64,000 bases of DNA from Lineus longissimus (taxonomy: Eukaryota > Nemertea > Pilidiophora > Heteronemertea > Lineidae): assembly GCF_910592395.1 (NCBI RefSeq), contig NC_088313.1, positions 2,482,501 through 2,546,500 of the forward strand, read 5' to 3'. A program made the translations under genes and the position numbers. Below the pieces are notes generated by a model, which saw nothing but the letters and a program-made list of their open reading frames with translations, was not told the DNA's origin and ran no database searches. Positions 1 to 64,000 of this stretch are shown here, piece after piece (positions within the stretch are counted from its first letter, which is position 1; every line of letters starts with the position of its first letter).

Positions 1-415
1 TGATATGTAATTTGAAGCTATCCACCTGCTCATCACAGTTACAAACTAATCCCTGATAATGAATTTAGCGCCGACTTGTCAAACCATTCTCTGGAGTGCT
101 CGAACACCTAGAATCAGTGTACTTCAGCTTGAAAAGTTCGGGTGAAGGGGTTTTCCTCGTGATAATATTCATAATGGTATAAGATGATGGCATATAAGAA
201 GGCCAGCGAATCTAGGAACTGGAAGAAGAGGGAGCGTGCTCTGCATTTCTCATCAAAATTCCTGGATAGGTGTGTTCCAAAATTTCATGAGTGGTAAATT
301 AAAAACGTTTACATCAATTGGGAGCCGTGTGTCTGGTGCACCCGCTTGGATCCGCGCCTGATAAACGTACATGAATGAATAATAACGAGAACATTTTTTT
401 AAAAACTCGAAAAAA

Positions 416-488
416 GAGATTCGCCGGGTTCGAACTCGTGACCATCCAATCCACAGTGCAACTGTCTAACCGCCGAGACCATCAAGGC
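416..488 (-). repeat. tRNA-like module inside each satellite unit (first copy given)
   Basis: On the minus strand each unit contains a tRNA-like stretch with an A-box-like TGGTCTCGGCGG (TGGCCTCGGCGG in most copies) and a strong B box, GAGTTCGAACCC, followed downstream by a T-rich run that could terminate Pol III. Further copies lie at the same place in later units, with B-box segments near 1350, 2285, 3210, 4140, 5065, 5985, 6905, 7850, 8780, 9705 and 10625. The acceptor and T stems do not pair well, so this is read as a tRNA-derived SINE head or relic, not a functional tRNA gene. Confidence 0.6.
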
Positions 489-3400
489 TTTAATGGTAGA
501 CCGGGATTTTCGTTGGTCAAGTCGTCGCCATATTGAAGAAGCGCCATGATTGTGACGAGGTCAAGCTGGCGGAAGGGTAATTGGGTTCAAATAGTTCCAA
601 GCTACCCGTATAATTCGATATTTCGACAGATTTTTCTTGATATGTCGTATTTATATAGCTTGGTGATATAATAGATAATGTTCGTGATTTTTTTTTTTAT
701 TTTTTGAATGGCTTTCTCAAAAATGTTTTTAGAAGCGAGGTCAACAGGGTCAAAAGAAATAGTCTTTGGCGCCAATGATGTCAGCAATGGCGAATTTGAA
801 TTAAGATTCCAGTCGATTCTTTTGGAGTCGGAAATGTGCAAGCAGACGGCAATCGTATTTATATAGCTCCGTGCACGTGATTTGAAGGGTCAATTTGGGT
901 GTTGGATTTAGGCGACCAGAAAGATGATATGTAATTTGAAGCTATCCACCTGCTCATCACAGTTACAAACTAATCACTGATAATGAATTTAGCGCCAACT
1001 TGTCAAACCATTCTCTGGAGTGCTCGAACACCTAGAATCAGTGTGTACTTCAGCTTGAAAAGTTCGGGTGAAGGGGTTTTCCTCGTGATAATATTCATAA
1101 TGGTATAAGATGATGGCATATAAGAAGGCCGGCGAATCTAGGAACTGGAAGAAGAGGGAGCGTGCTCTGCATTTCTCATCAAAATTTATGGACAGGTGTG
1201 TTCCAAAATTTCATGAGTGGTAAATTAAAAACGTTTACATCAATTAGGAGCCGTGCGTCTGGTGCACCCGCTTGGATCCGCGCCTGATAAACGTACATGA
1301 ATGAATAAAAACGAGAACATTTTTTTTAAAAACTCGAAAAAAGAGATTCGCCGGGTTCGAACTCGTGACCATCCAATCCACAGTGCAACCTTCTAACCGC
1401 CGAGGCCATCAAGGCTTTAATGGTAGACCGGGATTTTCGTTGGTCAACTCGTCGCCATATTGAAGAAGCGCCATGAGTGTGACCAGGTCAAGCTGGCGGA
1501 AGGGTAATTGGGTTCAAATAGTTCCAAGCTACCCGTATAATTCGATATTTCGACAGATTTTTCTTGATATGTCGTATTTATATAGCTCGGTGATATAATA
1601 GATAATGTTCGTAGTTGATTTTAATGTTTGAATGGCTTTCTCAAAAATGTTTTTAGAAGCGAGGTCAACAGGGTCAAAAGAAATAGTCTTTGGCGCCAAT
1701 GATGTCAGCAATGGCGAATTTGAATTAAGATTCCAGTCGAATCTTTTGGAGTCGGAAGTGTGCAAGCAGACGGCAATCGTATTTATATAGCTCCGTGCAA
1801 GTGATTTGAAGGGACAATTTGGGTGTGGGATTTAGGCGACCAGAAAGGTGATATGTAATTTGAATCTATCCGCCTGCTCATCACTGTATTTACAAACTAA
1901 ATGCTCATCACTGATAATGAATTTAGCGCCGACTTGTCAAACCATTCTCTGGAGTGCTCGAACACCTAGAATCAGTGTGTACTTCAGCTTGAAAAGTTCG
2001 GGTGAAGGGGTTTTCCTCGTGATAATATTCATAATGGTATAAGATGATGGTATATAAGAAGGCCGGCGAATCTAGGAACTGGAAGAAGAGGGAGCGTGCT
2101 CTGCATTTCTCATCAAAATTCATGGACAGGTGTGTTCCAAAATTTCATGAGTGGTAAATTAAAAACGTTTACATCAATTAGGAGCCGTGCGTCTGGTGCA
2201 CCCGCTTGGATCCGCGCCTGATAAACGTACATGAATGAATAATAACGAGAACATTTTTTTAAAAACTCGAAAAAAGAGATTCGCCGGGTTCGAACTCGTG
2301 ACCATCCAATCCACAGTGCAACCTTCTAACCGCCGAGGCTATAAAGGCTTCAATGGTAGACCGGGATTTTCGTTGGTCAACTCGTCGCCATATTGAAGAA
2401 GCGCCATGATTGTGACGAGGTCAAGCTGGCGGAAGGGTAATTGGGTTCAAATAGTTCCAAGCTACCCGTATAATTCGATATTTCGACAGATTTTTCTTAA
2501 TATGTCGTATTTATATAGCTCGGTGATATAATAGATAATGTTCGTAGTTGATTTTAATGTTTGAATGGCTTTCTCAAAAATGTTTTTAGAAGCGAGGTCA
2601 ACAGGGTCAAAAGAAATAGTCTTTGGCGCCAATGATGTCAGCAATGGCGAATTTGAATTAAGATTCCAGTCGATTCTTTTGGAGTCGGAAGTGTGCAAGC
2701 ACACGGCAATCGTATTTATATAGCTCCGTGCACGTGATTTGAAGGGACAATTTGGGTGTGGGATTTAGGCGACCAGAAAGATGATATGTAATTTGAAGCT
2801 CATCACTATAGTTACAAACTAATCACTGATAATGAATTTAGCGCCGACTTGTCAAACCATTCTCTGGAGTGCTCGAACACCTAGAATCAGTGTGTACTTC
2901 AGCTTGAAAAGTTCGGGTGAAGGGGTTTTCCTCGTGATAATATTCATAATGGTATAAGATGATGGTAGGCCTATATAAGAAGGCCGGCGAATCTAGGAAC
3001 TGGAAGAAGAGGGAGCGTGCTCTGCATTTCTCATCAAAATTTATGGACAGGTGTGTTCCAAAATTTCATGAGTGGTAAATTAAAAACGTTTACATCAATT
3101 AGGAGCCGTGCGTCTGGTGCACCCGCTTGGATCCGCGCCTGATAAACGTACATGAATGAATAAAAACGAGAACATTTTTTTTAAAAACTCGAAAAAAGAG
3201 ATTCGCCGGGTTCGAACTCGTGACCATCCAATCCACAGTGCAACCTTCTAACCGCCGAGGCCATCAAGGCTTTAATGGTAGACCGGGATTTTTGTTGGTC
3301 AACTCGTCGCCATATTGAAGAAGCGCCATGATTGTGACGAGGTCAAGCCGGCGGAAGGGTAATTGGGTTCAAATAGTTCCAAGCTACCCGTATAATTCGA

Positions 3401-6400
3401 TATTTCGACAGATTTTTCTTAATATGTCGTATTTATATAGCTCGGTGATATAATAGATAATGTTCGTAGTTGATTTTAATGTCTGAATGGCTTTCTCAAA
3501 AATGTTTTTAGAAGCGAGGTCAACAAGGTCAAAAGAAATAGTCTTTGGCGCCAATGATGTCAGCAATGGCGAATTTGAATTAAGATTCCAGTCGATTCTT
3601 TTGGAGTCGGAAGTGTGCAAGCAGACGGCAATCGTATTCATATAGCTCCGTGCACGTGATTTGAAGGGACAATTTAGGTGTGGGATTTAGGCGACCAGAA
3701 AGGTGATATGTAATTTGAATCTATCCGCCTGCTCATCACTGTAGTTACAAACTAAATGCTCATCACTGATAATGAATTTAGCGCCGACTTGTCAAACCAT
3801 TCTCTGGAGTGCTCGAACACCTAGAATCAGTGTGTACTTCAGCTTGAAAAGTTCGGGTGAAGGGGTTTTCCTCGTGATAATATTCATAATGGTATAAGAT
3901 GATGGCATATAAGAAGGCCGGCGAATCTAGGAACTGGAAGAAGAGGGAGCGTGCTCTGCATTTCTCATCAAAATTCCTGGACAGGTGTGTTCCAAAATTT
4001 CATGAGTGGTAAATTAAAAACGTTTACATCAATTAGGAGCCGTGCGTCTGGTGCACCCGCTTGGATCTGCGCCTGATAAACGTACATGAATGAATAATAA
4101 CGAGAACATTTTTTTTAAAAACTCAAAAAAAGAGATTCGCCGGGTTCGAACTCGTGACCATCCAATCCACAGTTCAACCTTCTAAACGCCGAGGCCATCA
4201 AGGCTTTAATGGTAGACCGGGATTTTTGTTGGTCAACTCGTCGCCATATTGAAGAAGCGCCATGATTGTGACGAGGTCAAGCTGGCGGAAGGGTAATTGG
4301 GTTCAAATAGTTCCAAGCTACCCGTATAAGTCGATATTTCGACAGATTTTTCTTAATATGTCGTATTTATATAGCTCGGTGATATAATAGATAATGTTCG
4401 TAGTTGATTTTAATGTTTGAATGGCTTTCTCAAAAATGTTTTTAGAAGCGAGGTCAACAGGGTCAAAAGAAATAGTCTTTGGCGCCAATGATGTCAGCAA
4501 TGGCGAATTTGAATTAAGATTCCAGTCGATTCTTTTGGAGTCGGAAGTGTGTAAGCAGACGGCAATCGTATTTATATAGCTCCGTGCACGTGATTTGAAG
4601 GGACAATTTGGGTGTGGGATTTAGGCGACCAGAAAGATGATATGTAATTTGAAGCTCATCGCTATAGTTACAAACTAATCACTGATAATGAATTTAGCGC
4701 CGACTTGTCAAACCATTCTCTGGAGTGCTCGAACACCTAGAATCAGTGTGTACTTCAGCTTGAAAAGTTCGGGTGAAGGGGTTTTCCTCGTGATAATATT
4801 CATAATGGTATAAGATGATGGTAGGCCTATATAAGAAGGCCGGCGAATCTAGGAACTGGAAGAAGAGGGAGCGTGCTCTGCATTTCTCATCAAAATTCAT
4901 GGACAGGTGTGTTCCAAAATTTCATGAGTGGTAAATTAAAAACGTTTACATCAATTATGAGCCGTGCGTCTGGTGCACCCGCTTGGATCCGCGCCTGATA
5001 AACGTACATGAATGAATAATAACGAGAACATTTTTTTAAAAAACTCGAAAAAAGAGATTCGCCGGGTTCGAACTCGTGACCATCCAATCCACAGTGCAAC
5101 CTTCTAACCGCCGTGGCTATCAAGGCTTCAATGGTAGACCGGGATTTTCGTTGGTCAACTCGTCGCCATATTGAAGAAGCGCCATGAGTGTGACGAGGTC
5201 AAGCTGGCGGAAGGGTAATTGGGTTCAAATAGTTCCAAGCTACCCGTATAATTCGATATTTCGACAGATTTTTCTTGATATGTCGTATTTATATAGCTCG
5301 GTGATATAATAGATAATGTTCGTAGTTGATTTTAATGTTTGAATGGCTTTCTCAAAAATGCTTTTAGAAGCGAGGTCAACAAGGTCAAAAGAAATAGTCT
5401 TTGGCGCCAATGATGTCAGCAATGGCGAATTTGAATTAAGATTCCAGTCGATTCTTTTGGAGTCGGAAGTGTGCAAGCAGACGGCAATCGTATTTATATA
5501 GCTCCGTGCACGTGATTTGAAGGGACAATTTGGGTGTGGGATTTAGGCGACCAGAAAGATGATATGTAATTTGAAGCTCATCACTATAGTCACAAACTAA
5601 TCACTGATAATGAATTTAGCGCCGACTTGTCAAACCATTCTCTGGAGTGTTCGAACACCTAGAATCAGTGTGTACTTCTGCCTGAAAAGTTCGGGTGAAG
5701 GGGTTTTCCTCGTGATAATATTCATAATGGTATAAGATGATGGTAGGCCTATGTAAGAAGGCCGGCGAATCTAGGAACTGGAAGAAGAGGGAGCGTGCTC
5801 TGCATTTCTCATCAAAATTCATGGACAGGTGTGTTCCAAAATTTCATGAGTGGTAAATTAAAAACGTTTACATCAATTAGGAGCCGTGCGTCTGGTGCAC
5901 CCGCTTGGATCCGTGCCTGATAAACGTACATGAATGAATAATAACGAGAACATTTTTTTAAAAACTCGAAAAAAGAGATTCGCCGGGTTCGAACTCGTGA
6001 CCATCCAATCCACAGTGCAACCTTCTAACCGCCGAGGCTATCAAGGCTTCAATGGTACACCGGGATTTTCGTTGGTCAACTCGTCGCCATATTGAAGAAG
6101 CGCCATGAGTGTGACGAGGTCAAGCTGGCGGAAGGGTAATTGGGTTCAAATAGTTCCAAGCTACCCGTATAATTCGATATTTCGACAGATTTTTCTTAAT
6201 ATGTCGTATTCATATAGCTCGGTGATATAATAGATAATGTTCGTAGTTGATTTTAATGTTTGAATGGCTTTCTCAAAAATGTTTTTAGAAGCGAGGTCAA
6301 CAGGGTCAAAAGAAATAGTCTTTGGCGCCAATGATGTCAGCAATGGCGAATTTGAATTAAGATTCCAGTCGATTCTTTTGGAGTCGGAAGTGTGCAAGCA

Positions 6401-9400
6401 CACGGCAATCGTATTTATATAGCTCCGTGCACGTGATTTGAAGGGACAATTTGGGTGTGGGATTTAGGCGACCAGAAAGATGATATGTAATTTGAAGCTC
6501 ATCACTATAGTTACAAACTAATCACTGATAATGAATTTAGCGCCGACTTGTCAAACCATTCTCTGGAGTGCTCGAACACCTAGAATCAGTGTGTACTTCA
6601 GCTTGAAAAGTTCGGGTGAAGGGGTTTTCCTCGTGATAATATTCATAATGGTATAAGATGATGGTAGGCCTATATAAGAAGGCCGGCGAATCTAGGAACT
6701 GGAAGAAGAGGGAGCGTGCTCTGCATTTCTCATCAAAATTTATGGACAGGTGTGTTCCAAAATTTCATGAGTGGTAAATTAAAAACGTTTACATCAATTA
6801 GGAGCCGTGCGTCTGGTGCACCCGCTTGGATCCGCGCCTGATAAACGTACATGAATGAATAAAAACGAGAACATTTTTTTTAAAAACTCGAAAAAAGAGA
6901 TTCGCCGGGTTCGAACTCGTGACCATCCAATCCACAGTGCAACCTTCTAACCGCCGAGGCCATCAAGGCTTTAATGGTAGACCGGGATTTTTGTTGGTCA
7001 AGTCGTCGCCATATTGAAGAAGCGCCATGATTGTGACGAGGTCAAGCCGGCGGAAGGGTAATTGGGTTCAAATAGTTCCAAGCTACCCGTATAATTCGAT
7101 ATTTCGACAGATTTTTCTTAATATGTCGTATTTATATAGCTCGGTGATATAATAGATAATGTTCGTAGTTGATTTTAATGTTTGAATGGCTTTCTCAAAA
7201 ATGTTTTTAGAAGCGAGGTCAACAAGGTCAAAAGAAATAGTCTTTGGCGCCAATGATGTCAGCAATGGCGAATTTGAATTAAGATTCCAGTCGATTCTTT
7301 TGGAGTCGGAAGTGTGCAAGCAGACGGCAATCGTATTCATATAGCTCCGTGCACGTGATTTGAAGGGACAATTTAGGTGTGGGATTTAGGCGACCAGAAA
7401 GGTGATATGTAATTTGAATCTATCCGCCTGCTCATCACTATATTTACAAACTAAATGCTCATCACTGATAATGAATTTAGCGCCGACTTGTCAAACCATT
7501 CTCTGGAGTGCTCGAACACCTAGAATCAGTGTGTACTTCAGCTTGAAAAGTTCGGGTGAAGGGGTTTTCCTCGTGATAATATTCATAATGGTATAAGATG
7601 ATGGTAGGCCTATGTAAGAAGGCCGGCGAATCTAGGAACTGGAAGAAGAGGGAGCGTGCTCTGCATTTCTCATCAAAATTCATGGACAGGTGTGTTCCAA
7701 AATTTCATGAGTGGTAAATTAAAAACGTTTACATCAATTAGGAGCCGTGCGTCTGGTGCACCCGCTTGGATCCGCGCCTGATAAACGTACATGAATGAAT
7801 AAAAACGAGAACATTTTTTTTAAAAACTCGAAAAAAGAGATTCGCCGGGTTCGAACTCGTGACCATCCAATCCACAGTGCAACCTTCTAACCGCCGAGGC
7901 CATCAAGGCTTTAATGGTACACCGGGATTTTTGTTGGTCAACTCGTCGCCATATTGAAGAAGCGCCATGATTGTGACGAGGTCAAGCCGGCGGAAGGGTA
8001 ATTGGGTTCAAATAGTTCCAAGCTACCCTTATAATTCGATATTTCGACAGCTTTTTCTTAATTTGTCGTATTTATATAGCTCGGTGATATAATACATAAT
8101 GTTCGTAGTTGATTTTAATGTTTGAATGGCTTTCTCAAAAATGTTTTTAGAAGCGAGGTCAACAGGGTCAAAAGAAATAGTCTTTGGCGCCAATGATGTC
8201 AGCAATGGCGAATTTGAATTAAGATTCCAGTCGATTCTTTTGGAGTCGGAAGTGTGCAAGCAGACGGCAATCGTATTTATATAGCTCCGTGCACGTGATT
8301 TGAAGGGACAATTTGGGTGTGGGATTTAGGCGACCAGAAAGGTGATATGTAATTTGAATCTATCCGCCTGCTCATCACTGTAGTTACAAACTAAATGCTC
8401 ATCACTGATAATGAATTTAGCGCCGACTTGTCAAACCATTCTCTGGAGTGCTCGAACACCTAGAATCAGTGTGTACTTCAGCTTGAAAAGTTCGGGTGAA
8501 GGGGTTTTCCTCGTGATAATATTCATAATGGTATAAGATGATGGCATATAAGAAGGCCGGCGAATCTTGGAACTGGAAGAAGAGGGAGCGTGCTCTGCAT
8601 TTCTCATCAAAATTCCTGGACAGGTGTGTTTCAAAATTTCATGAGTGGTAAATTAAAAACGTTTACATCAATTAGGAGCCGTGCGTCTGGTGCACCCGCT
8701 TGGATCTGCGCCTGATAAACGTACATGAATGAATAATAACGAGAACATTTTTTTTAAAAACTCGAAAAAAGAGATTCGCCGGGTTCGAACTCGTGACCAT
8801 CCAATCCACAGTTCAACCTTCTAAACGCCGAGGCCATCAAGGCTTCAATGGTAGACCGGGATTTTTGTTGGTCAACTCGTCGCCATATTGAAGAAGCGCC
8901 ATGATTGTGACGAGGTCAAGCTGGCGGAAGGGTAATTGGGTTCAAATAGTTCCAAGCTACCCGTATAAGTCGATATTTCGACAGATTTTTCTTAATATGT
9001 CGTATTTATATAGCTCGGTGATATAATAGATAATGTTCGTAGTTGATTTTAATGTTTGAATGGCTTTCTCAAAAATGTTTTTAGAAGCGAGGTCAACAGG
9101 GTCAAAAGAAATAGTCTTTGGCGCCAATGATGTCAGCAATGGCGAATTTGAATTAAGATTCCAGTCGATTCTTTTGGAGTCGGAAGTGTGCAAGCAGACG
9201 GCAATCGTATTTATATAGCTCCGTGCACGTGATTTGAAGGGACAATTTGGGTGTGGGATTTAGGCGACCAGAAAGATGATATGTAATTTGAAGCTCATCG
9301 CTATAGTTACAAACTAATCACTGATAATGAATTTAGCGCCGACTTGTCAAACCATTCTCTGGAGTGCTCGAACACCTAGAATCAGTGTGTACTTCAGCTT

Positions 9401-10779
9401 GAAAAGTTCGGGTGAAGGGGTTTTCCTCGTGATAATATTCATAATGGTATAAGATAATGGTAGGCCTATTAAAGAAGGCCGGCGAATCTAGGAACTGGAA
9501 GAAGAGGGAGCGTGCTCTGCATTTCTCATCAAAATTCATGGACAGGTGTGTTCCAAAATTTCATGAGTGGTAAATTAAAAACGTTTACATCAATTAGGAG
9601 CCGTGCGTCTGGTGCACCCGCTTGGATCCGCGCCTGATAAACGTACATGAATGAATAATAACGAGAACATTTTTTTAAAAAACTCGAAAAAAGAGATTCG
9701 CCGGGTTCGAACTCGTGACCATCCAATCCACAGTTCAACCTTCTAACCGCCGGGGCTATCAAGGCTTCAATGGTAGACCGGGATTTTCGTTGGTCAACTC
9801 GTCGCCATATTGAAGAAGCGCCATGAGTGTGACGAGGTCAAGCTGGCGGAAGGGTAATTGGGTTCAAATAGTTCCAAGCTACCCGTATAATTCGATATTT
9901 CGACAGATTTTTCTTGATATGTCGTATTTATATAGCTCGGTGATATAATAGATAATGTTCGTAGTTGATTTTAATGTTTGAATGGCTTTCTCAAAAATGC
10001 TTTTAGAAGCGAGGTCAACAAGGTCAAAAGAAATAGTCTTTGGCGCCAATGATGTCAGCAATGGCGAATTTGAATTAAGATTCCAGTCGATTCTTTTGGA
10101 GTCGGAAGTGTGCAAGCACACGGCAATCGTATTTATATAGCTCCGTGCACGTGATTTGAAGGGACAATTTGGGTGTGGGATTTAGGCGACCAGAAAGGTG
10201 ATATGTAATTTGAAGCTCATCACTATAGTTACAAACTAATCACTGATAATGAATTTAGCGCCGACTTGTCAAACCATTCTCTGGAGTGCTCGAACACCTA
10301 GAATCAGTGTGTACTTCAGCTTGAAAAGTTCGGGTGAAGGGGTTTTCCTCGTGATAATATTCATAATGGTATAAGATGATGGTAGGCCTATGTAAGAAGG
10401 CCGGCGAATCTAGGAACTGGAAGAAGAGGGAGCGTGCTCTGCATTTCTCATCAAAATTCATGGACAGGTGTGTTCCAAAATTTCATGAGTGGTAAATTAA
10501 AAACGTTTACATCAATTAGGAGCCGTGCGTCTGGTGCACCCGCTTGGATCCGCGCCTGATAAACGTACATGAATGAATAATAACGAGAACATTTTTTTTA
10601 AAAACTCGAAAAAAGAGATTCGCCGGGTTCGAACTCGTGACCATCCAATCCACAGTGCAACCTTCTAACCGCCGAGGCCATCAAGGCTTTAATGGTAGAC
10701 CGGGATTTTTGTTGGTCAACTCGTCGCCATATTGAAGAAGCGCCATGATTGTGACGAGGTCAAGCTGGCGGAAGGGTAA

Positions 10780-10910
10780 AGGGCAAACTTTTGGTACGAG
10801 CTTTTTAATCATGTACTATTTTATATTTGTTGAACTTTTATGTATCTATTGTACTTGTCATTGTTCTCCTGTTTGGAGGTTTAAATAAATAAATAAATAA
10901 ATAAATAAAA
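10780..10910 (+). mobile_element. Insertion in one satellite unit, likely 5'-truncated retroelement 3' end
   Basis: Every other unit reads GAAGGGTAATTGGG here. In this unit about 131 bp of unrelated sequence interrupts it and ends in an AAAT microsatellite of about six repeats before ATTGGGTTC resumes. A short 3' tail ending in a simple A-rich repeat is typical of 5'-truncated non-LTR retrotransposon copies. No coding remnant is visible, so the class is an inference. Confidence 0.6.
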
Positions 10911-11341
10911 ATTGGGTTCAAATAGTTCCAAGCTACCCGTATAAGTCGATATTTCGACAGATTTTTCTTAATATGTCGTATTTATATAGCTCGGTGATAT
11001 AATAGATAATGTTCGTAGTTGATTTTAATGTTTGAATGGCTTTCTCAAAAATGTTTTTAGAAGCGAGGTCAACAGGGTCAAAAGAAATAGTCTTTGGCGC
11101 CAATGATGTCAGCAATGGCGAATTTGAATTAAGATTCCAGTCGATTCTTTTGGAGTCGGAAGTGTGCAAGCACACGGCAATCGTATTTATATAGCTCCGT
11201 GCACGTGATTTGAAGGGACAATTTGGGTGTGGGATTTAGGCGACCAGAAAGGTGATATGTAATTTGAATCTATCCGCCTGCTCATCACTGTAGTTACAAA
11301 CTAAATGCTCATCACTGATAATGAATTTAGCGCCGACTTGT

Positions 11342-11906
11342 ATAATTAATTACAGAGGAAGACCATGGAGATTGTTAACCAGCTGGAGGAGGTGCTTTGA
11401 TCACATACTGCAGAAAGCCAACAGTCTGTGGTTGTAGCCTTCTCACCAAGTGCCAAAGTGGAAGTCAGCTGCCATGAGAATCGATAACCAGCTGAATGAG
11501 GTGTAAATCAACCTGGGGTTGCTATAATGGCAATAAAACCTCCCTAATGCTGATGAATCTTTAGGGGTGACATCAGTCTGTATAGAATTTACCCACTCCG
11601 TGTTGTAGATATGATTTGTGATGCTGTATTCTGGTAAGAGTGAATCTTCTGCAAAGAGCAAGCTCGACACCTACCTTAGCTTTTTTCCAGGACTTTTGTC
11701 TGATATGGATGGCACCGGAGTTGCTGAATTGTGGTTGTTGGAAATGATAGTGTCCTTGTTGGCTGTGAAACTGTACCTTCAACTTGAGGTTCCTTTGATA
11801 ATGGACCCATAAGTGTTCCACGTTGTAATGGAAAGACAAAATCCTTGCTGTTCTGAACACAGAGATTTTGTTGTTTTAATACGTTCATTGTATTTCCATT
11901 TGTCTG
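11342..11906. other. Non-coding stretch next to the satellite edge
   Basis: No gene was recognised. Two diverged copies of a short motif occur (GTTAACCAGCTGGAGGAGGTG near 11375 and GATAACCAGCTGAATGAGGTG near 11484). A related motif, ATAACCAGCTCTGGGAGTGTG, recurs around 43640-43760, so this may be a dispersed repeat. The short open frames on both strands overlap one another and look like chance. Confidence 0.4.
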
Positions 11907-12285
11907 AAGTTGTTCTTCTTAGGACAAAGTCACAACCAGATTGATGGAATGAGATGAAATTATTTTTTAGTTTGGTCTTCTGAGGACAAAGTCACAACCA
12001 GAATGATGGAATGAGACAAAATTTGTTTTTAGTTTGGTCTTCTGAGGACAAAGTCACAACCAGAATGATGGAATGAGATAAAATTATTTTTTAGTTTGGT
12101 CTTCTGAGGACAAAGTCACAACCAGAATGATGGAATGAGATAAAATTATTTTTTAGTTTGGTCTTCTGAGGACAAAGTCACAACCAGAATGATGGAATGA
12201 GACAAAATTATTTTTTAGTTTGGTCTTCTGAGGACAGAGTCACAACCAGAATGATGGAATAAGACAAAATTATTTTTTGTTTGGG
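11907..12285. repeat. 60-bp tandem repeat, about six copies
   Basis: The unit contains GTCTTCTGAGGACAAAGTCA followed by CAACCAGAATGATGGAATGAG and a TTATTTTTTAGTTTG spacer, repeated about six times with few changes. It lies downstream of the TTC38 copy A stop codon. GTCTTCTGAGGAC is itself partly palindromic. Confidence 0.93.
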
Positions 12286-12810
12286 TGAGACACAACAATA
12301 TGGTGATGGTTGCTTTTACTCAACATATAAGACTTTACAACAAATTTGAATGAAAAGTAATCACTTTCTGTACAGATTTTTTCGAAATAGAAAAAAAGTA
12401 CATAGTTACAATTTAGATATTATGACAAATCATTTATTAGAGCTACATCAGCCTGTTCTGTCAATTTCTATTTGCGTTCAAGAGGCACATATTGCATCAA
12501 TATAGCGCAATTTATTCATTAAATAATGTGAAAAAATTAAATTCTACCTCTGTAGATAGGAACTTGTGTACATATTAACCACCGAGTGCATGGTATAAGC
12601 AAAAACATTAATATCTAAAAGTCAAAAATTGCATGGAAAGGTATAATAATTATACACATCTAAGTAGGCCTACAGATACCTGATGCTACTGATTTAACCC
12701 TTTTGCTGCCGAACGTCTTGCTGTGAAACCCAGTAAAGACAGCATCACAAGAACTTTTGCAACATTGTGACAAAACTTACAGACGTTTATTTTTGACAGT
12801 AATGTGCAGA

Positions 12811-12990
12811 CGGTGCCACTTGTAAAAAGTAAACAAAATTAATTAAGTATTTCATGAGTGGAAGGTATCTCATCTAAATATAATGTAAACACAATAATTG
12901 CGCACACGGTGCCACTTGTAAAAAGCAAACAAAATTAATTAAGTGTTTCATGAGTGGAAGGTATCTCATCTAAATATAATGTAAATAACC
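12811..12990. repeat. 96-bp direct duplication
   Basis: Two adjacent copies start with CGGTGCCACTTGTAAAAAG and include ATTTCATGAGTGGAAGGTATC (GTTTCATGAG in the second). They lie downstream of the TTC38 copy A stop. A minus-strand AATAAA (TTTATT on plus near 12787) lies just beyond them and is a candidate poly(A) signal for that gene. Confidence 0.85.
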
Positions 12991-13198
12991 TGCTACATTT
13001 GCTATATTTGTAAATACTTTTTTGTCGCCACTACAAAATGATTTTAAGTCCTCACACTGGGTCCAAATTTTCCCAATCTTTTGTTGCCTGGTACATCACT
13101 TGGCCTTAGATTGATTTCTAGTGCAGGTATGAAGTACAATATCAATTGCATATAGTTCATTGTTCATAGGCCCGTAGTCCGTATTGTTAACTGAACTT

Positions 13199-16100
13199 TC
13201 ACTGGCCGTGTTCAGCAAGATATTTTCCCATTAGGCGGTCGTTCAGTAGGGAATCCGGTCGCAATGCTTGCCTCTCAAGTATCAAGTTCCTGCAAAGTAG
13301 AAGACACAACTAATACAATACAACTACATGTAGTTTGGAACCAGGCACTTCAGTTGTAATTTCTCAAGAAAGGATGCTTCATTTGAAACACTTGATGAAT
13401 TCTTCAACTTCACACCAGCACTGGTCAGCAAATAACGCCAACGACGCCTTGTCCAAGGTGGTAAGTTGATGTCTGCCTGGCTACAGTCTGAGCCAAATGG
13501 GTCTTCAGGTGGGAGATTCTGAACAGCTCATTGGTGATGGGATACGAGTCCATCACAGGACAACTTTAACCTATTCATACTCCTGAGTCAAGAGAATCAG
13601 GAAAGGTGAAGTATCTTGTTCAAGGACAGAGAGATTAAAAGCGTGGTCCTTCAAAAAGTGGAAACCTTGACCTCCAGAATGTGAGCCTGGTGCACTAGCC
13701 TCGAAGTTGCTGACAGAACCCCCTTGAGAAAGTAATCCCTAGCTGAACCATACCTGCACAGATGATGGTGTTTCTCTTTGGGAGACTTCATTGCAGCATG
13801 AACTAGGAACTGGTGGAATATATCTCGCTGAAAGAAGAAATGGGAAAGAATTCGATTCATGTTCAGATTCCAGTAAATTTGACTGAAATATGCTGAAACA
13901 CTACACATTGTCAGAAAAGAATGACTTTGCTTGTTTGACCAACTGATCAGACTGACATTTGATGAGTTTAGCTCACCCCCAAGGTCTTTGCACAGTCCAC
14001 ATACTTCAGTTCCACTATACAGCCTTTCACATGCTGTCAATGTTATCGCCATGAGTTTGATTACGCCCAAGATCTCGCATAATTTTCCTCTTGAGCATTA
14101 GTGCGTATACCATCTCTTGTAACAATTTAAGCATGGGACAGAGTTAACAGACTCTGGAGGTCTTGCTGGCTCCTCTTCCTCTTCTGCTTTCTGAATTTTC
14201 AAGGGGGAGGCTAGACAGTCAGTCCACTTTCAGTAACAAAGTTGACTGTCATAGAGAGTTCCATCACAGAGCCCCAGAGCTTTGTGGTCAGGGTGATGTC
14301 CTTTGGCCAGTATTCCTCTCTATGGTCCCTAAGGGAGCAGGTCTGAAACACATGAGCTGGTGTCTGGTCTCAAGCTCCACATTCACAGCGCGCACACACT
14401 CCACTTACCTGAGCATTACTCCCTCCCATTTGATGTAACTTGTATCTGACCGAGTTCGCCAACTCAACAGCCCTTGCATAATCTTGATCATCATAAGCGC
14501 TAAAGGCTTCCATCATGGTTACTCCAAACTCTTTTGACACTTTTTGATTGTCTTGTGTCATGTTCCTGCAAAGTGTTATTGGAAAGATATGCACAAGGGC
14601 AGAGTTACCATCTTAGTATCAGTATCCAAGCGGGCTATCACGGAGAAGCTACAAAATACTTTACTTGTTATACTTGATACTTGAACTATAATGCAGAAAT
14701 ATCAAAGAGTGTATTCCAAATATGGGATGGTCTCCTACTCCCTACAGTATTCTTTTCAGTGCAAACTATTTATATGCTAGAAAATACGTACCCTGTATAT
14801 TCCTTTAAAGACTTGACAAATTTGTCCCCCACATCTTTTTTCTTTGCTCCAAGACATGATAAAATTAAGTGTAGGTCGTTGAATATGAGAGCATGGTCTT
14901 CGAAGTGCGGACGGCAAATTTCAAATACATCTTCCCAGCGTTCACCGCCAACACCATATCCTGGAAACATAGAGATGCAAAATTTGGTGACGAATGAAAA
15001 ACATAGAATCAATAGTCATCATGACCTCTTTATACTTTTACATGTACACTCGTAAATATATTTCTTTAGAGAGATACATGCAACCCTGTCAGTGATTGCA
15101 TAGTGTCATTACTGATTTAACACACAGTTTACAGAAATTAAAATTTTTACCCCTGTTGTGGTACCTCTATAAAAATATAATCCTGGAGAAAACCAGCGAT
15201 CCCAGAAGACACAACTATACCAAATGAGGAATTAAGCGGGTCTGACTTCACATCAAATTTGACAACGTCAGATTTTCTACATGCAATGATGTTTAAAGTT
15301 TTAAAAAATGATCTCATGCTCAAAATATTACGGCAAAAAAAATAAGGAAGTGCAGAGCATACCACAAAGAGATAAGCTTTTCACCTGATATTAGCCATAC
15401 CTTACCTTCCATTTCCAGTCTGTACAGTAGTGAGTTTGCATCTAATATGGATAGCATAGAGCCAGTCTTCATACGTTGGACTATCTGGAAAAATGCAATA
15501 AAAATACATGACTCTTGCTCAGGATGATCACGAGTGTATGGAACAAGTGTTGTCCTACCAATAGAGGTAGAAGAACAGTAAAACCTCTCTATTAAGGACA
15601 CCCTTGGGACTGACAAGTGCTGTCCTTAATAGAGAGGTGTCCTGATTAGAGAGGCCAAATTGAATGGAAACAACCAATTTGGGACCAAAACTAGTGTCCT
15701 TGATAGAGAGGGTGTCCTTTATAGAGAGGGTGTCCTCAATAGAGAGGGTGTCCTCATTAGAGAGGGTGTCCTTAATAGAGAGGCGCCCACAACAGGAGGT
15801 TCTACTGTACTATGTATTTCATCCCTTGTTGGTTATGGTGTACATGCATTTTGTCCAGGTAGCTGATAACTAAGTAGAATGGAAACTGGGGTAACTTTGT
15901 CATCATCATCACATATCTTGTACTATACAATAACACCATGAATTTGACGCCTTCACTGTTTCAAATTTACCTGTGAATCAAATATACCGAGGGCTTGTTC
16001 GTATTCTGCCTTTTCAATATGGAAGATCCCCCAATGCCAATAATTATGGCTGGCAAACAAATCTCCACGCTGGAAATAAAAGTTTTAAATGACTTTCACA

Positions 16101-19100
16101 AATGTAACTGAAAGGCATCATTTTCTCAACCTTGAAGGAACCAATAACCACAATTGATAAGATATAAATAAATCTTCTTTTTTGACATGTTTAAAGACCA
16201 AAGGCATACGGTTACATTTTGTGTTTGAAGCTAATGGAAGGTCAGTGAAATCCAAAATGAGCCTTCCTCATCTTTAGACTCAATACAATCCGATGTTTAC
16301 TCCTTACCTATGATTGTTCAATGTACTAGCTAACATAAGGAGTACAATACAAAGTTTTCTCTGCACAGTTCGAGAACTGTCCACTGTGAGGGGCTAACAG
16401 CAAGCTACTCATGACAGGAGTAACTCACACAGTTCCCTAATCAAATTGGTTTCACTTACAGACCAGTTATCTTCAGTTGATCTCATGAATTCAATGCCTT
16501 CGTCAGTTCTATCTGTCATTTCCATCACATGAGCCAGTGTGTGGGTTGACCATGCATCATAGGGATTGATGAAGAGACCCTGAAAAAAATACAAAATTTG
16601 GTGATAAATGCCTTACTTGTAACTCAATATAATCGTTACAAAACATTGCTCCAACATCAACTTTTCGGTTCCTTTTTCAAGACTATCTATCAACCCACCT
16701 CCTTTGCAACAGCTTCAGCTTTTGTGAAGCAGTTTGTTTCCTCTAGACCAAATGAATGCAGGCCAAGGAGGTACCTGAAAGAAGCATAGAAAAAGTCAGG
16801 CCTGAGATACACATTACTGGCATTTCATGAGAGGTTCTCGAGTTTAAAGCGTATTTCTTACAACAAATACAATGCCCTTCCCGCACCTCAGAGTCAGTAG
16901 GTATAAAACGTCATCAAGTCATACGCAAGTACTGAATGGAACCCTACTACGGACCCTATTGTCCACATGTTCAGCAGGCCTAATCTAGCTAACTAACTAA
17001 TCTGTGCCAGACTTATAAATAGGAAATAAGATGGTTCATAATTCACCACCCGAGAAAATGTAAAAAGTAGGTTGAATCGTTGGTCTGCGAAATCCCCTTT
17101 ACAAAAGATGCATTTTCAACTCTATCTAGTCCTACTTTTAAACATTATCTAAGACATCGCTCAAGGTATCAAGGTGCATAAAGATCATTGAATATTCATA
17201 ATGATCATAATGTACTCTGCGTGTCTGACTATAGTAGGCCTGTATCTAAATACCAGTTCCATTCTAGATTTAATAGTACAGTACCTAAGTTTAGCCCTAA
17301 AAGCAGAGGTGCTAGTACTCACCCATACAAAGGAATATTCTTATCCCATAGTGGTAAAACTCTACCAACCGAATCCCTCATAGCAGTATGCTGCCCAAGG
17401 AAAAAATAGTTGTCATGACTGAACTTAATGGCTAAGGCATCATGGGGATGGTCAAGAAGAATGTCTTGCCACATATCAGTAGCCTTGCTCACATAGCTGG
17501 AAGAAAATGGGAAGTGCTCAATACCTGTAAAGTCGTAAGCAAATCAAAAACCCGGGTGATATCATTTAACCTTATTAGACACACCCACCATAAAAGCTAA
17601 AAAACAAGTTTAAATTTCGTTTGGGTTCTGGGACTCTGGGACCTGTTGATATGTCTTTGGAACAATTAGTTATATGGACTATACTATTCATAGCTTACCC
17701 CTGAGACCAAAATTTCACAGCCTCAGCATGCTGCAGCTCTCTATCCGACAAGTTACTTTTCTTCACCAAATCCATGACTGTGTCAACTTCTTTGTGGAGT
17801 TTGGGATCTGTGTTGTGGGACCGGCCACCACCGATAAGATCAAGTCCAAGGCACATAACATGCCCCATCACTGCAACGAAAAATATAACTACCATTTGTC
17901 AACATGCCCCATCACTGCAACGAAAAATATAACTACCATTTGTCCAATCTGAATATTAGTCTGACGATGCCATCAGACGGTGGAGGGCAAGTTATGATTC
18001 TTTTAAGTTGCTCAACCTGGTTGTTCACTACCGTCGTCATCAACTTAGCATTAGCGTTACCGTGACTTCGCCATAAGTCTAATGGGTTTGACTGACCAAG
18101 ATAATGCAAAGTTAGTGACTCAACTTATTTTGAACAACCAAGGTTACATCACATATTATATTTACATGTATTATCTAATGACACCTACAGGGCATTTAAA
18201 TCATTTTAGCAAGGTCGACTATCATATTTTTGCAGTCATGTACATACACTCCGAAGTAAAATGTCTACCATACCAAAGGTTGGATCTGCTTGCAACATTC
18301 TTTTTGCCGACTCAGCAATGCCTCCCTCGCATTCATCATGGAAAACACCAGTATACTGAAACAATAACACATATAGACATGATACAACTGTTGGACATTG
18401 ATAATCAGCACATGAACTGAGTATTTCTTTGGTAACAATCATCGACTATGACAGCCACTAGCTGGAAATATTTTTGGCAACAGAAATACTATTTGACAAC
18501 ATACTTACCTGTGTGAGACATGCATCAAACATCTTGGCTGCTTCATTGCTGGTGGTTGACAGAGGGAGCCCAGCATCAACCCATGCCTGCAATAGAAATG
18601 TTCCTTGACTTATTTGGGCATACGAAACAAACTTTCTGTCCCAATGTCCTCGTCCAGCAGATTTCGATTCGTAATTGAGTGCCTTTCTCACACCTGTCTT
18701 GAGACATTTAGACGCAACTCCTAGTTGACAGCTATGCACTTGAAACATGATGTTTCAATACTGAAACAATCCCCTCTGGATGATTCATCATCGCCATAAG
18801 CATCAATCAGTTCGACCTAGTTCAGTGCTGCGTGCCATGCCTACCGATAGGGCCTACACAAATTGGCGTGCACATTTGACTTCTTGAGACACGACGTAGG
18901 CCAAAGACGTATAACCTTAACCATACACTCTCTCGCTACAAATCAGTAAATCACCACTGCACCTCATCATCATGATCATATCATGGATTGACTACAGGCT
19001 CGTGAGAGCTAGTATTTCTACACGATGATTAAGATAGTGATACACACACAAATTTGTGACTCAATAGGCCTAGATTTTTACAATCATCGGGACAATGCAG

Positions 19101-19187
19101 ACTTGTCGACCGGTTTCAAATGGTCCATGCTGTAAGCTTAACACTGCATACTTTACAATCCCTCCAGTTGTGGTGGGGAATGGTCAT
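13199..19187 (-). CDS. TTC38: Tetratricopeptide repeat protein 38, copy A (13 exons, 468 aa)
   Basis: Exons in transcript order: 19152-19187, 18509-18586, 18274-18355, 17699-17870, 17323-17496, 16699-16774, 16460-16579, 15971-16069, 15406-15484, 14792-14960, 14409-14565, 13754-13827, 13199-13289. All borders are GT/AG and phases match throughout, giving 469 codons including stop, essentially the length of vertebrate TTC38 (469 aa). The start exon is only 12 codons (MTIPHHNWRDCK) and joins AWVDAGLPLSTTSNEAAKMF, matching the family N-terminus. Further family hallmarks are ADPTFVMGHV, DHPHDALAIKFSH, MRDSVGRVLPLW, NPYDAWSTHTLAHV, SHNYWHWGIFHIEKAEYEQA and ELANSVRYKLHQMGGSNAQ. TTC38 is a cytosolic helical-repeat (TPR-like) protein whose biochemical role is poorly known. 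The exon 4 acceptor lies in a 44-bp tandem duplication. Copy B lies head-to-tail about 2 kb upstream in transcript terms. Confidence 0.95.
13560..13715 (-). repeat. tRNA-derived SINE fragment
   Basis: Read on the minus strand, a tRNA-like stretch with a degenerate B box (CAAGGTTTCCAC) is followed by GTCCTTGAACAAGATACTTC. This is the same SINE body motif as in the copy at 42965-43090. It lies in the last intron of TTC38 copy A. Confidence 0.5.
15575..15809. mobile_element. MITE of the CAGTAGAACCTC family, copy 1, with internal minisatellite
   Basis: The ends are ACAGTAAAACCTCTCTATTA and GAGGTTCTACTGTA (an inverted pair). The core shares TTAAGGACA, CAATTTGGGACCAAAACTAG and repeated ATAGAGAGG blocks with copies at 24469, 27066 and 36717. 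The right half is expanded: about five tandem copies of a ~20-bp unit (GTGTCCTNNATAGAGAGG) between 15690 and 15785. TA-flanked short elements with such ends resemble pogo/Tigger-type (Tc1/mariner superfamily) MITEs. It is located in an intron of TTC38 copy A. Confidence 0.8.
17857..17944. repeat. Perfect 44-bp tandem duplication spanning a splice acceptor
   Basis: The segment AACATGCCCCATCACTGCAA...ACCATTTGTC occurs twice back to back (17857-17900 and 17901-17944). It contains the last bases of a TTC38 copy A intron and the first 14 bases of exon 4, so the 3' splice site is duplicated. Only the copy nearer the exon body (acceptor at 17870/17871) keeps the reading frame. Confidence 0.95.
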
Positions 19188-19277
19188 CTTCTTACTCTAT
19201 TTGGACCAACCTATTTCATGTTTTCATTTCCTGGAGTGTAAACATTGTCATGTGGTAGTCATACTATATTTAGACAC

Positions 19278-19347
19278 AGTCTCGCGCAATTTATTTGTTA
19301 CGCGCAGTAGAAAATGTTCTACAGATATTCTGCTTGTGCGCGAGACT
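19278..19347. repeat. Nested inverted repeat upstream of TTC38 copy A
   Basis: Perfect 11-bp arms AGTCTCGCGCA (19278-19288) and TGCGCGAGACT (19337-19347) enclose a second palindrome, GTAGAA...TTCTAC (19307-19322). It lies about 90-160 bp upstream of the TTC38 copy A start codon, next to the YY1-like site. It could be a small inverted-repeat element or a promoter structure. Confidence 0.6.
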
Positions 19348-19351
19348 ATTA

Positions 19352-19366
19352 AAAACATGGCGGACG
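19352..19366 (-). promoter_or_regulatory. YY1-like site upstream of TTC38 copy A
   Basis: On the minus strand the sequence is CGTCCGCCATGTTTT, a close match to the YY1 consensus (CCGCCATNTT). It lies about 165 bp upstream of the initiator ATG. The equivalent position upstream of copy B has the same AACATGGCGG core, while most surrounding sequence has diverged. Confidence 0.5.
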
Positions 19367-19699
19367 TAGTAATGATTTTCTAAAAAGTGGTGATAAAAAA
19401 CTTCAAAATATTTCTTCTACACTTTTAGGGTAGCTTTTATTGTATGCCGGTCGTATTTGACTTAATATTCTCTCTTGGAAACAACTTACCATGTTGTCCC
19501 AACACTACCCTTTGCGTCGTAATTTACGTTGACATGAACGAAAACCTTCATCATCAGACAACACAGAGGTCCCCAGCCGCCTGACAGGGTGGCCCAAAAA
19601 AGTAGTTGATCATCATATTCGCTAATGAAAATCTGTGCTTAGAATTGTCTTTAATATTTTGTTTTGCTACATAGTACATTGCCAACGTATTTTGTTGCA

Positions 19700-20021
19700 G
19701 TTTCTTGACATTCCTGACGAGGAGCCACAACTGGTGATATTCAGCTCAACCGAGACATCTCCGACTCCGAGAGTAATACCTTCTTTCCCATTGCATGATG
19801 TGGATCCTAAAACATATGAATTGTGTGTTGAAGATAGTACATTGTATATCATAAGTGCTCTTTGTAGCTATAGATATGATGCTTGTTTTGATAAGAGGAC
19901 ATCTATTCAGCCATTGCCAGGCCCCATGAGTGACACGCTCTTATTTTTCAGTTGTGGTCTTAAATGGAAAAGTAATGGCTCTTGGCGGGTTGGAAGGACG
20001 TACCTTATTGGATACTGTTAG
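19700..20021 (+). CDS. Unassigned possible terminal exon
   Basis: A 3' splice-like TTTTGTTGCAG is followed by an open frame reading FLDIPDEEPQLVIFSSTE..., then HDVDPKTYELCVEDSTLYII and ending RTYLIGYC before a stop at 20021. AATAAA follows at about 20049. The composition is more protein-like than neighbouring chance frames, and the frame lies on the plus strand between the two minus-strand TTC38 genes. I recognise no family, there is no in-frame ATG start, and no upstream exon was identified. It may equally be a spurious open frame. Confidence 0.25.
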
Positions 20022-21166
20022 TTGCAGCATGTTATGATATAATGAGTTTCAATAAAATATTGTAAGGCTTAACTCAACCTATTTCCTTAGTTTATTTGTT
20101 CAACTGCAGCGGGGAGCAGAAGAATGGCCACTGTGAGGTGTAAGCTTGGGGTATATTTGACGAGTTATGTTGTAAAGCACTCCATCGTTCTTGAGAAAAT
20201 GTGGTCTATATGAAAGTCCTTTTGATCTCCTTGGTTTCATGGAGGTCTTCACACTAATCTCTCAATTCACTGACCATCTCGCTGTGGTTAATGTCGGAGG
20301 TGACATTTAGCTCACTGGAGAATGCTCGATCATTGACTGTGATGTAAAGTGCAATGCTTTAACTAGGAACTGGGTTTTGGAAATTGGAAGTGCTGGCTTG
20401 CTACCTTTCAGTGTCCTTCAATGTCGGGCTTTTCCTTCTCCCTACCCATCAAGAATAGTGGAACCTGCCTCAGCAGAAGACTCCGTTGGCGAGTATAACA
20501 ACATCATCAACAAAAAATAAAGGAAATAATTTTATTGGCTGTACTGTAAGGGTACATGAATAACCATTAGATTGTCTCATAGACTACCCAGCTGCTCGGC
20601 TCAGCTGCAAGCAGCAAAGGGTGAACACAAGCAAGGTGAAGATAAGGAGTATCCAATACAGTAGTGGCGACAACCCCATGCTGTTTGCTGCTCAGTTTTT
20701 GCATTTAAAATAGTAACTTCACTAGTACAGTTAAGTAGAGTGTAATAAATAGCCTGTGTAGACACTTTTTGGTGCGTCTCTTTCACATAGGCTGATTACA
20801 CATGGTACAGGCCTTTTGTACAGATGCCCTGAACGGGTTAAATAGCATCCACAGAGTATTTTAACATTGGAGCGCATAAAAATGTACAAAGGGTCAAATC
20901 CATTATAGATAGATGCATGAAAAGATTGGAGCGCATAAAAATGTACAGAGGGTCAAATGCATTATAGTTGCATAAAAACATTGAAGCGCATAAATATGTA
21001 CCGAGGGTCAAGTGCATTATAGTTGCATGACCACTCACGACAACACTTTATGTCAAGGCAGATACTGTGAAAGTAAGACTGGATCTATGGCACTAAATTG
21101 CCAAATGAAGCATGGGTCCTACTGTCACTGGTCCCTCATGGGGGAATGCCAAGGACTGAGCCAGGT
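20022..21166. other. Intergenic stretch downstream of TTC38 copy B
   Basis: No gene was recognised. Minus-strand AATAAA motifs (TTTATT on plus near 20089 and 20531) are candidate poly(A) signals for TTC38 copy B. The right part contains the 20865-21030 tandem repeat. Confidence 0.4.
20865..21030. repeat. Threefold ~60-bp tandem repeat
   Basis: Three imperfect copies share GAGCGCATAAAAATGTACA (GAAGCGCATAAATATGTACC in the last) followed by GGGTCAAATGCATTATAG. They are placed just downstream of the TTC38 copy B stop codon. Confidence 0.8.
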
Positions 21167-24100
21167 TTATTGGCCATGAGCAGCAAGATATTTTCCCATC
21201 AGGCGACCATATATCTGTGAATCTGGTCTTAGGGCCTGCTCCTCCAAAATCAGGCTTCTGCAATGAAGGAAGAACAGATGAAATTCTTACGAAGCTTTGC
21301 CAATCAGACTTAAATGATCATCTGAGGCCACTTTCTTCAGTAGGACAGTCAGTGGTAAGATGACCGCTTGGCATCAAGGCAACCCAGGTTTGATCAGTTT
21401 CAAGCCACAGCGATAGACCAAATGCAGATTTTCGTAGAACTTGCCATGTTAAATGGGTTTCTAATTACTACACTCGGGCTCAATTTTATCTACTTACTTA
21501 CTTAGTCCTCTTTGTGCCTACAGGGCACAGAAGGCTTCAATCTTCAGTCCCCACCCTGTCCGGTTGGCAGCCTGCGGATGTTTCCCCAGGTCAGACCAAG
21601 CTGCCTCGACTCCTTTTCTACTCTGGCTCAATAGTCCCCCCAAAATGCCTTAAGCAGAACGTTGCTTGCTGCTGTGATAAGGAGTTTGCATGATTCGTAT
21701 AACTACCGGGTATTTCAAACATCTTATCATATAATCTCACCTGCTTAGATGGTGGTGTTTCTTTTCTGGTGACTTCATCGCTGCATGGACAAGAAACTGA
21801 TGGAACACATCACGCTGGAAAATTATCAAAAAGTTTTGAATCAGCATCCTGCATTTTATTAGCTGCATGGTAATGAAGATTACCCCTACACATTGAATCT
21901 TCAAACAGAGTACCTGTACTTGGTTCAGAGTCTTCAAACAGAGTACCTGTACTTGGTTGAATCTTCAAACAGAGTACCTGTACTTGGTTGAGTCTTCAAA
22001 CAGAGTACCTGTACTTGGTTGAATCTTCAAACAGAGTACCTGTACTTGGTTAAGTCTTCAAACAGAGTACCTGTACTTGGTTGAGTCTTCAAACAGAGTA
22101 CCTGTACTTGGTTGAATCTTCAAACAGAGTACCTGTACTTGGTTGAGTCTTCAAACAGAGTACCTGTACTTGGTTAAGTCTTCAAACAGAGTACCTGTAC
22201 TTGGTTGAGTCTTCAAACAGAGTACCTGTACTTGGTTGAATCTTCAAACAGAGTACCTGTACTTGGTTGAGTCTTCAAACAGAGTACCTGTACTTGGTGG
22301 TTGAATCTTCAAACAGAGTACCTGTACTTGGTTGGACTTGTCAGAAAGTAAATCACAAACTGCAGAGGATATCAATTCCAATCTGTGGCGGTCAATAACT
22401 GAGACTCGCTGTGGCGGTCAATAACTGAGACTCGCTATTCGGACCTCACTTCTAGGTTTAGGCAGTTTCAGCAGTTCAACCCACCACACGTGCTTGCAAT
22501 ACGACCGTCACAAAAAAATTTTACCTGGGCCTTACTTCCTCCCATCTGCTGCAGCTGATATCTGGCAGCGTTTGCTAAATCGGCAGCTTTTGCGTAATCT
22601 TCCTCTTCGTAAGCAACAAATGCCTCCATCATGGGTACACCAAATAGTTTGGAAGTTTTTTGGTTGTGAGACACTGTTGTCCTATAAAAATAATCATCTT
22701 ATTTCAGAGATTTGGACACATTCAACAAAACAATCAGATCTTCCAAACACTATCTGGTGCGTTCACTTTGATAGACATATTAGACAGGGATAAGCATTAC
22801 TATAATTGTTTTCCCCTAAATCTACAAGGTGTCGATATGCAAAAAATGATTCCACCATTGATTATTATTTCGTTTCTATAATTTTACTCCTGTGAGCAAC
22901 AGAATCAAATACATATTTTCTTAATTTCATGACAGCAAATGGTGAATGCATGACATCTCAATAACTCAAATCTTCATTTAAATGGGGACTGTGCTATTAT
23001 CAGGTATGGATTAATCTATACTTGCTTTTATTGATGAAGAACAAAATTTCAAATTGTTGAACCTACTCAATATAATCCTTCAAAGTGTTCACCAATTTTT
23101 TCCCAACATCTTTCTCCTTTGCTCCAAGACACGACATCAGAATATGGAGATCATAAAATAGTCTGGCATGATCTTCTAAATGAGGTCGACAGACTTCAAA
23201 TAGGTCATCCCATCGTTCTTGTCCAACCTTCACCCCTGAAAAGAAAGGAAGAGACATAAAATTGTAAAGAAATATTAAGAGTCAAAGAAAAGAACTTGGA
23301 ATGTAAGTTGAACCAGTCTGATAATTCTGTCAGGTTTTTAACTTTCCATTTTTTGTGAAATTTGGTGATGAAACTAATACCCTAGTATGGAAGGTGACTA
23401 GGCAGCCGCCAGGTTGCTAATGCAAGTATCAATTCGTTTCTTGTACCCCCCTCCTCAAGGGTAGTTAAGCTATCACCACTAATCTTTGCCGATGCTTGAG
23501 TAGTATTTACTTTTCCTTTAGTGAAAATTTGGCGAAGCTGGAAAGAATAAGGATGCTAATGTGTCGATGTCTTGTCGAACATACAGCCTTACCCAGTAAA
23601 ATTAGTCCGGTTACTTTATATGGTGGCGATAACTGATATATTGTTGATGGTGATGTCTTGACGAAAGAAAAAGTAGCATTGGTGAAAAAAGGGTGATGCT
23701 TGAGCCTTAAGATGTCGTTATAGGGTGATGGTGTCGTACCCTTGAGGAGGGGGGTACAAGACACGAATTGATACTTGCATAATAGTGGCCTTAATAACCA
23801 TGTTGGTCCTTTAAAACAAACGCAATACAGTGGCATTTGAAAAAAGTAGCAGGATTTCTCACCTTCCATTTCTAGCCTGTAAAGTGCAGAGCTTGCATCA
23901 CTTATTGGTAGCAATGCACCAGACTTTGTACGCCTTGCTATCTGTAATAATAAGAATAGTTATGGAATAGATATGGAGACATAAATCTGATAGTACGCTA
24001 GAATGATGCTAAGGTCCATAAGTCTGCTTGGATTGTTCACAGTGACCCCACCACTCTTGAAATGGGAGAAATTACGTCAAGGTATGAGGCGGAGACTGAT

Positions 24101-27100
24101 TACATGAAGCTCATCAAATAGCAATTGTTCTTTTTTATATAGCTGAAATATCACAATTACCAGACATTTAAAAGAAAAAACAAAACAATACTCAGCCAAC
24201 TGAGATATAGTAATCTTTTAACCAGTCCACTTGAATATTTTCTTTATAGTACTTGTCTTAATTTAACACTGACTTCAGTGAATAGTAATAACTTACTTGT
24301 GCATCATATAGACCCAGAGCCTGTTCATATTCCGCCTTTTCTATATGAAAGAGTCCCCAATGCCAATAGATGTGACTTGCAAACATTTCACCACGCTGGA
24401 AAGAGAGAAAGTAAGAGACAATAGAAACTGTTGTCCCATTCACGAAAAAATGACGTAAGTCCCAAGTACAGTAGAACCTCCCTTAGCGGACACCTCTCAA
24501 TTAAGGACAACCTCTCCATTAGGACACTAGTTTTGGTCCAAAATTGGTTGTTTCCATTCAACCTGACCTCTCTAATCAGGACACCTCTCTATTAAGGACA
24601 GCACTTGTCGGACCCGAGGGTGTCCCTAATAGAGAGGTTCTACTGTATCTTGAAATAATTACCTGTTCTTTGCCTGAATCAGACAGGGCGTTTGATGAAT
24701 GAGCCATTTAAAGCGAAATAGTGATTGGCCATATTATGCTTCTTATTTCTATGCATGAGGAAACGACTACAGATGTTACTCACAGTCCAGTTATCTTCAG
24801 TTGATCTCATTAATTCAATGCCTTCGTCAGTTCTACCTGTCATTTCCATCACATGAGCTAGTGTGTGGGTTGACCATGCATCATAGGGATTGATGTAAAG
24901 ACCCTGGAAGAAATACATTGGGAATAATTAAAATGGTTCCACAATTGATCCTTGGATAAATTGGTGCTTATCTAGCCGACAACTGTCCCATTACAGTCCG
25001 TGATCAATTGTATGGACTACATCTGCTGTGGATGAAATCATGGAAACTCGTGATTAAGTTTTAAGTATAGGGCATTTACTAACCTTCTTTGCCAAGGCTT
25101 CTGCTTCTGTGAAATAGTTCGTTTCCTCCAGACCTAATGAATGCATACCGAGAAGATATCTGAAAAACATAGATTTTATATCATGGTACATGTATTGGAT
25201 GCTCACAATAAACTATTCATGTTTTAGACTTGACAAGGAGAGGGTGTGGCCTAGTGGTTTGGACCCTTGGTTGGAGGTCTACAGGTTCAAACCCTACCAT
25301 TGGTGTGAGACTCTAGGCATGTTTCTCTGTCTCTGCCTTACTCCACCCAGGTGTATAAATGGGCACTCATAAGAACTGCTCAGGTTGGAGCACTGTCTGA
25401 GCTGTGCGTCTGTCTACTGCAAAGTTTCAGGAATGACTGGGGTTGAAATGTGAACTCTGATGAAAACCTCAACCACAGCTCATATCAGACTAAATCAAAA
25501 GCTTCAACTTTTTAAACTGTGGCATTATCAACTCACCCATATAAAGGAATGGATTCGTTCCATAATGGTAAAACTCTACCAACCGAATCTCTCATAGCTG
25601 TATGCTCCCCATGGAAGAAGTAGTTGCCATGACTGAACATGATAGCCAAGACATCATGGGGATGGTCCAGGAGAATGTCTTCCCAAATGTTGTTGGCCTG
25701 GGTCTCATTGCTGAAGGAGAATGCCAAACTCTTAGATAATAAGATAGGAAATCCTCGCCATGCCCTTTGAATGTCATGTAGGCCTATTGCAAACCCGGAA
25801 ATATTTGTGTGTTTTTTGTCTTTGCATTCTTGGCATCGGCAAATAGAGGTATTCTGTGATCCACAATGTGACACTCACTTTGAAGAGTTCCATCATTGCT
25901 CACAAGATGGAGACACAGAAGTGCATTCCAATATGCTCAAGTCATTGTGACTGTCTTATCCATCTGGTGCATTGGGTACAAAAGGAGAAGCAGGAGGGAA
26001 CTAAAGTCACTGAGAGAGTAATCAAAGAACAGACTGGCAACAATAGGCTACCCAATCTTTGTGGATTTCTGCTGTCTTCTCATAAATTGGATAAAGATAT
26101 TACACTATTGACAGCCATAGAGGCTGACAATTAAGGTAAGATTTACTACAACTTTTTTACTTATACTGAAATTGCATCTTTCCTTCCAAGGGTAAGGCTG
26201 ATATTTCAGAGGAAAGATTTTCATTTTTCCACACATTTTAAATCTGTCTTTATTAAAGTATTTGTACTACAGGTCACTGCTCTGGATCTAAAGCCATCAC
26301 TTCAAACTCCTGACAAAACTGCTCTCTTTCTGACCATGAAGCTGACATAAATAAATGTCAGTTGCATGTTCAGACAGGTCTTACCCCTTAGCCCAAACCT
26401 TTACTGCCTCTGCATGCTGCATCTCTCTGTCTGTCAAGTTATTTTTCTTTGCCAATTCCAGTAATGCTTGAACATCTTCTTTTAATTTAGGGTCACAATG
26501 ATATGCTTGTCCACCACCAGACAGTTCTAGGCCTAGGCGCATAACATGTCCCATGACTGCAAAAGGAAGTCATGCGATGAGTTAATGAGAAAACATTGTT
26601 CTGGAATAAATATTTCTGTGAAACGACTTGACAATTCACTTCCATTTCCCAAAAACCGGTCATTAGCCTCGGTTTGAGACACGAAATAAAGGGCATTCCT
26701 CATTAGAGCAAAAAATCGGCAGTGAATTATTAAGTCAGGCTGTTTTTGTTTCTGTCAACCACTCATGATGAGCTGAATGAGAAAAACAATGCTCCTAATA
26801 GCTTGTGTGCACATTGCTAGAGAGCGACACTCAATATGCTAATATTACCAAAGGTTGGATCGGCTTCTATCATCTTCTTTATGGAGTTATCAAGACCTCC
26901 AACACTATCATCATGGAAAAGAGCAGTAACCTGAAACAAATGAATTGTGAGTGTAATGTTTTCTATAGTGATCAACTCAGTGTATTTACAAAAAATCACT
27001 AAGGCCGATCTAGCTATAATTCCGGGGCTGTTCAAAGTGTGTGTGGGGGGGGGGGGGATCTTGGTGTGACACCTCTCTATTAAGGACACTAGTTTTGGTC

Positions 27101-28148
27101 CCAAATTGGTTGTTGCCATTAATTTTAACCTCTCTAATCAGGAGACCTCTCTATTAAGGACAGCACTTGTCAGTCCCGGGGGTGTCCTTTATAGAGAGGT
27201 TCTACTGTATTTTCAATTGAGTACGTTGCAAAAACAATGTATGTCTTAACATACTCATAACTTTTATTGAATTATGTAGGTCAAACAAGATATTTTGTGA
27301 GGCTTTGGATTGATATTTCTTAATTTGCCGTACCTGTGTGAGACATGCATCATACATCTTGGCTGCTTCATTGCTGGTGGTTGACAGAGGGAGCCCAGCA
27401 TCAACCCATGCCTGAAATAAAATATCAATTTGGTTTAAATTAAAATGTCATCGTCTGAAATAAAGGAAATACCACGCCTATTCCTTCAGGGCTGAAATAG
27501 GAGGCTGTCCCGACCTTGTACCTGTTAAAAGAATTAACATTAGTTTTATTTTCATAGTATCCCTGTGTTGCCAATATTGCCATATCACCCATGTTCAGAT
27601 ATAATCACCATGTCCTCTTACATCATCCATATATCTCAATGACTCAATTTCAAGAGGATATAATAATACTGGTACAAAGTGAATATGATCAATAATATAG
27701 GCCCTTTGCCAGATACGCTCTATGGTTTGTTAATTTGTTTGCCCGACCCTAGGTACTCGCGTATCTGGCAAAGGGCCTATCGAGATTGAAGTTCCGACTC
27801 TGTTGGTCGTCGGACTCCTTTTTGTCCCTGTGATACACGGCATCAGTGCCACCGGTACTTCATAGTAATCTCTTACAGGTCACGCAGGGACTGCTACAAG
27901 GACTAGGTCTTGTCGAATGAACCATCGACATGTATTGGCTGAGACAAACTTCTTTGAAGTATTTTTTTCTTTTATCGTCTTAAGTTTTAAGACTGGACGA
28001 GGTCGGTCATCAACTTCATCATATATTTTTACTCTCAATATCAAAATGAACACAGCTCAAACCATTTCAACTCTTCCATACTTTTCACTCAATACTAATA
28101 TTTACTACGTACTTTACAATCTCTCCAATTATGATGTGGAATGCTCAT
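21167..28148 (-). CDS. TTC38: Tetratricopeptide repeat protein 38, copy B (13 exons, 468 aa)
   Basis: Exons in transcript order: 28113-28148, 27334-27411, 26849-26930, 26385-26556, 25537-25710, 25084-25159, 24784-24903, 24297-24395, 23863-23941, 23067-23235, 22525-22681, 21741-21814, 21167-21257. Every exon has exactly the length and phase of its copy A counterpart, so the gene is intact and predicts 468 residues. The start is MSIPHHNWRDCK joined to AWVDAGLPLSTTSNEAAKMY. Other matches are ADPTFVMGHVMRLGLEL, DHPHDVLAIMFSH, NPYDAWSTHTLAHV, SHIYWHWGLFHIEKAEYEQA and the C-terminus GRLMGKYLAAHGQ. Divergence from copy A is patchy: exon 2 differs at about one nucleotide, while exon 3 matches at about half its residues. 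Its 5' end faces the ENTPD-type gene, so the two are divergently transcribed. Confidence 0.95.
21482..21670. repeat. Likely dispersed repeat (CTTAGTCCTCTTTGTGCC)
   Basis: The stretch TTACTTACTTAGTCCTCTTT, followed by GTGCC-ACAGG-GGCACAG (a small hairpin), looks like a dispersed interspersed repeat, not unique intron sequence. It is intronic in TTC38 copy B. The family assignment is not certain. Confidence 0.35.
21897..22340. repeat. 30/31-bp intronic minisatellite, ~14 copies
   Basis: The unit CTTCAAACAGAGTACCTGTA + CTTGGTTGARTC is repeated about 14 times, with the linker alternating among GAATC, GAGTC and AAGTC. It lies in the intron between exons 11 and 12 of TTC38 copy B. A separate 26-bp duplication (CTGTGGCGGTCAATAACTGA) follows at 22383-22434. 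Confidence 0.95.
24469..24645. mobile_element. MITE of the CAGTAGAACCTC family, copy 2 (complete)
   Basis: It has terminal inverted repeats CAGTAGAACCTC...GAGGTTCTACTG and a TA on each side (24467-24468, 24646-24647), as expected for a TA target duplication. It is about 177 bp, non-coding and intronic in TTC38 copy B. The TIR and TA duplication fit a Tc1/mariner-superfamily (pogo/Tigger-like) MITE. Confidence 0.88.
25238..25480 (+). mobile_element. tRNA-derived SINE
   Basis: The A box (TGGCCTAGTGG) and B box (GGTTCAAACCC) have tRNA-like spacing. The body continues with GGCATGTTTCTCTGTCTCTG and CCACCCAGGTGTATAAATGG, typical of tRNA-SINE bodies in invertebrate genomes. It is located in an intron of TTC38 copy B. 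Confidence 0.8.
27066..27207. mobile_element. MITE of the CAGTAGAACCTC family, copy 3 (5'-truncated)
   Basis: It shares ACCTCTCTATTAAGGACACT, TTTTGGTCCCAAATTGGTTG and the right terminus GAGGTTCTACTGTA with the complete copy at 24469, but the left terminus is missing. A poly-G tract (about 27044-27057) precedes it. Confidence 0.8.
27697..27780. repeat. Perfect 22-bp inverted repeat with 40-nt spacer
   Basis: Arms ATAGGCCCTTTGCCAGATAC+GC (27697-27718) and its exact reverse complement (27759-27780) flank a 40-nt centre. It lies in the first intron of TTC38 copy B. It could be a tiny inverted-repeat transposon or a foldback transcript; no target duplication is obvious. Confidence 0.85.
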
Positions 28149-28370
28149 CTTTTGCTGTTTTATTGGAATTTTACGGAAAGAAGGAGTTTCAGGAAGTAAA
28201 TAATGTAAATAATGCCACGTGGATGAAATGCTATTTTTATAACAATCTTTCGCAAATCCAATTAGCTGTGGTAATGAAAAATGTATGGGAGGTTTTTCTT
28301 GTTGAGCAAGACTGCAACCAATTAGCAAAAGTGACATCTGGTGTCAAACTTTGGAATCATAGTATTTATA

Positions 28371-28384
28371 AAACATGGCGGAGG
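28371..28384 (-). promoter_or_regulatory. YY1-like site upstream of TTC38 copy B
   Basis: The plus-strand core AAACATGGCGGAGG reads CCTCCGCCATGTTT on the gene strand, a YY1-type match. It lies about 225 bp upstream of the start codon, at the position equivalent to the copy A site. Confidence 0.5.
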
Positions 28385-29078
28385 TGTCATTGGAAATTTT
28401 CTAAAACTGTCATAAAAGTCATAATTTCTCTTTTTCTTAGTGTAAGCAGTTGGGTGCATTTAGTAAATCATGATTAACCTGTTATTTTCGCTCCGTAAAA
28501 CCCTATTTGTGTGACTCTGCTCCATGCACTGACTGGCAAAAGGCAAATGTGTCGTATCTCTTTATCTTATCTGATCTCAATCTGGACTCCTGTTTCACTT
28601 TCAGTGTTTAGTGTTTATATTGATTATTGTCTTGTAGGCTATCTATTTTAAAAAAATCTAAATTTCTAATTTAGGCCAGGCCTAACTGTGACAGGCCTCC
28701 CTCACAGCGATGACTGCGTTCATGCATTTTGGGTGACATGTTCTTGGTCGTCATTGCTTTCTCTCCAGTGACCCAGCTTTTCTGTTTGTGTAAAGTAAAA
28801 GTGTTACTAGGGCCTAGGCCGGGCCTAGTCCAGGCCTAGTCAAGTCATGTTTGTGGACGGTTTTCAGTAAACCTTTTCACTTTCAGGCTTTGGCGTTCTT
28901 TTCTTGTGTTCGGGCTGCAAAATGAGCACACAAGGCATAAGATATCTGATATTTCTATCGTGTGTTATTCTGTGGAACAATATCTTTCCATGCATGTAGG
29001 CCTATACAAAAACCTCTAAATCTGACAACAAACATCTAGGTTATGGTCATCTAACATATTTGTCGGTTTTTTCTTCAG
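28385..29078. other. Divergent promoter region between TTC38 copy B and the ENTPD-type gene
   Basis: About 0.7 kb separates the two outward-facing genes. It is rich in AGGCCT/GGCCTA motifs (for example TTAGGCCAGGCCTAAC near 28675 and GGGCCTAGGCCGGGCCTAG near 28810). The ENTPD-type gene needs an upstream non-coding first exon somewhere here, because its first coding exon begins at a splice acceptor, TTTTTTCTTCAG, at 29078. That leader exon was not pinned down. Confidence 0.45.
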
Positions 29079-32000
29079 ATGATCAGTAATATGGTTCAAT
29101 GACAAGCAGAGCAAGAGAGGGTGTGCCAATTTTTGTTATGGAGGTGACGGTTCAGAGTCTGTTGGAGAATGAGGCACAGGGTCGGGTCAAGATATCCTGT
29201 GATCCTGGCGACACCATTGACAGCCTGATATCGGCCTTCTGTATTGAGAAGGGGGTACGCCAAAAGAAAGATTATGTCTTGAGGAACATTAACAATGACA
29301 TGCTTCACAATACTCGTAGAATAGAAACATGTGGCATTAATGATGGAGATACACTTTACTTGGGAACTACAGGTGAGGAAGATGTTCTTCTCTCTCTTCA
29401 TCCAAATCAAATTTTTAGATGATATTTTTACAAATTATCAGGTGAGTGTCAAGGTGACATGACACATTTTAACAAAATCAATGATGATTGTCAGAACGAA
29501 ACAATTTTTCAATCAAATTTCATTTTGAAATTTATCGTTTATATCTCAGTGTGTCAATGTCTGACATAATTGATAAAGTCATTGTTGTATTGAATTCGAT
29601 TTCTGTGTGTGTGGGACACTGCAGGGATCGCCCATATTGTACCAGGCCTATTGAGGAATACACTGTTTCTTACAGGAATATTTGATGCATCAGCATCAGG
29701 GCTATCACTCTTCCAAATTATTTGTTCATGGAAGTTGACTTATCAGGGCATACAAGTATCTGAGCTAAGGAAGGATGGTGGACCAAAAAATTAAAAGTAT
29801 TTGCCAGTTGTTATGGAACATGTACATGAAGTTAAATTTTAGGGTTGTTATAAAAAGTACATGAATATTGCTCTTTATTTGGCCTATTCTGCACTTGATG
29901 TTTAGAATTTCATAAGGATTTTAATCCTCTTTCCTTCCAGCCCCAAGTGAATCCACATTTGGTTTCAACAATTTCTGGCTGTTAGCAGGGGTCAGCCTTC
30001 TGATTGGGACCATTGGAATTGTTGCCATATCGGTCATCAAAGTCACCGGAGATGCCATCCTACAAGAGGTAATTACTGGTTTTGCATATCTACCTTCCTC
30101 TTTTCTGAGGTATTTTTTGACAATTTGTGACCCGTCAGAGCAAAACCAGGCGCATGTCGCTCTGAGCTTGGCAGGTTGAGACGGACTGTTCGTTCATTTC
30201 TCTATTGTCTGCCTTTTGTGAAGCACATGAGCACATCAATTTCTCCCATTATCTTCTGGTGTCATTTAGGCTCATCTTCTGTGCGACATGCGCCTGGTTT
30301 TGGTGTGACGAGTCACATTTGCCCAAAATGGTTGACTCCCAGCTATGCTGCCTTCTGTCACCTGGAGTATTTTCATGCCTTGGCCTTCTTCCCGTGTAGT
30401 AATGTATAATCCTCTTCCGGGAGTATTTAAAACTTAAAGTCAAATAGTGGAAATAGTGAAATCTAATTTTCCTGACGCCAAACCATCTTATGAATGAACT
30501 TCGGAGCTCCTAAAGTAATCAAGATCTTTTAAAACCCTCTATAATATTGATTGAGTTCTCTCGAATTACATTCAACACTCAGGTTTCAATCAGTTCTCTC
30601 AGTTCCCCTCAAAATTGAGGATGTGGCTGATAAAAGTAAACAATGTCTTCTTTGTTTTAGATCCTATTCCTTGAAATAAGTTTGAGAGTGAAACTTTTAG
30701 TAGACAGAGCCAGAGGAAAGTCAATTAATTCTTACTCAAAGATGTTTCTTTGGACTAGTTCTCAAATTCCTTACTAGAATTTCTTTGGCTAGAAGTCCTT
30801 TCATGTCTCCTTGCTAACTGTTTCTGTCTGTGTGTTTCTGACATTCATGTTCGAGAAAAGTGCCAATGATACAAATTTGTATTTCTCAAACTCCGCGTAT
30901 GATTTGCTCATCTTGGTCAAACCCATCCATGACAATAAGGTCACCTAAGTAGGAATCGAACCAATCACCGTGTAAAAGAAAATTGTTTGTGTGGCCTAAT
31001 TGATCACACTTCATGAGAACGTATGTAATGGTACTCAGAATTCTTGTATAACAGGAAAGTTCATTGTAGCCCAAAAAATTCAAGGACGAAGGTTATCAAA
31101 CTTGGTAGATTATAGTACATGTAGTAGAAGAGCTTAGATTTTTTTACATGCGGTTTATTGAATATCAGGGCCTTGTTATGCGTTATGCACTGTTTGCCAA
31201 GCTGAACAATCCCAAAAAAGTTTTCAAAGACTGTACAGAAATTTAAATCGTTGAGTATGATGTACTATAAGGCACTGCACCCTGTTCATTTTATTTGAAG
31301 ATTTTGTCTGAAACACAGCGCAGAAATCAATAGATACATCATGTACCAGTATGTAGATAGCACAACAGCTACCGCCAGTGCTATTGAACCAACTTGTGTT
31401 GTTTGTTGTGCTCTTGTAATCTAATAGAATAAGGACTGTCATTTGGTTCATCAGTTCAAGCAATTCTCTCGGTCACATTGAACTACCACTCTCTGCATCT
31501 CGGCATACAGAGAACATCGCTGTCTATTTTTTCCCAACCCCCAATAATTACTTGAGTCCTTGAGGACATGATCAGATGTCCTTGAAGAGATGTGTTCATG
31601 ATAGATTTATCAAAGTCTGTCTTCTTCTGAGTCATGTCAGTGATGATAGCTCCGCGCAACCCTGGGCATGAGACCGATGTATTTATGTTAGAGAAAGAGC
31701 ATGGCAGTGGTGAACCTTGGCATATTGATTTTGCAGCCGAAATATGTGCTCAGACCAAACAATGCCCCAAATTCCTCAACTATATGACAAAATCTTATTC
31801 CTCCCTTCAAGTACATTGAATGGGGAAGCCAAAATGGGTTTACGAATCATCTATCTGATTCAGGCATAGGCGGAAATTTGCCTACTGTGCCATGACAACA
31901 ATCTTGAGTGGAGTGCAGTAGTATTAACCCATTACTTGTGATGTGTGGTGGGGAATAGTCTATGGCATTGGCATTGGCTTGTAATGGGATTCCTGACGAC

Positions 32001-35000
32001 CATTCAGACTTGAAGGGGAGGGGTTGGTTGTGACATGTGGGAGGTTCTGCTCTACTTCAATAATGCTATGTAATTTGAAAATGGTTGAGACAAAAAACTT
32101 ATTCTAATCAAAATTTATTGTGCCCGTGGCAACATGTCATAATGGGACAGACAAGGATCCTACTAAGTGTGGTTCTCCAGTCCCCTTGGAAAACCTTGCT
32201 GGTATGTATTGATCACACCACTTTGCTCTAGTTGGTGTGTTCAAACACAGTAGCTAACATAAAAACCTTTAGGAGGCTTAAGGAACTGATGAGTGAGAGA
32301 TGCTTCTAAAACTTCCAGCGAAAAGGTTCATCAGGAATGCATGTCTGCTGTATGTTACACCACTTCAGGGATGGCTCAAATCCTCTCTGATGCTTATACA
32401 ATGAAATATTGGGTGATATGAATAAAGACTAGCAAATGCTTTTACTTCAATTTTGTACAGAAAGGCCCAGTGTAAATGTACATGGAGTTTTAGATAAAAG
32501 CATTTGCTAGTCTTTATTCATATCACCCATTGATAATGTCCTTCATGCACAGCATTCCTGTTGCTCATTTTGTGTATTTATTGACATAATTGCTGTTACC
32601 TCGTAACTATGAACGAGTGGTGGGACAGTTGAGTTTTAATTGTGATAATTTGAGATAATTTCCTGGTGGAAATAACCTTATTTCCTGTGAAATAAATATC
32701 CATAATGGGGACAATTTTGGCTGTCGAACTTGCAGTCATGAAACACTTATTCTCACTAACTTGATTCTACTCTAGTTTGAAGGAAACTAAAACTGACTTG
32801 CTCATCTCTAAAACCGTTTTAGTCAGTTCACTAAATTAGCAGTTCTACTATATGTGGCTTACTGAAGGACAGTGCACAAGCTAGTGTACATTGTACAACT
32901 TGGGCAGGTATGAATGATAAAACAGATGTAAATGAATTAGCTGCATATATTGTCAATACGTTGCTAGGGTAACCCCCTCTAACAACTGTTATCGATGATT
33001 AATTATTGAATAATAAGTACTTATTTGCCATTGATTGTCTCAGCTTGTGTGACGAGAATGGGGTTATGAATCATCCAGGTGGATGCAAGGTTTGCAAAAC
33101 TATCCATGCACACATTCCCCAGTCAGTCCGGGGGACATTTGCTCTGCCAGTACTGACTTCCATTACACCACGAGCTTTGAGGTCCCAGCCATGTCACAGG
33201 CGTGTGATGAATTCAAAATCAACAGATCAATTTAGCGATTCATCAGTCCCACCAATACCTACATGACTTATAGAAAACTGACATAAAACCTGTGCATGAA
33301 TGTTGTTGAATACATGTATGTGTTGATGTTTTAAAGTTGTTAGAGGCTGAAAAATGATTATCTCAACCAACAAGTTCAAAATCCACACTGTACAGGCGAG
33401 AATTTTAGAAATTTTAGAAGGGGCCTTGTGATCTCGGAATCTCGTGTGTCAATATAAAAATTTACGTGAATTTATCTCAACCAACAAGTTCAAAATCCAC
33501 ACTGTACAGGCGAGATTTTTAGAAATTTTAGAAGGGGCCTTGTGATCTCGGAATCTCGTGTGTCAAGATGAAAATTTACGTGAATTGTATCTTGTCTTTT
33601 CAGTATGGCATTGTCATCGATTGTGGATCGACTCACACTGAAATATTCGTCTACTCATGGCCTGGCACCAAACTGAATGGGACTGGCGTCATCAAACAGG
33701 TCTCCTCATGCAGGAGAGAAAGTGAGTATTCTGTAAGACGCTGCAGTTCAAAATTGATGGTGAAAATGACTCAGTTAGAACTCATGGTCACCAGGAGCGC
33801 CAGTGATCTTTTTGATTCTGAGGGGTTGGTTTCGACCTATTTTTATCTTGTGAGGGTACCGTCCACTATATTTATGATTTTTATGGAGGAATCCTGAAAA
33901 GCACAAGAATGATTTCAAAGCAAGCATTCTTGAAGATTGGTGAAAGCAGCAATAAAGATTGCTCATGGTCATGTCATGGATACAAAAATTAGGAACAGGA
34001 GGAGGTGTATGTGAGAAGGCGCTTTCTGAAATGCTGTTAAGTAAGCTTAATAAAAAGAAAGAAAAATAACAGAAACCTTGTGGGTCTTCGTAAACGACTT
34101 AAGTGCTCACTTAAACTCTGACAATGGGGGGATTAAGTGATGTCGAAGTCAGGAGTCCAATGACTTTTCAGTCAAGAGGCAAATGCATCTTCACTGCATG
34201 ACTGTGCTACCAGTGTCAATGCTGAGGTATTGGTGCTGATGCTTGTTTGAACTTACACGCTAGAGTGTCACTAACTATTCGTTGATTTTCCTCAATTTCA
34301 GTTCCTTTAGCATCATTTGAGACACATCCAAAAGATGCAGGGCCATCTTTGGTGGACTGCATCCACCAAGCTGCTGTCAGTCATATTCCCCAGAACAGTC
34401 ATCACGAGACAAGAATTTATCTTGGAGCTACTGCTGGCATGAGGATGCTCTAGTAAGTATGCAAGATTGGAGCCATTTACATGCTTCTCCCCTTCCACCA
34501 GTGTTGTTTTCATGCTTCAACCAAGTGTCGCAACCTGAGTTCTTTGCAGTATGTCTCGATGAGAAAGCATCTGTGCAAAGTAGATTAATTGACATGCTCC
34601 TATCCTTGCCACAAGAGTAATTCACAGGTCCTGTCCTGAGTCTTTGTGGTCAGTGTTATTTTATGCACATTCCCATCACTCTTGTAGGCTGTGAAGGAGT
34701 TCATCTTGGTATTGGCCAGTTATCTTATATTTCATCTAAGATATACCGGTACCTTTGGCTCACGGAGGAAACTTATGCTGTTTTATCTTGTATCTAAATA
34801 TTGAAGCAATGTACATTATTCCAACAAATTTGGGGCAGGGAGTCTGCTGAGAGACCAAACCATTTCGTATTTTTGGGCTCACATACTTTTTCTGCGCTCA
34901 CTTATTGTAGGACTCTTTGTTTTTTCCAGTGAGAAGGATTCCAAAGCCAGCGATGCAATTATGCAATCTGTCCGTAAGACTCTCAAAGAATTCCCATTCA

Positions 35001-38000
35001 AATTTAGCGACCCTGCAGATCAAGCCAGAATCATCTCTGGTCGAGAGGAGGGGTCATTTTCTTGGGTGACCTCAAACTATCTGTCTGGAATTTTTGCAGT
35101 AAGTAGATAAGTAGATAAACAACAAGTGCAGTAGGACTGCACTTTTTGCAGACAAATGCGATTTCCCATGACCCACTTTGTCCCAAAACCAGTGTCATTC
35201 AAGAGAGGGCTGGGTGTACCACTGCCGTTACGTGCGATCAATTTTGAAACAAAAGTATGTATTTGGCACATCCACTATCATGTTGATCTGTTTTCAATGT
35301 ATTAATGGCACATGTATGCCACACTACACTGCCTGTGCAATTCCTGGTATTTTACTGCGAAAATGAAACTGATTGAATGAATCACTTCCTGCGAGTTTTC
35401 AATTTGTATGTGGAAGTCATGATTTCAAAATCAAATGCGCGTATCTAATAATCTGACTCTTTTAGGTGTCCGATTCTGGTAAAGTTGTTCCACGTGCGGA
35501 TGCAGACACGCCATCAAGAACTTTTGGTGCTCTAGATTTAGGCGGTGCGTCAACTCAGATAACCTACCAGCCCGCCCCATCTCTCATGGCAGACATTCCA
35601 GCAGAGTATGTCGAGCCATTGTTATTGTATGGAGAGATGTACGAGACCTTTGCCGACACTTTCCTTTGTTTTGGAAAAACAGAAGTTGAGAGGAGATTGC
35701 TTGCAAACTTGGTGAATGCTGATGTAAGTTGACCTGTTGAAGAGATTTAAGCTGTTCATAAACCGTCAATCATCTGGTTGTGAGAGGCTGGACTTGGGTA
35801 GCTGTGAAATTTGTATCAATGAAAATTTACAATGGGGTCAATTTGAAAAATAGTCAGTAGGATGGACACATGTATGTCTGCACAAAGTGCTGAATCATCA
35901 GTAATGTCCTATTTGATTTGAAAGTATACCTTGCCAAAGAAGGTAATGCTCAAATCATTTTTGGGTAATGTCACCTTGGTAGATTAAATGGAAGATGATT
36001 ACAAATATAGCTGTCTGTTTTCTTTTTTCAGGCAGAAGCAGCCAACAACAGTACGGTGACAAACCCCTGTGCACCGAGGGGAAGCCTGGTTGAAAAAGCC
36101 TATGGCTACGTATTCGAGGCTCCTTGCACTGTGGGCAAACAGGCAAGACTGAGCGGCACTGAGGTCATTCCACACAAGGATATCCCTAAGGTACTTTGAA
36201 TCAATTTGAATCATGTGTGAAAGCGTTGACCTTTTTATAAGCTAGAAACCTACATCATAAGGTTTAGAACTTTACTGATGTATGCAAGGTGAAGTGATAC
36301 TGATGTATTCAAGGTGAAGTGATACTGATGTATTCAAGGTGAAGTGATACTGATGTATTCAAGGTTAAGTGACAGACACATCAACTGGCTGTTTCAAGGA
36401 TATCGATTTGAGAAGATGAACATGGAAACATGGTCGACTGTTAGCCTGTCCTTGACTGACTTGATCTACACACTTGTCCAAGGTGACATAATAGCATGAT
36501 CTTTGATGACAGTGAACAGATCATTTGAGCAGGCTTTTTAAGTGGCATCAATCTTGAAGTACAGCTTTTGATTGTCTTTCATCCCAAAGAGCATACCCTA
36601 TTGCATCAACTATCTTAAATCGTAGCAGTTACAAGTCAATTGTCTTTACAGTACAAGTGCCTTTACACTTCAAGTTTATTTTGTGGTTTACAGCAAGTTG
36701 GTTGATTTTTAAACTACAGTGGAACCTCCCTTTGCAGTCACCTCTCAATAAAGGACAATCCCTCTATTAAGGACACTAAGTTCGGTCCCAATTTGGTCAT
36801 TTCCACTCAATTTGACCTCTCTAATCAGGACACTCTCTATTAAGGACAGCACTTGTCAGTCCCAAGGGTGTCCTAAATAGAGAGGTTCCACTTTATCAAA
36901 CTGTTTTCAGAATTCAACATTCCGGTTCCGTGGTACTGGCAATTCCTCACAGTGTCAACTAGATGTAGACAAATTGTTCAACTTCACCAACTGTCCTTAT
37001 GAAGGTCATTGTTCATTCCAAGGTCACTACATTCCAGATGTCTATGGAAAATATTTGGTAAGTTACTTGATGTTACAAAAATTCCGTGTTAGTCGGCTTT
37101 GTATTGGGCTTGCCGGGACGTGTGAGTCCATCACAGGATATTACACGATTTAAATTCTGGTTCAAGCCGATGTTTTCACCAGAAATTGGTTGCCTTTTGT
37201 ATAAAAATACCCCAGTGAAAAATTTGGTATCGGACAAAGACTTGGGAACCTGGCCAAAACACCAAGTTGTCACTCAACTGTAGTGGCAGGCAACACACAT
37301 TATGCATGAAGAGACGGGTTTTGTGTTGCTGCTGGTGCAAGGGGTAAGACCATTGTAACTGAAGTGGTGTCGGATCTGTAAAATTACTGTTGGAGTGTCC
37401 TCACGTCATGACGTCCTCACCACGTTGGTGAGACAACCCTAGTCCCTTATGACAACACCTGTTATGATATTTACGGACTTGTATTCTCAAGAGTGAATAC
37501 AGAAGGAGAAGTAAGATTTGTCCTGAAGGACTCCCTGACAACTCCGAGATACGTAGATTGGAGAAAATGAACCTGGAAACATGGTCGACTGTCAGCCTGT
37601 CCTTGACTGACTTGGATGTACACGCTTGTCCAAGGTGACATAATAGCATGTCCTTACGGGATCTTCAGTAGTTATCTGTCTTCCTAGCGAAGGTCCAGCT
37701 CTAATGAGTCTCTTGTTCTTTTCATTCCCTTTGCAGGCATTCACTGGTTTCTTCCATGTGATGGACTTTCTCAACCTAACAGCTGCCCGTAATCCTGGGG
37801 TTGTCACACTGAAGAAATTCACCTCGGTGGTGGATGGTCTCTGTGCTAAGGATTGGAAGGAGGTATGGGCCTAGTCGAACTCAGTCTGCTAAGTTATGCC
37901 ATATGTTGAATAGCTGATATCATGCCCAATCTCAATGATAAATTAACTTTGTAATGATGCTCTCCTGGCTGTTAAATAAAGTTAAGGTTTGACATGTTTG

Positions 38001-39464
38001 GAGAGGGATAACTTCACAGAAGTTTCTCCAATATGTGTCGTAATTTCTTTCAGATGTGAATAGTATGTTTTTGCAGTAGGCCTCTTTTGCATCTATCTGA
38101 GTAAAACTTCATCACTTGTATTTGGCTGTTTTCACAGAAGTTTTGATATGATGACAGGACCCTTTCTTCTGAAACTCTTTAGTGCTGTATTAGGGCTGTG
38201 AGCATTGATTTCAGAAGTTTGAGGCAGAAGAGCAGGATTCCTCTCCAGAGTAGGCCACACCATCTAATATTTCTTACAAACTGAATTCTGTCTCGATTCT
38301 TTGTAATGGTTGTTTTGTTTTCTAGGTGAAGACCATGCGCTCCCCAGTGACAGATCTGCTACCCTTCTACTGTTTCGATGGACACTATGTCCTCACTCTG
38401 CTGACCAAAGGCTATGGCTTCAATGAAACAAATTGGAAAAGCATAGAGTTTGTAGATAAGGTAAATGACACTGTTACTCTTAATTACTCATTCTAAAATG
38501 GAACTGGCTATTCGAACCGCCACGGTGCATTGGGCCATTGTTTCCGGTCTTATTCGCACCGTCAGAAACACCGTTACGGTGAAAGGTACCGTACCGTGAT
38601 GGTGCGAATAATACGGAGTGAATAAATAGATCGCACCGTGGTGACATGGGTGATGGTGGGTAAGGAAAGTAGGCCTAATTCATGATTGAGGTGGTGTTTG
38701 TTTGTGACGTGTGTTGGAAATGCCTTTACTCCTGGCTCCGGGTGTGGGTAGGGTCCTTGACTTCCAGCCAGGCCAGCCGGCCCTGTCACGGTACGAATAG
38801 CCACGGCCTTCTAAAATACCTGGATTTAGAACGACACTGACTTGTTAGTCTTTTCCAAGCTCACCAGATGGCAGAGCTGGTGTTGGTTACATGTTTCAGT
38901 CCTGCAACATGTTCTATTATCAACATCTGCAAATTAAACAAGGAGGTTCAAGGCAGCAGACAAGTCAACCATCTTGGGTTAAATCGTGGTCAGTCATGGG
39001 AGTAGAGATTCATTCATATAAGTGGGTGTGTGAAATAAGAGAAAAAGATTTACACACACTGCAGCTGTGAAACTTTTTCTGATGTGACTTGATAAGTGCT
39101 TGAGTTGGTTTGGATGACAAACTCTTGTTTGAGAGAAGTATCGGATCCCAAAGGCCTATTAGGAAGTATGCATCATAGCAAAGGTTCTTTCAAAGGAGAC
39201 TGTCTGAGAGTATTAACTTTTTTGCCATCTTGCTTCCAGATTCAAGACACCACAGTCGGTTGGCCAGTGGGCTACATGCTGAACGTGACCAACTCAATCC
39301 CAATTGCGGAACCACTTGAGAAGATCAGCTTCCCTGTCTTCATCGGCTTGATGTGTGTCTTCATATTCTTTATCTTTGTTGCCATCGGATTTGCGTGCCA
39401 CGCAAAAAGCTCGCGAGAATCCAAAAGCGAGTATCAGAAACTTCCAGAGTATGGTACCGTTTAA
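29079..39464 (+). CDS. ENTPD: CD39-type ectonucleoside triphosphate diphosphohydrolase with N-terminal ubiquitin-like domain (11 coding exons, 629 aa)
   Basis: Coding exons: 29099-29372, 29941-30068, 33604-33721, 34302-34452, 34930-35098, 35466-35723, 36032-36190, 36911-37057, 37737-37862, 38326-38460, 39240-39464; phases match at every join. Order: ubiquitin-like fold (~12-91), transmembrane helix (~103-124), ectodomain, second transmembrane helix (~586-607), short cytosolic tail ending PEYGTV. All five apyrase conserved regions are present: ACR1 DCGSTHTEIFVYSWPG (~140), ACR2 YLGATAGMRML (~213), ACR3 IISGREEGSFSWVTSNYL (~258, with the catalytic-base Glu of EEG), ACR4 FGALDLGGASTQ (~300), ACR5 TTVGWPVGYMLN (~559). 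The family hydrolyses extracellular ATP/ADP; two transmembrane segments place it with cell-surface NTPDase1/2/3/8. The ubiquitin-like exon is not expected in this family. The ATG at 29099 is chosen because earlier ATGs run into a stop. Confidence 0.93.
30126..30317. mobile_element. MITE with 35-bp terminal inverted repeats (TGTGAC...GTCACA)
   Basis: The left end TGTGACCCGTCAGAGCAAAA CCAGGCGCATGTCGC and the reverse complement of the right end agree at about 32 of 35 positions. The element is about 192 bp, non-coding, in the second intron of the ENTPD-type gene. The superfamily is not determined. Confidence 0.85.
30880..31030 (-). repeat. Possible tRNA-derived SINE fragment
   Basis: The minus strand carries a B-box-like GGTTCGATTCC, with GTGATCAATTAGGCCAC upstream as a degenerate A-box region. 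It is intronic in the ENTPD-type gene and has degraded too far to assign a family. Confidence 0.35.
32411..32528. mobile_element. MITE GGGTGATATG family, copy 1 (34-bp perfect TIRs)
   Basis: A 118-bp element starts GGGTGATATGAATAAAGACT and ends with the exact reverse complement; the arms match perfectly over 34 bp. Flanks are ATT on both sides (a 3-bp target duplication). The perfect arms suggest a young copy. A diverged relative lies at 45468-45585. The 3-bp A/T duplication would fit PIF/Harbinger-type elements, but no transposase is present to confirm this. Confidence 0.9.
33358..33585. repeat. 114-bp tandem duplication just upstream of an ENTPD exon
   Basis: Two nearly identical copies contain CTCAACCAACAAGTTCAAAA and TGTGATCTCGGAATCTCGTG. 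They end within 20 bp of the acceptor of the exon starting at 33604, so the duplicated block forms the 3' part of that intron. Confidence 0.92.
36277..36372. repeat. 25-bp tandem repeat, ~4 copies
   Basis: The unit GATGTATTCAAGGTGAAGTG+ATACT is repeated almost four times in an intron of the ENTPD-type gene. Confidence 0.92.
36405..36502. repeat. Dispersed ~97-bp repeat, copy 1 of a pair
   Basis: Shares ACATGGTCGACTGTTAGCCT and GTCCAAGGTGACATAATAGC with 37556-37652 in another intron of the same gene, with a few substitutions. The sharp limits suggest an interspersed repeat or local copying event. Confidence 0.8.
36717..36893. mobile_element. MITE of the CAGTAGAACCTC family, copy 4
   Basis: The termini are CAGTGGAACCTC and GAGAGGTTCCACTTTA, with the same core (TCTATTAAGGACACTAAG, CAATTTGACCTCTCTAATCA) as the copies in TTC38 introns. 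It is more diverged than the copy at 24469. It lies in an ENTPD intron about 18 bp before an exon. Confidence 0.85.
37556..37652. repeat. Dispersed ~97-bp repeat, copy 2 of a pair
   Basis: This is the second copy of the sequence described at 36405, starting GATTGGAGAAAATGAACCTG and ending GACATAATAGCATG. Confidence 0.8.
38500..38808. mobile_element. Inverted-repeat element with 9-bp target duplication
   Basis: Ends TGGCTATTCGAACCG and CGGTACGAATAGCCA are inverted repeats. The identical flanks TTCTAAAAT (38491-38499 and 38809-38817) form a 9-bp target duplication. It is about 309 bp, non-coding, in the last intron of the ENTPD-type gene, and contains internal GCACCG/CGGTGC palindromes. A 9-bp duplication is typical of Mutator-like elements; 8 bp would suggest hAT. 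Confidence 0.8.
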
Positions 39465-42400
39465 TATTTGCTCGTCTAGGTTTAATGTGCCTTGTTATTA
39501 TCAAAAGTCGTTGAACCAAGTTCAAATCATTCATACTGAATTCTGGTGATTTGTGCCACACCTGGGGATCAGCAAAGGGAGGCCGGCACCAATGTAGTTT
39601 CACGGCAAAAAGTAGTTCCAGTTATCTGGTGACCTTTCGAGGGACCAGTTGTCCTGGAGCCACACAATTTGGGTTGAGATGATGCAACACGTTGCCTTGG
39701 GTGGGATTATCTTCATCAAAACATTATAAACGCTCACCACAACGATTTTATTGAGGGTTTTGAATTGAGCTTACTTTCAATTTTCACTCTTTCGAAAGGA
39801 GTTGTATGAAGCTTTTTCTAAGAAATTATGTCATTCTTTGCCATTGTTCTTTTTTAGTAAAAATATCATGTGTCACATTTTCATCACTTGTGGACCAAAT
39901 GACTACTGATACTGTTAAATTCCACATTTGCCATAGCAATCATGCGATGCTTTACAAGCACGATATAATATATTTCATATTTTTTAGCATTTGCAACTAT
40001 CCGCTTGTTCATGTTGTAGTGATATTCTAACATTTTTTGTACATATCATTCAGAAATAGTTGTACATGTACAGGAAGATTGTATTCCAGTTTAGAAAGAG
40101 GTCACATTGTTGCTGTATGTAACTTGATACCGAGAATTCAGCATTTTCTTGATCAGGGTTGGGGCTAGAGCAGTGTGGCTCTGAAACAGATAGGAAAATA
40201 GTTGACTTGTTGAATCGGTACTGCCATTTCTTCATTCCATTGCATTGGAGCATTGGCGGGTAGTCAGGTCAGTTTGAGGTATCAGGGTTGACCATGACGT
40301 GACATCACCCACAGTGTCTCCTATTCTGTGAGCTGAGGCAGTGTGCAGTATCCTATACTCTACTGCTTTAGCCCCCATAACAGATCCACCTCTGGAGAGT
40401 TGGATCTGGAAAGGGGGTATCACCCACCGAAGAGCGTTAGAAGAAAGTTGAATAGATATTACATTGTATTTGATCAGGTTCCACTACTTGCTACTGTCAA
40501 GGAGGACACTGGAAGTCCATCCCATCAATGTGCCTGGTTTATGCTTATACATGTTATCAGCTTGTTGTGTATTTGATTCCCAAAATCAATTTCTTTTTGT
40601 CAGTGTCTTCAATTACAGAAGCACAATGTTTCACTGCTTAATAGCGTGTTGAGCGACTTGGACCCGAACTGTGACGTTGATCAGGACGAAGTCCTTGTTA
40701 GTCACAAGGCCAACTGCTTAATCAGACATCTGCAAGACATGATTTAGATATACAGCATGTTATACGCAACCGAAAAATAGCCAAAAGGATGCCATTTCAT
40801 TCTCCGATGAAGAGGTTACAATGAATTCTGTCATGTCATCTTCTCGTGTTGTAAGAACTCTACCGTTAAACACTTCCGGCTTTCTCCTTGAAGTACTGTC
40901 TAGGCAAAATCAGCTGATTGAATGTTCAAATGCTGGAGGCAGTGATATAATGCTGCCATTGTTGCATCATATCACTATGAAAATGTTAAAAGGAAATTTC
41001 TTAAAAACAGCTTTCAGTAACTGACAGAGCAAATAATTGTAGTCAATTTGATTGGCCATTTTGTCTTTGGTTGGCAGTGCATGTAGAGAAACTGTGTGTT
41101 GTCACGTTGGTAAAAATGGAAATATTTTGCTGTTTATCATGTTTGTTACTGTAAATATTAATCATTGTTACTGTATTCATTTTCTATGAAACCATATTCA
41201 TATTCTATGATAAAGTGAGATTTGAGATCATTCTGTCTAGTCAGTTCTACTTGTACTTTCATGTGTGCACTGAAACCAAGTTGAAAGATGATGCAAGTGT
41301 CCTTTAGAGATAAACTAAATCTTGATTGGTAGTAAATTCACTTTTAGATAACGCTTAAGTAATATTTTATGATCAGGGTAGTAGCGCTATCATGATTTAT
41401 ATCATGAGGTGGGTTCTATTGTGGCCATGTATAATTATCTAACTATTGACAAAGTCAGACACATTATTAGATAATGTTTTAATTTGTTCCACTTTAAACA
41501 AGCTTGTTAATTCAATGATTGGAGTAAATTATTAAACTGCCATTGTGATACTAATAACAGTGTTGTTTGTCTTTCTCATCCCACGTTAGTGGACATTGTC
41601 ATTTTGGGAAAAAGGACACATTCTTGAAGTCTGAAAAGCGGAATGCCTTCTGAGCGTGTCGAGCATGAGCATGGTGGGTTCATGTCATGAATGACAAGAA
41701 TCAGGCGAGTCCATTCTTGATAATAGCAGGTCTTTTACCACCTGGGTTATGCCATCCTCTTGCAAACAGGGCCTACAACAACATCTTCTCCTCACGCATG
41801 TTTCCGAGGGGGCAAGTATCTATCGAGTGAAGTGGCCTGATATTGTCAGGATGGGGTTATGCTGGATGAACATAAACCTTTCTACTCTTTAGACTTTGTG
41901 ATTGTGCCTTTTACTGCTTGTGCATTTACTGATAGTTTGGGGGCATTATTTGGAAATCTTTAAGCTTTCAAGGGTCCCAATAGATTTAGCATAGACATGT
42001 GTTCCCTGTGACTTCTGGGAAAGTGTTAGTTTTGGAAGCTGTGTGCTACTTTAACCAACTTCACGAAGAAACCAATAACGAATTGTGTTCTGAATGAGTC
42101 GATAATTTCTTTGGATATACGTAGTGTTAAGAGTAAATAGGTTATTCACACTTACACTGCATATTGTGTCTGATCAGTGGAGCATGACACTGTCCAATTG
42201 AAGTTTCCAGAAATATTGGTCATAAAGGATTACAAAGACATCGTAACATAACAATTTGAAAAGTGAACTTTAAATCATCCTGTTAGAAGTGACATTTCCC
42301 TGACCAATATTTCATTCTCTACAATGCGGAAAACTTTGATTGAATAGTAAATTTGTATACTGTTTAAATGAATTGGATATGGCCAGGCTAATTTTGAGTT

Positions 42401-42700
42401 CTAAGTCCTATTCAATGGGGCACACCTGCCTAAGTTCAAATGCTAGTTTTATATGCTTAAGGGAGGTACAGTTGGTGACGTTTTGTGTCGTGTGAGTATC
42501 TTCAAGAAAAAGAAGATTAATGATTTTAGAGCAAAAAATATAATGGCGATGGTAAGCTATGAACAGTTTTTATTGTAGTCTTATGGTCATATTTCAAAAT
42601 ATGTCGTGCCTAGTCTGTCAAATCAATTGGGCTTCTGACTTCTGTTTTTGACGACGCTATTTTGAGAATATTTTGGTGAGGAACGGATTCACTTGTCAAA
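39465..42700. other. 3' flank of the ENTPD-type gene and intergenic DNA
   Basis: This is A/T-rich sequence with only short overlapping open frames. It probably includes the 3' UTR of the ENTPD-type gene, but I could not fix a convincing poly(A) signal. No repeat or second gene was recognised. Confidence 0.4.
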
Positions 42701-45258
42701 ATGTCGGTAGGTAAAATTAAGTCGCATATCTTTGTATGTAATTATTTTTGTGGTTCTTTCTATTTTGCTATGCACTTGAAGGTATTTTCCTTCCTCAAGG
42801 TGGGGATGAGTGTTTTTGCATGCCACTAGGGTTTAGCACCATTTGGTATTATTGTGCTAGCAATTCCATCTTTAGCCAGGACCGTATACTTGAATGGGGG
42901 TCTTTTTCTTGCTCAGGCATTGGCATAATCTACAAGAAGCTTTGGTTTGATGTCTCAGGCGAATGACAAAGCAAAGTGTCTTGTTCAAGGACACAAAGAC
43001 GGACAAAAAACAGTGGTAGTCTTTCAAAGGATCAAACCCATGACTCCCTGATAATGAGCCGCAACGGTGGCACTCAACCAATCTTTCACTGACCTCCCTA
43101 ATTAGTCTGATTTAATCCCAAGCAAACTGAATCTGCTGTTGGTTGTGACAGCGTCTCACATTTGGTAAAGAACTTTAAAAGCTGCAATGAGGTTATGACT
43201 TTTTATAAATGAGTCTTGTTTCCAGTTCCCAATTATCTTTTAATAACATCTTTAAGGCTCTAATGTTGACGTGCTCTTGAAAAATAGATATTGTCCCTTT
43301 AGGTGTTCTGAGGTTGATGTTTATCTCAAAGTTTTCAAAAGGCACACCTGTTTTATTTCACATAAAGTACATAATGATTAATATGTTTTCATTCAAGCTT
43401 GGTATTTGAATGATCTGTGTCAGTGAACTAACTATTCTTATTCAGTGATATATCATACTGAAAAGTAGCTTACAAAACAAACCTTTATGACCTAAAACAT
43501 TTGTCAATATGTAGTTGGTTTTACTCACTGAGACTTCACTGCATATCGTCTTTTATGACTGTTAAACCAGAGAAGAGAATATTCGAAGATCCATCTCTGG
43601 GAGTATGTGAAAACACAAGGGCAGAGTCATATGACTGACATCCATAACCAGCTCTGAAAGTGTGCATGGCAAGTTAATATGATCTTGTTGATAACCAGCT
43701 CTGGGAGTGTGAAACCGAAACAGGTGATTTTGTTGATAACCAGCTCTTGGAGTGTGAGAAACCAGTGAGTCTGCAGTCGGAACCAGATTTGTCTTATCAC
43801 TGGTGCACCCTCATCCTATTCAGAGACCTACCAGTACGGTATATTCCACAAACTGATTACTCCATATCTTTCATTTTTCCAGCATCACATTAGCAAGAAA
43901 CAATTGCACAGTAAGTTAAAGTTTCCAGCCTCTGTTTGATCCGGCATTGTTGGGGTGGATACAAACAGGTTGTGACAGTGTTTTCGAAACGGGTGAGACA
44001 TTGAGTGACTAACACAGCACCAATAGTCAGCAATGTGGATGTCCACTTTAAATCTGTTTGCTTTCTAACTCAATATAACAATTGAAAGCATTGAGCGATT
44101 TTCTATCCTGTTGGACCACTGAGGTTTAAGGGGGGGGGGGGTGATGTGAGATCTTTGCTCAAGCTTTTGTATGACTGGTGCCTTGCTTTTACATCCTCCT
44201 TTAGAATGGAAGACGGCATTTAACCTCTACGACAAAGATGGTGATGGTACTATCAGCGTGCGTGAGCTGGGTTCACTCATGAAGGAGTTAGGGCAGCCCA
44301 AGAAAGAAAAGGAGCTGAATGCTATGATCAAGAATGTTGATAAGGACAGTGAGTATTCGGTGGGAAAGTGAGTTTAGTCCCAGAGAATTAGTCCATATTA
44401 AGGACCATGTAATGGCTATAGAGACCAAATGTGGAGTCTAATATCTATTTTACATTGGCTAAGGTAGGTTATTTGGGGATCTAGGTCTCCAGGAAGAAAT
44501 CTTAAGACCGGAAGGGGGGTCTTGCTAAAAATTGGTGGCTGTACCCATCATTGAATGCAATATCATGTAAGGGAGGGAAGAATTTGAATAAGATGAACCT
44601 TTAGAACACTTTCCCGATATCTGTAGATTCAAATGCCAATTGTCTCTGGCATGGTCTCTTTGCAATTTGAAATCATGTCCTAGTGAGACCAAATTGGCTG
44701 GTCCGGATGCATCAGATCATTCTGATCTCATATTTAAGGGAATGGTAGCCTTGACTTTGGTGAATTTTGTGAGCTGATGCGTGAAAAGGAGGAAGAAGAC
44801 AGAGGTGGACCACTGTACAAAGCATTTAAGGTGGGTTTAGCGCCGATGGGAGGGTGTGATTCTATTTGAACATTCAGTTTAGAGTTGAGCATAAACTAGA
44901 TGTACATTTTAGCTCAATTAATAGTATCGGGTGTTTCGTAATGTAAATTAGGATAAAACTTGAGACCCCGAGGATGCCTGCCAAAAAAGAGATTTTTATT
45001 GGGAAAACAAAAGGAATTTCATAATCCCCATGAATAAAAATTGATATTATGTCGGTCGTAATCTAAACTTCTATTTTCTGTTGACAGAAAGCGGATAGAG
45101 ATGGCAGTGGCACCATCAGCGCCAAGGAGCTGAAGAGGATGATGCGCGATATGGGACAAGATCTTGATGATGAAGACATTGATGAAATGATACGGCAGGC
45201 AGATATGGATGGTGATGGGGAGATCAGCTATGCGGAATTCAAGGCTATGATGGGATAA
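42701..45258 (+). CDS. Calmodulin-like four-EF-hand protein (5 coding exons, 146 aa)
   Basis: Exons: 42701-42706, 43883-43910, 44205-44348, 44739-44830, 45088-45258. Phases 0, 1, 2, 0 match. The conceptual start MSHHISKKQLHKWKTAFNLY parallels the N-terminal helix of calmodulin. The four 12-residue EF loops are DKDGDGTISVRE, DKDRNGSLDFGE, DRDGSGTISAKE and DMDGDGEISYAE; all keep the acidic first and last ligands and a central Gly, so all four should bind calcium. It ends EFKAMMG. The length is close to calmodulin (149 aa), but the sequence differs widely, so it is a paralogue, not the canonical calmodulin. The last two exons and their EF hands are certain; the 6-nt and 28-nt 5' exons are inferred from splice motifs and phase. 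Confidence 0.88.
42965..43090 (-). mobile_element. tRNA-derived SINE (minus orientation)
   Basis: The minus strand reads GTTGAGTGCCACCGTTGCGG ... CATGGGTTTGATCC (B-box region), then GTGTCCTTGAACAAGACACT. This is a recognisable tRNA-SINE arrangement. It lies in the first intron of the calmodulin-like gene. Confidence 0.65.
43640..43765. repeat. Short tandem motif GATAACCAGCTCTGGGAGTG
   Basis: Three spaced copies (CATAACCAGCTCTGAAAGTG, GATAACCAGCTCTGGGAGTG, GATAACCAGCTCTTGGAGTG) about 50 bp apart lie in intron 1 of the calmodulin-like gene. They are related to motifs at 11375 and 11484. Confidence 0.6.
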
Positions 45259-45640
45259 GGTCGGCCTCCCACCAAGGCCTTAAGACAATGCTGCATCATG
45301 ACTGATTGGTTTTGCTTTATCAGTTTTGATGAAAACTTGCTATGATGGATAAGGACGGCCTCACAATTGAAGCCTCAGGACAATGTTGTGCTGCTTTCAG
45401 ACCGATTTGTGAAACTTGCTTTGACAGGATAAGGACGACGGCCTCCCTACCAATGCCTCAAGACAATGGGTGATATGAATAAACACTAGTAAATGCTTTT
45501 ACTTCTATTTTGTACAGAAATGCCTAGTGTAAATGTACGTGAAGTTTTAAGTAAAAGCATTTCCTAGTCTCTATTCATATCACCCAATGTGTTGCTTTCC
45601 GACTGATTTGTTTGCTTTATCAGTTTTGATGGAAATTCAA
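45259..45640. repeat. Three diverged ~95-110-bp tandem units after the calmodulin-like stop
   Basis: Starting at the stop codon itself, the motif GGATAAGG...CGGCCTCCC...AAGGCCT...AGACAATG...GACTGATTTG occurs three times. The third unit is interrupted by the MITE at 45468-45585. The repeat begins within the last codons (GGATAAGG), so the 3' UTR seems to have grown by tandem duplication. Confidence 0.7.
45468..45585. mobile_element. MITE GGGTGATATG family, copy 2
   Basis: 118 bp, the same length as the copy at 32411, with inverted termini GGGTGATATGAATAAACACT and CTATTCATATCACCC that have accumulated mismatches. It is flanked by AAT on both sides. The neighbouring tandem units show the uninterrupted sequence, so the 3-bp duplication can be read directly. 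Confidence 0.9.
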
Positions 45641-46149
45641 GAAATTTGAAGAAATCAATGTACATGTATTGAAGTTTTGAAAAAAAAATTGGAAGTGGGT
45701 TGAAAGCAAAGAGTTTGTTTCATATTTTATCTTTGGATAGTCCTAGAAGCTTGGATTATCCTTGGGTTGATTACTTATATCTTTGCATGGTTTCAAAACA
45801 TTTGTCTTCTGGTGGGAAGGGTGCTGACACAGACAGTTTGAGTTAGAGGTAGTTTTCCAGGTTCAGAAATCAAACTTAGAACAGAGAAGAGCCTACTACT
45901 ATTAACAAAGAAATGATAAATTTTACAGCTCCATTCCTGAACATGTAGCTAGGGTTTACCTAGTTTTAGAACGCATAAAGGCCAATTCTTCATATGGTTT
46001 ACCTGTTGTACAGTATGGAATGACAGGTCTACCCTTTCCAAACCAAGATATTACCTAGAAGTGTGCACTGAAAGTAGAATTTGATCCATCATGTTGTACA
46101 AATTCAAGAAATACAAAAAGAAAATCTATGCTTTTCAACTCCATTATCT

Positions 46150-47105
46150 TGTTGTCAATTTGATCTTACAAAACCATCCGAAAACAAGTTGCAGCCACTC
46201 CTGAGAGATTGAAGACATGTTGAACCTTTCCTGTGACTTGAAGCGATTCCCCTTAAACTGGAGACAAGTTTAAACCATTTCAGTTGTAGGACACTAGAGA
46301 CATAATCAGTCATGAGATAGCCGATCATTCCAGTTCTGTTACACTGGAGGCAAGCTGCCATTATTTCAGTCCCATTACACTGGATACAGGGCACAACCAT
46401 TCCAATCCTGTTACAATGGAGAAAAGTTTATACAACCTTTGCAGTTGAAGGACACTGGAGACCGTACCAATCATGAGATGGGCCAACTCTTTCAGTCTGT
46501 TACACAGGAGGCAAGGTGCTGGCACATTTCAGTTCCATTACACTGGATACAGGTCACAACCATTCCAATCATGTTACAATGGAGACCAGTTTGCAACCAC
46601 TCCAGTTGAAGGACACTAGAGACCGTACCAATCACGAGATGGGCCAACTATTTCAGTCTGTTACACAGGAGGCAAGGTGCTGACACATTTCAGTCCCATT
46701 ACACTGGATACAGGTCACAACCATTCCAATCATGTTACATTGGAGACAAGTTACAACCATTCCAGTTGAAGGACACTGGCGACCTTAACAATGATGAGAT
46801 GGGCCAACCATTCCAGTCTGTTACACAGGAGGCAAGCAGCTAGCACATTCCAGTCCCATTACACTGGATACAGGTCACAACCATTCCAATCATGTTACAA
46901 TGGAGACCAGTTGTAACTGTCTCAATCCCACTACACTGTTACAAATATTGCAGTCTTGAGACACTGGAGACAAATACAACATTCCAGTCGCATTCCACTG
47001 GCTACATGTTGCAAACATTCCAGTGTTGTTGAACTTGAGACAGGTCACAACCATTCCTTCTGCACTTGAGAAAAATTGAGCCCATTTCTACCAAAACTGA
47101 AGACA
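46150..47105. repeat. Degenerate minisatellite with higher-order structure
   Basis: Roughly 30-35-bp monomers of the form CCATTCCAGTCCNRTTACACTGGA+GACAAGTT are repeated through almost 1 kb. A longer ~170-180-bp block (containing GACACTRGAGACCGTACCAATC, GAGATGGGCCAAC, GTTACACAGGAGGCAAGGTGC) recurs at about 46450, 46610 and 46785. It is non-coding and lies between convergent genes. Confidence 0.88.
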
Positions 47106-48310
47106 AATTAAAATGAGAAAACATTTCAATCAATTAATATAAAATGCATATATTCTAAAAAAAAAGAATAGTCACATTTTTTGGCACAATATTTGTCTTC
47201 TAAACATGTGTGTGAATCTATCTAATGCAGATGATCATGCATTTTAACGCAACCTGTGACTAATTTACACGATGCAGAAAGAAAACTTGGTAAAATAAAG
47301 ATGTATGTACAAGTTACTTTATCATCCCTTTCAAAATACAAAGTTGTACAAGATGCAAAATGAAAACTGGCAAACTTCACTTCTCATACCGTTGCATGAA
47401 CTGAAAAAACTTCCGGACTTCATTGTTTTTACCTTTTTAGTACACCACTGTCCTGGTCAACATCTTTTGCTTTTCTCCAACTTCACTATTTACACTATAT
47501 GTTTTGAAGTCAAAAATAAGATCAAAATTTATGAAAACAAGTTAAAACTTATTGCACAAAATGAATTTGGAGCATTAAAACTCATCCACTATTCAAACTA
47601 AAGGGTAGTAATTCAGTCTTTAGAGAAAATAACTAGTTTTGCTTTACGATGCCTTTTGGACACTTCTTAGTTTATTGGAATCCTTCAAATTGAAACTTGA
47701 AAATACTGCTGGAGCCAGAATCACAAAACTTTCTTCATGGCATGCACAAGCCATACAATGACAATGAGGACCCTGGCCTTACTCACTTCAGAAAGTTACA
47801 GATAATAGACTAGGGCTTATTTGGTCTGTATAGAATACAATTTGGAGTACTCCCTTGGACCTGGAGGCCCTTAGTTCCAGTCTTCGCACAAAACGTACAT
47901 CTCTAACTCTAGTCTTGGTCTAATGTTTCGGCCAATCAATGCATAGTTTTCATGAAGCTGAATCAGACAAGCACATCTTTGTTAAATCAAAATTATCCAC
48001 AATATTCAAACTGCCCAAGGTTCATCACTCTGGAGCTTTCTAAAGCTGAAGCATATATACTCCTTCTTAGAAATAGTAGCAATTACCTCCAAATAAAAAA
48101 AAATTGAAGGAAATTACTACTACTAGAACTTAGCCCCCATCTTAGCAACTCAGACGAGAGGACTCTGCAGAGCCTGGGTGACATGGGCATTGTTTGGGCT
48201 GACCAACAGCCAAAACTATTCCAGAGTGGGAACCAACACAGTTTGATTAACCTAGAGCCCTTTCCTCTGATACCAATATGATATCAGCAGTTTAGGCCTT
48301 TTCTTCACTC
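47106..48310. other. Intergenic or 3' UTR sequence downstream of the HSF-domain gene
   Basis: A/T-rich, with no gene recognised. The longest open frame (47305-47601, plus) has low-complexity composition and no recognisable motif. Part of this stretch may be 3' UTR of the minus-strand HSF-domain gene. Confidence 0.4.
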
Positions 48311-50776
48311 TCACAGTGACGCCACATCAGAAACATTGTTCTCAGAGAGACTAGCAACTTCAGCAATGGCAGGGACAGCTTCAGTGTTTGGTGTTACAGT
48401 ATTACTAGTTGGATCTTCTTCTACTACAGGCATGACTGGGGAAGCAACATCAGAAACGTTTACAGGATGCGCGTAATAGCCATATGGTGGTGCTTGTTGA
48501 TCCATGTAATAATGTCCGCTGTTGTCCAGAGGATGTTGGAGTTCCGGTCCCTGGACTGGTTGGGAATGCGCAGCGTAATATTGTCCATGCTCCTGGTTGC
48601 TCCATGGTTCTGGGTATTGGTAGTAGCAGTAGGGGTCATACGGATGAGGCGCATAGTACTGTCCATAAGCGGGAGGAGCATGAGTAGGTGGTGGTGGGGG
48701 ATAGAAGGCTTCTGCTTCAGGAGAATCATTCCAGTATTTCATTGGGATATTACAGCTACCCTTGGGGATATCGGACCACTGACCATGATGTGAGGATGAG
48801 ATGTTGTCTGCGTAACCACTGCTACAGTTTGGAGTCAGGGATACAAGGGGACCTCCAGGGATATCACACAGTGCAGCAGCTTTTTCGATCAGTTTACCAG
48901 GGGTTCCTGATGTTCTCGGTCGCTTGAGGTACGGTCTTGAAACAGGGTACGGCCCAGCTTGCTGGTAGTCTGGGCATGGTACATCAGAAACGCCAGCCTC
49001 CTGGATGTGAAGTGAGAGGCTTTTCAATTCTTCTGGCGGTTCACACTCACTGCGGCCGCGTTTACGTTTGGTGACGACATAGGGGAGAAGTTCTGCATGC
49101 CCTCGAATGAAGTAAGGGTGGCAGAAAACCAAGCTTCTTGTTGAAACTTGCGGTTCGTCATCTTTGCGATTTTGGTGCCATGTGAAACTATAGGCACGCA
49201 GCTGACGTCTCAGGTTATTGAATGTTGGCAACTGAAAGCAGAAAATATGACTTTTTAGAACCCAATAGCATTCCTTATACCAGCATAATTGGTAAAAACA
49301 AAGCTATTTGATGAAAGTGCTTCAGGATTCAGATACCTGAAATCAATAATCATTGAAGACAGCTTTATTGCTGCAATATTGAGACAGAATGACTAGAATA
49401 CTTGATGTCTTGAACAATTTGGGACCATGCCTAGGATATGAATGATCTATCATAATATAGCAATTTTGCTCGTTTGCTACTGCACTCACTGCAGTGCTAG
49501 TAATTGTCTTACTAGTACCGTACTTCTTTATCAGTCTGGGTTCAATTTTCCCACTTGTCCACACCTTGGACAGCCAAATTATCAGACAGATAAGTTAGTT
49601 TTAAGTGGTTGTCCTGCAGATAAGTAAGTAGAAATGCTTCAGTTATAAAACCCAAGTTTTGAAGTGGCGTCTCTGATCATTATACAGCAGGAACAACTGC
49701 TGTCATCTCCAAGCCTTTCAGTTCACACAACTAACAGAGTTCTCCACAGGGTTTCGATCAAGGGGGGTGGTATCCTTATTAGAAGTTTTGCCAGTGTGCA
49801 CCACCAGGAAGGGTGACCAGCAATTAAAGGTAGGGTGGCCCTATAGAAACCCTTTACAAAATTTAGACCAAGGTGGGGTGGGTGCTTCCAACTTGTCAAG
49901 GTAGGGTGGTAAGCTGCCAAAGTAGGGTGATGGGCCCACCTGACTAATGGCCTTGTGGAGAACGCTGAACTAAACCTACAGCCAAGCTTTTCCGTCTGCA
50001 ACTTGTAAGTGTATTGTAACCATGCACCTCCATTAGTTTACAATGTAGCAGGACAGACACTCCCTCCATTAACTGGTCAAATTCCATTCCATGTGTCCCA
50101 CATCAGGACACCAATCATCCCAATCAATGTTAGGGATTTGGAATTGGAGGGTAGGCCCCATCATTCAGCAATGGCATGTCTTTGGCTATATGAAATGAAT
50201 GATTCATTCAGTCACAGCTGACAGTGCAATTTGACACATTTTAGAACTAAAAGTCTGAAAGTACTGATGATGAGTGTGGGTTGGCAGCCCTGCCGAAGAC
50301 ACTACCAACCAATGTCATCCATTTCATTCTGAAAATGAGAAATGAATGAGCACAGCCAACATAATTCATAAAAGCAAACCCACGTAGGGCCTATGGCTAT
50401 GCACACCATCATGGATTGCATGCAGACGCACCTGGACAAAACCTGGATAAAGTTCCATCACTTCACCTTCAAACAGACAATCATTGACGCAGATTCCGGT
50501 ACCAGACTCCACCCATTTAATCATGTCATTACTCGGGTCATTGGTAATGTCCCAGAGCCTTTGGGGCCATAGCTGAACGGGCTTGGAAAGAGGAGACAGT
50601 GCATCCTCCATCATCATAGTACTACTGCATGTACTGGCACTGGTACTGGCACTTCCAACGGGGCATGCATTTTCGTCAACTGCTTCATTTGATTGTCGAT
50701 GAATATCGTCTTCAGCCTTGAAATCTAAACTTCTTCTGGATCTAGAACGATTCTTCTTCTCCATGTGATATGTCAT
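48311..50776 (-). CDS. Heat-shock-factor-type DNA-binding domain protein, HSF5/HSFY-like (2 exons, 421 aa)
   Basis: Exons 50432-50776 and 48311-49231 join in phase 0. The start is taken at 50776 (MTYHMEKKNRSRSRR) because the frame upstream has no ATG. The HSF domain is split by the intron: LWPQRLWDITNDPSNDMIKW ... CLFEGEVMELYPGFVQ (residues ~67-115), then LPTFNNLRRQLRAYSFTWHQ ... VFCHPYFIRGHAELLPYVV (~116-170), followed by the basic KRKRGR. NNLRRQLRAYSF aligns with the recognition helix SFVRQLNxYGF of canonical HSFs but is divergent. The C-terminal half is rich in Pro, Tyr and His (YPPPPPTHAPPAYGQYYAPH) and ends with repeats of NVSDVAS. No HR-A/B coiled coil is evident, as in HSF5 and HSFY. 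Probable nuclear DNA-binding protein; targets unknown. Confidence 0.85.
49735..49945. repeat. Short AAGGTAGGGTGG-type repeats in the HSF-gene intron
   Basis: Several variants of AAGG(T)AGGGTGG occur (AAGGTAGGGTGGCCC, AAGGTGGGGTGGGTG, AAGGTAGGGTGGTAAG, AAAGTAGGGTGATGGG). They are G-rich on the plus strand. No transposon ends were found. Confidence 0.5.
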
Positions 50777-50888
50777 TTTCGTCGTGAAATGTTCATAAAA
50801 CGGGTAAAATAGGTAAATATCAGATTTAGAAAGATCACAGGAGCCGCGCACTGCTCGAAACAGACGTGCGACGCAACTCGTGACGACG

Positions 50889-50941
50889 CTACGTCATCGT
50901 TGTCATGGTGTCGCGTTCAACTCTGATACTTTGTGACGTCA
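50889..50941. promoter_or_regulatory. CRE-type sites upstream of the HSF-domain gene
   Basis: A full palindromic cAMP-response element, TGACGTCA, lies at 50934-50941 and a TACGTCA half-site at about 50890-50896. They are about 115-165 bp upstream of the initiator ATG at 50776, the expected place for a proximal promoter. More TGACG/CGTCA half-sites cluster at 51080-51145. Confidence 0.5.
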
Positions 50942-51395
50942 TAACTGTGTTGCGAAATAGTAGGCGCTCCCGAAAAATTGTTTTCTTAACTGTTTTGTTG
51001 ATATCTAATTTTACACACAATGATAATAAAAACTTCATAGGCTAAAAAGGCTTTAGACGATTAACCAATTATATTCACGTCAATGCGTCATCTATGACGC
51101 GACTCATGACGTACGACTAATGGGTGTTTTACGTCAGTGCGTCATGAACATTCGCTTGTCGTGTTTTTTTGTTTTTGTTTCGGTGAACTACTGAAATAAC
51201 GAGTTCGTTTGAGATATTGTGGTGAAAGAATTTGGCAAGTAATGCCGAGTTCAGGATTCTGATTCTCCAGGGTTGCTGGTGGATGGGTAATAATGGAGGA
51301 CATCTGATATGCCAGCCTATAAGTAGGGCTATATAGAGTTGAGGTTCAACGCCAACGTCAAGCATCTGGGTTAACGAAAAGATCCAAGGAGAAAC
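50942..51395. other. Intergenic stretch between the HSF-domain gene and the cytokine-like gene
   Basis: No gene was recognised. It contains a cluster of CGTCA/TGACG motifs (51080-51145). The two neighbouring genes are both on the minus strand, so this holds the upstream region of one and the downstream limit of the other. Confidence 0.4.
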
Positions 51396-51396
51396 C

Positions 51397-51421
51397 TTTA
51401 TTTCAATGATTTTCATTTATT
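51397..51421 (-). terminator. Candidate poly(A) signals for the cytokine-like gene
   Basis: Two minus-strand AATAAA motifs (plus-strand TTTATT at 51397-51402 and 51416-51421) lie about 1.15 kb downstream of the stop codon of the four-exon secreted protein. If used, the 3' UTR would include the ATTTA cluster at 51662-51681. Confidence 0.35.
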
Positions 51422-51661
51422 CAATAACGATGACATAAAAGCGCTCTACCACACATAGGCAGCACAGAATCACAGTTCGGTAGAGGAATGGATTACACAC
51501 GTAATATACGCGATTTTATGATAATTATTAATATATGTGCATGCTCTACAGTGTCCCAAATATACTTCATTACTCGGTGAAACTACAAATAAATATTATA
51601 TTATTTGTATATCTTGTTTTTAGGGGCGTTTTGAATGGAATTACAAGTTAAAGTTACGTCG

Positions 51662-51681
51662 AAAAATAAATAAATAAATAC
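51662..51681 (-). promoter_or_regulatory. AU-rich element candidate
   Basis: Read on the minus strand the sequence is TATTTATTTATTTATTTTT, three overlapping ATTTA pentamers, about 0.9 kb after the stop codon of the cytokine-like gene. Such clusters destabilise many cytokine mRNAs. It could also be a plain AAAT microsatellite. Confidence 0.35.
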
Positions 51682-52562
51682 TATTACTAAATATTACATT
51701 AGTTACCCGAAGGTGAATGTGGAGATCGGTCATTATCATTATACAGTCAAAATATCATTAACCCATTGCCGAAAGTTGGGAGTTTAAATGCAAATGCAAG
51801 TCCGTGCCAGCACGGTTTGTAATATTATAGAGTGTCACGTAGCCCATACTTTTCAAATTGATATACGACGGGATATATTTTGTAATGATTTCCAACTTTC
51901 GGATCAAAAGGCATAGAAACGATACGTAGAAATGTGACGCAGCAGAGCCCATACAATCAGACGGCACATCCCGAGACACGCGAAAAGTAGGTTGACCTAT
52001 TCTTGAATTGCCAGCTCACAAATAAGAAAAAAATGTAACGTAATCTTTACCGGTAACATGAAGCATTATGCGGGTGCAGCTGAAGATTTAAAACGAATGA
52101 AATTAGAGTTGAGTATACGAACTCTTTTTGTCAATATACTATAACGATGAAAGTCTGCACCTATAGTTAAGTCTTCAGGTTGAGCTGGTGAGGCGGGGTG
52201 ATACTGTACTTTAAAGAAATAAAATATACTTATTTACTATTATGCTAAGAAAAAACCCATTGTCAAAAAGCCATTTCAACAATCTTGTCAGTAACTGTGT
52301 CCAGAGCCTTTCAATAAATATATATTGAAAGATTCTGCTGTATATCCATCAACAATAATTAGAACAATCTGGGGATCAGCTTACGCGAATACCGAGTCCG
52401 TCTGTGACGTCATTAAATGCAGTATCATTATCGTCCGTCTCCATTTCATGGCATGCGGAAAAACAAAAGCGTCAAATAGCATCGTCCGAAAAGCAGCCTC
52501 GTTTCTAGCGAGGATTAAGCAGGGTTATCGCTTGAGGAGGATGTCACATCCTCGGCCGTTTG

Positions 52563-55500
52563 TCAGAGAAGTGCTGTCTTGTATCCTTCCATAGCTTGCT
52601 GGAGAAACCATTTTGCCTCCTCCAACAAACTTTTAAAGCTACTCAAGATTATGTAATTGTCAATTTCCCGCCTATACGAGTTGTGAGGCACGTGATATGC
52701 TGGGTGACTTTCAATCTCTGCTCGGAGATCTGCTGGAAGACTTCGGGGCGCGAATGTACACATTAGTCGTCTGGACGTGGTAATGATTTTATCGTTAGCT
52801 ATCGCTAAGGCCTGTAAGTCGTCACTGGAGCACTCCGCGTTTCGTTTCGCGTGGTGAAGGTAGATCGTATGGCACATTAATGCTCTAGTCCATTTTACGT
52901 GCACTCTTTCTATCTGAAACCGAGAAAAGAATAAACGACGTGACGTCAGCACGATGTAATTTCATCTGACGTTAGGGGATTCGCCATCTTTATGATATCC
53001 CTTTTCATGGTATAATTTATACCGAAAGGTGACAAATCTTGTGATGGCCTCATTGACTTCATAATAGTCTTTTTGTTATACAATGTATACATAATTTGAT
53101 GATTATTATCATAACGTGAAAGAAGAAAAATTTGAGAAATGTGTGGTCGCTCTTGATGTATATGGATAACGACATTTCTATTCAATAGTCAGTCAGAATC
53201 GACCCTTATCTTCATCAAAATTCATTAATGTGCGTATTGCCATTACCATATAGAGAAATTTGCCTGTAAACTTCACTTTTCTCGAACATAATACGAAAAA
53301 CTTCAATCTGAAAAATGTCCCTACCTCATCTCTGTTGTAGACGATCTGCTCTGGGTTTATTGCGCTCAGATGTTGCTTTAAGTCTGAAACCTCCGTCGTA
53401 CAGGGCAGGAACATCTCACTTCGGCTCAATACATCAAACATGAACTCCCACTTCTCTTTGCTTTGTGAAGACTGAAAAAAATATCGGTTTTTAGATATGG
53501 CAGAAATTTGCAAGTCCAAGAATTGCATGTTTACACATTGTTTTCTGATCAGCAGAACCATCTAGCCCTGTGGCGTTTGTTGCCGTTTTCTTGTATGTAG
53601 CATAATGAGCAAATTTCGGAAGATTTATGATGGCCTTGTTTCTTCAATTCCACGATATCAACGCATTTCGAGCATCACTTTGCATTCGATCGGCTCAGTG
53701 TAGGATTTTTCAAACATTAGGTTATTCTGTCCCTTCCTCGCTGTAAACATACTTTAGGTCTAGCCAAGTATTGACCGTTTGTATCTAGGCCAAGATTCCC
53801 ATTGTTCTACTGTCTTATCGAAGGGTTATCCGGGAAAATCTTGATAACATCGACCCCCGCGAAACAGCTTTGATAGGGGTCGATATAGGCCTAAACCGAA
53901 CGTAATGGAAATGGTTTCTTAACTCCTAAGGTCTCTGGTGTCCATGTGCCTAAGATGCACCACCCATTTGTTTTCTTCGTTTAATAAATACCTACCAGTG
54001 ATGCCATAATTCTGCTAATGTTGTCTATGGACACCGTTATTTGACCGGGAAGGCGGGCGTAGTATTTTCGAATGGCACTGCTGTGTTGTGGATGATGGCA
54101 TTCCGGTGCGAATATATCAAAATCATCTGGCATTTCTTGTCGTGCCGTGCTACACACTGGTACGGAGTTCGAACCGGGTAGAATGAATGATAAGATCATG
54201 ACGACAGCAGTCGTGTGGATGGTATTATCTGGAAAAACAATCGAGGGCATATGGTCATTGATAAATTAAAAGAAAACGTGAATACAAATTGTCATGTGAT
54301 TCTGCTAAAAGTTTGGTATTGTTATACACCTTTCCAGAAATGGGGCGCTGAGTGTCCGAAATAGTGATGTCATAAGGGGAAACTAGGCCTTATGGTGGAG
54401 GGACAAAGGAGATAGTCATGGTTGACCAACACACTTGAATGCCTTTAATGACGGACAAGGGGGAAAAAGTTAGTTCCAATGCAAGCCACCAATTTCGGGA
54501 AGCATGTATATACCCCATCGAAAATGCGATTTTTAGTCAAACCGATTATTGACCAGTCATCTTCACCTGTATAGTGGGGTTCGATAGAGTGAGTGTAATA
54601 TTAACTGCCATCATAATTTCTTTCACATCAACGTTCAAACATTTTGTTTTGATGAGATAAAGTAACTTTGATTCAAATCTCCCTTGAAAGAACTTTTGAG
54701 CAGAATCGTTTTGGGATATATTTCTGGTTGGATGCTCAGGTGTACGACAGTGAATAAGGTGGTCAAGGTACCTCAGGCCTGTCCAAATATCAGTCATGTG
54801 ACGAGTGGACCTAAAGTATCAATGCAATAAACCCCACATGCCATGAACGGATGTGTGCTTGCCAAAGGAAACGGCAAACTCCCCCGCGACAATATCTGTC
54901 GAAATTTGTTCAGTTATAAATGTACTCTCATGTACTCTCATCGACTCTCGTGTACCTGATGACTGTTTACATAGAAAAAAACTAATAGGACCGATTCAAT
55001 AAAGGGGAATGCCGTTCGTAATTACAGGTGGTCCAGGAAAATAGAAATGCAGTTATACACAATGCCGTGGTGCAATTCTTTCCATACGGATTTGCTGAAA
55101 CTTGGTATTCATAGTATGTGTATAACTGTCTACACAACGGCAATGCTGACATTTATATTTTGTACGTCACGTCAATTACAAATTTCAAATCTTTAACGAA
55201 CGGCGTAGGTCTTTAATACCTCACCAGACGTGACGTCAATTATTGCAAAATGTGACTCGGAACAGGAAACTGCCAACGAAATCAACATTAACGTATTTGC
55301 CCTTAACTCTTTCGCCGCAATATATTGCAGACAGCAGACGGCGTTTTTCCCCCCAAGAAGTCAGACTGGTACTTACCTGATGAAGATGGAGTAGATAACG
55401 ATGAAAATAAGATCAAAAGGTAATTGACGGCACCAAAAGGTAATTGGGAGAGGATATACTATTTCTTATGTTATTTCATATAGGCCGACCCCAATTTGAA

Positions 55501-55622
55501 GAAAACACCGGACCACGTGAAGTCTGCACGTAGGAAATAACGAACCCCCTCCAAATAAAAAAATCCTAAACACCGAGACCCCCAAATATAACAATAATAA
55601 ACTTACCGGCAGAAAATTTCAT
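52563..55622 (-). CDS. Candidate secreted class I helical cytokine, IL-6-family-like (4 exons, 248 aa)
   Basis: Exons: 55607-55622 (16 nt), 53996-54228, 53325-53471, 52563-52913; GT/AG borders with phases 1, 0, 0. The signal peptide spans residues 1-27 (MKFSADNTIHTTAVVMILSF + ILPGSNS), with likely cleavage before VPVC. The mature protein has six cysteines (31, 49, 107, 146, 160, 184). Helix-prone segments: ~55-100, ~133-158 (ERVHVKWTRALMCHTIYLHH), ~162-186 (DDLQALAIANDKIITTSRRL) and ~212-246. The last contains IDNYIILSSFKSLLEEAKWF, which resembles helix D of IL-6 (HLILRSFKEFLQSS). The tiny first exon with a phase-1 intron is typical of LIF, IL-6, GH and EPO genes. A TATA-like box (55815-55822) precedes it. 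The inferred role is an extracellular ligand for a JAK/STAT-type receptor. Coding status is good; the family assignment rests on structure and one motif. Confidence 0.72.
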
Positions 55623-55814
55623 GATGAACGTGTAAAATAAAACTCCTTGTTCTCGAGAAGTAGTTGAGGAACTATTACATTAGTCGATATCGTCAGGTGT
55701 GACAATGGGCTCAGTTAGACCAGGGTCAGATGATGAGTCCCAGAGGGGATGGAATAGTGGACGTTCTACTCTCGGCCGCCGAAGCAATTCTTGACTGGTC
55801 AGTGATGATAGCGA

Positions 55815-55822
55815 TTTATATA
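55815..55822 (-). promoter_or_regulatory. TATA-like box of the cytokine-like gene
   Basis: The minus strand reads CTTATATAAATCGC here, about 195 bp upstream of the ATG at 55622. Transcription starting ~30 bp downstream would give a 5' UTR of roughly 165 nt without an obvious upstream ATG near the start codon. Confidence 0.45.
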
Positions 55823-55959
55823 AGCCCCGACTCTCAGCTCCATGGCCAGTAAGATTGCGCCCTTGCTGTGACACGGCACGGCACGGTGGACACGGACAAC
55901 AAATGGCTGAAGCCGCCCCCGCCAATGCTAAGTTTAGCATTGGGTAAGGATGATTAGAG

Positions 55960-57760
55960 GATGCCTTGGGAATTAAGTAGCTGGGGAAAAACCATGCTTG
56001 TATCGGCCGTAAAGTCGCTCAAATTGTATTTTGATTTTAATTTTTTGCGTGAGTCAATTCTTATTCCAGTATTTCGGTATTCAATTAAATATCAATCGGC
56101 GCTTCTTTACCTTCCGGCATGTCTTCTTTCTTGAATATTAAGTGACGGCGGGAAGGAAGGGTGTAACTATTTCTTTTTTCAGGTCATGAGGTAAATATAT
56201 AAATGCTTTTTCTGATCAGGAAATCCAGGAAGTATTCCTGGGGGTCGAATTCATATATTTCTTGGAAAGCTGTATACCACCTCCAATGTGTCGATAAATG
56301 ACATTCTAAACTTGCGCTGAGGAATTAAAAAATAGCGATTCAAAAGCTTCTAATAATTCCGTGATCACAATGCGTTACATCAGAAACTGAGAATGTAACC
56401 TTTTGCCAATGGCAGGGCGCCATCAGCGGCAACTTGGCTGCATTGTTTCCGAAAAATGACATGCATATATTTATCATATTAATTCTTTATTATTCAATGA
56501 AAGTGGTTTTCGGATATACCATTTTACACTTAAAGGACATTTGGTATTATTAAGGTATATTGCCCAGCTGTCGGCTGCCGATGAACCAGAAGATGAACAA
56601 ACACACTGCAGCAAAAAGCCGCCCATCCCTTTAAAATGGGTCATCGAATAATACAAACCAGTCCGTGAAATTGCTTTTCAGTGACACTGATTTTAACTTC
56701 CGTCTGTCGCGTGCGGGGTGACAAGGCTATTTTTGGCAACACGTATACAAGCATAAGCATAAATACTACTAAGGAAGTGACATCAACGCTTGCCGATAGA
56801 ATACCATCTTGACCCTTTAGGGCAATACCGCTGGAAGTTCAGTATAATCTGGTGATCAATAAAATACCATTATCGAATAGTGTCAGGTGATTTTTTGAGT
56901 GTATAGGATGACTTCTTGAGTCAAAAGCCTTCCAGAAAGAATATTATCGGACCACTTTTACCGCATGTTAAAACTCGCTATGGGCGCCAGATCCAGTGAA
57001 ATTGAGGAATGGGGAAGTAAGTTCTTGGGTCAAAAGATGACGACTTGTTTTAAACAACCTGCCGCCTTCGAAAATTCGTCAGCAGTTTTATGAACGCATA
57101 TAAACGTTCCCAATGCCAAATTCCTTTCACGTCTTGAAAGGCGTTTTCAATAATATTCACCAGAAGTATACTATTGAATGTGGCAGCCATCTTGCTTCCG
57201 GAATTCTGAACTTCTGAAATTGGATAATCCAGATGGTACTTGTATTATACAGCTATTTCTCCGTGGGCGCGATCCTTGGCTGATCTGCCGAAACTATCAG
57301 TAAAAGTCTAAGTTACTACTCGAGGTAGCCATATTTGGCGAAAATTAGAAATGAGGAAGTCCAGCTTTGGAAAGGGCTTTGACAGAAAGACGCACCCACT
57401 AATTTATTTCTTGATTAAGGAAATTCCCGCCCTTATGACGATGGGTTCTGTCACGATGACGTCTTTTTATCAACAAACTTACTCGCTTTTTGCGTTTCAT
57501 ATATCTTGAATCTCCGGACTGACTTATCTCGCCGGGCCTTGTGTTCCTTTCACATCGGATATGAATAAATATGAAATTTCCGTGACGACCAGGTGTGCAC
57601 GTTTGATACAAAACAAAGATATGTAATGACACCCTCATTGACGTAGAGAGGGAAGCTGCGGGCACGTGAGCGTATTTTATCCTCATATATCCATTCTCGA
57701 ATGACGGAATTACCTTGCCTTCATCGAAATAACGATTTGTCTCAATGAGATCAAAATAAA
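55960..57760. other. Gene-poor stretch
   Basis: No coding exon was recognised. The longest open frame here (57399-57797, minus) runs into the tRNA-like SINE and has no domain or splice-supported continuation. The sequence is A/T-rich with no clear repeats. Confidence 0.4.
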
Positions 57761-57763
57761 CAT

Positions 57764-58018
57764 GAGCGCAGTGGAAGAGAGTCGGCCTCAAGATCAAGAG
57801 GTCGTGGGTTCGACTCCCGGCCTCACTGCTTGGTTCTCCTATATAGTTGAGTTCAAGTGAGCGCCTTCTGGTTGCTCCATGAAACCCCTGATAGATTTAT
57901 TTGGATTCACGGATAATAATATTGTATCCCAAAAGCTCTTTGAGCCGGGCCAGGGAATCCTGGAAAAGCGCTATATAAGAACTCAATATTATTATTATTA
58001 TTATTATTTTTATTTTCA
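57764..58018 (+). mobile_element. tRNA-derived SINE with LINE-like 3' tail
   Basis: A tRNA-like head runs from GCAGTGGAAGAG to CACTGC; its ends pair like an acceptor stem, and its B box is GGGTTCGACTCCC. The body ends with GAATCCTGGAAAAGCGCTAT + ATAAGAACTCAAT and an (ATT)n run at 57988-58011. The GCGCTATATAA stem-tail is characteristic of SINEs mobilised by L2/CR1-type LINEs. Confidence 0.88.
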
Positions 58019-58049
58019 TTAGGACGAAAGAGAAAGAATGTTGTGTTTA

Positions 58050-58327
58050 GGCGCGGATCCAAGGGGGGAGGGGCGCACCCGGCGCACGCCCCCCTCCCTA
58101 ATTCCGGCACGGTGTAAAAAAATTGTAGCCCAAATTAAGCTTAAACAAGCTTAAACGAAGATCAGATGCCAGGAAATCGCATATACGGAGTCTTATCTTT
58201 TAAAAATTTCTGGGGGAGCCCCCCCCCCCAGACCCCCCGCCGTCGCTTCGCGCCTGCGGCGCTCGCAATTCGGGCTTCGCCCTCAAAGTGCGCCCCCCCC
58301 CTTTCGAAATATCCTGGATCCGCCCCT
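58050..58327. mobile_element. GGCGGATCC-ended inverted-repeat element
   Basis: It starts GGCGCGGATCCAAGGGGGGA and ends ATCCTGGATCCGCCCCT, so the ends are imperfect inverted repeats around GGATCC. The interior is very G/C-rich (runs of C and G). Open frames across it on both strands are low-complexity and not considered genes. The left ~50 bp is homologous to part of the satellite unit at 1-11341. It may be one element or two abutting ones. Confidence 0.65.
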
Positions 58328-58329
58328 GG

Positions 58330-60240
58330 TGTTCCATTTGAGGATACAAAACGAGATGGATTGAAATGCATTCTTTACAGACACGCAGATGGTAATGTAT
58401 GAAAAAGCATTCGATCATGTCAGACAAACTCAACATCAACGCAAAAGTTTGCAGTCAGACATGGAGAGTCAGCTATACATGTAAAATGTCCAGTCTCTCG
58501 CATCCACCGTTTTTCGATCCGCATCATTTACGTCTAGGCCTAACGTATCTATGTGTGATCAGACTGCCAGGAAAAGAGCAGTATCACTACGGACCTATAC
58601 TGCATTATTGTATAGAAGTCCGTGGTAATTTCCAAATAGTGTTACCAACTGAATACCAGAAAATGCAAGTCCGACATGAACAATGCCTCCCTAAAGTGCG
58701 GCTTTTGCGAGGTCAAAAAGGTAATATTCTCATCAGCTTACCTCCTTAATTGGCTCGTGCCATTTTCAGGACAAAGAGAGTTTATTAGCTCATTTTGACA
58801 CGGGATGAGCAAGACACTGTTTAGAGCGGTCAGAAAAGGCGCGAGAACTGGAGAAGGAAGGCAGTTGTTTCTTCACTATTTCTTGGGCAAGAAATCACCC
58901 AGAACTCTGCCTTGCGAGTTTCGGCTTCGGCATCTTGCAGGTATTGCAGTTTGGCTTCCCTATACAATACAGTGTGATTATATAAGCTGTTCATGAAGAA
59001 GGACACGTCATGGAGCAGAAGTTTGATGCGGGTGGTTCACCGACTCCCGTCTCGACTTCCCGTCAAGTTTCCGATAAAATTGGAGTCGGAACAGATGCAG
59101 GAATCATTACCCGCAGATGGCATCGCTGTCGTTGAAAGTGATCATGATGTGAGAGTGTAAATCCCGTCAGTAAGCTCGCGGTGCCGTTGTTCAAGAGATG
59201 TGAATACGTGGCCTAATATAAGGCTAAAACTGGATCAGAAGTTCATCAAATGTCACTGGCTTACCATTCGTCTAAAACTTGCGCTTTTAGACCTCTCTAT
59301 TCCTTAAGCTCATTACGAGTTACTTTGAAGCACGCCCCGCTCCCACTGACGAATACAATGGGAAAATGTAATTAAATCTTGATTGTCATGATTTGCTTTG
59401 AGATGTAATGTTTAAAGCTGACGCTTCACGGCGCGGCGCGGTAAGCTACATATTCCTGAGCAGACGCGACTACCCAGTCATTGCCAGATGTATTTTTGGT
59501 CCAGGGGGACGCAACTACATGTAGAACACTCCGTCGTCAAAACCAGGAGTAAAAATTTTAATTTTTGTCGCCCATATGGCGATTTCTTTTGCCGCAACCT
59601 ATCGACTGTGGTTGGCAACAAGGAATGAGTTTCTTGTTTCCGGCGTCACTATAATGCGCAGCCAAGCGACTGTCCTGCCAAGCTCGCAAATTTCTATCGT
59701 AATCATAGACATTTTAAGGCCTGATTAGGTCCTTATGTATGAGCTATTATGAATGGAACATTGTCTCTCTAATGGCCCCCCCCCCCCCCCCATTGCCCAT
59801 TAAGTGACCCGACCGAATCAAGTTTGATATCATACTATCAAAGTTGGCAATTGTATTCTGTTTCGAATGTTTGCAGGTTTCGAAACTGAGCGCCCTACGA
59901 ACAACCAACTACAAAGTACGAGTGTCTGTCGAGTCATCAAGTCCTCTATCTGCTAATTGATTTACGCGACACCGAACCATCTTTTATACGTGGTTGTAGG
60001 AGGAATTGGGGAAATGATAAAAAAAAATCGTTGATAATAAAGTGCATTTACATCGTCCTTTGGCTTACGGAACCTGCCTTATGCATTTCCACAGCTCGCC
60101 ATACCTACATGTACAAGTATGTACGCTATAAGCCAAGCCCACATTTTGACAATGCCTGTCATATTTTTGACAATGCCTCTCATATTGATCCATTGACAGA
60201 ACAAAAGACTCTTGTGAGCAGGTAACTGCTAGCCGGCCTG
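58330..60240. other. Gene-poor stretch
   Basis: No gene was recognised. Open frames at 58399-58749 and 58805-58996 (plus) lack domains and splice-supported partners. A poly-C run occurs at 59777-59792. Confidence 0.4.
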
Positions 60241-60255
60241 GCTCAAGGGCGAGAG

Positions 60256-62045
60256 GAGTATAAGTGCTCATGATCGGTCGCGGTTGATTTGAACGCCAGT
60301 CGATTGGTGTGTGAGCTGCGGAGAACATCGCGGGAACACTTTCTCCGGTTTCAAACGTAAAAGTGCATTCAAGTTTTCCGAAACAAATCAAAACGGCTGC
60401 AGCAGAAGGTAAGGCACAGTATTTATTCCTGATAAAAGTATGGTTTCAAAGGGTTTTTATTGTAGAAATAGTCATACTATCAAGGCGGGAATGAACTGCG
60501 CAGTTCGAAATTTCAAGTCAGACATGTATGAATTATGTACATCACTGTACTTCATGTACATGTTCAACGGCAATTTTAATTGCTATCCCTAATCAAATAC
60601 CATTTGCTCAAAGAAAATAAAAGACAAGTGCCAAGTCATGATGGTAAGGATGGAAGTGATCATGTTAAATCTGCGTTATGCCATCACTTCGGTTCTATCC
60701 TGTGATGTGGAAATCTCCATTGAATTCATAAAGGTTTGTCTGATTATATGAAAGTTGACTTGAACAGTTAACAGTTTTAAATTCAACAACCATTCATTTG
60801 GCGGCCACTATCCCGACTGTGGTGTAGCACCCGACTATAACTGGCATGAAAAGGGGATACGCTGGTTATGGATGTCAGATCGTGGTTCCCTGACCTTTGC
60901 AAACCATTTCACTGGACGTAACCCACGCGGCGACACCAAGGACCGCTGGCTGATCTATTGATATGTTCGCAGTAGGGTGTCAAAGTCGGAGAGAAGAAGA
61001 GCCACTCTTCTCTTGTAGGGGGTTCACTTGGAATTGTTTGCATTTGTTAGTCTATAAACACAAGATTTTAATCCTTCAGTCTTGGGTTTGGCGGAGAGAA
61101 CTAATCTTACATAAGTCCCAGAACAATATCATATGTCTTTAAGGCAATATTTATTACTGGGACTCAGTACAGTGCCGTTCTATGCAATATTCCTGGGGCT
61201 GTTGGAGAGGCTTCTTGTCTAAACAGTGCCATTCTGCCCCCTCTAAGGCATATGTTGGTAACTAATGAATTTACTGCGAAATAAACGCAGTTGAACACAA
61301 TGTGAATAATTCAGTCTCGGTTTCGCCGAAAAGAGGGCGATATGTTACTATTTGATAATGTATATGATCATGATAATTAGGAGACCCTGTGTGGGTGTTT
61401 GATCCAACATACTTTGATGTGATTGGAGATGGAAGTTTGCCATAGTGCCTTTAAATGTATAATAAAGACAGCATTAGTATGCTACCTGGTGCTATTCTGA
61501 TGGACCATATTGCCAGGGAAACTTAAGTGGCAGGTCTCTATAGTCTTAATTCAAGTTGCGATTGTCCAAGTGAAAGGTAAGTCTTGCTGAAAATTTATTG
61601 GAAGGAAATCTTGATCTTGACGTTTCTGAGTTCGACCTTTAACTTGATCTGTATCATTATTTCATGATTTTGAGTTCAACAACCATTGAAATAAAGAAGA
61701 AGAAGAAGAGCCACTCTGACCTGACATCCTGTTATCCTGTTTTTAATTAAAATTCTCCATCTTTCCAGAGCCAAAAACAAAGAGCTTCACTAGCCGAAGT
61801 AACAAACTCTAGTCCAGATGAAGCACACCCATAACCACATGATCAAGAGTGCAGATACCCTCAAGCACAGAGACGTCAACGAAGAGAACATAGAAAAGTT
61901 CAAGAACCTGTATGCGAAAGGCCATTCTCCAGCATCCGCGTTGAATACTCATAAGCTGGACATGCAGCTACAATACGACAAAGATTACGTTTATGAAGCT
62001 GCAGATTGGTCTAAGTGTCCAGATATACAGTTCTGTCACAGGTAA
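60256..62045 (+). CDS. Orphan gene candidate, small two-exon transcript
   Basis: A TATA-like GTATAAGT at ~60256 precedes a G/C-richer stretch ending GCAGCAGAAG|GTAAGG at about 60408, a plausible non-coding first exon. The coding exon starts after TCTTTCCAG at 61769. An ATG at 61818 opens 75 codons: MKHTHNHMIKSADTLKHRDV, then NEENIEKFKNLYAKGHSPAS and KCPDIQFCHR. A donor (CACAG|GTAAGA) at ~62040 could splice to a small exon 62425-62449 (RFALKQLGV in phase); otherwise the frame stops at 62045. AATAAA follows at 62531. The protein vaguely recalls the N-terminal part of SWIM/MULE-related invertebrate proteins (from memory, unverified). It could be a transposase-derived remnant. Confidence 0.4.
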
Positions 62046-62689
62046 GACAGCTGTAGACTTCCTGGTGACACGACTCCCGGGATACTATGAGCGCAGCCTC
62101 ACTGACCTTGCTAATGGATAGGAAAGCTCCTCACTCTCTCAGTCAGTATGTCATGAACAATGAAGGGATTGGTCGAAACAAATCTTCGAAGTGGTAGTTC
62201 CTTACCATCATTGTAAGACTATTTTGATAGGTTGTGAGAACATTTTGCCAACTTTGGTTGCGTTTTATGATTTTGAAACCAGTATTATCATCAATGAGAA
62301 TCAGATGCTACATGTACATGTAGTATGATGTAGTAATTCTAATGGTTTTTGCATTGAAAGTGACATCTTTATTACACAATGTACATTAATTTTGATAAGA
62401 TTTTGCGTGTTTGCTATGATGCAGGTTTGCATTGAAACAGCTTGGTGTCGTAAGCTTTCTATTATACCTTAGTTATCTCTCCTTACCTTGTAATGAGTTT
62501 TGTATGAATGTTCTTACATGATCGATGCAAAATAAAGTTATTTCTAAAGCTATTTCCATGACTTGAGTCATTCTTATGTACTGTTAAGGATGCTGGTCCC
62601 AGAAGCAGAACCAGATATGTTGATATGATGCCACCCGTTGCTCTCTCTGAACTGTTTGATGACTGACACCTTTCTGATAGGTGAGAGAA

Positions 62690-62795
62690 GGAGTAAAAAA
62701 AATTCCCAGGTGGGATTCGAACTTGCGCCGAATAACACTGCTGTCTTGAAGGCCAGCGTCCTTGGCACTAGCACAACTTTCTGTGACGTCACGTC
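62690..62795 (-). repeat. tRNA-Leu-like sequence, probably a SINE head
   Basis: On the minus strand, AAGGACGCTGGCCTTCAAGA (anticodon-loop region TTCAAGA, which would read CAA) is followed by GGCGCAAGTTCGAATCCCAC, a good B box, and then a T-run (TTTTTTTT). The variable arm and B box look tRNA-Leu-like, but the acceptor and D arms are degenerate, so a functional tRNA is unlikely. Confidence 0.5.
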
Positions 62796-64000
62796 GAATT
62801 TGATTGGTTGAAAGTTTCTAATAGTAAACCTGTTTGGGAAAAAAACTCGCGGCCCGCCCGCGGCCGCCCAACTTCGAGGCTCATTTCGTCAGCCCCGGCG
62901 TCAACCTGCCATAGGCCGTGCTGCCATCTATTGGGGCGTGTCCATACTGAGACAGTGAGTATTGACCAAACCTGCTTTAGCACCGCAGGCTGATTTATCG
63001 GCGGTGTGCAAATCCTTAGATAATCTTAAAGGAGGGATACCATCCTAAGATATCAACATCCGAAGTATATTGAAAACCACCCGTTATACGAGGATGGAGG
63101 GATACCGATAGTTACAAACGTTCAGTATAGACGGCAGCAGTGGTACTTAATTTTTAGACGTATAACGTTGTTTGAGAATGCTGAAAGATGTGTTCGCCCC
63201 TATTGAAAATTCATGGTCGTTATCAAACTGTCTGTTTAACGGTATATACATAACACTGAAATCTGGGGAACAACGACAGATGTTACATCGGTACAGAGTT
63301 TCTCCTTAATGCGCAATGGTATTCAAACATTTCTGAGTCTTCTACAACGGCTAAAGATCTTACGGGAAAAGGGTGCGACTTAGCACTTCTTTTCTCAAAT
63401 TCTTTTTTGGCGTCGTCCACCATCATCGCATCAACCAACTGTCGCTACAGCTGTGTGCAGTTTCTTACGGTCTAGTTTGATGATTGACTTCTGGTATGCA
63501 TCTTCTTCACCCAAAGGGTTAATCTCTCAAACGTATTGTAGATACTAACTGTAAATGTGTGTAATACATCATTTCCAAAGTTAATTGGATCATATAGGTT
63601 AGAAACAAAGTGCTGTAAACCACTGATACACTGCGGTAGATGATAAAGCGTTTCCTAGCCAATCCATTTTCATGTCCGATTGCGAAAAACTAAAATCATC
63701 ATGTGGGCTGCCAGCTTTAATAATTGATCCATTCATTTATTTTGCTTTCCTGTATGGTGCGGGGGCGGTTGAATATTGTTCTATTCGGGATATTAAATAT
63801 CACCATCAATGAAATGTGCGCTGTAGTGCATATTGCTTCGATAGTTGGATTAGAAAGAACGAATGTATTTAACATCCGGAGCTAAAGGGTTGAAACTATC
63901 AAGCGATTTTTGAACCTCCGGTGTAATTGACCCGGCCTTCAGTGTTTTTACAAGCCTTGTGCTGCATAGACATAAGCCAGTTAAGGCGAGGATGTGTAAA
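62796..64000. other. Right-edge stretch without a recognisable gene
   Basis: It contains a G/C-rich segment (GCGGCCCGCCCGCGGCCGCC at ~62850) and otherwise A/T-rich sequence. Open frames are short and overlap on both strands. Nothing was identified as coding. Confidence 0.4.

Follow-up and report, generated by a model that had tools for sequence, protein, structure and literature searches.

Gene content of the window

The window (the whole stretch of DNA analysed, 64,000 nucleotides) carries on its minus strand a four-exon gene model, which we re-derived exactly as the sequence-only reading had proposed it: the exons splice in phase into a 248-amino-acid product. Exon 1 (55622-55607) contributes 16 coding nucleotides, encoding MKFSA plus the first base of codon 6, and ends in a phase-1 donor, CCG/GTAAGT. 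Exon 2 (54228-53996, 233 nt) encodes the rest of the signal-peptide-like start and an N-terminal region with two cysteines, including a putative helix A at about residues 66-83. A putative A-B loop with one cysteine is encoded by exon 3 (53471-53325, 147 nt), and the putative helices B (134-156), C (162-185) and D (213-247) by exon 4 (52913-52563, 351 nt including the stop codon). All three introns are of the GT..AG type, with phases 1, 0 and 0. The six cysteines claimed for the mature part are also present, at residues 31, 49, 107, 146, 160 and 184, all beyond the likely signal peptide. A close tandem paralogue was sought in the window and rejected, the best tblastn E-value being 0.5 once the candidate's own exons were set aside.

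Several consensus matches flank the gene on the same strand. They comprise a TATA-box-like TATATAAA at 55815..55822, 200 nt upstream of the ATG, an AU-rich element, UAUUUAUUUAUUUAUUU, at 51664..51680 in the presumed 3′ UTR and, beyond this element downstream of the candidate, two AATAAA polyadenylation-signal-like sites at 51421 and 51402 (51397..51421). Outside a (TAAA)n microsatellite, TTATTTATT occurs at one locus in the window, namely the AU-rich element. We came upon these elements post hoc and treat them as hints only. The 1.2 kb searched upstream of the candidate contains one AP-1 palindrome and two TTCN3GAA palindromes, and no NF-kB site. Perfect CRE palindromes (TGACGTCA) number five in the window, three of them in or beside the candidate gene (52405, 52941 and 55231). 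In addition, intron 1 contains at 55376 (minus strand) an acceptor that abuts the region's strongest donor (TCCATCTTCATCAG/GTAAGT) and resembles a recursive-splicing point.

A CD39-type (ENTPD) gene at 29934-39464 on the plus strand bears on the origin of the DNA. The best match to its joined exon pieces is 90% identical along the full query and comes from Lineus longissimus, the second-best being a Lingula protein at 44%, and the L. longissimus protein in turn matches the window exon by exon in tblastn, with mismatches at the exon ends. By this match, the host is L. longissimus or an extremely close relative, a member of the Nemertea and Lophotrochozoa. Just upstream of the first ENTPD exon lies a ubiquitin-like open reading frame (29090-29422, plus strand; Rad60-SLD, E 4e-4, under the curated cut-off), which is matched near the N-terminus by 37 of the 120 ENTPD relatives listed, including lophotrochozoans, lancelets and a tardigrade. 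These matches indicate a conserved ubiquitin-like/ecto-apyrase fusion; the Lineus ENTPD isoform listed (545 aa) is without the ubiquitin-like part.

The remainder of the window contains further loci. Positions 1-11341 contain an array of tandem units, each about 930 bp long. A splice-chain search revealed two apparently related genes or gene pieces on the minus strand (14200-18750 and 22600-27350), which we take to be TTC38-like and which matched no Pfam family at E ≤ 0.01. Calmodulin-like EF-hand exons lie at 44150-45258 on the plus strand, where the piece 45085-45258 matches EF-hand families. A gene at 48311-50893 on the minus strand has an HSF-type DNA-binding domain over two exons, each piece of which scores under the curated cut-off, and a tyrosine/proline-rich tail. 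No Rfam family matched the window at gathering score.

Splice sites, chance expectation and coding statistics

We scored splice sites with a simple model whose frequencies were set by hand, without training. Among the 7266 GTs, the three candidate donors fall within the best 0.17%, 1.1% and 0.87%. As a comparison set we used the nine ENTPD donors, taking the best site within 9 nt of each exon end; these rank at 1.0-4.8%, so that two candidate donors outscore all nine of them and the remaining one outscores eight. The gene uses three of the six strong donors found on the minus strand within 4 kb. The acceptors rank at 0.8%, 21% and 0.25% among 7496 AGs (ENTPD acceptors, 0.03-9.5%), the second of them being weak in this site model.

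The chance expectation was estimated from 600 simulated windows generated by an order-2 Markov model. A strict chain search (donor score at least 4.5, acceptor score at least 2.48, four exons, at least 240 aa, span at most 3.1 kb), whose thresholds were taken post hoc from the candidate model itself, returned a single chain, the candidate, in the 52.6-kb non-array part of the window and none in the 600 simulated windows. With thresholds relaxed to 3.5 and 1.5, at least 200 aa and three to five exons, 25 of the 600 simulated windows had at least one chain and two had a chain with a signal-like start. The real window gave 31 chains at this setting; among the 25 listed, two belong to the candidate locus and 23 to two other stretches, 14.2-18.7 kb and 22.6-27.3 kb, where the apparently related pair of genes described above lies. 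These results show that the four-exon gene model beats chance.

Base composition and codon usage were also examined. The GC content of exons 2-4 is 0.456-0.464, compared with 0.338-0.406 in the three introns, and the 5′ flank also has 0.456. The codon usage of the candidate scored -0.07 bits per codon (mean of non-coding frames, -0.10; training exons, -0.09 to 0.26), and a score restricted to synonymous choices gave -0.065 (five of the window's genes or gene pieces, 0.004-0.083; mean of non-coding frames, -0.03). Codon usage thus gives no support for coding, in a statistic that has little power.

Predicted fold and likeness to IL-6

The start of the protein is signal-peptide-like, as had been claimed, a judgement made from hydropathy only (best 10-residue mean, 3.07). 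Structure prediction covered the contiguous exons 4 and 2 singly, each with low confidence. The AlphaFold model of exon 4 (pLDDT 44.8) has helices at residues 134-156 and 162-185, a short one at 193-200 and one at 213-247 with a one-residue break; in the exon 2 model (pLDDT 43.1), helix A spans nine residues, 73-81. The four long helix-prone segments proposed earlier are therefore recovered in part, as long helices in exon 4 but a short helix A, in two models of low confidence. A Foldseek search with the exon 4 model yielded two matches at E ≤ 10 and none at E ≤ 0.001.

Database searches with the 248-aa product found no Pfam or NCBIfam family at E ≤ 10 (NCBIfam being a prokaryote-oriented library), and neither IL-6 nor any other meaningful match among PDB sequences. 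In a set of 5.8 billion proteins, which includes animals from nr, UniRef and NCBI, none of the 273 word-sharing candidates reached E ≤ 10; since this search was restricted to proteins of 0.55-1.75 times the query length, a differently built annotation of the candidate could be missed. Among the literature matches listed, preprints being outside the scope, no title or abstract describes a ligand of IL-6 type from nemerteans or any other lophotrochozoans.

Direct comparison with human IL-6 gave a near full-length alignment with 49 identities in 189 aligned columns. The C-terminal helix is indeed alike, as the sequence-only reading had noted, but the likeness is not confined to helix D; the proposal that it stems solely from a selected helix D was rejected. 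The pairwise likeness is strong, the IL-6 profile HMM is marginal (p about 0.004), hhalign found nothing, and the orthologue scores are uneven, 15 of the 70 mammalian IL-6 rows scoring below shuffles. The PF00489 (IL6/G-CSF/MGF) profile did not match the candidate at E ≤ 10, with human IL-6 as a positive control at 275 bits. The IL-6 family cysteine signature, C-x9-C-x6-G-L-x2-[FY]-x3-L, is likewise without a match in the candidate, in which ALMCHTIYL at residue 143 alone recalls the second half of the signature. Because neither the profile nor the signature matched, we do not place the candidate in the IL-6 family.

The intron positions agree in part with those of IL-6. IL-6 has breaks at codons 6/7, 70 and 157, which we read from isoforms that change sequence there; a further break lies at codon 108, and the intron phases are 1, 0, 0 and 0. 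Both genes have a very short first coding exon, and introns 2 and 3 of the worm gene lie at near-equivalent places. Intron 2 is one residue off that of IL-6, ranking 2nd (human) or 3rd (profile) of 180 positions. Intron 3 ranks 5th or 7th of 220, respectively; its best place is nine residues off, and its real place falls within an alignment gap. Among 21690 anchor pairs, the fraction fitting equally well was 0.0007 (human) or 0.0021 (profile). The IL-6 intron after codon 157 is missing in the candidate, so that a single exon encodes the putative helices B, C and D.

Interpretation and comparison with known cytokines

The candidate is very probably a real protein-coding gene. The alternative, that open frames and splice-like sites happen to line up by chance, perhaps in decayed sequence, would account for the one weak acceptor, for a codon usage resembling that of non-coding frames and for our finding no annotated protein for the candidate in a database that does contain an annotated L. 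longissimus protein. Such an origin is nevertheless improbable, given the strong donors, the higher GC content of exons than introns, and the simulations: none of the 600 windows had a chain at the model's own thresholds, and with relaxed thresholds two had one that begins with a signal-like sequence. A less improbable, though still unlikely, explanation is that the gene is real and its secreted, helix-rich product belongs to a nemertean-specific family outside the cytokines, with a role in defence, mucus or reproduction, for instance. In that case the IL-6 likeness would reflect a chance similarity in helical composition, and the introns would follow the usual pattern of secreted proteins, whose genes commonly have a phase-1 intron behind a short exon for the signal peptide. 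The negative hhalign result, the marginal profile, the uneven orthologue scores, the weak helix A and the absent IL-6 cysteines all speak for this explanation; the near full-length alignment and the intron agreement instead lend partial support to the IL-6 side of the IL-6/LIF-type reading first proposed. The LIF side was rejected (Z -0.24). A helical cytokine from a different branch, whether class II (IL-10/interferon-like) or leptin/CNTF-like, is a very improbable alternative to the IL-6 type; CNTF gave a Z of 2.6, from non-equivalent regions.

On balance we lean towards a functional L. longissimus gene that was not found among the annotated proteins searched and that encodes a secreted helical class I cytokine of the IL-6/G-CSF/IL-23 type. 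Its product would be made with a signal peptide, secreted, and folded as a four-helix bundle with helix A from exon 2 and helices B, C and D from exon 4. The secreted protein may bind a gp130/Domeless-like receptor and trigger JAK/STAT signalling, probably acting like IL-6 in this respect; its expression is probably inducible, and its mRNA probably short-lived. That the candidate is a true homologue of the vertebrate IL-6/G-CSF/IL-12-type cytokines, with ancestral intron positions kept in a lophotrochozoan, we propose only tentatively.

A 2026 survey covering 18 metazoan phyla or subphyla reports IL-6 from vertebrates only, and IL6R-like receptors, JAK and STAT together already in molluscs, whose receptors are thus without a canonical ligand (PMC13203501). 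The survey used BLAST at E ≤ 1e-5 and at least 30% identity, criteria that a candidate-like protein would escape, and its main text does not contain the word Nemertea (PMC13203501). If confirmed, the candidate would extend to the ribbon worms, a very distant animal group, a signalling molecule so far considered specific to vertebrates. A true homologue would make the gp130-type ligand older than the protostome-deuterostome split and would be of the kind that the reported lophotrochozoan IL6R-like receptors still lack. With IL-6-like intron positions, a protostome ligand would shift the ligand's origin back to early bilaterians and open its pairing with lophotrochozoan receptors to direct test.

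Compared with human IL-6, the candidate has a signal-like start and a similar, though greater, length, but its six cysteines lie at other places and its host is a protostome. The candidate's resemblance to IL-6 is about as strong as that of G-CSF and IL-23 p19. LIF, OSM (Z 0.92) and CNTF are secreted long-chain helical cytokines, as is proposed for the candidate, and have fewer exons; LIF has the same number of mature cysteines, six. Invertebrate ligands of class I receptors are represented by the insect Unpaired ligands and an amphioxus GH-like cytokine (PMC13203501, PMC9010856), both compared with the candidate by description. Amphioxus has helical cytokines according to one review, which notes that none were detected in acorn worms or in sea squirts (PMC9010856). 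Within the Lophotrochozoa, the interferon-like oyster protein CgIFNLP is described as structurally like helical cytokines and class II-like (PMC9756803), and is again compared with the candidate by description.
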